From Methanobrevibacter olleyae (GTDB lineage Archaea; Methanobacteriota; Methanobacteria; Methanobacteriales; Methanobacteriaceae): a stretch of 57,395 bases of DNA. Within the stretch, counting starts at the first letter, position 1, and the number at the start of each line of letters is the position of its first letter. Both the position numbers and the translations under genes were made by a program. Shown in pieces: positions 1 through 57,395 of the stretch. The stretch covers positions 1 to 57,395 of the forward strand of contig SUTG01000010.1 of NCBI GenBank assembly GCA_015063035.1. Reading direction: 5' to 3'. Below the pieces are notes generated by a model that was given only the letters and a program-made list of their open reading frames with translations, was not told where the DNA came from and searched no databases.

Positions 1-10
1 TTTTATTCGA

Positions 11-769
11 TTAAATATTGAAAAACTTTTTAGCATTTTCAAATGCTACCTTATCTATCTCTTTTTTATTGTATCCTAATCTTTTTAGTGTTCTCACTGT
101 TTTTGGAACTGAAAGTGGATCAGATGGCTTATTGCTGATGTCACTATTCAATAGGAATTTATCAAAACCGTATTTGTCCAATATTTCAATTGCCTCTTCA
201 ACTTCCATCTTTTGAGGCTGGACAGTCAGTCCTATGGTGAACTCCTCATCAATCACCTCTTCAATAGTGTTAAGGTTTATGTGATCGATTACAACAAGAT
301 TTGGATTGATGTTTTCAAGCACGATTTCCTTTATGTCCTTTAAGACTTCAAGTTTATTTTTTCTTGGAGTGTGAATGATGACTTTAGATTCGGTATTATC
401 TGCCAATTCCAATTGCTTTTTAAAGATTTCCTTTTCCAAATCTGTATTTTCATCCAAACCTATTTCCCCAATAGCTATTATGTCTTCATTTTCTATCCAT
501 TTATTTAATGATTCGAATATGATTTCGCTATTTTTCAATGAATTTGCTGGATGAATCCCCAATGCAACCCTTAAGTCAAGACCATATTCTCCTGCCCTTC
601 TTGGCTCAAAGTTTAAGATCCTATTTAAGTGGTTTAAAAGTATTTCAGGATTCTCATCAATTCTATAGGGATAGTAAGAGCAGGTGATTGCAGTATCTAT
701 TCCGCTAATAAACATTTTTTCAAAGTCTTCACTGCTTCTTGAATCAGCGTGCATATGTGTATCAATCAT
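11..769 (-). CDS. TatD-family metal-dependent hydrolase
   Basis: This is a 252-residue protein of the TatD/amidohydrolase type, a TIM-barrel metallo-hydrolase family that includes DNases. The expected metal ligands are visible: H5 and H7 in the N-terminal DTHMH motif, E102 in IGEIGLD, H133 in IIHTP, H163 in VIDHI and D210 near LNSD. An upstream in-frame ATG would add 14 charged residues, but the ATG at 769 has GGTGA just before it and puts the catalytic DTHMH at the N-terminus, as is usual in the family. It is divergently oriented from the regulator at 1232. The archaeal branch has no established substrate, so only the fold and hydrolase chemistry are claimed. Confidence 0.85.
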   Translation of the reverse strand: MIDTHMHADSRSSEDFEKMFISGIDTAITCSYYPYRIDENPEILLNHLNRILNFEPRRAGEYGLDLRVALGIHPANSLKNSEIIFESLNKWIENEDIIAIGEIGLDENTDLEKEIFKKQLELADNTESKVIIHTPRKNKLEVLKDIKEIVLENINPNLVVIDHINLNTIEEVIDEEFTIGLTVQPQKMEVEEAIEILDKYGFDKFLLNSDISNKPSDPLSVPKTVRTLKRLGYNKKEIDKVAFENAKKFFNI

Positions 770-928
770 ATTTTCACCATTTATTTTCTTTTGGTTTTTG
801 GACTTTTGCAATTGGATATCTTTTATGCATTTTTAAAAAACACTTTTTAATTATTATTTGATTGTTTTATATATTATCTTTTTCTAAAATCCATTAAGGT
901 TCAGTTTTTTTATAAAAATTTTACAGTT

Positions 929-948
929 TGACATCAATATTGATGTCA
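929..948. promoter_or_regulatory. 20-bp perfect palindrome, candidate operator
   Basis: The sequence TGACATCAATATTGATGTCA is its own reverse complement over all 20 bases. It lies about 30 bp upstream of the TATA-like element that should serve the DUF1724 regulator at 1232. No T-tract follows, so an operator for a dimeric regulator is more likely than a terminator. The cognate regulator is unknown; autoregulation by the adjacent wHTH proteins is a guess. Confidence 0.5.
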
Positions 949-1014
949 TCTCGTAATTCCTGTTCATGTTTTTCTAATATATTTATATAGGTCTACATTA
1001 AAATTATAAATTGA

Positions 1015-1031
1015 GTTAACTATCTGTTAAC
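1015..1031. promoter_or_regulatory. Paired GTTAAC sites near predicted start of transcription
   Basis: GTTAAC-TATCT-GTTAAC is a pair of self-complementary hexamers with 11-bp centre spacing, about one helical turn. It lies 25-45 bp downstream of the TATA-like ATTTATATAGG. The position would suit a repressor site for the downstream regulator gene. Confidence 0.35.
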
Positions 1032-1231
1032 GAAATATATATTAAATTTATAACTTTCATTTAGGTTATTCATTTAATTTTTTGGGGTGTTGAATTGGGT
1101 TTAGATTTTTGCTTTATTCTGTTTTTGTTCTTTTTTTGGTTAGTTTTGTTGATTAGATGATTAATATTTTTTAAAATCAAGTTAAGGTTTAGTTTATCAA
1201 TTGATTTGATAATTTAGAAAATGGTGGTAAT

Positions 1232-2035
1232 ATGCATTATTTTTCAGTTGTTGGAGAAGAGTTGAAATTTTTAAATAATTCAGATATCAGATTAAAAGTC
1301 TTGGTGGATTTATTGGATGGTCCTTTGAAAATAAGGGATATAAATAGGAAGTCCCTATTGAGTTACAGTTCAATTTCAAGCAATATTCATAAGCTGTGTG
1401 ATGAGGGATATGTTGAGAAGATTCATAACAGCTTTCAATTGACAAATTTAGGATTGATTTACATCACAATACTAATGGACTTTAGGGATGTGATTTCTAC
1501 AATAAGCATTAATTCCGATTTTTGGCTAGACCATGACATAAGTTCATTAAGCATAGATGATTTAAATAAGCTCTCATCTTTAGAAGGCTCTGAATTGATT
1601 AGATGCAATTCAATGGATATCTATAGGACACACAAGGAGTTTAAGAGGTTATTCAAAAATTCTAAACAATTAAAGGTGATATTCCCTTACCTTCATCCAG
1701 AATATCCTAAATTAATCAGAAGACTGATCTTAAAAGGAACCAATGTTGATTTGATAGTTTCTAGAGAGATTTTGGATGTTTTCATAAGGGATATCGGAAA
1801 TGATGTTGTTAAAAAAGGGATTTATGAGGGTAATTTTTCTATAAAATACATTAATGAGGACCTTAAAATAGCTCTTGCGATTTCCAATGAGTTCATTACA
1901 GTTGGTTTGTTTAAGTTGGATGGAACTTATGACCAAAACAGATTATTGCTGTCAAATAGGAAAAAGGCAATCAGTTGGGGATTGGCTATTTTTGATTCAT
2001 ATGATGAAAGCTCATTTCCTTTAATCTTTGACTGA
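1232..2035 (+). CDS. DUF1724/FilR1-type winged-helix regulator
   Basis: This 267-residue archaeal transcription regulator has an N-terminal winged helix (about residues 8-75; note the KIRDINRKSLLSYSSISSNIHKL recognition-helix region) and a C-terminal DUF1724 (FilR1 middle-domain) ligand-binding part. The latter shows the family pattern LKVIFPYLHPEY, then a VDLIVSREIL strand-helix, and an acidic L-K-I-A-L-A-I-S segment. Full length matches the family. GGTGG four bases before the ATG fixes the start. A paralogue follows in the same direction about 55 bp downstream. Family members include filament-formation and methanogenesis regulators; the target here is unknown. Confidence 0.85.
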   Translation: MHYFSVVGEELKFLNNSDIRLKVLVDLLDGPLKIRDINRKSLLSYSSISSNIHKLCDEGYVEKIHNSFQLTNLGLIYITILMDFRDVISTISINSDFWLDHDISSLSIDDLNKLSSLEGSELIRCNSMDIYRTHKEFKRLFKNSKQLKVIFPYLHPEYPKLIRRLILKGTNVDLIVSREILDVFIRDIGNDVVKKGIYEGNFSIKYINEDLKIALAISNEFITVGLFKLDGTYDQNRLLLSNRKKAISWGLAIFDSYDESSFPLIFD

Positions 2036-2092
2036 TTATTTTATTAAATGTTTTGGATTATTTTTATATGATTTTTTAAAGTAGGTGATTTG

Positions 2093-2908
2093 ATGTTTGA
2101 TGAAGAGGATTCAATAAATAGATATGATGATTTCATAACTGTTCGCTTTTTATTGGCTTCTAAAATGAGGCCTTTGCTTTTGTTATTGTTATCTGATAGG
2201 GAATATGATTTAAATACACTTAGGGAGGAACTTAATAAGCCTTCAGCTTCAATATTGCATGGATTAAAGGAATTGGAACGCATTAACTTAATCAAAAAGA
2301 ATTTCAAAAGATATTCATTATCATCTAAAGGAGTCTTATATTCTGCAAGTTTGAAAAAGCTTTTTATGGATTTGCATATTTTTGAAATCAATAGGGATTT
2401 CTGGCTGGAACATTCGATTGATTCAATTCCACGGGATTCCTTTAAAAACACTTATTTGCTTAAGGACTCAGTTTTTGTAGAATCTGATGAGCATAACCTC
2501 TCAAAATCCTTCACTAAGTATCTTGAATTGTTGAGCAACTGTGGGGATATGGAAATAATTTTGCCTATATTTCTGGAGGAGCATTTGGAGATAATTCTTG
2601 AAAATCTTGAAAATGGAGACAATTTGCTTTTGATAACAAATGATGAGGTGCTCTCTTCCTTAAGGAACTCCAAGTATTATGGCGATTTGGCTGATCTTTC
2701 AAAAAAGGGCAAAGTAATCATTAGAAAGGTAGATTATGACTTAAAGATATTCTTGACAATATGTGAAGATTTCATGTCCTTAAGTCTCTTCTTTAGGGAT
2801 GGGCTTTTTGACAATTCCTGCTTTATTCTCAATGAACATTCTGATGGGATAAAGTGGGCTAAGATATTGTTTGAAAAGTTTTTTGAAAAGTCAGTTAGGG
2901 TGCTCTAA
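2093..2908 (+). CDS. DUF1724/FilR1-type winged-helix regulator, paralogue
   Basis: This 271-residue protein has the same architecture as the gene at 1232: a winged helix (SDREYDLNTLREELN then SASILHGLKELERI, about residues 40-75) followed by the DUF1724 domain, with matching MEIILPIFLEEHLE and DLKIFLTICEDFMSLSLF segments. The two are clear but diverged tandem paralogues, probably one transcription unit. A TTG at 2090 directly precedes the ATG at 2093. The ATG is preferred because GGTGA at 2084-2088 then has normal spacing. No ligand or target is deducible. Confidence 0.85.
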   Translation: MFDEEDSINRYDDFITVRFLLASKMRPLLLLLLSDREYDLNTLREELNKPSASILHGLKELERINLIKKNFKRYSLSSKGVLYSASLKKLFMDLHIFEINRDFWLEHSIDSIPRDSFKNTYLLKDSVFVESDEHNLSKSFTKYLELLSNCGDMEIILPIFLEEHLEIILENLENGDNLLLITNDEVLSSLRNSKYYGDLADLSKKGKVIIRKVDYDLKIFLTICEDFMSLSLFFRDGLFDNSCFILNEHSDGIKWAKILFEKFFEKSVRVL

Positions 2909-2969
2909 AGTTTAAAAGTTAAAAAAAGTGGTTTTCACAGGTTTTAATTTAGATTATTTGTTTCAAAAT

Positions 2970-3122
2970 GTATGAAAAATGTAAAAAGGTAAAAAAAGCA
3001 TGAAAAAGGTAAAAAGGTAAAAAAGTATGAAAAAATAAAAAAAGGTAAAAAGGTAAAAAAAGCATGAAAAAGGTAAAAAGGTAAAAAAAGCATGAAAAAG
3101 GTAAAAAGGTAAAAAAAGTTTG
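2970..3122. repeat. 28-bp A-rich minisatellite
   Basis: Units begin at 2970, 2998, 3026, 3062, 3090 and 3118, so the period is 28 bp with one 36-bp step. Each unit is a GCATG or GTATG box followed by an A-tract, GGT, an A-tract, GGT and a longer A-tract. The array fills the gap between two convergent genes. Read from the glyS strand it is strongly T-rich and could contribute to termination of both genes. Confidence 0.85.
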
Positions 3123-3161
3123 AAAAGATTTAAAAAATAAGAAATAAGAAATTTAAAAGTT

Positions 3162-4874
3162 TTATTGAAGTTTTGCTTCAATAACTTCTTTTAAATCTTC
3201 TATTTTTACTCTTTCCTGTTCTTCAGTGTCCCTATCTCTTATTGTTACAGTATTGTCATCTTTTGTGTCAAAGTCTACTGTAATAGCTATTGGAACACCT
3301 ACTTCATCTGCACGAGCATATCTCTTTCCAATTGTTCCTGAAGTGTCATTGTCTACAGTGAAACCAGCTTCACGAAGCTTGTGAGTGATGTCAATTGCTA
3401 TTTCGCCAAGTCCTTCCTTGTTCATCAATGGGAAGACATTTACTTGGATTGGTGCAATTTCCTTTGCAAACTTGAAGTATTCCTTTTCAAATCCATCTTC
3501 TTCAGTCTTAAAGGAATGCAATAATGTGCAGTAAAGGATACGGTCTATACCGAATGAAGGTTCAATTACATGAGGAATGATTCTTTCCCCTTTAACTTCC
3601 TCTTCAATCTCTTCAAAGATCAAGTGCTCTTCAAGAATCTCGAATGTGCTGTCAAGCTCAAGGATGAATTTCCCTTCACTTTCGATTTGTTCCTTAAGTG
3701 CTAAAACTTCATCATCTGATAAGTTTTCAATGTAAGTTTTTATTTTTGGAGAATCTCCCTTAAATGCAGGTCCAAATAGCTTTAAGTTAGGTTTTACAAT
3801 GGTTTTTGATACCATTTTAGGTTCATCATATTCCATGTAAATGCTTAATTCCTCATTACTGAACTGACTATGTGCAGTTAAGTCATAGTCTCCTCTGTCT
3901 GCAATACCTATGATTTCAACCCAGCCGTATTGGTCAGTCAAGCATTCAACATCCCAGCAGTCAAGTGCATAGTGAGCCATTTCTCCAGGCAAGTGCTGTC
4001 TGAATCTCAATACTTCATCAGGAATGCCTAATTCCTTCAAGAATTTCCTCGCAAGATACAATTGATAGATTAAGGTTTCAGAAGATACGACACCTTGGTC
4101 TAAAGCTTCCTGAGCAGTGATTTTCAATGTTTCCTTATTATTCATTTGAACATCTTGAGAAGATAAGTATAAAATTTCATCAGCTATTTGGCTGAATTTG
4201 GGATGGGTCTTGTCCTTAGGGTCCAAGAATATTTCCGCTTCAGCTTGTGTGAATTCTCTTAAACGAATGACCCCTTGCCTTGGTGAGATTTCGTTTCTGT
4301 ATGCTTTTCCAAGTTGCACAGCACCGAATGGAAGCTTGTTTTTAAAGAATCTGGATAATCTTTTGAATAGGATGAAAATTCCTTGAGCGGTTTCAGGTCT
4401 CATGTATCCTACTTTGTCGCCTTTTGCCCCGATTTCAGTCTTGAACATCAAGTTGTAGTTCCAGATGTTTGCTAAGTCTCCGCCACAGCTTGGACATTTG
4501 ATATTGTTTTCCTTTACGATTTCATCCATTTCGCTGTTTTCCAAGCTTTCAACATCTTCACCGATTGCCTCTTCAATGATGTGGTCTGCCCTGAACACTT
4601 CACCGCAAGAGAGACATTTGGTCATAGGATCTGTAAAGTTGTCAACGTGTCCAGATGCCTTCAATACTTCCTTAGGCATTACGGTAGGTCCTTCGATTTC
4701 ATGGAAACCTTCACCTGCAATGTATTGCTTTCTCCACTTTTGCATGATGTTATTCTTTAAGCTTGCTCCAAGGGGCCCATAATCTGTAAATCCGGACACT
4801 CCTGAGTAAATCTCAAAAGATGGCCATAAGAAACCTCTTTTACGTGCAATATTAAACATTTTTTCATGATTCAT
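3162..4874 (-). CDS. glyS: Glycyl-tRNA synthetase
   Basis: A 570-residue class II aminoacyl-tRNA synthetase of the archaeal/eukaryotic dimeric type, charging tRNA-Gly in the cytoplasm. Visible hallmarks are the N-terminal RRGFLWPSFEIYSGVSGFTDYGPLG-type block, two zinc-like CxxC pairs (CLSCGE and CPSCGG near residues 89 and 125), motif 2 around FRNEISPRQG and RLREFTQAEAE, and motif 3 SFGIDRILYC. The C-terminal anticodon-binding domain starts near IAPIQVNVFPL. GGAG lies before the ATG. It stands alone, converging on the DUF1724 gene across the 28-bp repeat. Length is normal for the family. Confidence 0.97.
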   Translation of the reverse strand: MNHEKMFNIARKRGFLWPSFEIYSGVSGFTDYGPLGASLKNNIMQKWRKQYIAGEGFHEIEGPTVMPKEVLKASGHVDNFTDPMTKCLSCGEVFRADHIIEEAIGEDVESLENSEMDEIVKENNIKCPSCGGDLANIWNYNLMFKTEIGAKGDKVGYMRPETAQGIFILFKRLSRFFKNKLPFGAVQLGKAYRNEISPRQGVIRLREFTQAEAEIFLDPKDKTHPKFSQIADEILYLSSQDVQMNNKETLKITAQEALDQGVVSSETLIYQLYLARKFLKELGIPDEVLRFRQHLPGEMAHYALDCWDVECLTDQYGWVEIIGIADRGDYDLTAHSQFSNEELSIYMEYDEPKMVSKTIVKPNLKLFGPAFKGDSPKIKTYIENLSDDEVLALKEQIESEGKFILELDSTFEILEEHLIFEEIEEEVKGERIIPHVIEPSFGIDRILYCTLLHSFKTEEDGFEKEYFKFAKEIAPIQVNVFPLMNKEGLGEIAIDITHKLREAGFTVDNDTSGTIGKRYARADEVGVPIAITVDFDTKDDNTVTIRDRDTEEQERVKIEDLKEVIEAKLQ

Positions 4875-5056
4875 TAATATTTCTCCGTAATAAAATAATT
4901 TTTAATTAATTAGAATAATTTTAAATAAGTATTATAATTAATAATTTAACATTTTAATTTTTCTTTTTAATTATTATTATAAGTTTTTATAAAATCAGTT
5001 TCATTATTGATAAAATAAGTTAAATTAAAAAAAGTAAATTAAAAAGTATTAGTTAA

Positions 5057-5932
5057 TTATTTTTTATAATCAACTAATTCTCCGATTCTATTTACCACAG
5101 AATCAATGGATTTTTGAGTATAATTCAATTCAATTGCATCAAATTTGCATGTTTGAACACAGTGTCCGCAACCTACGCATTTGTCTTGATCAATCTTTAT
5201 TTTGCCGTCTTCAAGATAAATTGATCCTCCAAAGCAAACATCGTCACCTAAACATTTTCTGCACATCTTACAGTTATCGTTTACTGGATGGACTTCAACA
5301 TCTTCAAGCCTCATCACCTTATTGCTTATTTCATCATCAAGGTCTGGAAGAACTTTCCATAGGCAGCAGCAAGGACAGCAATGGCAAATTGTCAAGAGTT
5401 TTTCCTTTGGCCTTACATTCATCCAAACGCTATCGATTTTGTTTCTACCGATAACATGGCTTAATCCTAATTCATCTGCCTTGTCAACATGTTCTAAAGC
5501 CTCTTCAACAGTAGCGCTTCTACCATATTTTGAAGCTATTCTACGTGTTGCAGGACCAATGAAAATACAACCGAAGTCTTGCGGGTAATCCTCACAATTT
5601 GCAGAAGACCTGCATAGGCATTTATGCATGATTACAATGTCTTCAGCCTCTTTTATGACTTCTTTGATGATTTGGCTTGGCACAAATTCTGATTCTGATT
5701 TCTCAAAGCTTTGATTGATTTCAATGTTTGTAGTGATGGTCTTATTGACAGCATTCTTATTTGGAAGGACATAAACTTCATCATCTTCGAAAAGGATTTT
5801 ATCAATGATTTTCTTAAAAATCCTTGATTTTCTTGTCATTCTTGAAAGGAAAAATCGTGTATGGAATGTGTGTCCAACTAAAAATGTAGTCACATCTTCA
5901 TAATATCCTTTTCGCCTATCTTTATCGTTCAT
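5057..5932 (-). CDS. Cys-rich iron-sulfur protein with C-terminal ferredoxin domain
   Basis: This 291-residue protein is not assigned to a named enzyme. Its centre has unusual Cys clusters: HKCLCRSSANCEDYP then GCIFIG near residues 104-125, and a dense CHCCPCCCLW around residues 184-193. The C-terminal part has CKMCRKCLGDDVC, which is an imperfect cluster motif, and a canonical CVGCGHCVQTC for a 4Fe-4S cluster. The first third is basic and Cys-free. The family is seen in anaerobes as 4Fe-4S proteins of unknown role. An electron-transfer or cofactor-handling function is likely, but no partner is adjacent. Confidence 0.8.
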   Translation of the reverse strand: MNDKDRRKGYYEDVTTFLVGHTFHTRFFLSRMTRKSRIFKKIIDKILFEDDEVYVLPNKNAVNKTITTNIEINQSFEKSESEFVPSQIIKEVIKEAEDIVIMHKCLCRSSANCEDYPQDFGCIFIGPATRRIASKYGRSATVEEALEHVDKADELGLSHVIGRNKIDSVWMNVRPKEKLLTICHCCPCCCLWKVLPDLDDEISNKVMRLEDVEVHPVNDNCKMCRKCLGDDVCFGGSIYLEDGKIKIDQDKCVGCGHCVQTCKFDAIELNYTQKSIDSVVNRIGELVDYKK

Positions 5933-6033
5933 GGTTTAGTCCCTTGAATTTTTAATTTATATAAGTCTAATATAGATATATTTAATTTACATTTAAAAAT
6001 TTTTTGATAAGTTTTTTAAGTATATTCTTTTTA

Positions 6034-6825
6034 TCATTCGTTATTATTTTCTTCTATCTTTTTATTCAAACGTCTTAAAATGCCTTTTAATGTATGTGCC
6101 TCTCTTCCAGTAATGAAAGCCCGATTGATAATGTTCCTGAACACTTTCAACCCATTTTTCTTTTTATGATCAGGAATGGATAATGTGCCGATTAGCTTCT
6201 CCATATCACTTAACAAGTATTCCTTTTCAAGTGCAGTGCTTTCTTCCAATCCTTCAACAGGGTAACTGTTCCTGTTTTTGAATACTTCATATAGGATGAC
6301 TGCAGCTGCATGTGAAATGTTCATAATCGGATAGCTTGGATCAGTTGGAATGCTTACTGTAATGTCGCACATTTCAATTTCCGCATTGGTCAAACCGTTT
6401 CCTTCCCTTCCAAAAAGGATAGCTATCTTATCGTTGTAGTTCATTGATTTTCCAAGCTCTTCAGGCTTTATTGGAATTCTTGAAAGGTTATAGCTTCCTC
6501 CAGGAGCTCCAGTTGAACCGACTATGAAGTCAATTTCATTGTCTTTTACAAAGTCTTCAACAGTATCGTAAATCAATGCATTTTCAACTGTTTCCTTTGC
6601 ATGCATTGCTTGATAATAGGCTTCATCCTTTAGGGTGCATGGGTTGATTAAGACCAGTTTATGGAGTCCGAAGTTTCCCATGGTTCTTGCTAAAAAACCA
6701 ACATTTCCAGGAGATTCACATTCTACAAAAACAACATAGATATTTTCCTTAAGGCGTTTGGTTTCTTCATCCTCAACTATTTCCTTAACTTTACCTCTAT
6801 CTGTTGATTTGTTTTTGTTTTTCAT
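6034..6825 (-). CDS. TrmJ-like SPOUT RNA 2'-O-methyltransferase
   Basis: A 263-residue TrmH/SpoU-type methyltransferase. The SPOUT motifs are present: NVGFLARTMGNFGL near residue 41 (motif 1), ILFGREGNGLTNAEIE near residue 137 (motif 2), and PIMNISHAAAVILYE near residue 165 (motif 3, SAM knot). The layout with a C-terminal helical extension resembles TrmJ, which methylates tRNA position 32. Other SpoU substrates cannot be excluded. It sits 28 bp downstream of the tfrB stop in the same direction, so the two are probably co-transcribed. Confidence 0.85.
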   Translation of the reverse strand: MKNKNKSTDRGKVKEIVEDEETKRLKENIYVVFVECESPGNVGFLARTMGNFGLHKLVLINPCTLKDEAYYQAMHAKETVENALIYDTVEDFVKDNEIDFIVGSTGAPGGSYNLSRIPIKPEELGKSMNYNDKIAILFGREGNGLTNAEIEMCDITVSIPTDPSYPIMNISHAAAVILYEVFKNRNSYPVEGLEESTALEKEYLLSDMEKLIGTLSIPDHKKKNGLKVFRNIINRAFITGREAHTLKGILRRLNKKIEENNNE

Positions 6826-6852
6826 GGTATCTCTTAGAATTATGTTGGTTAT

Positions 6853-8364
6853 TTATTCATCATAAGCCATTTTAAGTAATTGAATAAGATTTAAAGTTTT
6901 TACATTTTCAAGACCAATTGCATTCAAACCGTCTTGAATGTTTATTTGACAGAATGGACATATTGTAGTCACGTAATCTGCACTGGTTACTCTAACCATT
7001 TCAGCCTTGTCCTTTGCAAGTTCCAATGCAATTTCTGGCTTTCCTGACTTGATACCCCCTCCTGCACCACAGCATTGGCAAGGAAGCTCGAGCTCTTCAA
7101 ATTCAACTCCAGGAATCATTTCAATGATTTCTCTTGGCTGGTCCTTAATGCCTTGGCCTCTTGCCAAGTGGCAAGGGTCATGCCAGGTCACTTTAGTATT
7201 CACTTCTTTCATCTTACTTGTGTCTAATTTATCAACCAGGAATTCGCTGATATCTTGCACATTAAGGTTTGATCCATATTTAGGGTGGTCATTTTTAAGT
7301 GTTGCTCCACAACCTGCACAGATGGTGATTACCTTATCGTAATCCTTAAAGATTTCCTTGTTCTTGTCTACAAGCTCTTGAACTACATCAACTTGACCTG
7401 TTCTTAAAAGAGGGGAACCGCAACAGACTTGTCCTTCTGGAATGTCTATTTCAATGTTGTTTGCCTTCAATACATCAAGTAGTGCATATCCTACCTCTTG
7501 AGCTCTGTAATCCACCATACATCCTGTGAATAATGCAACTTTTTCCTTATCTTCATTATCATCAGTATAATATTTGCCTTCTTCATCCCATTTCTTATGG
7601 ATTGTTTCAATGAATGGCTCTTCAGGTTTGCTTACGCTTCTTCCACTTGCTACAACATTATCCTTGAAAACCTTGTGAGCATCGAGAGGTCCAAGATTTC
7701 CTGCATAAGCCATTGCTCTGAGTTTTTCAATTGCATCTCCAAAGCTGTTGATGTTTTTAGGACAGATTTCCCCACATTTTCCACAGCTTGTACAGGAATA
7801 CATTCCGCTGTCAAGTGCTTCTATCAATCTGTCATATTCATCTCTTGGATCAAAGTCGAACTTGGAGATGTATCTTAAGTAGTAAGGTCCGAGGAATTCT
7901 TCATTGAAGTGCTTAACTACAGGGCAACTGGATAAACAGGTATAACATTCAATGCAACTTCTAACCTTTTTGGTGTCCTTGATGTCTTCTGGCTTAAGCT
8001 TTTCATGGGAAGTTTCGCTATCGCAATCCAAGCTTAACTGCAATTGCTTTACCTTTTCATCAGCAGAACTTCTATCCACAATCAAATCCTTTATGACTGG
8101 GAAGTCTAATGGTTCAATTAATACATTATCATTAATTTCCGCCTTACATGCAAGTGCACCGTTTCCGTTGATTTTCACTCCACATGAACCGCATTGTCCT
8201 GCGAGGCATGAACTTCTAAAGCTGATGTCAGCATCATATTTTCTGTTTATCTCTTCCAATGCATCCAGCACTTTCATTCCAGGATACTCTTCAATTTCAT
8301 AAGATTCAATGTGAGCTTCCTCATCAGTCTCTTTATTGAATCTTTTTATATAAACGGTTATCAT
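6853..8364 (-). CDS. tfrB: Thiol:fumarate reductase subunit B (CoM/CoB-dependent)
   Basis: A 503-residue fusion that is diagnostic for TfrB. The N-terminus is a plant-type 2Fe-2S domain (SSCLAGQCGSC, then GALAC). Next come two 4Fe-4S motifs (CIECYTCLSSCP and CTSCGKCGEICP), followed by two HdrB-like CCG domains (GQVCCGSPLLRTG and LPCQCCGAGGG). With TfrA it reduces fumarate using coenzymes M and B, making succinate and heterodisulfide. The HdrB-like half handles the thiols. tfrA is not in the window; separation of the two genes is known in Methanothermobacter. A TTG eight codons upstream is possible, but ATG 8364 gives the normal N-terminus. Confidence 0.93.
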   Translation of the reverse strand: MITVYIKRFNKETDEEAHIESYEIEEYPGMKVLDALEEINRKYDADISFRSSCLAGQCGSCGVKINGNGALACKAEINDNVLIEPLDFPVIKDLIVDRSSADEKVKQLQLSLDCDSETSHEKLKPEDIKDTKKVRSCIECYTCLSSCPVVKHFNEEFLGPYYLRYISKFDFDPRDEYDRLIEALDSGMYSCTSCGKCGEICPKNINSFGDAIEKLRAMAYAGNLGPLDAHKVFKDNVVASGRSVSKPEEPFIETIHKKWDEEGKYYTDDNEDKEKVALFTGCMVDYRAQEVGYALLDVLKANNIEIDIPEGQVCCGSPLLRTGQVDVVQELVDKNKEIFKDYDKVITICAGCGATLKNDHPKYGSNLNVQDISEFLVDKLDTSKMKEVNTKVTWHDPCHLARGQGIKDQPREIIEMIPGVEFEELELPCQCCGAGGGIKSGKPEIALELAKDKAEMVRVTSADYVTTICPFCQINIQDGLNAIGLENVKTLNLIQLLKMAYDE

Positions 8365-8789
8365 AGCAATCCCTTTTAAAACTATCAAATAATTATTTTA
8401 TCAATATGATTTTTTAGATTAATTTTATATTTTTCCTTAAAATGCATCTATTTATTTTTATATAATATAATAATAAATCACTTTATATATTTTTATTTAT
8501 TTTATTATAAAGTTTAGTATTTTTCAATCCTCATAATTCTTTCTTTTAATCCTTAGCAATCACTTTAAAATTTCCTCAAAAATGCTATGTATTAAATATA
8601 TAAAGAAACTAATATCTTATTATGATAATTTATGAAATTTTATAAAATGTTATGATATTTTAGCGAATTTTAATTATTATCTTATATTTACAAATTAATT
8701 AAAAATTTAGAGATTAGTCGATTTACGATTTTTAATCGTATTTTTAGAGAATGATATTAATTGATTGATCTTGTGTGTGGTGAATTTAT
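8365..8789. other. Divergent intergenic region tfrB/iorA
   Basis: This is about 420 bp of AT-rich DNA between leftward tfrB and rightward iorA. A TATA-like CTTATATTTA near 8681-8690 would start iorA transcription around 8710. A 17-bp inverted repeat follows it, and another TATA-like run lies at about 8595-8605. No gene was recognised. Confidence 0.55.
8724..8740. promoter_or_regulatory. TACGATT-TTT-AATCGTA inverted repeat in the iorAB leader
   Basis: Perfect 7-bp arms flank a TTT centre, 50 bp before the iorA start codon and just downstream of the predicted transcription start. This placement suits a repressor operator or a short leader hairpin. The arms contain CG, which is rare in the surrounding AT-rich DNA and makes chance less likely. 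Confidence 0.45.
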
Positions 8790-10781
8790 ATGGCTTATGA
8801 TCAGTTAGTGACTAGTGAAAAAGGAGATAAGCTTTTTCTTTTAGGTAATGAAGCTGCAGTTAGGGGAGCTATTGAAGCTGGAGTGTCAGTTGCAGCAACT
8901 TACCCGGGAACTCCTTCTTCTGAAATAGGTAACATTTTATCAGTTGTTGCTAAAAATGCGGAATTGTACTTTGAATTTTCTGCAAATGAAAAGGTGGCTA
9001 TGGAAGTGGCAGCCACTGCAGCTGCAAGTGGCCTTAGATCATTTACTTTCATGAAGCATGTAGGATTGAATGTAGCTGCTGACTCATTCATGACAACTGC
9101 TTACTCTGGAGTTAAGGGAGGAATGATTGTTCTTGTAGCAGATGATCCTTCACTATTCTCTTCACAGAATGAACAGGATACAAGAAACTATTCAAGGCTT
9201 TCTTCCGTTCCGATTTTAGAACCATCTTCCCCTCAGGAAATAAAGGACATGATGGTTTATGGATTTGACTTATCTGAACAGTTTGGAATTCCAGTAATTC
9301 TTAGAACAAGCACTCGTGTATCTCACATGAGAGGAATTGTGGAATGCGGTGAGATTGAGAAACCTAAATCCACTACAAAGGAAACTGAATCCGATGGACA
9401 TTGGTTAAGAGGTTACTTCGTTAAAAATCCAAGAGAGTTTGTTCCTGTTCCTGCAAATGCTCTTGCAATGCATGAAAGGCTTGCAGAGAAAATGGAAAGA
9501 ATGGAAGAGACAGCTAATGAATGTCCAGTAAATGAGGTTTATTCCTTTGAAAATGGGACTCTCCAAGGAAAATATGGTGTGATTTCCTCTGGTGGTGCCT
9601 TCAATTATGCTTATGATGTTGTTTCCCAAGAGAATTTAGGTATGGATATCCTAAAGATTGCACTATCCTACCCAACTCCAAAGGATTTGATTCATGACTT
9701 CTGCAAGAACTTGGAAGGGGTATTCATTGTAGAGGAAGTTGACCCTGTACTTGAAAGGGATGTCTTTGCTGTTCTTGGTGAGAACAATTTGGATTGTCCA
9801 GTTTACGGCAAGTTTGATGGAACTTTCCCAATGGTTCATGAATACAATCCGGACATTGTTAAGGAATCCATCAATAAGGTTATTTCTGATTTGGTAGATG
9901 ATAAAGAGTTCTTGGAGGAGTATAAATCAGAAAATGGCAAAGACCTTGATGGAGATTTAATTGAAATCGTTGAAAAGATGGAATTTAGTGATGGATTGAA
10001 TGAACTTATAGATAATATTCCAACAAGAGCTCCAACATTATGTGCAGGATGTTCCCACAGATCCTCTTATTATGCTGCTGTAAAGGCTTATCAGGAAATG
10101 GGATATGCTAAGGAAGATATGATATTCGCATCTGACATTGGATGTTACACTTTAGGAATATCCCCTCCTTATGAAACTGCAGACTACTTGCTTGCAATGG
10201 GTTCATCTGTCGGTGACGGATGCGGTTTCTCAATTGCAACCAATCAGCATGTTATGAGTTTCATTGGAGATTCAACATTTTTCCACAGCGGATTATCTCC
10301 ACTTGTAAATGCAGTTCACAACAAGAACAAGTTCGTGCTTACAATTTTGGATAACAGAATCACTGCAATGACTGGTGGTCAGCCAAACCCCGGTATTCCT
10401 GTTGATGGTATGGGAGATGAAGCTCCAGCTGTTTCAATTGAAGACATTGTAGAGGCAATCGGTGTCAAGTTTATGAAGATTGTAAATCCTCACAATATCA
10501 AGAAGACTGTTGACATTTACAAGGAAGCACTTGAATACGATGGCGTTGCTGTTGTAATTGCAAGATACCCATGCACATTGATCAAGGGACAAAAGAAAAA
10601 GGCACCTATGGTAATCAAGGACAATTGTGTAAAATGCCTGACTTGTGTAAAGGCTCTTGCATGTCCTGCAATCTCTTATCTGAATGATAAGGTAGTTGTT
10701 GATGAAGCATTATGTAAATCATGTACCGTTTGTATACAAGTTTGTCCAAATAAAGCTATTGGAGTAAAGAAAGGTGATTAA
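8790..10781 (+). CDS. iorA: Indolepyruvate:ferredoxin oxidoreductase, alpha subunit
   Basis: A 663-residue TPP enzyme that oxidatively decarboxylates aryl-pyruvates from aromatic amino acids to aryl-acetyl-CoA, passing electrons to ferredoxin. The reverse reaction can be used for aromatic amino acid synthesis from aryl acids. The N-terminal pyrimidine-binding region (GVSVAATYPGTPSSEIGN) precedes the TPP/Mg-binding part (ASDIGCYTLG, then MGSSVGDGCGFS, GDSTFFHSG). The C-terminus has two Fe-S motifs, CVKCLTCVKALAC and CKSCTVCIQVC; the longer spacing in the first is typical of IorA. GGTGA precedes the ATG. iorB follows after one base. Confidence 0.96.
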   Translation: MAYDQLVTSEKGDKLFLLGNEAAVRGAIEAGVSVAATYPGTPSSEIGNILSVVAKNAELYFEFSANEKVAMEVAATAAASGLRSFTFMKHVGLNVAADSFMTTAYSGVKGGMIVLVADDPSLFSSQNEQDTRNYSRLSSVPILEPSSPQEIKDMMVYGFDLSEQFGIPVILRTSTRVSHMRGIVECGEIEKPKSTTKETESDGHWLRGYFVKNPREFVPVPANALAMHERLAEKMERMEETANECPVNEVYSFENGTLQGKYGVISSGGAFNYAYDVVSQENLGMDILKIALSYPTPKDLIHDFCKNLEGVFIVEEVDPVLERDVFAVLGENNLDCPVYGKFDGTFPMVHEYNPDIVKESINKVISDLVDDKEFLEEYKSENGKDLDGDLIEIVEKMEFSDGLNELIDNIPTRAPTLCAGCSHRSSYYAAVKAYQEMGYAKEDMIFASDIGCYTLGISPPYETADYLLAMGSSVGDGCGFSIATNQHVMSFIGDSTFFHSGLSPLVNAVHNKNKFVLTILDNRITAMTGGQPNPGIPVDGMGDEAPAVSIEDIVEAIGVKFMKIVNPHNIKKTVDIYKEALEYDGVAVVIARYPCTLIKGQKKKAPMVIKDNCVKCLTCVKALACPAISYLNDKVVVDEALCKSCTVCIQVCPNKAIGVKKGD

Positions 10782-10782
10782 G

Positions 10783-11394
10783 ATGGTTAATGATGATAAT
10801 AAGAATTACAGTATTTACATTTCCGGTGTAGGAGGTCAAGGAATTATCAAGACATCTGTAATCATTGGAGAAGCTGCAATGCTTGAAGGTTATGATGTTG
10901 TAATGAGTGAGATTCACGGCATGAGCCAAAGGGGAGGATCTGTCTCTACTGAACTTAAGATAGGAAATTTCAAATCTTCCATTGTAGAGGAAGGAAAAGC
11001 AGACTTGATTCTTGCTTTTGAACCTATTGAAGTCTTAAGAGGCTTGAATAAGGCAAACAAGGATACTACTCTCATCTTTAATACTTTCCCTATTGTGCCT
11101 TCAACCTTAACTCAAACTGGAGAGACCTATCCTGAAATTGATGATATAATCAGTAATCTAAAAGATAATTTTGATTCAGTCTATCCAATTGAAGGAAACG
11201 GTCTTGCAGTGGATGCTGGAAGCATCTTATCCTTGAATATGGTGCTTTTAGGTGCATGTGTTGCAAATGATGATTTCCCACTTTCAAAGGAAACCGTTGA
11301 AACTGCAATGAAAAACAATTTAGCTCCTAAATTCCATGAAATGAATTTAAAAGCTATTGAAAACGGTTATAATGCAATTAAAGATTCATTATAA
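10783..11394 (+). CDS. iorB: Indolepyruvate:ferredoxin oxidoreductase, beta subunit
   Basis: A 203-residue gamma-type domain of the 2-oxoacid:ferredoxin oxidoreductase superfamily and partner of IorA. The signature ISGVGGQGIIKTS lies at the N-terminus, and SEIHGMSQRGGSV near residue 43 is the conserved CoA/partner-contact region. ATG 10783 is chosen over the in-frame GTG at 10774 because GGTGA at 10773-10777 is then correctly spaced. That ribosome site lies inside the end of iorA, so translation of the two is coupled and subunit amounts are likely matched. A T-rich tract after the stop suggests the operon ends here. Confidence 0.95.
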   Translation: MVNDDNKNYSIYISGVGGQGIIKTSVIIGEAAMLEGYDVVMSEIHGMSQRGGSVSTELKIGNFKSSIVEEGKADLILAFEPIEVLRGLNKANKDTTLIFNTFPIVPSTLTQTGETYPEIDDIISNLKDNFDSVYPIEGNGLAVDAGSILSLNMVLLGACVANDDFPLSKETVETAMKNNLAPKFHEMNLKAIENGYNAIKDSL

Positions 11395-11437
11395 TCTTTA
11401 ATTCTTCTTTTTTTCTTTCTTTAATTAATTTTTTGAA
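11395..11437 (+). terminator. T-rich terminator after iorB
   Basis: A run of T-rich blocks follows the iorB stop, including a TTCTTCTTTTTTTCTTTC stretch. Archaeal transcription commonly ends in such tracts without a hairpin. The convergent gene ends at 11443, so the tract is nearly the entire gap. Confidence 0.45.
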
Positions 11438-11442
11438 ACTAT

Positions 11443-12015
11443 TTATTTTCCATGCAATTTTATACCACAGATTTTGCATATTGTATCTTCTTCCTTAACC
11501 CTATTACCGCATTGAGGGCAATATTTAGGAAGCTCTGGTTTGGTTGACTTGACTTTCTGATTAAGGAAAATATCTTCTCTGATTTTTCTATTTTGAATAA
11601 GGCAAGCTCTATCCCAATCATGTTCCATCAGTGTCTTTTTAACAAAATAAGCTTCAACCATGCTGTCATATTGGCCGTAATTCTCTTCCCCTCTTATTAC
11701 ACAGAACTTACGTTCCTTATGGTTGAATACGATTTCCCCTTCAAGATCTTTTTTGAATTTCAGGTTTCCTTCAATACGTCCCCTTGGACGATTTTCTGGA
11801 AATGGTGGAAGATCCATATTCTCATACTTGTTCGGCAAGTCGCATTCCACAAGAAGATCATAGTCAAACTTGCAATAAAACAGGCAATCCCTCTCATAGA
11901 GAGCGTCGGATAGTTTACTGAATTCGCCATAATCCTTATTGTTATATTTGATACGATATTTCTTACCTGACTTTACAATATTTCTGTAAAAATATCTTAT
12001 ATTATTAGTCTCTAT
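11443..12015 (-). CDS. Zinc-ribbon protein with two internal repeats; probable AUA start
   Basis: The function is not recognised. The C-terminus is a zinc ribbon (CPQCGNRVKEEDTICKIC). Before it are two copies of a module of about 40 residues. Copy one has YRIKYNNKDYGEFSKLSDA followed by LYERD; copy two has FCVIRGEENYGQYDSMVEA followed by YFVKKTLMEHDWD. This repeat-plus-ribbon design occurs in Methanobrevibacter and may bind nucleic acid (inference). Start choice is unusual: a strong GGAGGTG at 12021-12027 is five bases before an in-frame ATA at 12013-12015. The nearest TTG codons (12033, 12048) have no ribosome site. The call assumes the ATA; the longer form would be 201 residues. Confidence 0.7.
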   Translation of the reverse strand: METNNIRYFYRNIVKSGKKYRIKYNNKDYGEFSKLSDALYERDCLFYCKFDYDLLVECDLPNKYENMDLPPFPENRPRGRIEGNLKFKKDLEGEIVFNHKERKFCVIRGEENYGQYDSMVEAYFVKKTLMEHDWDRACLIQNRKIREDIFLNQKVKSTKPELPKYCPQCGNRVKEEDTICKICGIKLHGK

Positions 12016-12395
12016 CCTAACACCTCCATTCAAGTCGATTAGATGCAATTGCCAATTAGTGGTTTATAAAATTTTTTAAAAAAAATAAGAAAAAATAATT
12101 AAATTTTATAGTAATATTATTATGTTTTAATAATATATTAAATTTTTTAAATCAATTTTTCAAATTAATTTTTTCAGAAATTAATTTTTTTATTTTCAAA
12201 TATTTCATTCATATTTTTTAAAAAATTTTTTCAGTATCCTATTTTTGCATTTCAGCATAAAATTTCTGCATCTTGTTAATTTGGATAATTATTCATTTAT
12301 ATAAGAATAATCTAACTAATATTATCTAAAAAGAAATGGAATTTCATTAATCATTTTAGAAAATTAAAAAATAGATTAAAATTAAGTGTGATTGC
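12016..12395. other. Divergent AT-rich gap
   Basis: This gap of about 350 bp is almost pure A/T, with long T-runs on the left half and TATA-like sequences near 12297-12305 for the rightward gene. No open reading frame with a ribosome site, no hairpin with GC content and no RNA gene was seen. Confidence 0.5.
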
Positions 12396-12671
12396 ATGTC
12401 TGAAAGTGAATTATATAGTAGAGCAGAGAAAAGAGTGGATGAAAAGATGAGTTTTTATCATCATTTATACAGTTTCATAGCTGTAAACATAACTCTTATT
12501 GTAATAAATGTATTGTTTTCTCGTGGTGAATGGTGGTTTTATTGGGTAACCCTTTTCTGGGGAATCGGTTTAGTGTCCCATTATATTAGAACCTTTGTTT
12601 TCTTTGAGAAGTTTGATGAAAAATACAGGGATCAAATGATTGAAAAGGAAATGGAAAAGATGAAAAAATAA
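12396..12671 (+). CDS. 2TM-domain membrane protein
   Basis: A 91-residue protein with a short charged N-terminus (SRAEKRVDEKMSFYHHL), two membrane helices (about residues 24-42 and 47-67, separated by SRGEWWFYW) and a charged C-terminal helix. This is the 2TM domain layout (PF13239-like), which in bacteria is often linked to LytTR regulators. GTGAT precedes the ATG. It is followed by a LytTR protein and a DUF3021 protein, suggesting a three-gene signalling or sensing module. What it senses is unknown. Confidence 0.8.
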   Translation: MSESELYSRAEKRVDEKMSFYHHLYSFIAVNITLIVINVLFSRGEWWFYWVTLFWGIGLVSHYIRTFVFFEKFDEKYRDQMIEKEMEKMKK

Positions 12672-12754
12672 GCATGGATTTTAAAAATGTTTATTTTATT
12701 AAAAAACAATATTTTAAATTGATTAGTTATTTATAAAAATTGTTTGGTTATTTT

Positions 12755-13216
12755 ATGAAAGTGAATTTGTTTGTTTCAAAAGACCTTGAAGAGCCTTATG
12801 CAGAAATTTATACAGATGCATTGACTGACAATATTCAAAAGGCAATGGTTCTTTTGGAAAATGAAACTGAAGATGAAGAAGGAATGAGTGACAATTCAAT
12901 ATTGGCTGTAAAGAAGGGACAGGATATTGTTCTTTTGGACTTTGAAGACATCTTCATGATTAGAGTTGAGGAAAAGCAGACCAAAGTCTATACAGAGGAT
13001 AATGATTACTTGGTTAAAAAGCCTCTCTATCAGATTGAAGAGAATCTTGACTCTAATTTCGTAAGGGTTTCAAAGACAACTATTGTCAATTTGAGAAAGA
13101 TAAAAAGAGTGGCTCCTTCCTTAAGGGGAATGATGTTTATTGAGCTTAAGAACGGATTGAAGGATAATATTTCAAGAAAATACTTGTCCGATTTTAAGGA
13201 TGCTTTAGACTTATGA
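12755..13216 (+). CDS. LytTR-domain transcription regulator
   Basis: A 153-residue protein without a receiver domain. The C-terminal two thirds match the LytTR DNA-binding fold: a beta segment (ILAVKKGQDIVLLDFEDIFMIRVE), then KTKVYTEDNDYLVKKPLYQIEENLD, then FVRVSKTTIVNLRKIKRVAP, ending in ISRKYLSDFKDAL. These standalone LytTR proteins with a short N-terminal segment are typical Firmicutes partners of DUF3021 membrane proteins. A TTG five codons upstream was not preferred. LytTR regulators are rare in archaea, so acquisition from gut bacteria is plausible. It likely controls its own operon (inference). Confidence 0.88.
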   Translation: MKVNLFVSKDLEEPYAEIYTDALTDNIQKAMVLLENETEDEEGMSDNSILAVKKGQDIVLLDFEDIFMIRVEEKQTKVYTEDNDYLVKKPLYQIEENLDSNFVRVSKTTIVNLRKIKRVAPSLRGMMFIELKNGLKDNISRKYLSDFKDALDL

Positions 13217-13250
13217 TTAATATTATTATGATTATTGTAAAGGTGGTTAT

Positions 13251-13688
13251 ATGAAATCTGATTTTATTGGAAGATTAGCATTGGGAGCATTTGTAGGGTG
13301 CTTTGTTGTAATGCTTGTAATGGTATTGGGATCAAGCATTGCAGGTCCCGAAAATGTATCATTCAGTGGTGTTGAAATAATAAATGCCTTCCTTGGATCC
13401 ATTGTAGTTGGATGGGCATTTAGTTTAAGTGGACTCATTTATGATAAGGAAGAAGTTCCATTTCCACTTCAAGTCATTTTCCAAATGGTAATTGGTATGG
13501 GTGTATTGTTTGCTGTAGCAGTTTACTTGCAATGGATGCCGATCAGCTTAGGAATCGGTCCAATAATTACGTGGATTGTAATAGCTTGTATCTTTGCTGC
13601 TATATTCTGGGCAGGATTTTATGTCTATTACTCTCTTCAAGCAAGAGATATAAATAAAAAATTGGAATTATCCAACAAGCTTTTTTAG
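13251..13688 (+). CDS. DUF3021 four-helix membrane protein
   Basis: A 145-residue protein with four predicted membrane helices (about residues 8-30, 43-63, 72-94, 100-125) and a short charged C-terminal tail. It is DUF3021-like and lies directly after the LytTR gene, the standard bacterial pair in which the membrane protein antagonises or modulates the LytTR regulator. AAGGTGG before the ATG fixes the start. The stop codon lies inside the left arm of a perfect hairpin that probably ends transcription. Confidence 0.85.
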   Translation: MKSDFIGRLALGAFVGCFVVMLVMVLGSSIAGPENVSFSGVEIINAFLGSIVVGWAFSLSGLIYDKEEVPFPLQVIFQMVIGMGVLFAVAVYLQWMPISLGIGPIITWIVIACIFAAIFWAGFYVYYSLQARDINKKLELSNKLF

Positions 13689-13703
13689 TCTTCGACTAAA
13701 AAA
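13681..13703 (+). terminator. Perfect hairpin spanning the DUF3021 stop codon
   Basis: TTTTTTAGTC and GACTAAAAAA form a perfect 10-bp stem with a 3-base loop. The TAG stop at 13686-13688 is inside the left arm. The A-rich right arm gives a U-tract on the opposite strand, so it could also stop leftward transcription. Confidence 0.55.
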
Positions 13704-13725
13704 CCTTGACCAAAATATTATTTAT

Positions 13726-13750
13726 AGTTGAGAGTGCATGGCTCTCAACT
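13726..13750. terminator. Second hairpin in the convergent gap
   Basis: AGTTGAGAG and CTCTCAACT pair perfectly over 9 bp around a 7-base loop. It lies between two convergent genes and is GC-richer than its surroundings, so it may be a bidirectional terminator or a short stable RNA end. Confidence 0.45.
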
Positions 13751-13823
13751 GTTAAATTATTTTACATTAAATTTTTTTTAACTATTTTTATTTTTTACTT
13801 TTTTAACGTATTTTAATTCTTTC

Positions 13824-14288
13824 TTATTTTTTGGTTACTCCAGTCAATGTTCCATCTACAATGCAGTCAAACTCAACCTTATCCAGCCATCCTGCTTTGG
13901 TAAACATGTCCATGTATCCAACACCAATGATTTTTCCATCATCCTTTAGGATTTCTGCAATGGTTTCATTCAATTTATCAACATCAGTATTGGCTTTAGG
14001 CATAGTAAGTCCTCCCAATAAGACAACTGCATCAGAGTCATGAGGATCGGATACTTCTTCATTAAGCTGCATTCCATATGGTTTGAATTCAAACTGATGA
14101 CACTTTTCAATGTCAGTTCCACTTATAAAATGTGATTCCTTATTTCTTATGGCATATGAAAATAAAGCTGCAAAAGGAGTGCAAACTCCAGGAGTTCCTA
14201 GGAAAGTGACCTTTTCCACATCTCCGACTGCTTCCTTAAATGCTACAATGTTCCCATTCAATCCTTTAAATTCGCTAATTGTTTCCAT
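13824..14288 (-). CDS. DUF2124-like archaeal protein
   Basis: A 154-residue conserved methanogen protein resembling DUF2124 by eye. It has alternating strands and helices of a Rossmann-like fold: VEKVTFLGTPGVCTPFAALFSYAI near residue 24, then AVVLLGGLTMPKAN near residue 87, then GKIIGVGYMDMF near residue 118. The GTPGVCTPF segment with a Cys at a loop could bind a cofactor, but nothing specific is visible. No signal peptide or membrane helix is present. It stands alone between a convergent and a divergent neighbour. Family assignment is moderate; gene reality is strong. Confidence 0.78.
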   Translation of the reverse strand: METISEFKGLNGNIVAFKEAVGDVEKVTFLGTPGVCTPFAALFSYAIRNKESHFISGTDIEKCHQFEFKPYGMQLNEEVSDPHDSDAVVLLGGLTMPKANTDVDKLNETIAEILKDDGKIIGVGYMDMFTKAGWLDKVEFDCIVDGTLTGVTKK

Positions 14289-14403
14289 GATTTCACGTCC
14301 CGATTTTCTTAAAGTTAATTAATCATATGTTTTAATTATTTAATATTCTTTCTAAATTTTTTTTAAATAAAAATAAATAAAACTTATTTTATAATTATTA
14401 ATA

Positions 14404-15546
14404 ATGAAAACTATAGCAAATGGATTAATCCTAAAAGGCATTGATTTAAGTCCTGTAAAGGAGAACATCGTCATAGATGATGAAAACAACATCATTGAAA
14501 TCTCCAAGGATGCGGAAGATGGAGAAGTCATAGATGCATCAGGTAAGATTGTATGCCCAAGATTCATCAATGCCCATACACATATTGGAGATTCCATCAT
14601 AAAGGATGAAGGAGATGGCTTAAGCCTTGATGAGGTTGTAAAGCCGCCTCATGGAATAAAGCATCTTGCATTGGAATCTGCAAGTGATGATGAACTCACT
14701 GAAGCCATGAGAGAATCAATGTGGGATATGTACAATCTTGGAATCAGCCATTTCATTGATTATCGTGAAGGTGGCCTTGAAGGAGTCAAGCTTATCAAGG
14801 AAGCATCTAAGGACATTCCAATAACTCCAATCATTCTTGGAAGAGACAGTTCTTTCTATGGCGAAGACCCTAATTATCATCAGGTCAAGGTGGCTATCAG
14901 AAAGCTTCTGAAGCATGCCGATGGAATTGGATTAAGCGGTTTTGGTGAAATTGATACAACAGTTGCTGAAATAATCTGTGAAAAATGTGAAGAAGCAGGA
15001 AAGATATCTTCCATTCATGTAGCTGAAAGTGAAAGCAATCAATTCACATCAATTGAAAAGACAGGCAAAACCGAACCCCAAAGGGCATTTGAAGCAGGAT
15101 TCAATCAGGTTGTCCATATGACCAATCCAAAAAATGATGACATCAATCAGCTTTCCAAATCAAATAGCTCTCTCACTATATGTCCAAGATCAAATGGTGC
15201 ATTAAGTGTTGGAATAATTCCACTTTTTGAAGTGTTGAAAACTGGAGTTAATCCATTGATTGGAAGTGACAATATAATGATAAATAGGCCTAATCTTTTT
15301 AGAGAAATGGAATTTACATTAAAGATAATGAAAGGTTTCTCTAAGAATTACATAGCTCCTGTTGAAGTATTGAAAATGGCAACAACAAATGTATGTGTAG
15401 ACAGTTCATTATCTTCAAAAATCAATAAATCATATATTGGTGAAGGTCAAAATGCTGAATTCATGATCATAAATCAAAAGTCAAATAATCCATATCTTAG
15501 TTTGATTAATAGAACTGAAGTAAATGATATTGTAAAGATATTCTAA
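14404..15546 (+). CDS. Amidohydrolase/chlorohydrolase-family metal enzyme
   Basis: A 380-residue member of the amidohydrolase superfamily (cytosine-deaminase/chlorohydrolase branch). Metal-binding HTH in INAHTHIGDS lies near residue 59, a later His is in SIHVAESE near residue 202, another is in VVHMTNP, and the catalytic Asp is in GSDN near residue 289, after a typical CPRSNG motif. The N- and C-terminal strands form the beta sandwich (GKIVCPRFINAH). Likely a deaminase of a nucleobase-like compound (inference). There is no ribosome site before the ATG and a T/A-rich promoter lies within 45 bp, so the message may be leaderless. Confidence 0.88.
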   Translation: MKTIANGLILKGIDLSPVKENIVIDDENNIIEISKDAEDGEVIDASGKIVCPRFINAHTHIGDSIIKDEGDGLSLDEVVKPPHGIKHLALESASDDELTEAMRESMWDMYNLGISHFIDYREGGLEGVKLIKEASKDIPITPIILGRDSSFYGEDPNYHQVKVAIRKLLKHADGIGLSGFGEIDTTVAEIICEKCEEAGKISSIHVAESESNQFTSIEKTGKTEPQRAFEAGFNQVVHMTNPKNDDINQLSKSNSSLTICPRSNGALSVGIIPLFEVLKTGVNPLIGSDNIMINRPNLFREMEFTLKIMKGFSKNYIAPVEVLKMATTNVCVDSSLSSKINKSYIGEGQNAEFMIINQKSNNPYLSLINRTEVNDIVKIF

Positions 15547-15626
15547 TAAAATTAGACAGATTTAGATGATTAATCTAAAGCTAAAAATTTTAATTTAATT
15601 TTTATAAAAGCTAAGCTTGTGATAAA

Positions 15627-16070
15627 ATGAGTGAACAATTATATAAAAAGATTTTATTGCCAACAGATGGCTCAAAATACTCAGACATATCTGAAAAGCA
15701 TGCATTATCAATTGCAGCTACAAACAATGCTGAAATAATCGCTTTAAGTGTTATTGAAAACTCTTTTTCAATAGGTCTTCCAGATTCAGAAACCATTTCT
15801 GAAGTGAACAGATTGCTTAAGGACGAGAATGAAAAGAACCTTAAGAAAGTTGAAAGGCTTAGAGATGAATGTGGAGTGGATGTGAAAATCACTACAATGG
15901 TTAAGGAAGGTTCTCCTGCAAGGGTAATTCTCGAAACAATTGAAGAGGAAGACATAGACCTTGTTGTTATTGGAAGTTCCGGCAAGACTGGAATCGACAA
16001 GTTCTTGATGGGAAGTGTAGCTGAAAAGGTTGTCAAGTCTGCAAAATGTTCTGTCTTAGTTGTTCATTGA
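15627..16070 (+). CDS. Universal stress protein (UspA fold)
   Basis: A 147-residue single-domain Usp protein. The N-terminal strand KILLPTDGSKYSD and the C-terminal ATP-binding motif VVIGSSGKTGIDKFLMGSVAEKVVKSAKCSVLVV (G-2x-G-9x-GS) are both intact, so it should be an ATP-binding, dimer-forming Usp. It probably forms a two-gene unit with the CAT-like gene 23 bp downstream. The trigger for expression cannot be seen. Confidence 0.93.
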   Translation: MSEQLYKKILLPTDGSKYSDISEKHALSIAATNNAEIIALSVIENSFSIGLPDSETISEVNRLLKDENEKNLKKVERLRDECGVDVKITTMVKEGSPARVILETIEEEDIDLVVIGSSGKTGIDKFLMGSVAEKVVKSAKCSVLVVH

Positions 16071-16093
16071 TTGCATTCAATAGGAGTTTCAAA

Positions 16094-16720
16094 ATGAAGG
16101 AAATAGACTTTGATTTGGAAAACAACCCATTCATTAACTTCCTGTCCTCAAGATACACCATGTCTGCAAGGGTCAATGTTGAAAACTTGTGGATTAAATC
16201 AAAGGAGCAGGACTTGTCCTTTTTTGTCATGTCACTTGGAGCATTGATGAATGCATTGAATGATATTCCTCAAATGAGAAGAAGGATCATTGATGGCAAG
16301 GTCATTGAATTTGAATCCTTGGATGCCGTTTGCCCAATAATGGATAAAGAGGAGACAGTCTTTAAGGAAATAAGGATAGAAGATCCTCAAAGATTCTATA
16401 ACATTCTAAAATGGCATGATTATGTTGTGGATTATCAGCTTAATGTTTTGGAAGGAGTTGATAAGGCATTTGATGTGGATACAATGGAAAGGGATAAGAT
16501 AAACATTGCTAATTTTTCATGCATCCCTTGGGTCGATTTCGATTCAATCACCAATGCAACTGCTGCGGGAAATGCAATCCAACCTTTAATCACTTGGGGA
16601 AAGGTCAATGAGAATTATGAGATGACTGTATCCATAACAGTTAGCCATATATTTGTAAATGGGTTGGAATTGGCTAAGTTCTATAAGAACGTTCAAGAAA
16701 ACTTTGACAGTTTGCTTTAA
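16094..16720 (+). CDS. CAT-like acyltransferase fold protein with altered active site
   Basis: A 208-residue protein of the chloramphenicol acetyltransferase superfamily: N-terminal FINFLSSRYTMSARVNV-type block, RRRIIDG near residue 62 (typical substrate-region motif), FSCIPWVDF near residue 141, and QPLITWGK with ITVSHIFVNG at the C-terminus. CAT enzymes use HxxxDG. Here the His is kept (H185) but the Asp is Asn (N189). It may still acylate with altered chemistry, or have another role. AGGAG eight bases before ATG 16094 decides the start over the upstream TTG inside the Usp gene. It is not evidence of drug resistance. Confidence 0.82.
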   Translation: MKEIDFDLENNPFINFLSSRYTMSARVNVENLWIKSKEQDLSFFVMSLGALMNALNDIPQMRRRIIDGKVIEFESLDAVCPIMDKEETVFKEIRIEDPQRFYNILKWHDYVVDYQLNVLEGVDKAFDVDTMERDKINIANFSCIPWVDFDSITNATAAGNAIQPLITWGKVNENYEMTVSITVSHIFVNGLELAKFYKNVQENFDSLL

Positions 16721-17534
16721 TTTTTGCATCTTTATGAGATTTTCATATGGATTTTTTCTTTTTTCTTTTTTCTTATCTGTTCATTATTTTTTTATTTAAT
16801 TCATTCTTGCATATTTCTTGATTTTTACAAAATTTACATAGTATTTTTTTGCTTCCTCAATATGCTTATTTTCTAATAAAATTCATTAATTCTTCTTTAT
16901 TTTATTTCTAGAGTGCTAATATTAATTTTAAATAATTCTAGTTTCCCATTAGTTTTTGAAACTTGCCCTGCTGAATTATGAGTTTTTTAATGAATATATA
17001 AAAAACTATAAATCTTGCTTTTTTTAATTAAATGGGTATGGTTTATACATATTTTTATTTAAAACTTGTAATTTATTTATTTTTGATTAAAATAATTATA
17101 TTTTGGCCTTATTTTATCTAATAAACCAATATTCTATCTTTTTTATCTTTAATTGTTAAAAATCATTTATTTTTTGTTTAACTTGAATTTTTGTATTATT
17201 TTCATTAATGAAATATTTTTCAATGGATGATTTTATTTTTAACAAATATCCTACTTTTTTATTTGATTTAAATGAATATATGTCCTTTAAAATTTGGATT
17301 TAAAATGAAAAGATTTATATAAGATTAACCAGTTAATTTTAATCAACATTAAAAAAGAAATACTGATGCTTTAGTCAAATAAAGCCCAAATTTTAATTTT
17401 TAATGATTAAATTATATTAAAAAGAAATTTGTTTGTAAGATAATAATTAAGAATTTAATTATTTTTTAAAAACCATTATTGACATATTTTTTCATATGTT
17501 GATTCTTACTTTTTTAATGTATTGAGGTGAAACA
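16721..17534. other. Long AT-rich gap with promoter and leader of the wall protein
   Basis: This is about 810 bp without a supported gene. T-rich tracts just after 16721 probably end the upstream operon. A TATA box TTTATATAA at 17314-17322 predicts a transcription start near 17345, leaving a leader of about 190 bases before the wall-protein gene. A 29-codon frame from ATG 17032 lacks a ribosome site and was not called. Confidence 0.5.
17314..17322 (+). promoter_or_regulatory. TATA box of the wall-protein gene
   Basis: TTTATATAA preceded by an A/G-rich segment fits an archaeal BRE-TATA promoter. The predicted start is about 190 bases upstream of the coding sequence, an unusually long leader for this genome. 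Confidence 0.45.
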
Positions 17535-20500
17535 ATTTCGGTAAAAAGCAAGACGTTATTTGCAGTGCTTATAAGCTTGTTCATAATTTCTATAGCAAGT
17601 GTTTCTGCAACTGACGTCAGTGATATTAGTGATAATCAAGATTCAAATATTCTAAATGATGTAGATTCTGGCAGTGGGATTTCCACTTCCGATGATTTTG
17701 TTGAAAATGGCACTGGCTCTGTTGGTTCTAGTATTTCATCTAGTTCTGATAGTCTCAGCAGTTCAACAGGTGTTGATGTTTCTGATTATGATGGGAATTC
17801 AATTGATTCAATCGGTTCAACCGGTTCAGATAGTAATTCTTGCGAGATCAGTTCAAAAGATGAAATCTCTTCAACAAATGAATTGTGTTCATCTACAGAA
17901 GGAAATGCAGAAGCAAATGTCTCAAGTGATGTCTTATGCTCTTCTGAAGATGGTGAAAAGGATTCAGTTAGTGCTTTAGCTTCTTCAGCAAGTGAAAAAA
18001 ATTCTTCAGTTATAGAATCTTCAAGCACTTCCGTTGCAAGAGGGGATTATTACAATGTCACTTTAAGAGATGGAAATTCCGGCAATCCATTGGCTGGAAA
18101 AACAATAACATTTACATTTAATGGAAACAAGTATACAAAAACTACAAATTCAAAGGGAGTCGCTAGCTTATTGCTAAATTCAAGTCCCGGAACTTATGTG
18201 ATTCTTTACTCATATGCAGGTGATTCCAATTATGGGAACTATTCAAATTCCCAAAGCATAAAAATCGTAAAGACTCCAACAGCACTAGTTAATTCTGGAA
18301 GCTCTGTCGTAAATGGAAAAGCATATCACATTACATTGAAGGATTCATATGGGAATGTATTGTCAGGCAAAACTGTAAGTTTGACATTTAATGGAAAAAC
18401 TTACAAGAAGACTACAAACTCTAATGGTAAAGTTAGCTTAACCATCAGAGGTACAGTTGCAAAGACTTACAAATTAACCTACAAGTATGCTGGAGATGCA
18501 AACTACAGTTCCATTGCTGGCTCAGCAAGCATCAAAATAAAGATGCCTACTGCTTTATCCGGTTCTGGATCTACAATAATTAAAGGAAAATATTATTACA
18601 TTACTTTAAAAAACGGTAATGGGAAAGTGTTGTCAGGCAAATCTGTCATTTTCACAATAAATGGTAAGAATTATACTAAAGTTACCAATTCCAAAGGGGT
18701 AGCAAGTTTAAAGATTAATTTAAAGTCTAATAGAACTTATGCTTTAACGTATAAGTATGCTGGCAGTTCCTATTATGGAAGTTCCTCTAAAACGGTTTCC
18801 CTATTTGTCAAGACTCCTACCACGTTCGTAAATTCAGGTAGCTCTATCGCAAAAGGAAATACCTATTACATTACTTTAAAGGATTGCGATGGGAATGTAT
18901 TGGCAGGCAAAACCGTAAAGATAACATATCGTGGAAAAACTTATACCAAAACTACAAATTCAAAGGGTAAAGTAGGATTGAAAATCAGTTCAGCTATAGG
19001 TTATGCCTATAATCTTTCCTATAAGTATGCTGGAAATAGCAATTATGGTGCGATTTCCGGGTCTGTTAATTTAAAGGTTAAGAAAGGCACAAGTTTGGCT
19101 GGTTCCAGTTCCACTACAATTATCAAAGGAAACAAATACTCTGTCACATTGAAGGATTCAAGTGGAAATGTCCTGTCAAGCAAAAAAGTCACTTTCACTT
19201 TCAATGGTAAAAATTATACTAAGACTACCAATTCAAAAGGTGTAGCTAGTTTAACCATAAATGCAGCTGCAGGAAAAACCTATAGTTTTTCTTACAGCTA
19301 TGCTGGAAGTTCATATTATGCGGCTTCTTCATCAGGCACTATCAAATTGGCAGTCAAGCTTAAAAGTGTAATTTCAAACTCTGGAAGTTCCATAATGAAT
19401 GGAAGTAACTACAAGATTACATTGAAGGATTCAAGCGGAAATCTTTTAGTTGGCAAGAATATTACCTTCACTTTCAATGGAAAAACATATTCCAAAACCA
19501 CAGGGGCTACCGGTGTTGCAAGTTTAAGCATTGATGTAAGCACTCCTAAAACCTATGCATTGACTTATAAATTTGGAGGGGATAGCAACTACACTTCATC
19601 TTCCGGATCTGTAAGCTTGAATGTAAAGTCAAAAACTGCATTCACTGTTGCGCATATAGTTTCTGCATCCTCATCCTTGAAATCCTATGTTGAGAAATAT
19701 GGAAAGGTTCCATCTACAGTTTCTGTAAATGGAATATCCTTGAATCTAAGCAGTTTCACTTATTTGATGGGTAAAGCTGTTGCAAGCATTAATTCAGGGA
19801 AGACTTCTGCGGTTATTACTTTAGTAAATATCAGTTCAAGTTATTCTAATGGAGGAAGTTCATCCATTAACGGCAATTTGTCTAAAGCCAAGTATGTTTC
19901 ATTGGCAAACAGCTTAGTGTCTTATGTTAATTCCAATGGCAAACTTCCGAATTACATTAATACTAGCTTAGGATTGGTTTCACCAAAGCTTTATAGTTTT
20001 GGTCTTTCCAAAGTTTTAGTATTCTATTCATCTAATAAGAGATTGCCTAACACTTTATCTCTTGTTTCAAGTGATGTTGACGGGGCAAGCAGTTCTGCAA
20101 GCAGTTCTTCTACCGCTTATTCTTCAGTTACCAAAAAGGGTAATGCTTCCCAATATAAAACTGGATTGAATGAAGTTGCAAATCTTACTGCTGCTCAGTT
20201 GAAAGCTTATTTAACCTCTTCCGGAAACGATGCCCTTAACTCCGCTATAAAGAGTTTGGCAAGTAAACTTGTTTCTGGAAAGACTACAACATGGGCGAAA
20301 GCGGTGGCAATCTATAACTATGTTAGAGACAATATTTCATACAGTTTCTATTCCAACAGTAAAAAGGCCGCAAGCGGTACTTTAAGCAGTAAGTCTGCTA
20401 ACTGTTGTGATCAAGCGAATTTGGTAGTTGCTCTTTGTAGAGCAGCCAACATACCTGCAAGATTTTCACATGCTAAAGGTTGTACATTTTCCAGCGGTTT

Positions 20501-20651
20501 GGTAACTGGACATGTATGGGCTCAGATTTATGTGGATGGAGTATGGTATTCTGCTGATGCAACAAGTAGCAGAAACAGTTTAGGAAACATTAAGAATTGG
20601 AATGTAAAGTCCTTTTCTAGCTTAAAACAATATGCGCATTTGTCTTTCTGA
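17535..20651 (+). CDS. Adhesin-like wall protein: Ig-like repeats, pseudomurein-binding repeats, transglutaminase-like peptidase domain
   Basis: A secreted protein of about 1038 residues. From the N-terminus: a signal peptide ending near SVSA-TD; a Ser-rich stretch (about 30-155); six Ig-like repeats of about 90 residues (about 160-705), each with GK(T/S)-(F/Y)TFNGK-YTKTTNSKG and TYKYAG; two pseudomurein-binding repeats (about 705-755 and 782-832; YVEKYGKVPSTV and YVNSNGKLPNYI); and a transglutaminase-like domain. The latter has C957 (NCCDQANLVVALCRAANIPARF), H993 (TGHVWAQIYVDG) and D1008 (SADAT), the triad used by methanogen pseudomurein endoisopeptidases. It may cleave or remodel wall peptides. 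GAGGTGA lies four bases before ATT 17535. The first standard start, GTG 17565, has no ribosome site and loses the lysines of the signal peptide. Confidence 0.9.
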   Translation: MSVKSKTLFAVLISLFIISIASVSATDVSDISDNQDSNILNDVDSGSGISTSDDFVENGTGSVGSSISSSSDSLSSSTGVDVSDYDGNSIDSIGSTGSDSNSCEISSKDEISSTNELCSSTEGNAEANVSSDVLCSSEDGEKDSVSALASSASEKNSSVIESSSTSVARGDYYNVTLRDGNSGNPLAGKTITFTFNGNKYTKTTNSKGVASLLLNSSPGTYVILYSYAGDSNYGNYSNSQSIKIVKTPTALVNSGSSVVNGKAYHITLKDSYGNVLSGKTVSLTFNGKTYKKTTNSNGKVSLTIRGTVAKTYKLTYKYAGDANYSSIAGSASIKIKMPTALSGSGSTIIKGKYYYITLKNGNGKVLSGKSVIFTINGKNYTKVTNSKGVASLKINLKSNRTYALTYKYAGSSYYGSSSKTVSLFVKTPTTFVNSGSSIAKGNTYYITLKDCDGNVLAGKTVKITYRGKTYTKTTNSKGKVGLKISSAIGYAYNLSYKYAGNSNYGAISGSVNLKVKKGTSLAGSSSTTIIKGNKYSVTLKDSSGNVLSSKKVTFTFNGKNYTKTTNSKGVASLTINAAAGKTYSFSYSYAGSSYYAASSSGTIKLAVKLKSVISNSGSSIMNGSNYKITLKDSSGNLLVGKNITFTFNGKTYSKTTGATGVASLSIDVSTPKTYALTYKFGGDSNYTSSSGSVSLNVKSKTAFTVAHIVSASSSLKSYVEKYGKVPSTVSVNGISLNLSSFTYLMGKAVASINSGKTSAVITLVNISSSYSNGGSSSINGNLSKAKYVSLANSLVSYVNSNGKLPNYINTSLGLVSPKLYSFGLSKVLVFYSSNKRLPNTLSLVSSDVDGASSSASSSSTAYSSVTKKGNASQYKTGLNEVANLTAAQLKAYLTSSGNDALNSAIKSLASKLVSGKTTTWAKAVAIYNYVRDNISYSFYSNSKKAASGTLSSKSANCCDQANLVVALCRAANIPARFSHAKGCTFSSGLVTGHVWAQIYVDGVWYSADATSSRNSLGNIKNWNVKSFSSLKQYAHLSF

Positions 20652-20717
20652 TGGGTGTGTATTTTATAGGGTATCTGGTTAAAATATGCATTTGTCTTTC
20701 TGATGGGTGTGTATTTT
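20636..20717. repeat. Direct duplication of the wall-protein 3' end
   Basis: A 30-bp segment beginning GCATTTGTCTTTCTGATGGG occurs at 20636-20665 and again at 20688-20717, 52 bp apart. The first copy contains the last codons and the TGA stop of the wall-protein gene. The second is non-coding. Confidence 0.85.
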
Positions 20718-20734
20718 TTATCTGATATCTAATC

Positions 20735-20762
20735 AATGCTCATTGCTTTTTCTCTGAGCATT
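20735..20762. terminator. Hairpin after the wall-protein gene
   Basis: AATGCTCA and TGAGCATT form a perfect 8-bp stem around a 12-base T-rich loop, about 85 bp after the stop codon. Confidence 0.4.
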
Positions 20763-20766
20763 TAGT

Positions 20767-20793
20767 TCATGTTCGATTATGAACATGATTTTT
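20767..20793 (+). terminator. Hairpin plus T-run, probable terminator
   Basis: TCATGTTC and GAACATGA pair over 8 bp with a 6-base loop and are followed directly by TTTTT. This is the classic terminator layout for the gene ending at 20651. Confidence 0.55.
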
Positions 20794-20905
20794 AATGAAA
20801 TAAATTGAATAGACAAATTAATATATTAAATTCTTGTAATAAATGATTGAAGAATTGGTTTGCACTGGTTCTTCTTTTATTTATAATTCTTTTCCTCTTT
20901 TTTAT

Positions 20906-20998
20906 TTTTTTATTTTTGCTATTGCGTATTCAGATAGTTTGTTTTTTGTTAATTTTTATTTTTGCTATTGCGTATTCAGATAGTTTGTTTTTAGTTAA
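20906..20998. repeat. 46-bp tandem duplication
   Basis: A unit containing GCTATTGCGTATTCAGATAG occurs at 20918 and 20964, a period of 46 bp, with T-rich flanks also duplicated. It lies in non-coding DNA between the wall-protein gene and the CBS gene. Confidence 0.85.
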
Positions 20999-21305
20999 TT
21001 TATTAATTCCATTGCTCACTTTTCAAAATATTTTTTACAATAATTTCTAATTTTTTCATAAAATTATTTGATAATCAACTAAGTTAATTTTTTTATCACA
21101 AATTTTTTCCATTTTATACTAAAATTATTTAAATGATAAACAATATATTAACAAATGTATAATAAGAAACTACTTTTTGTTAAAAAATTATAACAAAAAT
21201 TATGTTGGTATGTGATGATTAGGTGTGAAATAGAAAGAAAATAAATGAATAGAATTATCACAATACTTGTCTTAATCTTATTTAAAAATCAATTAGGTGT
21301 TACTT

Positions 21306-22142
21306 ATGAAAGTAAAAGATGTAGCTTCTACAGATGTTATTCATGTAACCGTTCCAGGAAGCAGAGAAGATGCTTTAAGAATCATGAAAAAAGAGGACGT
21401 ATCTGTAGTGCCTGTTATTAAAAATGATACTAACAAATTAGTTGGGATATTAACTCGTTCTGATATGATCACCAATCCCGATGAAGAGCAAATTGCTATG
21501 TTGATGACTAGAGACTTAATCACAGCAAAAATGGATGATGAATTGAAGACCGTTGCAGAAAAGATGGTTGAAAACAACATCAGAAGAATTCCTGTCGTTA
21601 ATGATGAGGATGAATTGGTGGGAATTGTAACTTCTTTTGATATTGTAGCTTTAGCTATTGCAGATATGGGAATCAAGGACCCTGTCGAAGATTATATGAT
21701 TACAACCATTCCTGCTACTTGGGATGAGACTCCATTGAATGTTGCATTTGAAGTAATGAAATTCTTTGGCTTGAAGTCTGTAATCGGATTAAACTCCAAC
21801 AACAGAATGACCGGTATCTTAACTGAAACCGATTTCATTGCTGAAAGTGAAATTATCTCTGAAAGAACTGAACACAGCTCTTCTGTAGGTACTGAAGGAG
21901 ACAAATGGTCTTGGGACAGCACATCTGTATTATACATTGAGAAAAACCATCTCAAATTTACTGACAAAGTATTCAAGGATGTTGCAATCAAGGATGTTGT
22001 AACTGCAAACACCAAAACCAAAGTCTCTGTATGTGCTGAAAAAATGAGATCTCTTGATGTAGAGCAATTGCCTGTTTTAGGAATTGAAGGAGAGCTCGTT
22101 GGACTCGTCAGAGCTAGTGACTTAATTAAAACTTTATTATAG
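21306..22142 (+). CDS. Four-CBS-domain protein
   Basis: A 278-residue protein made of four CBS units in two Bateman modules: MKVKDVASTDVIHV/LVGILTRSDMI, LMTRDLITAKMDDEL/LVGIVTSFDIVALA, PVEDYMITTIPATWDET/MTGILTETDFIAES and AIKDVVTANTKTKVSV/LVGLVRASDLIKTLL. Such proteins bind adenosyl ligands (AMP, ATP, SAM) as energy or cofactor sensors. There is no attached catalytic or DNA-binding domain, so it should act by protein contact. AGGTG before ATG 21306 is preferred over the overlapping GTG at 21297. A T-rich terminator-like run follows the stop. Confidence 0.92.
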   Translation: MKVKDVASTDVIHVTVPGSREDALRIMKKEDVSVVPVIKNDTNKLVGILTRSDMITNPDEEQIAMLMTRDLITAKMDDELKTVAEKMVENNIRRIPVVNDEDELVGIVTSFDIVALAIADMGIKDPVEDYMITTIPATWDETPLNVAFEVMKFFGLKSVIGLNSNNRMTGILTETDFIAESEIISERTEHSSSVGTEGDKWSWDSTSVLYIEKNHLKFTDKVFKDVAIKDVVTANTKTKVSVCAEKMRSLDVEQLPVLGIEGELVGLVRASDLIKTLL

Positions 22143-22192
22143 TTTTAATTTTTTCTTTTTTTATTTTCTTATTTTTCTTTCAATTTTACTAT
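22143..22192 (+). terminator. T-rich terminator after CBS gene
   Basis: Several T5-T7 blocks separated by single bases follow the stop immediately, the usual archaeal intrinsic termination signal. Confidence 0.4.
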
Positions 22193-22310
22193 TTTTACTA
22201 ATTAAGAAAGAAAATATTTGTTTCACATATTGCAAACTATTTAAATATTTATATTAGTTTGAATAAATAATGTAATATTAATTTTTTATGATTTTAATTT
22301 GAGTGATAAG

Positions 22311-22826
22311 ATGTCATCTGAGCCTATTTTAGTAATAAAGGATAATGATTCAACAATTGGAATCAGAGCAAGAGTTGGAGAGGAATTCGCTGAACATGAA
22401 ATCCAATTGAATGTCATGCTTGCATATTATTGGGATAATGATCTTCCTGTTATAGAAAGTTTGATAGACCTTTTTGAATCAGCTGTCAAAAGGACAATCA
22501 ATGAAGTTCTTCCACATGAAAATCTTTTATTGAAATATGACCTTATCACAGATGACGAGATAGGGAAAGCAAGCAGATTTGAGATTCATCTAATTGAAGT
22601 TAAAGCGGATGATATTAGCTTAAGATTGGACGGAAAAATACTTGCATTAAAGGGCATTTCATCAAAAGAAGAGTATTCACAAGGAATTTTAGGCTTAAAA
22701 CTTAAAAAAGAGGATGACTCAAATGATGGAATAATGGTCAAATCTGTTGAAAAGAATATTCCAACCGAAAAGAAGATTTCCTTTAAGGAGTTTGCAAGGC
22801 AGCAAAGATTAAAAAATAATAATTAA
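22311..22826 (+). CDS. Conserved hypothetical protein
   Basis: This 171-residue protein was not recognised. It is acidic and soluble, without Cys clusters, signal peptide or membrane helices. The first 120 residues look like an alpha/beta domain (ILVIKDNDSTIGIRARVG, then YYWDNDLPVIESLIDLFESAVKRTINEVLP, then ASRFEIHLIEVKADDISLRLDGKIL). A charged linker and a basic tail (EFARQQRLKNNN) follow and could contact nucleic acid or a partner. GAGTGAT lies three bases before ATG 22311. It converges with larE, so there is no operon context to help. Confidence 0.75.
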   Translation: MSSEPILVIKDNDSTIGIRARVGEEFAEHEIQLNVMLAYYWDNDLPVIESLIDLFESAVKRTINEVLPHENLLLKYDLITDDEIGKASRFEIHLIEVKADDISLRLDGKILALKGISSKEEYSQGILGLKLKKEDDSNDGIMVKSVEKNIPTEKKISFKEFARQQRLKNNN

Positions 22827-22889
22827 AAAAATTGAAAAATAGAATTTTTAAAATTAATAATTAATTAAAAAAAAGTAAATGAAGAAGAA

Positions 22890-23954
22890 CTATACAGTTC
22901 TTCTAATAAATGGCAATATCTTTACTAAAGATTCTTTTGCATCTTCCTTGTTTTTATTGTTTTCAATGCTTATCTTGCCATCTCTAAATATTTTAGACTC
23001 TTTTTCATCAATCTGCAATTTGATGTATCCAATATCCTCAATAGTTTCAATATTGCTTATATGATCATTTTCCTTATTTTTAAGAATCTTACCAGTTTCT
23101 GAAATATCTATGCCAAATGGCAATCTCTTTCTAAGTCTAAGATTATTTGCTCCTTTTTCAAGTTCATCATCTAAGATAAGTTCATCATCACTTTCAATAG
23201 CTTTAAGATTCAATAGGATCTTGTCATATTGTGATAATTTCAATTCTTCAACTATAGAATCGATTTTTTCCTTATCTAGAATAGTGTCCAAATCACTTAA
23301 TTCGATTGTAGCAACATTTTTCTCTTCTCTAAGCTTGACTACATCAGATCCTGTGATTTCTTTAACATATGCCTCGCAATGGTCTATCCTATTCACCTTA
23401 TCAATAGTGACTATTTCATTGGTCTTGACCCTTGTTGCAAGACAGGTTGTGGAATTTGAGTATTCAATATCATTTTCATCAAGGAATTGATGAATTTCAT
23501 AGGTTTCAAGTTCAGCTTCAATGAACGGACTTTCAATTTCATACTCATATTTCATGAGTATCCCAGGCCTGTCATGAGTAAGGTCTGTTATATTGTTTCC
23601 GTCTATGATAATTTCATAACCTTCATCAAAAGCTCTTTGTTTAATTGCACCGTACATCAATCTTCTGCACACTAAACATCTTTGTGGAGTATTTGTTACA
23701 ATGTCTACATCAATAAAATTATTTTCAATAATTTCGTGTCTTATTCCAAGTTCAGAAGTTCTTCTTTTTGCAAATTCCAAAAATCCAGTTGGAAAAATTT
23801 GATTGTTATAAGTGATTGCAAGCACATCTGCACCAGCTTCCTTTGCAAGGTATGCAAGCAGTGTGCTGTCTGCTCCGCCAGAGAAAGCTAAAGCCACTTT
23901 TTCATAGTTTTTAAATATTTCCTTGACTTTTTCTATCTTTTGATCAGTGTTCAT
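22890..23954 (-). CDS. larE: LarE-type ATP-dependent sulfur transferase
   Basis: A 354-residue PP-loop protein. The ATP-binding loop SGGADS is at residues 25-30. Three cysteines sit at C93 and C96 (RCLVCRR) and C171 (TTCLATR), the pattern expected for the iron-sulfur form of LarE that recycles sulfur rather than sacrificing a single Cys. A C-terminal extension of about 90 residues goes beyond typical LarE length. LarE normally inserts sulfur into the lactate racemase nickel pincer cofactor, but LarB/LarC are absent here. It ends an apparent ycaO-tfuA-larE operon, so delivery of sulfur to thioamidation is an attractive alternative (inference). GGAG precedes the ATG. Confidence 0.88.
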   Translation of the reverse strand: MNTDQKIEKVKEIFKNYEKVALAFSGGADSTLLAYLAKEAGADVLAITYNNQIFPTGFLEFAKRRTSELGIRHEIIENNFIDVDIVTNTPQRCLVCRRLMYGAIKQRAFDEGYEIIIDGNNITDLTHDRPGILMKYEYEIESPFIEAELETYEIHQFLDENDIEYSNSTTCLATRVKTNEIVTIDKVNRIDHCEAYVKEITGSDVVKLREEKNVATIELSDLDTILDKEKIDSIVEELKLSQYDKILLNLKAIESDDELILDDELEKGANNLRLRKRLPFGIDISETGKILKNKENDHISNIETIEDIGYIKLQIDEKESKIFRDGKISIENNKNKEDAKESLVKILPFIRRTV

Positions 23955-24020
23955 GATTGAACTCCTTTGTTAAGAATAAGTGTAAAAATTAGGTATCGCT
24001 TGTTAATTTGATTATTTTGT

Positions 24021-24656
24021 TTATTCTAAATTTTTAATGTATTCCAAGACTTCGATTGCATCCAAGTATTTGATGTCCTTTTCCTTCAATATGAAATTGA
24101 TAAGCTTGGTTTTCTTTTCATCTTCCATTTCCACTTTTGAGAATATGTTTTGATAGGAACGCTTAGGGTAATAGATCTCTTTGGCAATATTGTGGATGTA
24201 ATCCTTTTCCTCTTCAGTGATTATTCCTTCCTTAACCGCCAAGTCCAATTTGTAGTCAACATTTACAAGAGCTTCTGATAACGGAACTTGATTGACAGGG
24301 TCAAAACTTAAAGCCACATCGTCATCTGAAGTAATTGCTCCAGATCTGTACGCCTTGTAAACGTAACCGATTCCAATCATGCCTAAATCATCAAGTTCTG
24401 ATGCTCTTAAAGCTCCCATACTGCTTCCACCAACTACAGTTATTCCCTTATCCAATGCTTTCATGATTTCCTTATGGGCAACTGCAGGAGTGTGGTGGAA
24501 AGCGCCATCGATTATTCCTATGATGTCTGGCTTTTCAGAAATTGCCTTTATGATGTCTCCCCTTTTAACTGGAGGCCTGTAGTCTGCATCAAGTATTGTT
24601 TTAGCCTCATCCTCTAAAATGGACAATCCCAAATAAACGATGATTTTTTTAGTCAT
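24021..24656 (-). CDS. tfuA: TfuA-related thioamidation partner
   Basis: A 211-residue TfuA-family protein: GDIIKAISEKPDIIGIIDGAFHHTPAVAHKEIM near residue 33 and VGGSSMGALRASELD near residue 75 are the conserved core. In methanogens TfuA works with YcaO to convert a glycine of methyl-CoM reductase alpha subunit (McrA) to thioglycine, and is thought to deliver or activate the sulfur source. It lies 98 bp downstream of ycaO and 66 bp upstream of larE, all in one direction. No mcr genes are in the window. Confidence 0.92.
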   Translation of the reverse strand: MTKKIIVYLGLSILEDEAKTILDADYRPPVKRGDIIKAISEKPDIIGIIDGAFHHTPAVAHKEIMKALDKGITVVGGSSMGALRASELDDLGMIGIGYVYKAYRSGAITSDDDVALSFDPVNQVPLSEALVNVDYKLDLAVKEGIITEEEKDYIHNIAKEIYYPKRSYQNIFSKVEMEDEKKTKLINFILKEKDIKYLDAIEVLEYIKNLE

Positions 24657-24754
24657 GTTAAAATCTCTTAAATTGATTGTTGTTATAAAATTTTTATTAA
24701 ATTATTCTAAATTATCATGTTCTTAAATTATTATAAGATTGTTCTTAACTATTC

Positions 24755-26008
24755 TTAAATTAATCCTCTACGTGCTTTTCTATCATATTCCAAAGCACGA
24801 TTGCCTAACCTTTCCTCATCCAATGAATAGAGCTCCGCTTTTGGAATGATTACCCTTGCAACATTGATTCCGATTTCCTCTCTTGTAAGGTCAGTGTATA
24901 ATACTTGATTGAATCCAACTTTCTGAACCTCTTCAATGCTTGTTTCAATGTCCCTTTTGATTGAATGTGAGCTTTTATCCTCTATGTCAGATAAATTGAT
25001 GGTTTCCTCTTCCCTTTGGAAGTAATGCCTGTTCATTCTCTTCATGTGCTCATAGCCGGATTTCCTCATGAAGTCTGCTCTGATTGTGTCTTCACGGGTT
25101 CCATGAATTTGGGTTGCCCTGCTTTGTGCAACTTCAGTAAGTGCTCTGATGACAGCAACTTCAGGGTTCAAGTGGGTTCCAACACCTAAAGTTAGAAGTG
25201 CAGGGTCCTTAAGCACAGTATCATCTGCGCTTGCAGCTATTGTGCTTATCTTCAAGTCTGCTGTAATGTCCATAAGCTTTATTTCAATTCCTTGGCTATT
25301 GAACTTGTCTAATAGCTCATTGATAATCTCGTTATCAATGCTTTCTTGGTTTATTTCTTTTTTATTTCTTTTAGTAAGTTCAAAAATGCTCCATGCATCC
25401 CTTTCAACCACTTCAAAGATACCGTGCAAAACGGATTCCTCTATGATGTTTCCGGATGCAAGACCATTGGTGTTTCCTTTAAAAATAGCTATTGGGCTAG
25501 GGCTCACTTCCCTTGTTGGAATATATGGGTGGAAAACAGCATTAGATGGAACATATACTGTCTCTTCGCTTATGATGTCTTCAGCTTCAATCCATTCAAG
25601 CCTTGAATTTTCAACATTTTCATTGCCGTAATTCTTTGGCAAGAGAAGGTCTTTAGGGTCAAGAACATTCTCATCATTTCTAATGTTATTGTAAGTTTCT
25701 ACAAATGTTCTCTCACTATCAATATCCTGCCTTTCTGCAGAATACCTTTCGAAGCCTTCCATCATTGCAGATGCCTTTGCCTGCTCTCTGGTAGCGCCCT
25801 TTCCTGCATAGACGCTTACACTTCCAGACTGTGCAGTTGGACGGATAGCTGAAAATACTGGAATCTTGACTCTATCCAAGTCTGTGATATCAGTCAATCT
25901 GGTTATTCCAGCGGTTCTAAGCTTTTTCTCATTTATCTCAATTGTTTCCTTCGGGTCTTTAACTCTATGAGTTCCCTTAAAGAATTTTATTGGAATATCT
26001 TCAAACAT
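24755..26008 (-). CDS. ycaO: YcaO McrA-glycine thioamidation enzyme
   Basis: A 417-residue YcaO-domain ATPase that activates a peptide backbone amide by phosphorylation so sulfur can replace oxygen. ATP/Mg glutamates are visible in MMEGFERYSAE (E84, E87, E92) and again in GIFEVVERDAW near residue 206. LTEVAQSRATQIHGTRED and the Pro-free C-terminus resemble the methanogen class associated with McrA. It is the first gene of a leftward operon with tfuA and larE. Expression should follow methanogenesis demand (inference). The gap to the divergent M24 peptidase carries the promoters of both. Confidence 0.93.
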   Translation of the reverse strand: MFEDIPIKFFKGTHRVKDPKETIEINEKKLRTAGITRLTDITDLDRVKIPVFSAIRPTAQSGSVSVYAGKGATREQAKASAMMEGFERYSAERQDIDSERTFVETYNNIRNDENVLDPKDLLLPKNYGNENVENSRLEWIEAEDIISEETVYVPSNAVFHPYIPTREVSPSPIAIFKGNTNGLASGNIIEESVLHGIFEVVERDAWSIFELTKRNKKEINQESIDNEIINELLDKFNSQGIEIKLMDITADLKISTIAASADDTVLKDPALLTLGVGTHLNPEVAVIRALTEVAQSRATQIHGTREDTIRADFMRKSGYEHMKRMNRHYFQREEETINLSDIEDKSSHSIKRDIETSIEEVQKVGFNQVLYTDLTREEIGINVARVIIPKAELYSLDEERLGNRALEYDRKARRGLI

Positions 26009-26212
26009 GTTTTTTATCCTTAGCTATTTTTAAAATGATTTTGGAATTGTTTTGAAATTTTAAATTTTATAATATTTATATTATGTAATTGATTATTTAT
26101 ATTAATTGTTATAATGAACTTATGTAGATTTTAAATAATTAGTTTAATTTTTAAATAATAAGTGATATAAGAGAATATAGGAGAAAATTAATAATTCAAT
26201 TGAGGCTTTAAA

Positions 26213-27256
26213 ATGCAAATCAAAGACAATAACATTCATAATTTTCACATCAAGAATATCTTGAAAAAATTGGAAGAAAAAGACTTGGATGCTATGCTGG
26301 TGGCTAATTTCAATAATATCCATTACTTGTCAGGATACTTGTCAACAAGCTTTGCATTCATGATCATCAAGGAGAATCCGATTATTTTTGTTTCTGGAAT
26401 GGATATGGAAAATGCAGGAAACACCTCTTCCATTGATATAGTGAAGTATGAATCATTTGATAATATGATTGAATATCTAAAAGAAGAGGGAATCAAGAGT
26501 TTAGCAATTGAATCAGATTTGACTGCTAATGTCTATGAAAAGTTCAAGGACTTCAATCTTTCAATATCCGATGCAATATCAGCTGAAAGGATGATAAAGT
26601 CTGATGAGGAAATTCAAAAGATGCTTAAGGCAACTGATATTGCACATAATTCACTCATAGAATTGGATGTCCGCTCCAAGCAGGAAAAAGGAGCAGAAGA
26701 ATGGGAATGTGCATATGAATTAGGCTATCTGATGAGAAAGAACGGAGCAACAGTTGAATCATTTGATACAATATTTGCATCTGGCCCTGTATCCTCATTG
26801 CCTCATTCAACTCCAAGGCAACATGTCCTTGAAACTCCAGTTTTAGTTGATTACGGATGCAAGTTTGAGGGATATTGCTCTGATACAACAAGGACCTTCA
26901 TCTACACAGAAAGGCAGGAGGAAATATCTGATATAGTGCTTGAATCCCATGACAAGGCAGTTGAAGCGGTTAAGGCAGGTGTTAAAGCTTGTGAAGTGGA
27001 TAAGGTTGCAAGAGACATCATAACCGAATATGGTTATGGGGAAAATTACATTCACAGCACTGGCCATAGCTTAGGATTGGACATTCATGAAAACCCATCA
27101 GTTTCCCTAAAGGATCAAACTGTTTTGGAGAACAACATGATTATAACAATTGAGCCAGGAATCTATCTTGAAGGAGAATTTGGAATAAGGATAGAGGACA
27201 TGGTCTTAGTTGATAAAAAAGGTAAATTGATTGGTAATTTGCCTCAAATATTATAA
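26213..27256 (+). CDS. M24-family aminopeptidase (Xaa-Pro type)
   Basis: A 347-residue metallopeptidase. The N-terminal creatinase-like domain (about 1-125; VANFNNIHYLSGYLS) precedes a pita-bread domain. Its five metal ligands are visible: D in LVDYGC and D in YCSDTTRTF, H in HSTGHSLGLDIHE, E in ITIEPGIY and E in GIRIEDMV. It probably removes N-terminal residues next to proline. GAGG lies before the ATG. It is divergent from ycaO and has no operon partner; the downstream gap is a low-complexity repeat. Confidence 0.92.
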   Translation: MQIKDNNIHNFHIKNILKKLEEKDLDAMLVANFNNIHYLSGYLSTSFAFMIIKENPIIFVSGMDMENAGNTSSIDIVKYESFDNMIEYLKEEGIKSLAIESDLTANVYEKFKDFNLSISDAISAERMIKSDEEIQKMLKATDIAHNSLIELDVRSKQEKGAEEWECAYELGYLMRKNGATVESFDTIFASGPVSSLPHSTPRQHVLETPVLVDYGCKFEGYCSDTTRTFIYTERQEEISDIVLESHDKAVEAVKAGVKACEVDKVARDIITEYGYGENYIHSTGHSLGLDIHENPSVSLKDQTVLENNMIITIEPGIYLEGEFGIRIEDMVLVDKKGKLIGNLPQIL

Positions 27257-27272
27257 TTTTTCTTTTTTTCTT

Positions 27273-27380
27273 CATTCTTCTTCATTTTCATTTTCATTTT
27301 CATTTTTATTTTTTATTTTATTTTTTATTTTATTTTTTATTTTATTTTTTATTTTATTTTTATTTTTATTTTTATTTTTA
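27273..27380. repeat. Low-complexity CATTTT / TATTTT array
   Basis: Consecutive CATTTT units pass into repeated TTTTATTTTA and TTTTTA units over roughly 100 bp after the M24 gene. This may serve as a T-rich terminator and looks like replication slippage. Confidence 0.7.
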
Positions 27381-27497
27381 TTTGACCAATGCTTTTTTCA
27401 AGACAGTTCTTATTTTATCCGTACACCTTTTAATTTTTTAATTTAAGAGGTAAAAAATATATATAACTTTTAATAAAATATTTTAATAGGTGATATG

Positions 27498-27734
27498 ATG
27501 GTTAATGTAGGGACCACTAAGATTTATAAAAACAACCAAACTACCATTCCATCTAAAATCAGAAAGCTATTTGATGTTTCAGAAGATACGGTAATGGATT
27601 GGGATTTGAATTCAGATAATGTAATCACTATAACTTTTAAAACCAAAAGATCTTCAATTCATGATTTGGCAGGATTAGGCAAAAGCAAAGAGACTACAAA
27701 TGCAGTGGAATTAAAGAGGAGCTTGTATAAATGA
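27498..27734 (+). CDS. vapB: AbrB/SpoVT-type antitoxin
   Basis: A 78-residue swapped-hairpin AbrB-domain protein: TTKIYKNNQTTIPSKIRKLFDVSEDTVMDWDLNSDNVITITF is a near-complete domain, followed by a charged tail that should wrap the toxin. The stop overlaps the start of the PIN toxin gene, the normal antitoxin-toxin arrangement. Such antitoxins bind their own promoter, so autorepression is likely. ATG 27498 gives better spacing to GGTGAT than the ATG three bases upstream. Confidence 0.88.
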   Translation: MVNVGTTKIYKNNQTTIPSKIRKLFDVSEDTVMDWDLNSDNVITITFKTKRSSIHDLAGLGKSKETTNAVELKRSLYK

Positions 27735-28129
27735 AGATTTTTGTAGATTCCTCTTTTATAATTGCTTTAGTGAATGAAAATGATTCATTGCATGAAAATT
27801 CGTTGGAATATATTGATTTGATTGAAAAAAATGAATGTTTTATCAGCAATCTGGTCATTAATGAAGTCATAACTGTAATTGGCAATAAGATAGATTTGGA
27901 AACAGCCACTTCTGCATTTGATTTGCTAAATGAGATTTTTCATCTGATCAATGAATATGAGATCAAGGATTTCAACTCAAAAACCATGTTGTTTTATGAA
28001 AAGCATGGCACTAAATTGAGTTTCACTGATTGCAGCATAATTGTGGATATGCATCATCACAAAATTGAAAATCTTTTAAGCTTTGACAAGGAATTCAAAA
28101 AAGTTGAGGGGATAAACTTAATTTTGTAA
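27731..28129 (+). CDS. vapC: VapC-type PIN-domain toxin
   Basis: A 132-residue PIN ribonuclease. The acidic catalytic set is visible: D6 (IFVDSSFIIAL), E45 (LVINEVITVI), D99 (SFTDCSIIVDM), and a fourth acidic residue late in the domain (LSFDKEF). It overlaps the antitoxin by 4 bp (ATGA). Family members cleave tRNA or rRNA loops. The module is complete and should be active; it lies between a low-complexity array and a pilus-type gene. Confidence 0.9.
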   Translation: MKIFVDSSFIIALVNENDSLHENSLEYIDLIEKNECFISNLVINEVITVIGNKIDLETATSAFDLLNEIFHLINEYEIKDFNSKTMLFYEKHGTKLSFTDCSIIVDMHHHKIENLLSFDKEFKKVEGINLIL

Positions 28130-28274
28130 TTTTTTTATACAATTATTCTTTTTCAATCTAATTTTAATTTTATTAAATAACTTTAATTTTACAAAATCAG
28201 TATAATTTTTCTTATTTTTTATAATATTAATATTAAATCGTTTTTTTAAATCTATAAATAAGTTAAATTTATTA

Positions 28275-29231
28275 ATGACTTATACAAATCTATTATCAAT
28301 GTTTATTGAAGATTTAATAATCAAATTATCGAATATAATGGAAAATAAAATCAACCAATCCATTTTAATTGCCTTTCAGGAGTACTTGCTTAAGGCAGGA
28401 ATATTTACATTAGCATCCCAGATTTTAGCAATTATTCTAATGGTTTATATTGTATTCCTCATTCTATTTTCAATAGTCGCATTATTGTTATCATTTAATG
28501 TAGCAATTGCTTTAGTTTTAGCTATTTTCATTCCAACAATTGCATTCATTTTGATCTTATTTTTAAAAATAGAAAAAAGGGCAAGTGAAATAGAAAACTC
28601 AATTCCAGACTTCTTAAGGCAGTTGGCATCTATGCTGAAGGTTGGGTTAAGCTTGGAAAATGCATTGGTTGACATGTCTAACCATGGAAAAGGGCCATTG
28701 TATGATGAATTAAGGAGAGTTGTTGTAGAGATAAGGATGGGAAAGTCTCTTGATGAATCCTTTAGCAATATGGCGATGAGACTCAACTCAAAGGACCTTG
28801 GGAGAAGCTTTAAGATAATCTTGAATGCCCATAAAAGCGGAGGGTCCTTGTCTGATATCATTCTTGATGTAAGTGATGACTTAAGGGCTATGATCATATT
28901 AAGGAGGGAGCGAAAGGCCAGTGTAATGATGTCAATCATGTTTTTGGTAATCGCTTCAACAATTGCAGCTCCATTTGCACTTGGCATGGTTGGTGTCTAT
29001 TCATCTTTCATGATTGAACTTGGAAAAGGTGGAGCAATCTGTGAAGTTGCACCTCTTGCTGCAGAGATCTATCTAATCATTCATTCCATTTTAGCCGGCT
29101 TTCTAATAGCCTTGATAATGTATGGTGACTTGAAAAAGGGACTTAGGTATTCCATTCCCATAACCTGCTCTGCCTTTGCAGTATTCTATTTAATCAACAA
29201 CTTTGGAGCAGGATTCTTTGGATTAGTGTAA
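28275..29231 (+). CDS. Type II/IV secretion system F-family membrane protein (TadC/FlaJ-like)
   Basis: A 318-residue integral membrane protein of pilus or secretion machines. Helices cover about residues 40-85 as a pair; the cytoplasmic GspF domain (about 100-215) has IPDFLRQLASMLKVGLSLENALVDMS, RMGKSLDESFSNMA and KSGGSLSDIILDVSDDLR; C-terminal helices follow at about 220-245, 260-282 and 295-315. It should anchor pilin assembly with a secretion ATPase. No ATPase or prepilin peptidase gene is nearby, so these must lie elsewhere. A pilin-like gene follows after 15 bp. No ribosome site precedes ATG 28275, which suggests a leaderless message. Confidence 0.88.
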   Translation: MTYTNLLSMFIEDLIIKLSNIMENKINQSILIAFQEYLLKAGIFTLASQILAIILMVYIVFLILFSIVALLLSFNVAIALVLAIFIPTIAFILILFLKIEKRASEIENSIPDFLRQLASMLKVGLSLENALVDMSNHGKGPLYDELRRVVVEIRMGKSLDESFSNMAMRLNSKDLGRSFKIILNAHKSGGSLSDIILDVSDDLRAMIILRRERKASVMMSIMFLVIASTIAAPFALGMVGVYSSFMIELGKGGAICEVAPLAAEIYLIIHSILAGFLIALIMYGDLKKGLRYSIPITCSAFAVFYLINNFGAGFFGLV

Positions 29232-29246
29232 TTTGATGTGATGGTT

Positions 29247-29468
29247 ATGAAAGATAATAATTCAAATTTTACAAATGGTTTCATTCATGACAATAGAGGT
29301 CAAGGGGCTGTTGAATTGATATTGATAATCGGTGGGATAATCGTAATAATTCTTCTTGTTGTTTCAATGTATAAGTCATATTTAGTTGATTTGGGCAAGG
29401 AAATCGATTCAAATGAGATCAATACTTTAAACAGTTCATTTGGTGATATTGCTTCTAAATTTGAATAG
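29247..29468 (+). CDS. Class III signal-peptide pilin-like protein
   Basis: A 73-residue protein. The N-terminus ends in DNRG and is followed by QGAVELILIIGGIIVIILLVV, which matches the archaeal class III signal peptide: cleavage before Q, and E at +5 of the mature hydrophobic helix. The mature product has only about 55 residues, with a short polar C-terminal domain, so it is a minimal or minor pilin. GTGAT before ATG 29247 is preferred over the two upstream in-frame starts. It probably works with the preceding TadC-like protein. Confidence 0.87.
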   Translation: MKDNNSNFTNGFIHDNRGQGAVELILIIGGIIVIILLVVSMYKSYLVDLGKEIDSNEINTLNSSFGDIASKFE

Positions 29469-29531
29469 TTTAATATTTTTTACCAAAACTTATTATTGAA
29501 TAAAACAAATAGTTAATTGTTTTTAAATTCA

Positions 29532-29587
29532 AAGTTTGAAAGAAAATAATTAAATTGAAAGAAATTATAAGTTTGAAAGAAAATAAT
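29532..29587. repeat. 37-bp direct duplication
   Basis: AAGTTTGAAAGAAAATAAT occurs at 29532 and again at 29569, in the gap before the aldehyde dehydrogenase gene. Confidence 0.7.
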
Positions 29588-29623
29588 ATAAAATAAATAA
29601 AAATAAATTTCGGAGTCAAAATC

Positions 29624-31039
29624 ATGAAATTCTTAATTAATGGTGAATTCATTGATAAATCAGACCATTATGATGTTATCAATCCATACAATGGAGAAAT
29701 TGTGGATACTGTTCCAATAGCATATAGAAGTGATGTTGATAATGCTGTTGAAGCGGCTAATAATGCAAAGAAAGCATTGAATGACTTATCTGCAAAGGAA
29801 GTTTCAATCAACCTTCAAAACGCTTGTGAAGAGCTTGAAAAGGAAAGCAAGAACATTGCAAAGCTGATTGTTGCTGAAGCTGGAAAGCCATATAAGCAAG
29901 CTATTGTAGAGCTTCAGAGATCTGTGGAAACACTTCAATTTGCAGCTGAAGAGGCCAAGAGAATCTATGGTGAGTCTGTGCCTATTGATGCAACAGGACC
30001 TGCTGAAGCAAGATTCCTGGCATTCACTAAGAAGGTTCCTCTTGGTGTAGTGGGTGCAATAACCCCATTCAATTATCCAGTCAATTTGGCTCTACATAAG
30101 ATAGCTCCAGCTATTGCAGCTAAAAACACTGTTGTCATGAAACCATCTATGGAAGCGCCCCTTTCCGCTTTAAGCTTAGCTGAAATAATCAATAATCATT
30201 TTCCTGATGGTGTAATAAACTCTGTAACAGGTTATGGAAGTGAAGTGGGAGATGCAATGGTAGTCTCAACTGGCATAGACAAGATATCCTTTACAGGTAG
30301 TGTAGCAACAGGATTGTTCATTTCATCAAGAGCTGGAATGAAGAAATTGACAATGGAACTTGGAGGAAATGATCCTTTAGTCATACTTGAGGATGCAGAC
30401 ATTGAAAAGGCAGTAAATGGAGCGGTATCTGGTGCATTCCTTTTTTCAGGTCAAGTCTGCATAGGTGTAAAAAGATTGATTCTCGACAATAAGATTGCAG
30501 ATGAATTCATAGATATGTTTGTAAAGGAGGCAAGCAAGCTTAGGATGGGAAATCCAATGGATGAATCAACTGATATTGGTCCGGTAATCAATGAAAGCTC
30601 TGCCCTTAATATTGAAACTTCTGTAAATAGGGCAATTGAAGATGGTGCAGAACTTTTGCTTGGAGGAAATAGAAAAGAATGCTTCTATGAACCTACTATC
30701 CTGGATAATGTGACTATGGATATGGATATTGTAGCGAATGAGACATTTGGGCCAATTGCACCTATAATTAGAGTTGATGGCCTTGATGAAGCAATCAAAG
30801 AGGCAAACAATACCCAATATGGCCTACAGGCTGGAGTCTTTACAGAAAGCATCCATAGTGCCTTAAGATGTGCAAATGAGATTGAAGCGGGTTCTGTTTT
30901 AATAAATAAGGAATCCACATTCAGAACAGATGCAATGCCATTTGGAGGATTCAAGTCAAGCGGTATGGGCAAGGAAGGAATCAAGTATGCAGTTGAGGAT
31001 ATGTGCAAGACCAAACTGATTGCATTCAATTGCAGATGA
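29624..31039 (+). CDS. Aldehyde dehydrogenase, lactaldehyde-dehydrogenase type (CofA-like)
   Basis: A 471-residue NAD(P)-dependent aldehyde dehydrogenase of normal length. TPFNYPVNLALHKIAPAIAA is near residue 148, the nucleotide-binding KISFTGSVATG near residue 220, and the general base E in TMELGGNDP near residue 249. The nucleophile is C283 or thereabouts in FLFSGQVCIG; the C-terminal ETFGPIAPI and PFGGFKSSGMG motifs are present. In methanogens this clade includes the lactaldehyde dehydrogenase that makes lactate for coenzyme F420; non-phosphorylating glyceraldehyde-3-phosphate oxidation is the main alternative. CGGAG precedes the ATG. Confidence 0.88.
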   Translation: MKFLINGEFIDKSDHYDVINPYNGEIVDTVPIAYRSDVDNAVEAANNAKKALNDLSAKEVSINLQNACEELEKESKNIAKLIVAEAGKPYKQAIVELQRSVETLQFAAEEAKRIYGESVPIDATGPAEARFLAFTKKVPLGVVGAITPFNYPVNLALHKIAPAIAAKNTVVMKPSMEAPLSALSLAEIINNHFPDGVINSVTGYGSEVGDAMVVSTGIDKISFTGSVATGLFISSRAGMKKLTMELGGNDPLVILEDADIEKAVNGAVSGAFLFSGQVCIGVKRLILDNKIADEFIDMFVKEASKLRMGNPMDESTDIGPVINESSALNIETSVNRAIEDGAELLLGGNRKECFYEPTILDNVTMDMDIVANETFGPIAPIIRVDGLDEAIKEANNTQYGLQAGVFTESIHSALRCANEIEAGSVLINKESTFRTDAMPFGGFKSSGMGKEGIKYAVEDMCKTKLIAFNCR

Positions 31040-31124
31040 TTTAAAAGAATATTTTTCTTTTTTAATTGATTCCACCTATTCATTTTAAAAAAGTATTAAT
31101 TTAAAGAAAAATAAATTAGTATTT

Positions 31125-31206
31125 AATTGAAAACTAAAAGAATTAAAAATTTTAATTTGAAGATAATTGAAAACTAAAAGAATTAAAAATTTATTTAATT
31201 TGAAGA
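31125..31206. repeat. 40-bp tandem duplication
   Basis: A unit starting AATTGAAAACTAAAAGAATT begins at 31125 and 31165. The second copy ends 26 bp before the tRNA-binding protein gene, so it extends the promoter/leader region. Confidence 0.85.
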
Positions 31207-31231
31207 ATTCTTATGATTATCAAGTGATATT

Positions 31232-31957
31232 ATGTGGGATACTGCTAAAGATTATAGAATTTTAATAGCTATGCATGCTCGTGAATTATTCCTAAGAACT
31301 GTCCAAACAGGAAGCTTTAGAGGTAATTGGAATAAGAAAGGAGCTATTGAAGAAACCAAAAAGATGGAGCCTGACTTAAAGTCATTGCTTTACTGCTATC
31401 TTGAAGGGGATACATTGGCAAATTGCGAAGATGTTGATAAGCTTGAGGAAAAGGCTCATAGAATAATCGATTTCCTTGGCGGTGAGGATTGGGCTCATAA
31501 GTTCATGAATGGGGCTCCAAAGGATGAAAGGGAAAAGACTGAAGAAAACATTGCTAAGGTCAGGTTCTTCCTTGACACCATTTTAGGCCTTAGAAACAGA
31601 TTCAAATTTGGTCCGATTGATGATCCAATCATTGGGATTGATGTAAAGGTTGGGGAAATCATGAGTGTCAGCAAACATCCTAACGCCGATTCACTAATGA
31701 TCTGTAATGTAAACCTTGGAAAAAGGGCTTTGAAAGTTGTTACCAATGACTTGACTGTTAAGGAAGGCAACAGGGTAGGAGTTTCCTTGCTCCCTCCTGC
31801 CACCTTTATGGAAATAGTTTCTGAAGGTATGTTTTTAGGAATGAATGGTAGCATCCTAAAGGATGTTCAAGGGGAATTAGGCCAAATGCCTAATGGAATA
31901 CCTATGGAATCATTGAATGAAACCAAAAACATGATTACAAACTTCTTGGACAATTAA
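31232..31957 (+). CDS. tRNA-binding (EMAP/OB-fold) domain protein
   Basis: A 241-residue protein. The N-terminal helical part (about 1-120) has a conserved ILIAMHARELFLRTVQTGSFRGNWNKKG segment. The C-terminal part (about 128-240) is a tRNA_bind OB fold as in PheRS-beta, MetRS and Arc1: IGIDVKVGEIMSVSKHPNADSLMICNVNLG, then VTNDLTVKEGNRVGVSLLPPATF, then SEGMFLGMNG. It probably binds tRNA structure, either as a free helper or attached to a synthetase complex. The exact partner is unknown. GTGAT precedes the ATG. Confidence 0.88.
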   Translation: MWDTAKDYRILIAMHARELFLRTVQTGSFRGNWNKKGAIEETKKMEPDLKSLLYCYLEGDTLANCEDVDKLEEKAHRIIDFLGGEDWAHKFMNGAPKDEREKTEENIAKVRFFLDTILGLRNRFKFGPIDDPIIGIDVKVGEIMSVSKHPNADSLMICNVNLGKRALKVVTNDLTVKEGNRVGVSLLPPATFMEIVSEGMFLGMNGSILKDVQGELGQMPNGIPMESLNETKNMITNFLDN

Positions 31958-32010
31958 TCCAAACTTTCAGACAAACTTTTAGAAAAAGTTTGATCAAAAT
32001 TTTTTCACTT

Positions 32011-32090
32011 TTTTTATTCTATTTTTCCTTTTTTTATTCCATTTATTCTTTTTTTATTCTATTTTTCCTTTTTTTATTCCATTTATTCTT
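32011..32090. repeat. Perfect 40-bp tandem duplication
   Basis: Positions 32011-32050 and 32051-32090 are identical over 40 bases of T-rich sequence (starting TTTTTATTCTATTTTTCC). The lack of any difference suggests a recent slippage event. Confidence 0.92.
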
Positions 32091-32177
32091 TGTATAGTCA
32101 GATTATCCTCTCTCCTTTTTCACATTTTTTATTAATATTTTCTTAAATTTTAGTATTATTCTATCCAAATTACTTAA

Positions 32178-32249
32178 TGATATTAACATGATATTAACAT
32201 TTTTTTCAGATTTCATGTAATTTTCAATGATATTATCATGATATTATCA
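32178..32249. promoter_or_regulatory. Four 11-base TGATATTAWCA repeats
   Basis: TGATATTAACA occurs twice in direct contact (32178 and 32189). The closely related TGATATTATCA occurs twice in contact (32228 and 32239), exactly 50 bp later. TGATATTATCA is a palindrome around its central base. Helically spaced, self-symmetric repeats upstream of a promoter suggest cooperative protein binding. Confidence 0.4.
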
Positions 32250-32427
32250 TTTTTTGGAAAATTTTGAATTTTTTCTCTAAAATTTTACTTATTTTTTCGT
32301 TTTAATATTGAAATTTTTCTATTTTTTAATTTTTAGATAATTTTTATTATTATTTTTAATTTTTATTTCAATTTTAGCAATAATTTTAAATTTTAATACT
32401 TATTTTTGTCTTAAAAAACATAAAGTA

Positions 32428-32436
32428 TTTATATAA
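32428..32436 (+). promoter_or_regulatory. TATA box of the PRC-barrel gene
   Basis: TTTATATAA at 32428-32436 is the best promoter element in the gap and predicts a start near 32460, about 195 bases before the coding sequence. Confidence 0.45.
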
Positions 32437-32655
32437 GCAACTAGACATATATTATATAATAAGCTTATTTAATGTTTAATTGTTAAATTCAATATGGATT
32501 TCTTAATTAAATCCAAAATTAAAAAATTCATATCTTTTAATTATTAATCCATTCTCCATAGGCTAAAATTTTGAAAATTAAAGGATTTGCAATGTTTTAA
32601 GTGCATTGTCAACAAACATTTTTATTTGATTTATTGAGTTATAATGGTGAAAAAA

Positions 32656-33066
32656 ATGGTAGAAGTTTCAACTCTTTACGATTTGGATATATATACATTA
32701 GCAGGACAGTATGTAGGTCAAGTACACGACGTAGTTTTAAATATTAGATACGGAACTATCTCTAGACTTCAAGTAAAAGCTTTAGAACCTGAAAGAAAAA
32801 GTGCAGGGTTCAGAGATATCTTTAGAGGCGGATTCCAGTTCGTACCTGAAGAAGAAGTAGGCAGAACCTTCCAAGAAGGCTTACTTAACATTGAGTTTGA
32901 CAGAGTAACTGCTATTGGCGACATTATGTTAATTGATCCTCAAGACTTAAAAAGACCAAAACCTCCCGTAGCTGGAGAAGAAATGTCTATTCGCCCAAGA
33001 CCAGAGCCTGCTAGAGCATCTCCGGCAGAAGCTCCTGTAGAAGCTCCTATACCAAAAGCACAATAG
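32656..33066 (+). CDS. PRC-barrel domain protein
   Basis: A 136-residue protein. The PRC barrel occupies about residues 1-90 (VSTLYDLDIYTLAGQYVGQVHDVVLNIRYGTISRLQVKAL, then FQFVPEEEVGR, then VTAIGDIMLI). A Pro/Ala/Glu-rich disordered tail follows. Small archaeal PRC-barrel proteins include the CdpB division proteins that bind SepF, so a cell-division role is a fair hypothesis; RNA-processing roles of PRC barrels are the alternative. ATG 32656 is chosen because GGTGA at 32646-32650 is correctly placed for it; that GGTGA overlaps the upstream ATG 32644. Confidence 0.85.
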   Translation: MVEVSTLYDLDIYTLAGQYVGQVHDVVLNIRYGTISRLQVKALEPERKSAGFRDIFRGGFQFVPEEEVGRTFQEGLLNIEFDRVTAIGDIMLIDPQDLKRPKPPVAGEEMSIRPRPEPARASPAEAPVEAPIPKAQ

Positions 33067-33443
33067 TTATTTTGCTAAATATGTTATTAATCTTTGAGAT
33101 TTTTACCATATCCTTTGATTATTAGCCTATTTTTCTAAATGTAGTTTCAGATTAATTAACATATTTATTCAATTTTCTCTTTTTTAATTTTATTTTTCAT
33201 GAAGCAAGTTTCATCATTTTTCTTGTTATTATCAATGTTATTAACAATTTATAATAAATGGTTTACATTTTTTAAATTTTTATTGGAAATCAGAATTTAA
33301 ACACTTAACTATATTCAATAAGATAGTTTTTTATTTAATAAAGAATAATTATAATTAAGGAAAATTAATTATAAGGAAAATTTATTTTAATTAACATTAT
33401 ACTTTCAAAAAATTTTTCAATTTTTCATATTTGAGGTGAACTG
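33067..33443. other. AT-rich gap
   Basis: This is 377 bp of AT-rich DNA with T-tracts after the PRC-barrel stop and small direct repeats (AATTATAAGGAAAATT-like at about 33348-33385). No gene, strong hairpin or RNA was seen. Confidence 0.5.
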
Positions 33444-34205
33444 ATGATAGTAGGTATTGTAGGATGTGGAGCTATAGCTAACACTATAGTGAATGAATTC
33501 ATATCCGATAGTGGAATACAAATAAAATATTTCTATGACACAGACATAGAAAGAGCGGAAAATCTTGCACAGATTGCAAATGGTGTTGCTGTTTTAAGAT
33601 TAGAGGACATGCTGGATGATGTTGATTTGATTTTGGAATCCGCTTCCCCAATCGCTTTAAAGGTCATTGCATTGGATATCCTTGAAAGAGGCATTGATCT
33701 GATGGTGATGAGTGTAGGTGCATTGATGGATAGAGAATTCAGAAACAAGGTCAGAAAAACCGCTGAAGAGCATAATGCTAAAGTATATGCTCCTTCTGGG
33801 GCTATAGTTGGTTTGGATGGTATTAAGGCAGCATCCATAGGTAAGATTACAGAAGCTTCATTGACTACAAGAAAGGCACCTAAATCATTAGGAAGGGAAG
33901 TTGAAGAGGAAGAAGTCCTATTTGAAGGAAAAGCTTCAGAAGCTGTTGAAAAATTCCCAGTGAACATCAATGTAGCGGCATCATTAAGCATTGCCTGCAA
34001 TATGGATATTGATGTAAAGATAATCGTGGATCCAAAAGTGGACAGGAATGTCCATGAGGTTGTAGTGAAAGGTGACTTCGGTGAATTCAGAACAAGTTCT
34101 GAAAACTACCCATTTGCTGCAAACCCAAAAACAAGCATGTTAGCTGCATTTTCAGCTATTAAGCTCTTGAAAAGCTTTGGAGAATGTTTCTCTGTAGGAA
34201 CATAA
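33444..34205 (+). CDS. nadX: L-aspartate dehydrogenase
   Basis: A 253-residue NAD(P)-dependent enzyme that converts aspartate to iminoaspartate for NAD synthesis. The Rossmann loop [12 protein letters not shown] is at residues 3-14. [13 protein letters not shown] near residue 62, [15 protein letters not shown] near residue 115 and the [12 protein letters not shown] region near residue 171 are typical of NadX. The C-terminal [26 protein letters not shown] supports the family. Iminoaspartate would go to quinolinate synthase, which is not in the window. GAGGTGA precedes the ATG. It may share a transcript with the Thg1-like gene about 90 bp downstream. Confidence 0.93.
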
Positions 34206-34296
34206 TTTAAATTTAAAAATTTTTAATTAAAATTAATTTATAATTTTTTCAAATCATGTATTGCATAATTGAAATAACTAGAATTTAGGTGATTAG

Positions 34297-35055
34297 ATGA
34301 AGGATTATGAGATTTATTCAACTATGAAGGTTCCAAAGAACTCCAATATCATCATTCGTTTGGATGGACGCAAGTTTCATAGTTTATCAAGAGCATTAGA
34401 TCTTGTAAAGCCTTATGATGAAAACTTCTATAATATAATCACAAATGTTTGCCTCGACATATTCAATCAGTTTGCACCTAAATTCATTTATGCATTTTCA
34501 GATGAAATCAGCATACTTTTGGATGAAATTCCATTTTCAGGCAGAGTTGAGAAGATGAATTCTGTATTCGCTTCACTGGCTTCAAGTTCCTTTACATATA
34601 ATCTATTAAACGATTATTCTAATGAATTTGATTTGGACAAGTTATCAGATAATGAAAGGAATATTGTATTTCCAATATCATTTGATTCAAGAATCATTCC
34701 AGTTGACGTTCAACATATATCTGACTACTTCAAATGGAGACAAGATGAATGTTGGAGAAATTGCATCAATGGTTATGGCATCTGGGCACTGAAAAAAGAA
34801 TACAATAAGGAAGAGGCTAATGAGAAAATAAAGGGTTTGAAATCAAATGAAATCCATGACATGCTATTTGAAAGAGGAATAAACCTTAATGATGTGGAAA
34901 CCTGGAAGAAAAGAGGAATCGGAGTTTATAAGAAATCATGGGAAATCGAAGGATTTAATCCTAAAAAGAAGGAAAAGACAGTTTCTACAAGATCTGAAGT
35001 CTTTGTTGATTATGAATTGGACATCTTTAGCCAAGAGTTCTTTGAAAAATTATAA
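34297..35055 (+). CDS. Thg1-like 3'-5' RNA polymerase / tRNA-His guanylyltransferase
   Basis: A 252-residue enzyme that adds nucleotides in the 3'-5' direction. The metal-binding aspartates are in IIRLDGRKFHSLSR (D23) and YAFSDEISILL (D69). The guanylyltransferase pattern continues with FPISFDSRIIPVD and FKWRQDECWRNCINGYG, which is highly conserved in Thg1. Archaeal members mainly repair or complete 5' ends of tRNAs using a template and may also add G-1 to tRNA-His. AGGTGATTAG precedes the ATG. Confidence 0.93.
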   Translation: MKDYEIYSTMKVPKNSNIIIRLDGRKFHSLSRALDLVKPYDENFYNIITNVCLDIFNQFAPKFIYAFSDEISILLDEIPFSGRVEKMNSVFASLASSSFTYNLLNDYSNEFDLDKLSDNERNIVFPISFDSRIIPVDVQHISDYFKWRQDECWRNCINGYGIWALKKEYNKEEANEKIKGLKSNEIHDMLFERGINLNDVETWKKRGIGVYKKSWEIEGFNPKKKEKTVSTRSEVFVDYELDIFSQEFFEKL

Positions 35056-35100
35056 AATCAATTATTATGCTGACTATTTTTAATTATTTAAAGTGATATT

Positions 35101-35886
35101 ATGGGATTTGAAGATTTAGTGTCAAAAATGAATAGGAGGAATCAGTTCAAGAAGGTCTGTGTAGACCAGGGAGTGATTGACTCTGTAGTGTTCTATTCTA
35201 AAAAATCATATCCCAATGAATTTTTAGCAATGCTTGACGGACACGTTAAGGATAATGTTCTATATATCACTGGATTATTGTTCTTGCCTGGTGAAAGGTC
35301 CCATACAAGCGCAAGCTTTAATGATTGGATGATTCCACCTAATCAGAAGAAATGGGGATCTGTACATTCACATCCAGGAAACAATGCAAATCCGTCCCAT
35401 GCAGATTTGATGACATTTTCAAAGCATGGTCCATTCCATATAATCGTCTGTGAACCATACAGTTTAGAGACTATGAAAGCTTATAACGCTTATGGAGAGC
35501 CAGTTGGCTTTGAAGTTGGAAACTTTAGGGATGAGAATAAGGATTTGATGCTTGAGGACTTGAAGCAAATCAAAGAGGAAATTGATGAAATGGATGGAGA
35601 AGATCTCAGCCCATCATTCTTTGATTTGGATAAGGACTTGTCATACTTCGATGATGATAAGGAAAAGACAAATAAGTATTCACATGAATTTAGTGAAAAT
35701 TATGATCCTTACAGCATTTCTGATGAGGATTTAGGAGCTATTGACTTGAATCCGACTGTTGTTGAAATAGGTGGGGAGAGAATCAATGGTCAAAGTCCTA
35801 AATTAGGTCTTGTCATTGAATTTAGAGATGGAAAACCTATTTTAAAAGGAGTTTCAAATAAATTCCTCGAAGAGGATGATGAGTAA
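35101..35886 (+). CDS. JAMM/MPN+ metalloprotease
   Basis: A 261-residue protein with an intact JAMM zinc-protease motif: E40, then H89-S-H91 followed by seven residues, S99 and D102 (SVHSHPGNNANPSHAD). The catalytic domain covers about residues 15-145. The C-terminal half is acidic and contains a second small domain (PTVVEIGGERINGQSPKLGLVIEFRDGKPILKG). Archaeal JAMM enzymes remove ubiquitin-like SAMP modifiers from proteins, so desampylation is the leading hypothesis. GTGAT precedes the ATG. It probably follows the Thg1-like gene on one transcript. Confidence 0.9.
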   Translation: MGFEDLVSKMNRRNQFKKVCVDQGVIDSVVFYSKKSYPNEFLAMLDGHVKDNVLYITGLLFLPGERSHTSASFNDWMIPPNQKKWGSVHSHPGNNANPSHADLMTFSKHGPFHIIVCEPYSLETMKAYNAYGEPVGFEVGNFRDENKDLMLEDLKQIKEEIDEMDGEDLSPSFFDLDKDLSYFDDDKEKTNKYSHEFSENYDPYSISDEDLGAIDLNPTVVEIGGERINGQSPKLGLVIEFRDGKPILKGVSNKFLEEDDE

Positions 35887-36070
35887 TTACAAGTAAAAAA
35901 AGATTTTTTAATCTAAACTATTATAATCTTCACTATTTTAAATTTTTATAAAAAGAAAATAAGATTAATTGCTATTTTTAAAATTATGAATAAATAAAGA
36001 AAAAAGAAAAAAGAAAAAAAGATTAGAATTCAATGAATTCCAATTAAACTATTTTTTTATCAATATCTGC

Positions 36071-37645
36071 TTAAAGAATTAAGCTGGTTGCGTCATAAAC
36101 GTTTTCTAATTGTTTAATCTCTTCAACAGCTTCTTTAGTAGCAGGCTCATCCAAAGTGAGAATCATGATAGCTTCTCCACCAGAGGAGTCTCTTCCAACT
36201 TGCATGATGCCAATGTTGATGTTCTGTTCACCAAACTTGGTTCCAATTGCACCAATACTGCCTGGGATGTCTTTGTATTTTGCAATGAACATGTTTCCTT
36301 CTGGTTTCACATCTACCCAGTAGCCATTGACCTTAATGATTTTAGGTTCGTGCAAGTAGGTACCGTCTGCAGACATTTGCCCTGCCTTGGTTTTTGCAGT
36401 AACCTTGATGAGGGTTTCGTATCCTTCGCTGTCATCACTTACCGCTTCAGTGATGCTGATTCCTCTTGATTTTGCAACTGTAGTTGCATTTACAGCATTA
36501 ACTGCAGTTTCAGTGATTGGATTTAGGATACCTTGCAAGATGGTTCTTGTGAACAATTCCCTATTTGGAAGTTTAGCGATTTCACCTTTGTAGGTGATTT
36601 CCAATTTTTTGATAGGGCTGCTTGCAGATTGGGAAATGAAGCTTCCTAATTTTTCACAAAGCTCTAAGTAATTGTTGCTTTCTTCAAATTCGGAGTTGTT
36701 CATACGAGGCATGTTGATGACGTTTTTAGGCATGTCTCCTTTGAATAAGGTAATTACTTCATTTGCTACGATGATAGCTGCATCCCTTTGAGCCTCTTTA
36801 GTGGATGCTGCAATGTGAGGAGTACATACGATATTGTCCAATTCGAACAATTTGTTTTCTTTTGCAGGTTCATTTTCATATACGTCAAGACCTGCTCCAA
36901 GGATTTCTCCATTAACCAATGCATCATACAATGCATCCTCGTCAATGATTCCTCCACGTGCACAGTTGAAGATAAGTGCAGTGTCTTTCATTAGCTTGAA
37001 TTGCTCAGTTGAAATTGAGTGTTCAGTTTCAGGGGTGAGTGGAACGTGAATTGTAATTACATCTGCTCTGGTCAATACGTCTTCAATGTTTTCGTATAAT
37101 TCAACACCCATGTTTTTAGCAACTTCAGGTGGTAAATATGGGTCGTATGCAATTGCATCCATTTCAAATGCCTTACATCTGTTCACAACTTGGGATCCGA
37201 TTCTTCCCATACCGATTACACCAAGGGTCTTGTTTCTAAGTTCCATACCCATAAATGCCTTTTTCTCCCATTTTCCTGCTTTGGTTGATTTATCAGCAAT
37301 AGCTATTTTACGGATAGTGCTTAAGATAAGCCCCATTGTGTGTTCTGCTACAGTGATTGAAGTAGATTCAGGTGCATTAACTACCATAATACCTTTTTGG
37401 GTAGCTGCATTTACGTCAACGTTGTCTACACCTACGCCTGCTCTTGCAATGATCTTAAGATTGTCTGCCTTTTCAATGACTTCAGCAGGCAATTTGGTTC
37501 TGCTTCTTATAAGAATTGCATCATATTCACCAATGGTTTCAAGTAACTCTTCAGGGGTAATGCTAGTATCCACTACAACTTCACAAACTTCTTTTAAGTT
37601 TTCAATACCTTTTTCATTTATTGCATCTGCGACTAATGCCTTCAT
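36071..37645 (-). CDS. serA: D-3-phosphoglycerate dehydrogenase
   Basis: A 524-residue first enzyme of serine synthesis, converting 3-phosphoglycerate to phosphohydroxypyruvate with NAD. The substrate domain (about 1-95) includes [10 protein letters not shown] and [11 protein letters not shown]. The Rossmann domain has [12 protein letters not shown] near residue 144. Catalytic R is in [10 protein letters not shown] near residue 232, E in ENEPA near residue 260 and H in [12 protein letters not shown] near residue 280. An ASB domain and a C-terminal ACT domain ([19 protein letters not shown], about 450-524) complete the long type-1 form, which is often serine-inhibited. GGTGA precedes the ATG. 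Confidence 0.97.
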
Positions 37646-38002
37646 TATTTCACCATTTTCTTTGAAATAAGTTTTTTGTAATTTTAATATTGGTTATTTC
37701 TATAAATCAATTGTTCAATTTATAAAATGTTTAAAATTAATGATAAATTACCTAATGAATCTAGATTAGATAGTTTATAATATTATTATCTATTGTTAAC
37801 ATTATATTTAAATAATTTGTACAAAATTGTTAATTTATGGTTGTTACTTTTCAATTTTTATTGTAAATTGATTAGATTTTTCTTGGTTTGATTTTAGCTT
37901 AAAATTCTAAAAATCTAATTTGATAAAGTTTATATATTTAATGACTCTATATTATTATAATTAACTTCGGTTAATTCTAGAAAAATAATGTGAGGTATTG
38001 AA
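37646..38002. other. Divergent intergenic region serA/ybjQ-like
   Basis: This is 357 bp of AT-rich DNA carrying the promoters of both genes. The rightward promoter has a TATA element TTTATATATTTA from 37929, followed by a UUCG-capped hairpin at the predicted 5' end of the transcript. No gene was seen. Confidence 0.55.
37959..37976 (+). promoter_or_regulatory. UUCG-tetraloop hairpin at the 5' end of the ybjQ-like mRNA
   Basis: AATTAAC-TTCG-GTTAATT forms a perfect 7-bp stem closed by C-G around a UUCG tetraloop, the most stable tetraloop class. The TATA element about 30 bases upstream predicts transcription starting right at this hairpin. It may protect the 5' end of the message or mark an alternative regulatory leader. 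Confidence 0.5.
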
Positions 38003-38344
38003 ATGGTAAGTATTGAAGAATTTCCAATTGCAAGTTCAGATCATATTCCTGGATACAAGATTGTAGAAGAAAAAGGATTCGTATACGGTTTGACCGTACG
38101 TGCACGTGGTATTGGTGGAGACATTGGTGCAGGATTAAAAGGATTGCTAGGTGGAGAAATCAAGCAATACGTTTCAATGATGGAAGAATCCAGAGATGAA
38201 TCCATTAAACGTTGCATTGATCATGCTAAGGAATTAGGCGCAAATGCAATCATCACCATGAGAATGGATTCAGACAGCATATCTCAAAACATGCAAGAAG
38301 TTTTAGCATATGGTACTGCTGTTGTAATTGAAAAAGAGGATTAA
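38003..38344 (+). CDS. YbjQ/UPF0145-family protein
   Basis: A 113-residue member of the UPF0145 (YbjQ) family, a beta-alpha dodecin-like fold often labelled heavy-metal-binding. Core features are the start IPGYKIVEEKGFVYGLTVRARG, then the GGEIKQYVSMMEESRDESIKRCIDHAKELGANAIITMRMDSDSI segment and a C-terminal EVLAYGTAVVI strand. The length fits one domain. The family's true function is unsettled. GTGAGG lies before the ATG, and a stable 5' hairpin precedes it. Confidence 0.92.
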   Translation: MVSIEEFPIASSDHIPGYKIVEEKGFVYGLTVRARGIGGDIGAGLKGLLGGEIKQYVSMMEESRDESIKRCIDHAKELGANAIITMRMDSDSISQNMQEVLAYGTAVVIEKED

Positions 38345-38440
38345 TTCTCTTTTTACCTTTTTTTATTTTTATATTTCTTTAACTTTTTTCATCTTTTCTT
38401 AAGTTTTTTCAAATCATTAACTTTATATGCAATCACTTCA

Positions 38441-38465
38441 AAATATATAACTACCGAACGGTAGG
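38441..38465 (+). promoter_or_regulatory. TetR-type promoter and operator
   Basis: A TATA run AAATATATAA (38441-38450) is followed at once by CTACCG-AA-CGGTAG (38451-38464), a perfect inverted repeat of the TACCG...CGGTA class bound by many TetR proteins. GTAGGTAGGTA continues it up to the start codon at 38475. A repressor here would block transcription start and could also cover the ribosome site. Confidence 0.7.
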
Positions 38466-38474
38466 TAGGTAAAT

Positions 38475-39101
38475 ATGAACACCAAAGAAAAGATATTTGA
38501 TGTGTCTTTAGATCTGTTTTCAAAAAAAGGTTATGATTCTGTTTCACTAAGAGAGATTGCAGAGGAAGTGGGAATTAGGAAAAGTTCAATATACAGTCAC
38601 TATTCCTCTAAAGAAGCGATATTGATGGATATATTTAATTACTTAAGAAACCTTTTTGAATATGATGAATTGCTGAATAATGAAGACTTGAACTTGACTG
38701 CAGACAACGAATTTTTAATGGAAAACCCAGAACTGTTCTATCATAGGGGTTCTGAAGCCATCAAGGCAATGTTCAGTGAGGAGAGAAATCTAAAGATTTG
38801 GAAATTAATCTTTATACAGATGAATCATAATGAGAAGATAAGGCTCTTTTTCCAGGATGAGATGCTTGTCAAGCCATTGATATTTTGGAAAGGATTCTTC
38901 AGTATTTTAAAGGAAAATGGTATTATTAGAGAAGATTGCAATCCTGAACTTTTAGCTAAAGAATATTATAGTTTTCCAATTTATTTGCTTCTTGAAATAT
39001 GTGCAAAATATGATGACATTCCAGAAAGTACATTAGAAAATTTCTTTAAGGAAGCGGAAGAGCATGCAAACTTCCTATTGGATTGTGTGAGAGTGAAATG
39101 A
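38475..39101 (+). CDS. TetR/AcrR-family repressor
   Basis: A 208-residue regulator. The N-terminal TetR helix-turn-helix is clear: KEKIFDVSLDLFSKKGYDSVSLREIAEEVGIRKSSIYSHYSSKEAILMDIF (residues 4-54). The C-terminal helical ligand-binding domain has an aromatic-rich stretch (LFYHRGSEAIKAMFSEERNLKIWKLIFIQM). The inverted repeat at 38451-38464 directly upstream strongly suggests autoregulation. It overlaps the radical SAM gene by one to four bases, so the two are translationally coupled and the ligand may be related to that enzyme's substrate (inference). Confidence 0.93.
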   Translation: MNTKEKIFDVSLDLFSKKGYDSVSLREIAEEVGIRKSSIYSHYSSKEAILMDIFNYLRNLFEYDELLNNEDLNLTADNEFLMENPELFYHRGSEAIKAMFSEERNLKIWKLIFIQMNHNEKIRLFFQDEMLVKPLIFWKGFFSILKENGIIREDCNPELLAKEYYSFPIYLLLEICAKYDDIPESTLENFFKEAEEHANFLLDCVRVK

Positions 39102-40195
39102 TGGGTGAAGATAATTTTAATTTAGAGGAATATCTTGCTGAAGGAGCAGAGATAATTGTTAAGGATGCAATTAAAGCCACTTTCAGGAATCCTAAGGAAA
39201 TCTTGTTTTTGGCTAAATTTGCAAAGCATACAAGAAAGGCCACTGCAATTAGGGAAAGCTATAGCAAAGAGGGTAAGCATATTCCTGTTTTCCTAATCGC
39301 AAGCATTACAAGCAGCTGCAATTTGCATTGCACCGGATGCTATTCAAGAGCGAATGATGCATGCAATGACAATGAACCTTTAAACCAATTAAGCGGTGAT
39401 GAAGGGGAAGATATCTTTGCCCAAGCAAAAGACCTTGGAATAAGTTTTATCGTTCTTGCTGGCGGAGAGCCAATGATAAGAGAGGATGTTATCATAAAAG
39501 CAAGAAATTTTCAAGAGATTCTATTCCCAATATTTACAAATGGTACATTATTGAATAATGATTATTTAAGATTATTTGATGAAAACAGAAATCTTGTTCC
39601 TATATTTTCCATTGAAGGGGATGAGGAAGTAACTGATCTAAGAAGAGGAGAAGGAGTTTACAATCAGCTATTGAATTCTATGGAATTGATGAAAAGGAAC
39701 AATATCATTTTTGGAGCTTCTCTTACATTTACAAAGGGAAACTTATCTAATTTGCTTTCAAGAGATTATATCAATCAGCTAAGAGACTTTGGATGCAAAG
39801 TGATATTTTTCATTGAATATGTTCCAGTAAATGAGGAAACCATAGAACTTGCTCCTGGTGATGATGAAAGAGACTTGCTATTGGATGAGCTTGAACTTCT
39901 CAGAAAAGAGTATGATGACATGCTGTTCTTATCATTCCCTGGAGATGAAAAGACCTCTGGAGGCTGTTTAGCAGCAGGAAGAGGATTTTTCCATATCAAT
40001 TCCCATGGGGGTGCTGAACCTTGCCCTGCTTCACCGTATTCTGATATTAATGTTAGAGATTCATCTCTTCTTGAAGCATTGGATTCAAAATTATTCCGGT
40101 CTCTTCGTGATGGAGGTATCCTTTTGGATGATCATGAAGGAGGCTGTGTATTGTTTGAACACAAGGATGAAGTGGAAAGGATATTGAATGAATGA
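39101..40195 (+). CDS. Radical SAM enzyme with C-terminal SPASM-like cluster region
   Basis: A 364-residue enzyme. The radical SAM cluster motif CNLHCTGC (CxxxCxxC) is near residue 72 and is followed by AGGEP near residue 122. The C-terminus carries extra cysteines in GGCLAAGRGFFHINSHGGAEPCPASPYSD and GGCVLFEH, a SPASM/twitch-type auxiliary-cluster pattern. Homologues commonly sit beside TetR genes, as here, but their substrate is not established to my knowledge. No small precursor-peptide gene was found next to it. ATG 39101 has GAGAGTGA correctly placed; ATG 39098 is an alternative. Confidence 0.9.
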   Translation: MGEDNFNLEEYLAEGAEIIVKDAIKATFRNPKEILFLAKFAKHTRKATAIRESYSKEGKHIPVFLIASITSSCNLHCTGCYSRANDACNDNEPLNQLSGDEGEDIFAQAKDLGISFIVLAGGEPMIREDVIIKARNFQEILFPIFTNGTLLNNDYLRLFDENRNLVPIFSIEGDEEVTDLRRGEGVYNQLLNSMELMKRNNIIFGASLTFTKGNLSNLLSRDYINQLRDFGCKVIFFIEYVPVNEETIELAPGDDERDLLLDELELLRKEYDDMLFLSFPGDEKTSGGCLAAGRGFFHINSHGGAEPCPASPYSDINVRDSSLLEALDSKLFRSLRDGGILLDDHEGGCVLFEHKDEVERILNE

Positions 40196-40372
40196 TTTCA
40201 AGTTTTAAACTTATTATCATTTTCTTTTTTTTAATCTATTTTTTCTCTATTTTTAACTATTTTTCGATAAATATAATAATTATTTAAATTAAATTTTTAT
40301 TTAGATTTAAAATTATTTTAGATTATAGAATCATATTTTTATAAAAAATTTATTATCAATTTCAATTAGGTC

Positions 40373-41188
40373 GTGTTTATTATTTTTAATGAAGATTTAG
40401 AATTTAAAGGAAAATCAATCCCTCGTGTAGTTTTGGGAAATGCTCCATTTTTAGCCGATGCCTATTTTGGACATAGGACTCGTTTATACAACTTGGACTT
40501 GCTTAGAAACCCAAACAATGTTAGCAAGATAATCGAAAAGTCATATGAATGTGGTGTAAAGTCCATCAACTTGGCAAACAAAGAAAATCTCTTGAAGGCA
40601 TTCAAAATAGCTTGTGACAATGGAGTTGAAATGCAATCTGTTTCCACAATCGGAAAGACAGAAATGGATTATGTTTTCCCTAATTATGAACAGGCAAAAA
40701 TGGAAGCTACCTGGAAGGAAGACATTGAGAATTTGGCACAGTTTGATAACTCTGTGATGCTTGTTGATGAGTTCCTGATAGACACATATGATTGGGATTT
40801 CATAACTGAGATATTGGATGAGATCAATGGTGCAGGTGTTCCAGCAGGAATTATCACTTCTTTCCCATTCAAAACAAGTGAAGAACTAATTGATTCCCCT
40901 ATTCTTGAAGATAAAAGCCTCTTTGACTTTTACATGATTCCAGTAAACAAGCTTGGATACATGATGGACATTCCAGATTTCAGGTCTGATAAGCAGGATG
41001 AATTGAAAGGAATGCTTGATAAAATTGATAAGAAGATCATAATCAATAAGATTTTGGCAGTTGGTATCCAAAGGCCAGAGGAAGCTTTCAATTTCCTGAA
41101 TACATTGGATTTTGCTGATATGGTCTCTGTTGGAATTGCAAGTGAAAGAGAGGCGGAGGAAACATTCGGCATTTTAAATAAGATTTAA
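40373..41188 (+). CDS. Uncharacterised alpha/beta-barrel-like protein
   Basis: A 271-residue soluble protein not assigned to a named family. Regular strand-helix alternation suggests a TIM-barrel: RVVLGNAPFLADAYFGHRTRLYN, then GVKSINLANKENLLKAFKIACDNGVEMQSVSTIG, then GVPAGIITSFPFKTSEELID, then DFYMIPVNKLGYMMD, and finally IINKILAVGIQRPEEAFNFLNTLDFADMVSVGIASEREAEETF. The last part resembles the end of aldo-keto-reductase-like or phosphate-binding barrels. The start is uncertain: GTG 40373 immediately follows AGGTC, and an ATT at 40379 would be better spaced. It lies between the radical SAM gene and fdhD, all rightward. Confidence 0.75.
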   Translation: MFIIFNEDLEFKGKSIPRVVLGNAPFLADAYFGHRTRLYNLDLLRNPNNVSKIIEKSYECGVKSINLANKENLLKAFKIACDNGVEMQSVSTIGKTEMDYVFPNYEQAKMEATWKEDIENLAQFDNSVMLVDEFLIDTYDWDFITEILDEINGAGVPAGIITSFPFKTSEELIDSPILEDKSLFDFYMIPVNKLGYMMDIPDFRSDKQDELKGMLDKIDKKIIINKILAVGIQRPEEAFNFLNTLDFADMVSVGIASEREAEETFGILNKI

Positions 41189-41292
41189 TATAAATTTATA
41201 AATATAACTATTGTTATAAATTATATTAAGAATAAAAAATAATATTGAAATTAAGGTAATTATTTATATTTTATTTGTTTAAGGTGAGGAAT

Positions 41293-42123
41293 ATGGAGTT
41301 CATTAAGAAAATCCCTGCAATCAGATGGGAAAATGGAAAATATGAGCATGTTGAGGAAGAGACTGTTGAAGATGAAAACATATATTTCTATATAGACTTC
41401 CTCCAACCACGTAAATTTTCCACATATCCTGCAGATTTGGATGATTTCGCCGTCGGATATTGCTTAGGTGATGGATTGGTAAAATCTGTTGATGAGATTG
41501 AGAGCATTGAAGTTGATGACAAGAAGGTCATCATCAAAACTGTCCATATGCACACTCCAGAAATTGACCTTGAAAGTGATGATTTGGTCCAGGAAAAGGA
41601 AGGCGGAGCTAAACATGCCTGTGCCTGCAGACTTTTGGAATATCAAGGGGTAATGTCTGATAGTGCGGGAGGATGGAGAACTGAACTTAAATCAATTGAA
41701 CCGATAGAATCTGACTTGGTAGTAAATGCAACTGAAATTATTGAAAACATGAAAAGGCTCACAGCTAAAGCTGAAATTTGGCAAGAGACTGGTAGTGTTC
41801 ATGTTGCGCAATTGGTTTATGGTGACCAGTTCATTACCCGTGAGGACGTAAGCCGTCATGTAGCAGTTGATAAGGTAATCGGTGCAGCAGCTAAAGCGGG
41901 ATTTGACTTATCCAAATGCTATGTATGTTATAGTGGAAGAATGCCTGCAGATATGCTTATTAAAGTTGTTAGAGTAGGAATTCCTATTTTGGTTTCAAAT
42001 GCGGCTCCTGCAGGATCCGGTTATGACATTGCAGAAAAGGGAAACATCACTATGGTCGGTTTTGTACGTGGTGACAGATTTAACCTTTATACTGCAACAG
42101 AAAGAATCAATTTGGATAAATGA
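41293..42123 (+). CDS. fdhD: FdhD sulfurtransferase for formate dehydrogenase
   Basis: A 276-residue FdhD that transfers sulfur from a cysteine desulfurase to the molybdenum or tungsten bis-MGD cofactor of formate dehydrogenase. The family core SVHVAQLVYGDQFITREDVSRHVAVDKVIGAA is near residue 170, and GRMPADMLIKVVRVGIPILVSNAAPAGSGYDIAE near the C-terminus binds the nucleotide. The reactive cysteines, CxxC in Escherichia coli, are here C110-A-C112. AAGGTGAGG before ATG 41293 fixes the start. No formate dehydrogenase genes are in the window. Confidence 0.93.
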   Translation: MEFIKKIPAIRWENGKYEHVEEETVEDENIYFYIDFLQPRKFSTYPADLDDFAVGYCLGDGLVKSVDEIESIEVDDKKVIIKTVHMHTPEIDLESDDLVQEKEGGAKHACACRLLEYQGVMSDSAGGWRTELKSIEPIESDLVVNATEIIENMKRLTAKAEIWQETGSVHVAQLVYGDQFITREDVSRHVAVDKVIGAAAKAGFDLSKCYVCYSGRMPADMLIKVVRVGIPILVSNAAPAGSGYDIAEKGNITMVGFVRGDRFNLYTATERINLDK

Positions 42124-42197
42124 TTCTTTTTATATTTTTTTAATCCATAATATAACTATTGTTATATTTAATGATTATTTATAATAAAGTGATTTGT

Positions 42198-42626
42198 ATG
42201 TCAGATGAAAATCAAAATAAGGTTTATAATCTTCTTATAAGTAAAGGAATCGATTCCTATAATGAATATGAATTCTATAAGGAAAGGATAAACAGTCAAA
42301 AGGAGTTCAAATGGAAGGAATACAATACTCAAGATGATGAGTTGAATGATGAATTATTCGAAAAAATAGATGTAATTGTATTGCTTTATGGTCTTTATCA
42401 TCAAAATAAGGAAATCTGTGATGAGTTAATTGATAAATCACAGGAATATGATATTCCATTGCTTTTTGTTCGCTCATTTGGTGTGGAATATGTTGTGGAA
42501 GAAATAGTTGAAAAGGCCGATGCTGTAGTTGGCTGGAATCCACATTGCATTATAGATGCAATTCAAACCTTGGTAAATGGTGAAGAAGAGTGGATCAAGC
42601 CATGTGATGTTGAAGAGGAATCTTAA
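42198..42626 (+). CDS. MTH538-family TIR-like protein (DUF1863)
   Basis: A 142-residue protein resembling MTH538 of Methanothermobacter, whose structure has a flavodoxin/TIR-like fold. The match is best in the second half: IDVIVLLYGLYHQNKEICDELIDKSQEYDIPLLFVRSFGVEYVVEEIVEKADAVVGWNPHCIIDAIQTLV. DUF1863 TIR-like domains include the ThsB sensors of Thoeris defence, but this short single-domain archaeal form stands without a ThsA or other effector. A signalling role is open. GTGAT before ATG 42198 is preferred over the upstream GTG/TTG frame extension. Confidence 0.82.
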   Translation: MSDENQNKVYNLLISKGIDSYNEYEFYKERINSQKEFKWKEYNTQDDELNDELFEKIDVIVLLYGLYHQNKEICDELIDKSQEYDIPLLFVRSFGVEYVVEEIVEKADAVVGWNPHCIIDAIQTLVNGEEEWIKPCDVEEES

Positions 42627-42658
42627 ATTCCTCATTTGCTGATTCTTTTTTTAAATAT

Positions 42659-42826
42659 TTATTTTCTAATCTTTTCAACATAGATATTGATTAGAATTAC
42701 TATGATTGCAAGAATTCCTAATCCTAAAATGATTGGATTGACAATTCCAACATAAAAAGTCAATATAATAGCCAATATCAATGCAACAATAAGAATTATC
42801 ATTCCTCTATTTTTTTGAAAATCCAT
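42659..42826 (-). CDS. Small 55-residue membrane protein
   Basis: A short gene on the left strand, starting MDFQKNRGMIILIVALILAI. It has two hydrophobic helices (about residues 9-25 and 29-48, broken by YVGIVNP) and a basic end (YVEKIRK). AGGTGAGAAT immediately precedes the ATG, a strong ribosome site with correct spacing, and the basic N-terminus puts that end inside. It lies 43 bp downstream of the HTH regulator at 42870 in the same direction, so the pair may be co-transcribed. The function is unknown. Confidence 0.75.
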   Translation of the reverse strand: MDFQKNRGMIILIVALILAIILTFYVGIVNPIILGLGILAIIVILINIYVEKIRK

Positions 42827-42869
42827 ATTCTCACCTAATTTGATAATTTTATTTCAAATAAAAATTTAA

Positions 42870-43853
42870 TTAATTATTTCTTCTTTCTCTAATCAACCTT
42901 AAGAACTCTTTGGAATTCTCAACCTCTTTCATTTCCCATGACTTGATTACTGGAATTCCATCGATTGAATCCTTGATCTTATCATCCTTAAGCACAAAGA
43001 ATGGGTCTGAAGAGGTTACAAGGGAAAGGTCCTTTAAGCTGATTGCCATTTTCTTCAATGTTTTTGTATTCTGCTCATCCTGAACGTTCAAGTTAGCTAT
43101 GAGTGGAGTTTGCTCTTTCTTTCTAGTGGCTATTTCAGCTTTAGCAAGTGCATCGAATGGACTCTTATTGGTTGAAACCACACCAAAACCTAATTTTGCC
43201 AAGTTTTGAGCATTTGTTCCTTGTGTCTGATTTAGACTGCTTGTATCTGCCTTTAGCTTAATGTCTTCCTGATAAGGTTCAAAAAGGTCGATATCAAGGG
43301 TAATCTTTGTATTCAAGATTTCTTCAAGAAGCATTGCAGTTTCAGTGTTTGCTCTCACCATTCCATTTTCATACTTGTACATTGTAGCTCTTGAAACATG
43401 TGCCAAATCAGCTAAATCCTTCAATGATAAGTTGTATTCTTCTCTGTATTCCTTTAGAACATTTCCATTGATTTGAACGTAATATCCTCCACGGTCTGCA
43501 AGGATTTCAGGATACTCATCATAGACAATCATGTTCTTTAAGGTTTCAAGGCCAATTGCAGGAAGCCCATGTCTTTCATAGACAACATCCTCTTCCAAAA
43601 TATGGTTTTTGGATTTCACTCCTACAATGATTGGACTGGCTAAGAAAACATTAGAGATTTGCCTAATCTCCTCTACATGAGATTCATTTATACTATCGAT
43701 ATTCACGAGGACTTTTAAAAGTAGAATAAGCAATTTCTTACGAGCCACAATATCAAAGCAGCTTTGTTCATAGATATTTGATGTTTCAAAGCCCTCTTTG
43801 TTTAGCAGTTGATAAACTTCCCGTATTAATTGATTCCTATTTGTTATTGCCAT
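42870..43853 (-). CDS. Archaeal Cro/C1-type HTH regulator
   Basis: A 327-residue regulator of the archaeal family formerly called putative HTH-type transcriptional regulatory proteins. An N-terminal nuclease-like or sensor domain (about 1-125; EVYQLLNKEGFETSN, CFDIVARKKLLILLLKVLVNID) is followed by a Cro/C1 helix-turn-helix (VLKEYREEYNLSLKDLADLAHVSRATMYKYENG, about 132-164) and a linker. A conserved C-terminal region ends in LSLVTSSDPFFVLKDD. GAGGCGAT precedes the ATG. It is probably co-transcribed with the small membrane protein. Its regulon is unknown. Confidence 0.92.
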   Translation of the reverse strand: MAITNRNQLIREVYQLLNKEGFETSNIYEQSCFDIVARKKLLILLLKVLVNIDSINESHVEEIRQISNVFLASPIIVGVKSKNHILEEDVVYERHGLPAIGLETLKNMIVYDEYPEILADRGGYYVQINGNVLKEYREEYNLSLKDLADLAHVSRATMYKYENGMVRANTETAMLLEEILNTKITLDIDLFEPYQEDIKLKADTSSLNQTQGTNAQNLAKLGFGVVSTNKSPFDALAKAEIATRKKEQTPLIANLNVQDEQNTKTLKKMAISLKDLSLVTSSDPFFVLKDDKIKDSIDGIPVIKSWEMKEVENSKEFLRLIRERRNN

Positions 43854-44087
43854 AGGATCGCCTCGTATAAATTCAATGTTTTCAGATATATGTGATTAGA
43901 TTCATTTTAAGATAATTTTTATTAATTAGTTTCAATATATTTTAATAATATTATTATCTTTTAAGATTAATATAAAATTGACTATTTAATTTTTATTTAA
44001 TTTTTTAGATTTTTGATTATTAATAATTATTCTTTAATAGATTAACTAAATTTTTTAATTAGTCATATTGGAATTTCAGTGATTTAT

Positions 44088-45341
44088 ATGGATTATTTTT
44101 ATATTGGAATTGATGATACAGACTCTCCAGATGGGATGTGCACTACATTTCTTGCATCAACTATCCTAAATGAGTTCAGGGATAATGGTATAGAGATTAT
44201 TGGCCATCCAAGATTGATTCGTCTAAACCCTTTTGCAAGATTCAAGACTAGAGGAAATGGAGGAGTATCATTTAAATTGAGCTTGGATCAAGACATTGAT
44301 TTGGCAAAGGAAATTGTGCTGAAATATGTGTCCGAGCTGTCAATGTTTGATTGTGACAACACTAATCCTGGGGTAGTGTTCTATCAAGGTGAAATCACTG
44401 AAGAGATGATTGATTATGCATTTAAGGCAATTTACTCAATAATCACTATTGAAGAGGCAGAGGAGTTTGCAAATCATATCGGTGCTCAAATCCATAAGTT
44501 CAAGAAAGGAAGGGGGATAATCGGTTCAATTGCAGCTATTTCATGTCCTCTTGAAGATTATACCTATGAGCTATTGGCATATAGGCATCCATCAAGATAT
44601 GGGACAAAAAGGAATATTGATTATGATTCAGTTGTCAAAATGGACAAGGAGACATATCCTGAAACCTTTGAAAACATTGACGGCAAGTATTTGGCCATTG
44701 AACCAAAGACTCCATGCCCTGTTCTGTATGGTATCAGGTCCAACAGTCCTGAAGTTCTTGAGGCTGCACGGGATATTGTCATTCCAAATGAGGAGATTGT
44801 TGATTCATGCATTTTCAAGACAAATCAACATACTGACATGCACATTCAAAATGCAAATTCAATTAGTGAGCTTAAACAGTATTCCTGCTATAGGATTAAA
44901 GGATTTGTCAAGGACAAGCCCCATATAATTGAAGGAGGGCACATGTTCTTCACATTCTATGATGAAAGCGGTGAAATTGAGTGCGGAGCATATGAACCAA
45001 CCAAGAACTTTAGAAAAGTTGTAGCCAAATTGAGAGCAGGAGATGAGATTGAGCTTTATGGAGGAATAGGTGAACAGAACACTTTCAACATTGAAAAGTT
45101 CCAAGTCATAAAGCTAAATGAGTTTGTTTATAGGAATCCTATTTGTAAATGTGGCAAGAGAATGACCTCTGCTGGAAAAGGAAAAGGATTCAAGTGCAAA
45201 AGCTGTGGCAATAGGATAGAGTCAGATGAGAAAATAGCTGAAAAGGTGGAAAGAACATTAGTCAATGGCAAATTCTATGAAACTCCAGTTTCAGCAAGAC
45301 GTCATTTGTCCAAACCTTTGATTCGTATGAATTTGGAATAA
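44088..45341 (+). CDS. tiaS: tRNA-Ile2 2-agmatinylcytidine synthetase
   Basis: A 417-residue essential archaeal enzyme that attaches agmatine to C34 of tRNA-Ile2 using ATP, so that it reads AUA. The N-terminus YIGIDDTDSPDGMCTTFLA is the ATP-dependent TCKD domain hallmark. GRGIIGSIAAIS near residue 143 and PCPVLYGIRSN near residue 205 belong to the ferredoxin-like domains. An OB fold (about 270-345) precedes a C-terminal zinc ribbon (CKCGKRMTSAGKGKGFKCKSCG). GTGAT before ATG 44088 decides the start. Confidence 0.96.
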   Translation: MDYFYIGIDDTDSPDGMCTTFLASTILNEFRDNGIEIIGHPRLIRLNPFARFKTRGNGGVSFKLSLDQDIDLAKEIVLKYVSELSMFDCDNTNPGVVFYQGEITEEMIDYAFKAIYSIITIEEAEEFANHIGAQIHKFKKGRGIIGSIAAISCPLEDYTYELLAYRHPSRYGTKRNIDYDSVVKMDKETYPETFENIDGKYLAIEPKTPCPVLYGIRSNSPEVLEAARDIVIPNEEIVDSCIFKTNQHTDMHIQNANSISELKQYSCYRIKGFVKDKPHIIEGGHMFFTFYDESGEIECGAYEPTKNFRKVVAKLRAGDEIELYGGIGEQNTFNIEKFQVIKLNEFVYRNPICKCGKRMTSAGKGKGFKCKSCGNRIESDEKIAEKVERTLVNGKFYETPVSARRHLSKPLIRMNLE

Positions 45342-45378
45342 TTTTGCTTTTTTTTAAATTTTTTTTATTTTTCTTAAT
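45342..45378 (+). terminator. T-rich terminator after tiaS
   Basis: TTTTGCTTTTTTTTAAATTTTTTTTATTTTTC-type blocks begin at the stop codon and fit an archaeal T-tract terminator. Confidence 0.4.
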
Positions 45379-45481
45379 TACTATTCACATATCATTGCCC
45401 TTATTTAACCTAGTTATGTTCTATTTGTCATTATTCATCACTATTAGTCATTATTTATCATTTTTGAGGAATAAATAGATT

Positions 45482-45500
45482 AGTTTATAAGTAATAAACT
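45482..45500 (+). promoter_or_regulatory. AGTTTA...TAAACT inverted repeat at the first DUF3100 promoter
   Basis: AGTTTAT-AAGTA-ATAAACT is a perfect 7-bp inverted repeat overlapping the likely TATA element, about 75-85 bp before the gene. The second DUF3100 gene has the same hexamer arms around its TATA element, suggesting a shared regulator. Confidence 0.45.
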
Positions 45501-45567
45501 AAAAATTAAAATTAAAAGACTTTTTTTTAATTAAGAAAATATTATTAATATAATTGGGAGTGATTTT

Positions 45568-46935
45568 ATTACTGATCAATCTTCACATCCATATAGGGAA
45601 AAAACTGATAGGGCGATAAAGAAGAGACCTCCATGGAAGGAGTATAATTTACATATTGTCGTGTTTATTTTAGTTATTATTTCCATGTTCATTGGAGTAA
45701 AAGAGATTAAGATAACAGACACTATCAGTGTTTTACTATTGCCATTGATCTATGCATTAGTTATGGGATTGGGTCTTTATTTGGCAAAACCTATTAAGTT
45801 TGTAGGCAGTAAGCAATCTAAGGTAGCTGAAGGGGCTATGGTTTTATTCATAGGTGTCCTAATTGCTAAATTAGCTATTTCAAGTGGACAATCCATTAAT
45901 ATTATTTTTCAGGTAGGCCCTGCTTTGGTTTTACAGCTTTTAGGTGATTTAGGTACCCTTATTGCATTGCCTGTTGCTTTGCTTTTAGGATTTAGAAGAG
46001 AAGTTATAGGTATGGCAAGTTCAATTTGTCGTGAACCTAACTTAGGTGTCATTATCGATAAGTATGGTTTTAAATCCCCTGAGACTCGTGGAGTTTTGGC
46101 TATTTTCGTGATTGGATCAATTATCGGTACTCCTTATATCAGTTTCCTTTCAAGCATATGTGTTTCACTTATACCTTTCCATCCATATGCATTTGCAATG
46201 GCGTCTGGTATTGGTAGTGCAAGTATGAATGCTGCAGCATTGGTCCCATTAGTGCATACATATCCCGCTATGGCCACCCAACTTGAAGCCTTTGCAGGAT
46301 GCAGTAATATTCTCTCATTCTGTTTAGGAATTTACATGTGTATTTTCATTTCCTTGCCTATTGCAGAAAGATTGTATAAATGGATATCCCCAAGAATAGG
46401 AAAAGACGATGAGCATACCATTGATGATGAGTATGCTATTGAAGGGGTAAAGGATGATAAATATGCCTCTTCAGAGGATTTGACTTCAGGTAAGCTTAAA
46501 AGATGGGCTACTTTCCTTGTAATATTTTCATTTATCGTGGCTATTGGAAATTTTGTAGGTTATAAAACCCCAATAAGCGATGTATTCATTGGAATGCTTT
46601 TGATTTCACTCATTACAATTATAGGAATGTCTCTTGAAAGGATTATTCCATGGAATATCCAATCAATCATTTATATAAGTTTAATCGGTATCATTGTGGC
46701 TATTCCTGGTGTTCCAACTGCTGACTTTATAGTTCATTATGTTTCCCAAATCGAATTGACTACAATCTGTACCGCATTCCTGGCTTATGTTGGTATTGCA
46801 ATCGGTAATGATTGGGAAGAGTTCAAGAAGATCGGTTGGAAAGGAATCATCATTGCCATGATTGTGATTACTGGAACTTACCTTGGTTCTGCAAGCATTG
46901 CAAATGTGGTTTTATTATTAACAGGAATGATTTAA
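45568..46935 (+). CDS. DUF3100-type multi-spanning membrane protein, copy 1; probable AUU start
   Basis: A protein of about 455 residues with roughly twelve hydrophobic segments, resembling DUF3100 carrier-like proteins. The middle has the conserved block RREVIGMASSICREPNLGVIIDKYGFKSPETRGVLAIFVIGSIIGTP, and an acidic loop (about residues 285-310) lies between two halves. It probably transports an organic acid, given the downstream enzymes (inference). The first standard codon is GTG 45661, but the preceding 31 codons are clearly translated because the paralogue keeps them with only synonymous changes. ATT 45568, three bases after GGAGTGAT, is the probable initiator. An in-frame stop lies at 45532. 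Confidence 0.85.
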   Translation: MTDQSSHPYREKTDRAIKKRPPWKEYNLHIVVFILVIISMFIGVKEIKITDTISVLLLPLIYALVMGLGLYLAKPIKFVGSKQSKVAEGAMVLFIGVLIAKLAISSGQSINIIFQVGPALVLQLLGDLGTLIALPVALLLGFRREVIGMASSICREPNLGVIIDKYGFKSPETRGVLAIFVIGSIIGTPYISFLSSICVSLIPFHPYAFAMASGIGSASMNAAALVPLVHTYPAMATQLEAFAGCSNILSFCLGIYMCIFISLPIAERLYKWISPRIGKDDEHTIDDEYAIEGVKDDKYASSEDLTSGKLKRWATFLVIFSFIVAIGNFVGYKTPISDVFIGMLLISLITIIGMSLERIIPWNIQSIIYISLIGIIVAIPGVPTADFIVHYVSQIELTTICTAFLAYVGIAIGNDWEEFKKIGWKGIIIAMIVITGTYLGSASIANVVLLLTGMI

Positions 46936-47241
46936 GAAATCCATTTCTCACTTTTTTTATTTATTTTTTAAGTTATTTTTAAGTTATTTTTTAAGTATTC
47001 TTTAAGTTATTTTTTAATTTTTTCAATATCTCCCTCACTTTTGTAAGTTTTTTCATAAATTTTTCCATTGACTGATTATTTTTTAAGAATTCTAATCTAA
47101 TTAAGCAATAATCTGTCATGATTTATAATTTTTAAAAATTAAATAGTTTAGTATATAAATAATAAACTTATAATCTTTAATCATAAAACTTATTTAAATT
47201 GGTTAAGTTTATATGTATACATTAAATTAAGGCGGGATTTT
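46936..47241. other. Gap between the two DUF3100 genes
   Basis: This 306-bp AT-rich gap begins with a run of TTTTTAAGTTA-like repeats (46960-47005) that may end transcription of copy 1. Its second half holds the promoter of copy 2, with a TATA element GTATATAAAT near 47151-47160. No gene was seen. Confidence 0.55.
47145..47168 (+). promoter_or_regulatory. AGTTTA...TAAACT inverted repeat at the second DUF3100 promoter
   Basis: AGTTTA and TAAACT flank the TATA element GTATATAAAT with a 12-base spacer. The arms match those at 45482-45500, although spacing differs (7 versus 12 bases), so a common operator is suggested but not certain. Confidence 0.4.
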
Positions 47242-48615
47242 ATCACTGACAGTCAAGCTCAACACCCATATAGGGAAAAAACGGATAGGGCAATTAAGAA
47301 GAGACCTCCATGGAAGGAGTATAACTTACACATTGTTGTGTTTGTATTGGTTATAATCTCAATGTTCATTGGAGTTAAGGAGATAAAAATAACAGAAACT
47401 ATCAGTGTTTTATTGTTACCTTTAATATATGCGCTTGTTTTAGGATTGGCTCTTTATCTTGCAAAGCCTATTAAGTTTGTTGGGCCTAAGCAATCTAAGG
47501 TAGCTGAAGGGGCTATGGTTTTATTCATTGGTGTCTTAATCACTAAATTGGCTATTTCAAGTGGGCAGGCAATATCCAGTATTTTCCAAGTGGGCCCTGC
47601 TTTGATTTTGCAGCAAATAGGTAATTTAGGAACTCTTTTGGCATTGCCTATTGCACTGTTTTTTGGATTTAGAAGGGAAGTTATAGGTATGACAAGTTCA
47701 ATTTGTCGTGAACCTAACTTAGGAGTCATTATCGATAAGTATGGCTTCAAATCCCCAGAGACTCGTGGAGTTTTAGCTGTTTTTGTAATTGGATCCATTC
47801 TCGGTACTCCATTCATCAGCTTTTTATCAAGTATCAGCGCTTCACTCATTCCTATGCACCCCTATGCTTACGCAATGGCTTCAGGTGTAGGAAGTGCAAG
47901 TATGAATGCTGCGGCTCTTGCTCCATTGATGCATATGTTCCCATCAATGGCCACTCAATTGGAGGCTTTTGCAGGGTGCAGTAACCTTCTTTCATTCTGT
48001 TTCGGTATTTATATGTGCATATTTGTTTCACTTCCGCTTGCAGAAAGAATGTATGATTGGTTAGCTCCCCATATCTTAGGTCATGATGAGATAATAAGCA
48101 TTGATGATGATTATGCCATTGAAGAGGTAAAGCATGATAAGTATGCAACTACTGATGACTTGACTTTAGGTAAGCTTGAGAGATGGGCTACCTTCCTTGT
48201 AATATTCTCATTTATTGTGGCAGTGGGAAATTATATAGGATTCAATACTTCAATAATTGATGCATTCATTGGAATGCTTTTGATTTCACTCATTACAATC
48301 ATTGGGATGTCTCTTGAAAGGATCATCCCATGGAACATTCAAGCAATCATTTATATAAGCTTAATCGGTATTTTTGTAGCAATTCCAGGTGTTCCAACAG
48401 CTGACTTCCTGGTTCATTACGTTTCCCAGATTGATTTGACTACAATCTGTACTGCATTCCTGGCTTATGTTGGTATTGCAATCGGTAATGATTGGGAAGA
48501 GTTTAAGAAGATCGGTTGGAAAGGAATCATCATTGCTTTAATTGTGATTTCAGGAACTTACCTTTGTTCTGCAGCTATTGCTCATATAACTTTAGTTGCT
48601 ACAGGAATGGTTTAA
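47242..48615 (+). CDS. DUF3100-type multi-spanning membrane protein, copy 2; probable AUC start
   Basis: A protein of about 457 residues and close paralogue of the gene at 45568. Nearly all membrane segments and the RREVIGMTSSICREPNLGVIIDKYGFKSPETRGVLAVFVIGSILGTPF block are shared. Differences concentrate in the loop after LPLAERMYDWLAPHILGHDE and in a few helices (for example MHPYAYAMASGVG versus FHPYAFAMASGIG), so the copies may differ in substrate or expression. Again no ATG exists at the conserved N-terminus; the first GTG is 47338. ATC 47242 is preceded by GGCGGGAT at the same spacing as ATT in copy 1. It lies 172 bp upstream of the PrpD-type gene. Confidence 0.85.
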   Translation: MTDSQAQHPYREKTDRAIKKRPPWKEYNLHIVVFVLVIISMFIGVKEIKITETISVLLLPLIYALVLGLALYLAKPIKFVGPKQSKVAEGAMVLFIGVLITKLAISSGQAISSIFQVGPALILQQIGNLGTLLALPIALFFGFRREVIGMTSSICREPNLGVIIDKYGFKSPETRGVLAVFVIGSILGTPFISFLSSISASLIPMHPYAYAMASGVGSASMNAAALAPLMHMFPSMATQLEAFAGCSNLLSFCFGIYMCIFVSLPLAERMYDWLAPHILGHDEIISIDDDYAIEEVKHDKYATTDDLTLGKLERWATFLVIFSFIVAVGNYIGFNTSIIDAFIGMLLISLITIIGMSLERIIPWNIQAIIYISLIGIFVAIPGVPTADFLVHYVSQIDLTTICTAFLAYVGIAIGNDWEEFKKIGWKGIIIALIVISGTYLCSAAIAHITLVATGMV

Positions 48616-48640
48616 TTAAATTCTTTTTTTAATATTTTTT

Positions 48641-48722
48641 AATCTTTAATATAACTTCTTTTAAATTTTTCAAATAATTATTTTCAATCTTTAATTTTAA
48701 CTTCTTTCAAATTTTTCAAATA
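48641..48722. repeat. 45-bp imperfect tandem duplication
   Basis: AATCTTTAAT followed by an AACTTCTTT and AAATTTTTCAAATA block starts at 48641 and again at 48686. It occupies the gap between DUF3100 copy 2 and the PrpD-type gene. Confidence 0.8.
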
Positions 48723-48787
48723 TCCATTTGCCAAATCCTTTTTTTTATTGTACAAATTTATTATATAGTAATTATAAAGATAAGATT

Positions 48788-50173
48788 ATGATTATCAATC
48801 AATTGTCCGAATATTTGATTCATTTAAGATATGGGGATATTCCCAAAGAAGCTATTGAGAAGGCTAAATTATGTTTTATAGATTATTTGGCAGTTTATCT
48901 AAGAGGTTTAGAGACTGAAAATGCCCAAATAGCAATTAAAACCATTTATGAATTATATGGCAATGATTTTAATTCATTGAATAAGGGTTTCATAAATGGA
49001 ATCGCATCTCATGGCTTGGATTTGGATGATGGTCATAGATTCGCTCAATTGCATCCGGGGTCAGTTGTATTTTCCACAATATTGGCTTTGGCAACAGATA
49101 AGAATTTAGACTTGGATATCACAGTGGAAGAGTTTTTTGAGGCTGTTATTGCAGGTTATGAAGTAGCAATTGCACTTGGAATGCTTGTTAATCCAGATCA
49201 CAGAAACCAAGGATTCCATAGCACTGGGACAGTAGGGGCCTTTGCATCTGGAGTTGTAGCGTCAAAGCTTTTAAAACTTGATTTGGAGAAGACAGAGCAT
49301 TGTTTAGGTTTATGTGCAACACAATCTTCAGGACTTCTTGAAGCGGATCATGCAGGTACAATGGGCAAGTCATTGCATGTTGGAAATGCAGTTTACAATG
49401 GAATATTATCCGCTTTCTTGGCTAAAAACGGTTTTACTGGTGGAGAATCATTGATTGATGGAAATGAAGGATTCATAAAAGCCATGGCTTCAGATTTATA
49501 TGATAGGCATTGTGATGAAAAAGGAAATTTTTATGATGGAAAACTAGTGGAATTCATTGATATGAATCTAAACAGATTCCATATATGCAATGTCTATTTA
49601 AAGAAATATCCTTTCTGCAGACATATTCATTCAGCTATTGATTCAACTTTGGCTTTAAAGGAGGAATTGAATAATCTTGAATTGTATGATATTGATTCAA
49701 TAGATATTGAAACCTACAAAATAGCAAGTGAACATGACAATTTCAATCCAAAAAATCTTCAGGATTTAAAGCAATCCTTGCCTTATGCAGTTGCCATTTC
49801 CTTAGTTTGTGACGATTTGAGTTTGGATTCAATTGATGAATTGATTGATAAAGGTCTTTTTGATGAAGAATCAGATGATGAGATTAAAAAAATTAAGGAT
49901 ATTGCAAAGGTAATGAAGATTGATAATAATGATGAATTAAATCAATTGACTCCAGAAAAAAGACCATCTAAAGTAATAATTAAATATAAAGGTAAAACTC
50001 TAGAAAATACGACTTATTATCCATTGGGAGAAGTGGAAAATCCTTTATCAGATGAAGGTATCTTAGAGAAATTCAGACTTTTAAATCCTAAGTTTAATAT
50101 GAATAAATTACAAATAATTAAACATATGGAAGATTATCCAATCAATGAAGTCTTTAATGAATTAGGTTTATAA
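48788..50173 (+). CDS. MmgE/PrpD-family dehydratase or isomerase
   Basis: A 461-residue member of the MmgE/PrpD family (2-methylcitrate dehydratase, cis-aconitate decarboxylase, iminodisuccinate epimerase). The N-terminal helical domain has AIEKAKLCFIDYLAVYLRGLE, then HGLDLDDGHRFAQLHPGSVVFSTILALA near residue 75, where the HxLDxDD pattern is the family mark. FHSTGTVGAFASGVVASKLL near residue 138 and SSGLLEADHAGTMGKSLHVGNAVYNGILSAFLAKNGFTGGE complete the active region; YPFCRHIHSAIDS near residue 275 is conserved. The substrate is probably a tri- or dicarboxylate. It is cytoplasmic and the first enzyme of a four-enzyme run. Confidence 0.9.
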   Translation: MIINQLSEYLIHLRYGDIPKEAIEKAKLCFIDYLAVYLRGLETENAQIAIKTIYELYGNDFNSLNKGFINGIASHGLDLDDGHRFAQLHPGSVVFSTILALATDKNLDLDITVEEFFEAVIAGYEVAIALGMLVNPDHRNQGFHSTGTVGAFASGVVASKLLKLDLEKTEHCLGLCATQSSGLLEADHAGTMGKSLHVGNAVYNGILSAFLAKNGFTGGESLIDGNEGFIKAMASDLYDRHCDEKGNFYDGKLVEFIDMNLNRFHICNVYLKKYPFCRHIHSAIDSTLALKEELNNLELYDIDSIDIETYKIASEHDNFNPKNLQDLKQSLPYAVAISLVCDDLSLDSIDELIDKGLFDEESDDEIKKIKDIAKVMKIDNNDELNQLTPEKRPSKVIIKYKGKTLENTTYYPLGEVENPLSDEGILEKFRLLNPKFNMNKLQIIKHMEDYPINEVFNELGL

Positions 50174-50309
50174 AATTATTAATTGTTTTTATCAAAGTAT
50201 ATTAGGTTTATAAAATATTTTTTTATCAAAGTATATTAGGTTTATAAAATATTTTTTTATCAAAGAATATTAGGTTTATAAAATTATTATATTGTTTTTA
50301 TCAAAGTGA
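50161..50309. repeat. Four tandem copies of a 34-40-bp unit
   Basis: ATTAGGTTTATAAAAT begins at 50161, 50201, 50235 and 50269, each copy ending in TTTTTATCAAAG. The first copy contains the last codons and stop of the PrpD-type gene. The last copy ends in the ribosome site of the next gene, so the gap itself has been multiplied. Confidence 0.9.
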
Positions 50310-50314
50310 TTTTT

Positions 50315-51193
50315 ATGATGGATGAAACTAAAAAATCATTAGAAAAGTTAGGAATCAATGAATTGCATGATGATTATACATCAGAGAAAAGATTTGAAGA
50401 TGGAGGACAATACAGGTTTGAAGTTCCAGGAATACAAGGTCCCTCTGCACTTGAATCTCTTTTAGAAGCTTCTAATGATTATGACTTAACAATTCATAGG
50501 GCCACTCAAACCAAGGGAATCATGTTCCTATTGGATGATGAAATATGCAAAATGGTTGATTTGGCTAAAGAAATTAATATGCAATTGTTTTTAGCAGTTG
50601 GTCCAAGGGCTCCCTATGATACAAGCGCCACCGTTCAAACTGAAGAGGGAAAACGCATAGGATACAGATTAAGAGGTTACAGTAACCTTGTTTATGCTAT
50701 TGAAGATGTTAAAAGAGCAGTTGATTTAGGAGTTAGAGGCATCTTATTATATGATGAAGGATTGCTTTATACTCTTTCTAAAATGAGAGATGCAGGTGAA
50801 CTTCCTAAAGACCTATTATTCAAGTTGTCTGCCCATGCAGGCTGTTCCAATCCTGCCTCAGCTAAACTCTTTGAATCAATCGGATTGAACTCACTTAATC
50901 CTGTAAGGGACCTTCAGATTCCAATGCTTGCATCACTTAGAGATGCAATAGACATTCCAATTGATATTCATACAGAAAATCCAAAGTCCACTGGAGGTTT
51001 CATCCGCCATTATGAGGTTCCTGAAATGATCAAGGTGGCAAGTCCCGTCTATTTGAAGACTGGAGGATCAGTTGCAAAGCATCACAGTTGGGACACAACT
51101 GTAAAGGAAGCACGTCAAAGAGCTAAGCAAGTGGCTTTAATTAGGGATTTGATTGAAAGGCATTATCCTGAAGCTATAATGAGCAAATTATAG
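50315..51193 (+). CDS. U32-peptidase-like TIM-barrel protein
   Basis: A 292-residue barrel protein resembling a group usually labelled U32 family peptidase in gut Firmicutes. Conserved blocks are TIHRATQTKGIMFLLDDEICKMVDLA, LFLAVGPRAPYDTSATVQTEEGKRIGYRLRG, then AVDLGVRGILLYDEGLLYTLSKMRD, FKLSAHAGCSNPASAKLFESIGLNSLNPVRDLQIPMLASLRDAIDIPIDIHTENPKSTGGFIRHYE and PVYLKTGG. The peptidase label is by homology only. In this setting an enzyme acting on a small carboxylate, such as a lyase or isomerase, is at least as likely. GTGAT precedes ATG 50315. Confidence 0.8.
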   Translation: MMDETKKSLEKLGINELHDDYTSEKRFEDGGQYRFEVPGIQGPSALESLLEASNDYDLTIHRATQTKGIMFLLDDEICKMVDLAKEINMQLFLAVGPRAPYDTSATVQTEEGKRIGYRLRGYSNLVYAIEDVKRAVDLGVRGILLYDEGLLYTLSKMRDAGELPKDLLFKLSAHAGCSNPASAKLFESIGLNSLNPVRDLQIPMLASLRDAIDIPIDIHTENPKSTGGFIRHYEVPEMIKVASPVYLKTGGSVAKHHSWDTTVKEARQRAKQVALIRDLIERHYPEAIMSKL

Positions 51194-51254
51194 TAAACAT
51201 AAATAAAAATAATTGATTTCATCGTTTTTTCAAATTAAAATTATTGTTGATATT

Positions 51255-52139
51255 ATGGATTTGATTGAAAAGGTTCAAGATGCAGTTGTAAATGCAGGCA
51301 GTTCATATAGTGAGGACAGACTATCCGCTTATGAAAATGCTCTAAAGTTGGAAAAGGAGCTGAACAATGAAAATGCAGTCTGGGCCTTGGAACAGATGAT
51401 AGAAAACTTTAAGGTAGCTGATGATAAGAAGCTTCCATTATGTGATGATACAGGAATTCCTCATGTCCTGATTGAAATAGGAAAGGAAAGGGAAATTCCT
51501 AAGGGATTTTTCAATGAAATCAATATTGGCATTGCTCAAGGACTTGATAATCTTCCAGGAAGGCCAATGGCAGTTAAAGGAAATGATATGGAACGTATTG
51601 AGCAATCGCAAGGTTTATACAATGAACCCAATATGATGAAGCCTGCATCCTTTTTAATAGAGGAGAAAGATGAATCCACTTATGGAAGGCTGATTGGAGT
51701 GGATGATGATAAGATAAGAATCACTGTTCTATTGGAAGGCGGAGGTCCTGAAATAAGGGCAAAGACCTATAGGGTTTTCCATAAAAGAGAATCAAAAATA
51801 GTTTTCGGTGAAGCTTTGGATTGGCTAAAGGAATCATTGGCTATGTTAGGTTGCACTCCATCAATTCCAGCTATTGGAGTAGGTAGAACCCACTTTGAGG
51901 CAAATGCATTGATGATTAGAGCAATGGCTCATGGTAATTTAAGCAATCAATCAGATATTGAAAAATACATTACAGAAGAGTTGAACAAGACAAATATAGG
52001 TCCTTTAGGTCTTGGAGGTAAGACAACAGTCCTTGGATCGTTTGTAAATATAGGGTCTCAAAGGGCAAGTGGAGTGAGAATTGTAGCAGCAAGGCCTGCA
52101 TGTTTTGTTGAGCCAAGGGTTTCAAGCTTTGTATTTTAA
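51255..52139 (+). CDS. Class I fumarase alpha-type hydratase
   Basis: A 294-residue homologue of the alpha (N-terminal) subunit of iron-sulfur fumarate or tartrate hydratases. Cluster-binding cysteines are visible in KLPLCDDTGIP near residue 71, in MLGCTPSIPAIGVGRTHFEANALMIRA near residue 200 and in RPACFVEP near the C-terminus. LGLGGKTTVLG is also typical. A working class I enzyme needs a beta part, which is not adjacent here, so it must pair with a distant beta gene or act alone on a related hydroxy acid. It could hydrate or dehydrate the product of the PrpD-type enzyme (inference). The ATG at 51255 follows a weak GTTGAT. Confidence 0.88.
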   Translation: MDLIEKVQDAVVNAGSSYSEDRLSAYENALKLEKELNNENAVWALEQMIENFKVADDKKLPLCDDTGIPHVLIEIGKEREIPKGFFNEINIGIAQGLDNLPGRPMAVKGNDMERIEQSQGLYNEPNMMKPASFLIEEKDESTYGRLIGVDDDKIRITVLLEGGGPEIRAKTYRVFHKRESKIVFGEALDWLKESLAMLGCTPSIPAIGVGRTHFEANALMIRAMAHGNLSNQSDIEKYITEELNKTNIGPLGLGGKTTVLGSFVNIGSQRASGVRIVAARPACFVEPRVSSFVF

Positions 52140-52222
52140 TTAGTTTAATGATGAGATAGTATAAATAGAAAAAGATTAAATTTATTAATAAAGATATTTT
52201 TTAGATTATTTAGGAGAATATT

Positions 52223-53062
52223 ATGAACGAAAATCCAAAACCTGGCAAGAATGGTTTTAAATTCCCACAGAGCATTAAAACTAAGATTACTGATGTAAAG
52301 CCTAATGAATTGGTTACTAGAGGTTATAATCAGGAAGATTTAATCACAAACCTTAGCTTTGCAGAGATGGTGTTCTTGCTTCTTAGAGAAAGATTGCCTG
52401 ATGAGAGGCAGTCCAAGATATTCAACCATATTCTTGTTTCATTTTGCGATCATGGTGTAACTCCTCCAAGCACACAGTCTGCAAGATTGATAGCATCATC
52501 AGGTGCAAATATCAACAATGCTGTTGCAGGAGGATTGTTGTCCTTTGGAAAAAACCATGCAGGAGCTATTGAAAAGGCTATGGAATTGTTCCAGGAATCA
52601 ATCAGTTCATTAAACCTTGAAGAAACTGCAGAGGAGGATGTGAACAAGAAAATAGCTGCGAAGGCTATTGAAATTGTTGATAAGTACCAATCCGAATCCA
52701 AAAGAATACCTGGCTATGGCCATAGGTATCATGATAAGGACCCTCGTGCAGTAAGGTTGATTGATTTGGCTATTATGGAATCATCAATTGGCCCACATAC
52801 AAAATTGGCGCTTGCAATCGAGAGCATACTCTCTGAGAGAAAAGGCATTTGCTTGAATGTGGATGGGGTCAATGCAGGATTGCTTTCCGATTTAGGCTTT
52901 GATAGCTCTTTAGGTTTAGGTATTTTCATGATTGGAAGACTCCCTGGACTTGTAGCTCATGCATATGAAGAAATGGAAGAGGAAGAGAAATTCAGACGAT
53001 TCTGTGATTTGGAAGATATCGTTTATGAAGGCTTTAAAAACAGAAAAATGGATGAGGAGTAA
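52223..53062 (+). CDS. Citryl-CoA-lyase-like citrate synthase family protein
   Basis: A 279-residue citrate-synthase-fold enzyme of the short citryl-CoA lyase type. SGANINNAVAGGLLSFGKNHAGAIEKAM near residue 94 contains the first active-site His region. IPGYGHRYHDKDPRAVRL near residue 160 is the synthase signature (GxGHRxxxxxDPR) with the second His. LNVDGVNAGLLSDLG near residue 212 holds the Asp region, and IGRLPGLVAHAYEE the Arg/His that bind the carboxylates. It probably splits a (substituted) citryl-CoA into acetyl-CoA and a 2-oxoacid. No CoA ligase or transferase for activation is adjacent. AGGAG precedes the ATG. Confidence 0.88.
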   Translation: MNENPKPGKNGFKFPQSIKTKITDVKPNELVTRGYNQEDLITNLSFAEMVFLLLRERLPDERQSKIFNHILVSFCDHGVTPPSTQSARLIASSGANINNAVAGGLLSFGKNHAGAIEKAMELFQESISSLNLEETAEEDVNKKIAAKAIEIVDKYQSESKRIPGYGHRYHDKDPRAVRLIDLAIMESSIGPHTKLALAIESILSERKGICLNVDGVNAGLLSDLGFDSSLGLGIFMIGRLPGLVAHAYEEMEEEEKFRRFCDLEDIVYEGFKNRKMDEE

Positions 53063-53067
53063 TATAA

Positions 53068-53193
53068 TTTATTATTAATTTTTTATCAAAAATGATTATT
53101 TATTTGATGATTTATTATTAATTTTTTATCAAAAATGATTATAAATTTGATGATTTATTATTAATTTTTTTATCAAAATGATTTATTTAATGG
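53068..53193. repeat. 43-bp tandem repeat, three copies
   Basis: TTTATTATTAATTTTTTATC begins at 53068, 53111 and 53154, an exact 43-bp period, and each copy continues CAAAAATGAT. The array fills the gap between the citryl-CoA-lyase-like and nitroreductase genes and contains the same TTTTTATCAAA core as the repeats at 50161-50309. Confidence 0.9.
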
Positions 53194-53203
53194 AGTAATT
53201 TAA

Positions 53204-53710
53204 ATGGAATTTTTTGATGTTATTGAACAAAGATACAGTATGAGAGGCTTTGAAGACAAGGAAGTGGAGAAGCAAAAATTAGATAAGATTTTAAAAGCTG
53301 CTCAACTTGCTCCAACAGGAGTAAACTTCCAGCCTTTTAAGGTAATTGTAATTGACACTAAAAAGCATAAGGAAGAATTGAAAGGAATTTACAGCCCTGA
53401 TTGGTTTACACAAGCGCCAATTGTCCTTTGTGTAGTTGCCTCAAAGGAAAAGGCTTGGACTAGAAAGTATGATGATAAGAACATTGCAGACATTGATGCA
53501 ACCATTGTAATGACCCATATGATCCTTGCGGCTGAAGATGTGGGTTTGAACACTTGTTTCATTGCAGCATTCAAGCCGGATAAGGCAAGAGAATTCCTTG
53601 ATTTAGATGATGAATGGGAGCCTGTCCTATTCACTCCTTTAGGTTATGGAAATGCAGAGCCAAGAGATACTCCTAGAAAAGCTATTGAAGAATTGGTCAT
53701 TTACAAATAA
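53204..53710 (+). CDS. Nitroreductase-family flavoprotein
   Basis: A 168-residue FMN-dependent oxidoreductase. FFDVIEQRYSMRGFEDKEVEKQKLDKILKAAQLAPTGVNFQPFKVIVI is the N-terminal FMN-binding block. VMTHMILAAEDVGLNTCFIAAF near residue 104 and FTPLGYGNAEPRDTPRKAIEELV at the end are family features. The substrate cannot be told from sequence; such proteins reduce nitro compounds, quinones or cofactors. It lies at the end of the rightward carboxylate-type cluster, 141 bp after it, and is followed after 34 bp by a small membrane protein. Confidence 0.92.
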   Translation: MEFFDVIEQRYSMRGFEDKEVEKQKLDKILKAAQLAPTGVNFQPFKVIVIDTKKHKEELKGIYSPDWFTQAPIVLCVVASKEKAWTRKYDDKNIADIDATIVMTHMILAAEDVGLNTCFIAAFKPDKAREFLDLDDEWEPVLFTPLGYGNAEPRDTPRKAIEELVIYK

Positions 53711-53744
53711 TTACGCTTATTGAAAAAGGATTTAAGAGGATACT

Positions 53745-54092
53745 ATGAGATTTACAAAGAAATCAATTATTTTGCTTGCTTTTTCAGTCATCCTAATGGT
53801 TTTAGGATTATGGAATTATGTGGATGCAAATCCAGTAACTTATGATATAATCGCTTCAAGCGTTGTGCTTATTGTAGTTGGATGGACACTTGCAATGTCT
53901 GTTTTTGAACCTAGCTGGACTAAGGCAGCTATTTTCATTGATGGGCTAATTTTCATTCTAGTAGGTATAACATTCTTATTAATGCCATATAATCTTATTT
54001 TCATTTTATTTGGCGTAGTATTAGTTGCAATAGCTGTTGCGGCATACCTTGGAAAATTGCCTGTGTCCTTTTTAAGATTATTCCATAAATAA
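53745..54092 (+). CDS. Small four-helix membrane protein
   Basis: A 115-residue membrane protein with four helices (about residues 8-25, 36-56, 61-80, 82-101) and a basic tail (KLPVSFLRLFHK). The N-terminal RFTKKS should stay inside. It resembles generic small hydrophobic archaeal proteins and has no motif that allows a functional claim. GAGGA before the ATG supports translation, and the 34-bp gap suggests co-transcription with the nitroreductase gene. Confidence 0.8.
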   Translation: MRFTKKSIILLAFSVILMVLGLWNYVDANPVTYDIIASSVVLIVVGWTLAMSVFEPSWTKAAIFIDGLIFILVGITFLLMPYNLIFILFGVVLVAIAVAAYLGKLPVSFLRLFHK

Positions 54093-54619
54093 TCTTAAAT
54101 TTTTTCTATTTTTTTCTATTTTTTATTCATTTTTATTAATTATTTTTAATTTTTTTCTATTTTTTATTAATTTTTTTTATTAATTTTTATTAATTATTTT
54201 TAATTTTTTTAAATTTTTTATTTCTTTTATATTATATTTTTCCATTTTTCAACAGTTTATTTTTTAAAATTTTTTTCCTTTTTAAATTTTATTTCAATTC
54301 AATCTATTTTTTTAAAATTTTCAGCTGTTTTTTATTTCATGAAATTTCAAGATTTTTTCATGAAATTGATCTTTTCATATTTTAAAAATCTTTGTTTTAA
54401 TACTTTATTTTTGATTTTTATTAATTCTAAGCTTTCCAAATCTTCATTAATTTTTCTCTGATTTCAAGCAATTTTTTCATAGATTTTGCTTAGAATTTTA
54501 AGCTAAAAATTCAAATTATGATTTCATTATAATTTCTCTATTATATTATAATATTAAAATATTTTAATAAAATATATATATTAACAAAAATAAAAATAAA
54601 ATTACCATGGTGATTTATT
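54093..54619. other. Long AT-rich gap upstream of the ATP synthase operon
   Basis: This is 527 bp of nearly pure A/T. The first 100 bp consist of repeated TTTTTCTATTTTT and TTTTTATTAATT units, probably the terminator of the upstream genes. The last 80 bp contain TATA-like AAAATATATATATTA near 54570-54584 for ahaH, whose start is only about 40 bp on. No gene was seen. Confidence 0.55.
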
Positions 54620-54934
54620 ATGGCAGGGATATCAGAAGCTATTACCCAAATAAAAAAAGCTGAAAGCGATGCTGATTCCTTAGTAGAACAATCAACAGTC
54701 GATGCGAAAGCAATGATTGATGAGGCTACTGTTAAAGCTAATGAAATGATTGAACTTGCTAAGAATGAAGCTAGCGAAGAAGCTCAATCTACTGTTTTTA
54801 ATGCAGAAGAAAATGCAAAGAAAGAAGCTGAAACTATAAGTGCTCAAGCAGAAAAAGATGTTGAAAATATCAAAAAAGCTGCTAGAGGCAATATAGATGA
54901 AGCTGCTTCAATTATTGTTAAAAATATTTTATAG
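54620..54934 (+). CDS. ahaH: A-type ATP synthase subunit H
   Basis: A 104-residue, almost entirely helical, Ala/Glu-rich protein (heptads throughout, for example MIDEATVKANEMIELAKNEASEEAQS), typical of the peripheral-stalk coiled coil that pairs with subunit E. It links the membrane subunit I to the catalytic head. It is the first gene of the archaeal H-I-K-E-C-F-A-B-D order, of which the first three are visible. GGTGAT precedes the ATG, and the next gene starts 9 bp after the stop. Confidence 0.9.
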   Translation: MAGISEAITQIKKAESDADSLVEQSTVDAKAMIDEATVKANEMIELAKNEASEEAQSTVFNAEENAKKEAETISAQAEKDVENIKKAARGNIDEAASIIVKNIL

Positions 54935-54943
54935 TGTGAGATA

Positions 54944-56950
54944 ATGTTTAGAACTGCGAGAATGCGTAAGCTTAATGTTATAACTTTGGACAAATACGCT
55001 AGTCCTACGGTCAGTGCACTTCACGACGAGGGTATTGTTCAAATAAATGATATTTCTGAACGTATTCAGCAAGATCCTAAGCTAGCAGAACTTTTGAAAC
55101 CTTCAAAAGTTACACCCCACACCGGTAAGCTATCTTCACTTCTCATGAAGACAAGCGGTATTTCCGATTTGCTTGGAGATGCCTTGTCTGAGGATAGGAG
55201 CATGAAAGAACTGATAATGTCATTTATCAGTCCTGACCTTCCAGTTCCAAAAGAAGTCGAGGATGTTGATACTGAAAGCTTGATAGCTTATGCAGAATCA
55301 ACATTAAGCCAGGTTGAAGGTGAAACAAAAGGTATTGAAAATAAGTTAGCCGCACTAGACAGTGAAGAGAGTAAACTTGAATCAAATAAGGATTTGGCTC
55401 TAAAGCTAAAACCTTTAGACATGGACTTAGGTCTATTAAGCGATTCCAAGTACACTTCTACCATTGTTGGTAGGATCACTGCTGAGTCAGCTCAGAAATT
55501 CAAAGATGAATACAGTAAGATTACAGATGATCTCTTCTATGAATTAGTTCCAGGCGAAGAAAAAGAAAGTTATATCATGGTTGTCGTCGTTGCTAATGAG
55601 TATAAGGATGATATCTATACCTTACTTAGGAAAAATGAATTCGAGAAGTTTGAAACTGAAGGTTTAGAAGGAAGACCAGATAGTCTTATTTCCTCTTCTG
55701 AATCCAGACTCCAAGCTATCGAAAGTGAAAGATCCCAAGCTAAAGCTGAATTGAAAGTTGTAGCGGAAAAATGGGATGATGAAGTTCTTGCTTTAAAAGA
55801 ACAATTAGAAAATGAGAAAGATAAAAATGAGGTTTTCGCTGGTTTTGCTGAAACTGACAAGACTTATGTCTTTGAGGCATGGGTGCCTGAAAAAGATGTG
55901 GAAAAAGCTCAAAGCATTATTGAGACCGCAACTGAAGGCCATGCAATCATGGAAGTTGAGGAAGTTCCAGACAATGCAGAGGATGTTCCTGTATTGCAGC
56001 AAAACAATGCTTATGCAAAACCTTATGAATTGTTAGTTGAAATGTATTCCCCATTGAAATACAATGAAATTGACCCTACTTTATTTGTAGCTCTTACATA
56101 TCCTTTCTTCTTCGGTTTCTGTTTAACCGATGCAGGTTATGGTCTTTTAGTTGCAATTATAGGATTCATTTTATACAGAGGAATGGGTAAAGTCAATAGA
56201 ACCATGCATGATGGTGGTTTAATCATCATCGCAAGTGGTGTATGGGCTATTATTTTAGGTCTGGTTACCAATGGTTTACTTGGGGACCTATGGACTAGAA
56301 TATTAGGTTGGGGCCCTGCTCTCCCTACAGTTATTGATTCCATTAATGCGTTCAAATATCCAGCTACTATCTTAGTTATTGCTATTGTAATTGGTATTAT
56401 TTACACCAACCTTGGTTTCATCTTAGGTGCAATTGACAATTTAAGATACGGCGAGAAAAAAGAAGCTATCGGTTCTCAAATCGTATGGTTTGTATTTGAA
56501 CTTGGTATCATCTTATTGGTTTTAGGATTCTTGTTCCCAGCTATTGGAATGATTGGTATGGCATTAGGTGCAGTATTTATTGTTGCTGCTCTTGGTATGC
56601 TTATCTGGGGTAACGGTGCTTACGGACTTATGGATGTATTTGGATTCATGGGAGATGTACTTTCATATGCTCGTCTTTTAGCTCTTTGTTTAGCTACTGG
56701 TGGTATTGCAATGACTGTAAACATCTTGACCAATATGGTAAATGACATGATTCCAGTTGTAGGTATTGTTTTAGCTATTATCATCTTTATCGGTGGACAC
56801 ATTGCTAACTTCCTTTTCCAAGTATTAGGTGCTGGTGTTAACGCTTTGCGTCTTAACTATGTAGAGTTCTTCTCTCAATTCTATATGGGTGGAAAACATT
56901 CATTTGAAGCTTTTAAAGCTAAAAGACAATTTACTAAAATCAAAAAATAG
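54944..56950 (+). CDS. ahaI: A-type ATP synthase subunit I (a-subunit homologue)
   Basis: A 668-residue stator and ion-channel subunit. The first ~370 residues form the cytoplasmic arm with coiled coils (for example ESERSQAKAELKVVAEKWDDEVLALKEQLENEK). The C-terminal ~300 residues hold about eight membrane helices, starting at DPTLFVALTYPFFFGFCLTDAGYGLL. The essential channel Arg is probably in DVLSYARLLALCLATGGIA, and GHIANFLFQVLGAGVNALRLNYVEFFSQFY is highly conserved. It conducts Na+ or H+ against the K-ring. GTGAGAT precedes the ATG. Confidence 0.96.
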   Translation: MFRTARMRKLNVITLDKYASPTVSALHDEGIVQINDISERIQQDPKLAELLKPSKVTPHTGKLSSLLMKTSGISDLLGDALSEDRSMKELIMSFISPDLPVPKEVEDVDTESLIAYAESTLSQVEGETKGIENKLAALDSEESKLESNKDLALKLKPLDMDLGLLSDSKYTSTIVGRITAESAQKFKDEYSKITDDLFYELVPGEEKESYIMVVVVANEYKDDIYTLLRKNEFEKFETEGLEGRPDSLISSSESRLQAIESERSQAKAELKVVAEKWDDEVLALKEQLENEKDKNEVFAGFAETDKTYVFEAWVPEKDVEKAQSIIETATEGHAIMEVEEVPDNAEDVPVLQQNNAYAKPYELLVEMYSPLKYNEIDPTLFVALTYPFFFGFCLTDAGYGLLVAIIGFILYRGMGKVNRTMHDGGLIIIASGVWAIILGLVTNGLLGDLWTRILGWGPALPTVIDSINAFKYPATILVIAIVIGIIYTNLGFILGAIDNLRYGEKKEAIGSQIVWFVFELGIILLVLGFLFPAIGMIGMALGAVFIVAALGMLIWGNGAYGLMDVFGFMGDVLSYARLLALCLATGGIAMTVNILTNMVNDMIPVVGIVLAIIIFIGGHIANFLFQVLGAGVNALRLNYVEFFSQFYMGGKHSFEAFKAKRQFTKIKK

Positions 56951-57104
56951 ACAAAATTTAAATTTATAGTTTTATAATTCAACGCTTAAAGATGAAATTA
57001 TTGGAAATGTGATTTTATATTTAATGCAATTATGATAATTCATAATTAAAACTAAAGAACTTATGCTTATAAAAATGTCAAATGACAATTCTTATAAAAA
57101 TGAC

Positions 57105-57121
57105 GTTCTTTTATCAAGAAC
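57105..57121 (+). promoter_or_regulatory. Hairpin between ahaI and ahaK
   Basis: GTTCTT-TTATC-AAGAAC forms a perfect 6-bp stem in the unusually long 250-bp gap between ahaI and ahaK. A duplicated TTATAAAAATG lies just upstream. The gap may hold a processing site or extra promoter to raise K-subunit output, since K forms a multi-copy ring. Confidence 0.4.
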
Positions 57122-57200
57122 TTTACGTTCTATTGGAATATAATGAAAAATTATATTTAAACGATTTATTTAAACAATTTAATTTAAGGAGATATATTAT

Positions 57201-57395
57201 ATGGTAGAAATTGCTTTAGGTACTGCTTTAGCAGCAATTGGTGCTGGAGTAGCAATTGGTTTTGCTGGATTAGGTTCCGGTTTAGGACAAGGTATGGCAG
57301 CAGCTGGATCTGTTGGAGCTGTAGCAGAAGATAACGACATGTTTGCAAGAGGTATTATTTTCTCTGCATTACCAGAAACTCAGGCTATTTATGGA
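57201..57395 (+). CDS. ahaK: A-type ATP synthase subunit K (proteolipid), truncated by the window edge
   Basis: The first 65 residues of the membrane rotor proteolipid. MVEIALGTALAAIGAGVAIG starts helix 1, GLGSGLGQGMAAAG follows, the polar loop AEDNDMFARG connects the helices and helix 2 begins with FSALPETQAIYG. The E in LPETQAIYG is the ion-carrying carboxylate, and Q/E near it in both helices would fit sodium or proton binding. AAGGAGAT lies before the ATG. The gene continues past position 57395, so total length and hairpin number are unknown. Confidence 0.95.
   Translation, partial: MVEIALGTALAAIGAGVAIGFAGLGSGLGQGMAAAGSVGAVAEDNDMFARGIIFSALPETQAIYG

Follow-up and report, generated by a model that had tools for sequence, protein, structure and literature searches.

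Methane formation begins with the uptake of CO2 by the coenzyme methanofuran, whose tail varies among the groups of methanogens. The end group of methanofuran-a is 1,3,4,6-hexanetetracarboxylic acid (HTCA), a hydroxylated form of which is present in methanofuran-c; the HTCA tail is known only from the class Methanobacteria. We know of no genes for this tail, and searches of open-licence papers listed none. The 2-methylcitrate pathway is carried by PrpC, PrpD and PrpB in their respective roles. Class I fumarase-type hydro-lyases possess three Cys residues that serve a 4Fe-4S cluster, and His/His/Asp are the catalytic residues of the citrate-synthase fold. Excerpts of two papers state that methanofuran-a and -c carry terminal residues (PMC8141765) and that the furan-tyramine-glutamate core is the product of the known mfn genes (PMC11365854).

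The window (the whole stretch of 57,395 nucleotides that was analysed) contains six ORFs at 45568-53062, all running in the same direction (Table 1) and located where an earlier note had placed them. Its description of six co-directional genes including two duplicate membrane proteins is borne out by the ORFs, by Pfam and by the 82.7% identity of DUF3100 copies A and B. The start codons adopted here differ from those of the ORF caller for the PrpD-family (48788), U32-like (50315) and FumA-alpha (51255) proteins. The DUF3100 genes probably have non-canonical starts, namely ATT at 45568 for copy A (GTG at 45661 according to the ORF caller) and ATC at 47242 for copy B. No gene for a CoA-activating enzyme or citryl-CoA synthetase was seen within the cluster.

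Table 1. Genes of the cluster in the window, with the evidence for each and its proposed role
Feature	Position	Strand	Evidence	Role
DUF3100 membrane protein copy A	45568..46935	+	PF11299 280.5 bits (cut-off 27), start analysis	accessory, outside conserved core
DUF3100 membrane protein copy B	47242..48615	+	PF11299 291.2 bits (cut-off 27); fold model for copy B only	accessory
MmgE/PrpD-family protein, core gene 1	48788..50173	+	PF03972, PF19305 above cut-off	proposed tertiary-alcohol dehydratase
U32-like TIM-barrel protein, core gene 2	50315..51193	+	AlphaFold2 fold, distribution	aldolase/lyase/isomerase type proposed
Class I hydro-lyase (fumarase/tartrate dehydratase type) alpha, core gene 3	51255..52139	+	PF05681	
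Short citrate-synthase-fold enzyme, citryl-CoA lyase type, core gene 4	52223..53062	+	NF004866	proposed C-C bond-forming step

The N and C domains of the MmgE/PrpD-family protein (PF03972 and PF19305) score 198.1 and 94 bits against cut-offs of 32.1. With the 2-methylcitrate dehydratase equivalog NF006943 (NCBIfam) it reaches 41.6 bits against 575; among solved structures, IRG1-type and IDS-epimerase chains come closest to it. FumA-alpha matches PF05681 with 163.1 bits (cut-off 25) and stays below the cut-off of the subfamily TIGR00722 (84.5 against 100.65 bits, NCBIfam); its residues C63, C200 and C283 are invariant in all 14 aligned sequences. The earlier note was correct in describing a class I hydratase alpha subunit, and no beta gene accompanies it in the cluster. 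The U32-like protein resembles the peptidase U32 family PF01136 weakly and below its cut-off (16.6 bits against 22.4); it is probably not a peptidase, in line with the same note. Its AlphaFold2 model (pLDDT 87.1) aligns with the U32 protein Mk0906 (5d88) at Z 14.8 and rmsd 3.4 over 187 residues, but barrels of CutC, RuBisCO type and class II aldolases match equally well.

The product of core gene 4 (279 aa) scores 153 bits with Pfam Citrate_synt (cut-off 27) and 425.3 bits with the citryl-CoA lyase subfamily NF004866 of NCBIfam (cut-off 245). It covers just the later part of the citrate synthase models, and all those listed from NCBIfam are far under cut-off. Its closest solved relative is the citryl-CoA lyase 6hxp (E 9.3e-58), to which the residues H112, H167 and D214, unchanged in all 13 sequences compared, were aligned. 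This relative and the retained catalytic residues, together with the aconitate-acting enzymes among the PrpD relatives, are consistent with a hidden oxidative citrate branch. In it the citryl-CoA-lyase-like enzyme would form citrate, the PrpD protein would remove water and the hydro-lyase would add it again, to supply 2-oxoglutarate or serve some other anabolic purpose. Such a branch seems quite improbable: it leaves no role for the U32-like protein, an isocitrate dehydrogenase gene was not seen by Pfam in the window's cluster, and Methanobacteria use the reductive branch. Moreover, Methanosphaera is without the set, although 2-oxoglutarate is needed there too.

The core of prpD, U32-like, fumA-alpha and citryl-CoA-lyase-like (ccl) genes is an old gene cluster of Methanobacteria and not a niche catabolic set. 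The order prpD, U32-like, fumA, ccl is kept in 17 of the 20 fetched loci, which span four families of the class, and the association of these genes is therefore far from chance. The U32-like gene is present in 128 of 151 genomes of the phylum and in all 78 good-quality genomes outside the Methanosphaera-type genus (g12, taken as Methanosphaera). In that genus it occurs in none of 20 genomes (0 of the 13 of good quality), and the PrpD and citryl-CoA-lyase-like genes are likewise found in 0 of 20, whereas the PrpD gene is present in all six cluster-bearing genomes tested. FumA-alpha gives a best E of 1.5e-11 among the g12 genomes, while 124 of the 131 other genomes reach at least 1e-60. In each of six Methanosphaera-type loci read, precisely the four core genes are absent between retained flanks. 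This joint absence and the shared order support the view of the earlier note that these enzymes belong together, for the four of the core. The cluster is not intact everywhere, the core genes being scattered in genome G010 and in five g13 drafts. According to an excerpt of PMC10658910 (see also PMC9598358), M. stadtmanae is without molybdopterin synthesis and is unable to reduce CO2 as far as the formyl stage.

In the proposal of the earlier note, the DUF3100 proteins import a citrate-like acid; the PrpD protein and the hydratase would rearrange it, and the citryl-CoA-lyase-like enzyme would split it into acetyl-CoA plus a 2-oxoacid. The enzyme families do suit tri- and dicarboxylate chemistry, and this part of the proposal, what looks like polycarboxylate chemistry of the citrate/aconitate/malate type, is supported. 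A more distant U32 group (44-52% identical) is moreover situated in catabolic-looking bacterial clusters, with malic enzyme in 5 of 5 genes tested and a PrpR-type regulator in 2 of 2. Breakdown of an imported acid is nevertheless highly improbable. A catabolic add-on predicts the reverse of the distribution observed: nearly all members of a largely autotrophic class carry the core, and the genus without it needs acetate and methanol and is unable to reduce CO2. The cluster has no CoA-activating enzyme, and the beta gene is found mostly beside mfnA (see below). The DUF3100 genes themselves accompany the core at just five of the 20 fetched loci and at none from families f2, f3 and f4. In a Foldseek search the model of copy B has no match with E < 0.001; the lowest E belongs to GLUT1 and most listed rows are MFS-type, while CitS rows carry the highest probabilities (0.75-0.95). 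In a second structural comparison (VIA) the 50 listed matches of the model are elevator-type (NhaA/CitS/SbtA fold) at Z 13.5 to 10.2, which is the range warned about for helical proteins (mean pLDDT 76.4), and the CitS citrate symporter aligns at Z 12.8 and rmsd 4.5 over 282 residues. DUF3100 is an addition to the core and perhaps a transporter.

The missing beta subunit had been regarded as a weak point. It is indeed absent from the cluster, but a matching fumarase-type gene is encoded elsewhere in all six cluster-bearing genomes tested and in none of four without the cluster; in the genome of the window it is found at G000:C23:33737-34234 and exceeds the PF05683 cut-off. In the g12 genomes the beta search gives only 32-35% matches (4 of 4). 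The archaeal beta gene is 46-53% identical to that of the bacterial cluster (6 of 6 cluster-bearing genomes), and both alpha and beta are set apart from the other fumarase-type matches (about 30% identity). The beta gene can be tied to the module since it is absent jointly with the core cassette in Methanosphaera-type genomes, and this co-distribution suggests that alpha and beta pair. In five of six genomes the beta gene lies shortly downstream of mfnA, the gene of the methanofuran tyrosine decarboxylase, on the same strand, with an overlap of the two ORFs by 4 bases in two genomes. The genome of the window has about 800 bp and an ORF of 121 codons between the two, and in genome G047 the distance is some 72 kb. 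The mfnA gene is over the TIGR03812 cut-off in all six cluster-bearing genomes; the six 11-kb stretches from g12 genomes all contain it with no beta gene nearby.

The gene string around mfnA also holds L10e and PEP synthase genes and is not dedicated to methanofuran. HTCA has been described also as a free solute of M. thermautotrophicus, and the module might make some other polycarboxylate of Methanobacteria, which could for instance be an anionic solute or modify a different coenzyme, with the mfnA neighbourhood a coincidence. We regard this as very unlikely in view of the joint absence of beta gene and cassette in Methanosphaera-type genomes. A chance neighbour would be one of about six known mfn genes with an estimated probability of the order of 0.3%, calculated with a genome count of 1,873 genes taken from an excerpt of PMC3087415.

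We propose, with a probability of about 0.55, that the four core genes and the unlinked beta gene make the HTCA end group of methanofuran-a, or the hydroxylated form in methanofuran-c, in Methanobacteria. The distribution, the co-loss and the mfnA neighbourhood are observed; the substrate and the order of steps we infer as follows. HTCA can be seen as a pair of C5 halves of the 2-oxoglutarate type, linked through C2. A citrate-like tertiary alcohol would arise if the citrate-synthase-fold enzyme coupled the keto carbon of 2-oxoglutarate with a C5 acyl-CoA, namely glutaryl-CoA, which the 2-oxoadipate of coenzyme B synthesis could supply. No CoA-activating enzyme would be needed if the citryl-CoA-lyase-like enzyme ran in the condensing direction. 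The PrpD protein would dehydrate the alcohol in the manner of 2-methylcitrate dehydratase; the alpha/beta hydro-lyase would then hydrate or shift a double bond, and the U32-like barrel may perform a further aldol, lyase or isomerase step. To complete the acid and attach it, a reductase and an amide ligase would be required; neither was found, and the ATP-grasp protein of the bacterial loci described below has no orthologue in 10 genomes. The assignment to methanofuran was formed before the adjacency of the beta gene and mfnA was found. It is weakened by the retention of mfnA (above the cut-off in 19 of 20) and mfnB (all nine tested) in Methanosphaera-type genomes, and by M. stadtmanae being reported to encode formylmethanofuran dehydrogenase (excerpt of PMC3439257). 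The four core genes themselves were not seen beside mfn genes.

Relatives of the U32-like protein in gut bacteria, 60-65% identical, lie mostly beside surface-glycan genes. All ten bacterial group-1 loci comprise U32, PrpD, a CitE-like enzyme, an ATP-grasp protein and one reductase, and DegT, WbqC or glycosyltransferase genes were recognised beside nine of them. The citrate-synthase-fold query gives in nine bacterial genomes at most 28-33% matches, in ORFs of 436-526 codons. These bacterial loci and the close identity of the archaeal and bacterial U32-like proteins would suit a module whose carboxylic acid ends up in a cell-surface polymer of Methanobacteria, as seemingly in gut bacteria, with methanofuran unrelated. 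We consider this unlikely: apart from a glucodextranase-B-type domain protein in one locus (L031), no glycan genes were recognised in the tested archaeal flanks, class-wide presence with absence from one genus suits a coenzyme better than a variable surface group, and the beta gene adjoins mfnA.

Bacteria with close relatives of the module also count against the methanofuran assignment; to our knowledge, they are not known to make methanofuran. More tentatively, the archaeal genes could be the first gene set for the methanofuran HTCA tail, built round a new TIM-barrel family weakly resembling peptidase U32, while gut bacteria of several phyla would use a sister module, with a non-homologous C-C bond enzyme, to decorate their surface glycans with this polycarboxylate or one much like it.

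A five-gene candidate set with one gene mostly beside mfnA makes the question of the HTCA-tail genes directly testable, and a test of the set would reveal if CO2 reduction depends on the tail. If the proposal is true, a real function would be gained for the U32-like protein, which some gut bacteria and, Methanosphaera aside, nearly all Methanobacteria have.

Compared with known systems, the cluster follows the same logic as the 2-methylcitrate pathway, namely a citrate-synthase-fold enzyme, a PrpD dehydratase and a TIM-barrel enzyme. In contrast to that pathway, the PrpD protein here is far under the equivalog cut-off and closer to IRG1/IDS-epimerase chains, and the barrel is without a solved relative by sequence. 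Citryl-CoA lyase of the split reductive citrate pathway (6hxp; PRK06224 group) is matched in fold, length and NF004866 score, and the HAG(A), PGYGHRYH and NVDG motifs align, but here the gene is placed among PrpD, hydro-lyase and U32-like genes without a citryl-CoA synthetase gene in the cluster. The hydro-lyase resembles two-subunit class I fumarase/tartrate dehydratase in its alpha (PF05681) and beta (PF05683) families and in the three invariant alpha Cys, and differs in that the two genes are unlinked in the six archaeal genomes tested. The bacterial clusters share the U32-like protein and related hydro-lyase alpha and beta subunits, whereas a CitE-like enzyme replaces the citrate-synthase fold there and an ATP-grasp protein and a reductase are added. 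Among mfnA-mfnF no known gene accounts for the HTCA end; the likeness to that system consists in the beta gene within the mfnA string of five of six genomes and in a module distribution that follows CO2 reduction.

All six genes listed in the earlier note were located where claimed, between 45568 and 53062 of the window: two DUF3100 genes, prpD, a U32-like gene, fumA-alpha and a citryl-CoA-lyase-like gene (ccl). The PrpD, fumarase-alpha, citryl-CoA-lyase and DUF3100 assignments lie above curated cut-offs in a family profile search, and the two DUF3100 copies share 82.7% identity. The U32-like protein is probably not a U32 peptidase: it scores 16.6 bits, below the Pfam U32 cut-off of 22.4, and has no PDB relative by sequence (one row with E 0.7 was taken as chance). 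Short imperfect AT-rich tandem repeats, noticed by eye, precede the U32-like gene (50174–50310) and the nitroreductase gene (53063–53190). Orthologues of the ATP synthase subunit I at two other loci are above the V_ATPase_I cut-off.

Genes flanking the cluster in the window, and the beta subunit gene of the same genome
Feature	Coordinates	Strand	Position	Remark
HTH regulator	42870–43853	minus	5' of cluster	
tiaS	44088–45341		5' of cluster	TiaS domains above cut-off
Nitroreductase	53204–53710		3' of cluster	
115-aa protein			3' of cluster	no family above cut-off
ATP synthase subunit H	54620–54934		3' of cluster	taken as such
ATP synthase subunit I	54944–56950		3' of cluster	taken as such
Fumarase-type beta gene	G000:C23:33737–34234			window genome's own copy

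The four genes from prpD to ccl form a core set that is real, old and near class-wide. A U32-like match was found in 128 of the 151 genomes available for the window's phylum; the 23 genomes without it are all 20 of one genus (g12), taken as Methanosphaera on the basis of one member genome, and three assemblies 67 to 72% complete. Among the 91 good-quality genomes the gene is present in 78, and the 13 lacking it all belong to g12. For ccl, counted with partial matches and matches running past stop codons, the figure is 122/151, with 0/20 in g12; the nine misses outside this genus fall in eight assemblies 62 to 84% complete and in one of 300 contigs (G011). The hydro-lyase alpha gene matches at E 1e-60 or better in 124 of the 131 genomes outside g12, the best match within g12 (E 1.5e-11) being at the level of other fumarase-type genes. 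PrpD, tested in 26 genomes, is present in 6/6 outside g12 and in 0/20 of its members. None of 14 control genomes, among them those of M. jannaschii and M. acetivorans, has a match above the NF004866 cut-off. Alignments A1–A4 hold 13 to 17 rows each, picked for diversity out of 50 loci. A second citryl-CoA-lyase-like copy occurs in G148, G143, G003 and G141 (L201–L204); from gene size and order alone, our guess is that its neighbours are a phosphate-transport operon.

The order prpD, U32-like, fumA-alpha, ccl is found at 17 of 20 loci. Two of the remaining three (L035 and L050) end at contig ends; in the third (L045, from genome G010, as is L127) the U32-like gene is solitary, with fumA and ccl on other contigs. 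Core gene matches also lie on separate contigs in five drafts of genus g13 (G131–G135). The separation of core genes in G010 and G131–G135 implies at least one break-up of the cluster in which the U32-like and fumA genes were retained. The proposed association of the genes stands for the core but not for DUF3100, which is near the core at 5 of the 20 loci and is therefore an addition to it. The suggestion that the set imports and breaks down a citrate-like acid is not supported: distribution, synteny and the variable DUF3100 are all against it, and catabolic citrate use is rejected as the main reading.

Among six cluster-bearing loci compared, tiaS lies 5' of the core in five (exception L031) and the ATP synthase genes lie 3' of it in five (exception L033, the sole genome from another order). 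Taken as longest ORFs, tiaS and the core overlap or almost touch at L033. All six Methanosphaera-type loci read have kept the HTH gene, tiaS and both ATP synthase genes; the gap from tiaS to ATP synthase H, measured between matches, is 371 to 452 bases, and the genes absent between the kept flanks are the four core genes.

The absence of a fumarase beta subunit, earlier regarded as a weak point, was not borne out, as a matching beta gene is encoded elsewhere in the genome. In the bacterial relatives the hydro-lyase alpha and beta genes are adjacent. A bacterial beta protein used as query found a 46–53% identical gene in 6/6 cluster-bearing genomes tested, and matches of 32–35% only in 4/4 Methanosphaera-type genomes. 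In five of these six cluster-bearing genomes the beta gene lies just 3' of mfnA, the gene of methanofuran tyrosine decarboxylase, on the same strand. Measured between longest ORFs, mfnA and beta share 4 bases in two genomes and are separated by about 20 and 170 bases in two others; the distance is about 800 bases, with a 121-codon ORF in between, in the window's genome, and some 72 kb in G047. The gene string runs L10e, PEP synthase, mfnA, beta (families tested for locus L191). Methanosphaera-type 11-kb stretches contain mfnA and lack the beta gene in 6/6 cases. In M. thermautotrophicus the beta and PEP synthase genes are frame-split in the sequence analysed (L194:9510–9999, 11200–13452), possibly through sequencing errors.

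The core and the beta gene are most likely a biosynthetic set. The best reading is synthesis of the methanofuran tail, to which we assign a probability of about 0.55; the idea was formed before the neighbourhood of beta and mfnA came to light. The exceptions in flanks and gene order leave these odds unaffected, since they have no bearing on which genomes possess or lack the genes. The terminal residue is presumably 1,3,4,6-hexanetetracarboxylic acid (HTCA) in M. thermautotrophicus and its hydroxylated form in M. smithii. HTCA was reportedly found in M. thermautotrophicus by White (1987, 1988) and is said to be also a free solute (Gorkovenko 1994); a search of the open-licence literature returned no paper on HTCA. 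Terminal residues set methanofuran-a and -c apart from the other methanofurans, according to an excerpt of PMC8141765.

On paper, HTCA amounts to two C5 units of 2-oxoglutarate skeleton linked at C2. A condensation of the citrate-synthase type between glutaryl-CoA and 2-oxoglutarate could join such units, and a PrpD-type dehydration and then a reduction would follow. Glutaryl-CoA might come from 2-oxoadipate, an intermediate in coenzyme B synthesis (PMC3087415, excerpt). The alpha/beta hydro-lyase and the U32-like barrel may act on double bonds or in an aldol step. We infer these enzyme steps. The bacterial ATP-grasp query, used to seek an amide ligase, gave matches of 22–35% only in 10/10 genomes, Methanosphaera-type alike, and hence no candidate; a reductase for the pathway was not found either.

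According to the excerpts consulted, M. stadtmanae is without molybdopterin synthesis and CO2 cannot reach the formyl stage (PMC10658910), and the Methanosphaera ancestor is inferred to have lost further CO2-pathway genes (PMC9598358). The genus g12 nevertheless retains mfnA (19/20 above cut-off) and mfnB (9/9 tested), and the M. stadtmanae genome is reported to encode formylmethanofuran dehydrogenase (PMC3439257, excerpt), which counts against a simple story. If the methanofuran-tail reading is true, the methanofuran of M. stadtmanae would carry another tail. No printed description of this gene set was found in the open-licence literature, most subscription journals being outside the search.

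The DUF3100 model has pLDDT 76.4. Foldseek gave no match with E under 0.001; the lowest E belongs to GLUT1, with mostly MFS-type rows, and the highest probabilities to CitS rows. VIA instead matches the model to elevator-type transporters, NHA2 (Z 13.5, rmsd 4.8, 283 aligned), SbtA (13.1) and CitS (12.8), a likeness that is no more than suggestive. No paper on DUF3100 was found in the open-licence literature. The first codon of the conserved N-terminus is ATT, ATC or ATA in 13 of 20 rows examined (window 45568 and 47242; L055, L056, L058 and L062 with two copies each; L065, L101, L108), mostly preceded by a Shine-Dalgarno-like stretch. In those 13 rows no in-frame ATG, GTG or TTG precedes the start, going back to the first stop or over the 15 codons displayed; judged from the sequence, these genes appear to begin at AUU, AUC or AUA. 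Among 34 homologues (L077–L120), 18 are interrupted near residue 288 by a stop with an immediate ATG, mostly just behind a GGAGG-like stretch, and apparently encode the protein as two coupled halves; the others comprise 15 fused genes and one with a lone TGA. Alignment A6 omits the 19 with internal stops.

The U32-like protein is modelled as a TIM barrel (pLDDT 87.1). Its structure matches spread over many sorts of barrel, among them CutC, class II fructose-bisphosphate aldolase, 2-methylisocitrate lyase and the RuBisCO type, and no function was read from them. Scanning one genome per species turned up 469 relatives; the best 80, which were kept, are labelled Methanobacteria-type, archaea or bacteria, and neighbouring genes were read at 11 of these 80 loci. 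Within one bacterial phylum 36 of 398 genomes sampled have any U32 relative. A third group (about 32–40% identity) is accompanied, at some of the loci tested, by glutamate dehydrogenase and PanB-type genes; at L182–L184 and L177 its members stand beside glutamate dehydrogenase, ketopantoate-hydroxymethyltransferase-like and M24 peptidase-like genes. A second, more distant group (44–52%) than the closely related bacterial loci described below occurs with malic enzyme, hydro-lyase subunits, PrpR-type regulators and a dehydrogenase, in clusters that look catabolic. The distant bacterial relatives at L166–L174 accompany hydro-lyase alpha/beta, malic enzyme, sulfolactate-dehydrogenase-like, D-glutamate-cyclase-like and PrpR-type regulator genes, in what appear to be catabolic operons.

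Nine bacterial relatives among the best 80, with 63–66% identity, are labelled Adlercreutzia, Tissierella, Clostridia, Clostridiales, Bacteroidales, Oscillospiraceae and Lachnospiraceae, some being from metagenome assemblies. These nine and one locus at 60% identity, which carry a bacterial sister module of the core, were compared by tblastn: U32, PrpD and CitE-like genes are present in all ten, beta in nine and alpha in eight, with ATP-grasp in 10/10 (two at 25–27% identity). In an Oscillospiraceae MAG an IS256-type transposase (L131:12349–13605) lies right 3' of the beta gene, in the place expected for alpha. The citrate-synthase-fold enzyme is found at 0/10 loci, and in nine of these genomes the best match to it is 28–33%. 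Each locus has one reductase (aldo-keto in five, 2-hydroxyacid dehydrogenase in four, sulfolactate-dehydrogenase type in one); the TPP enzymes of the aldo-keto-type loci are of the phosphonopyruvate-decarboxylase type in 3/3 tested (388 to 411 bits versus 312.5). DegT, WbqC or glycosyltransferase genes were recognised next to nine of the ten loci. In the U32 tree the archaea (94/89, branch not starred) stand apart from this bacterial group (99/96).
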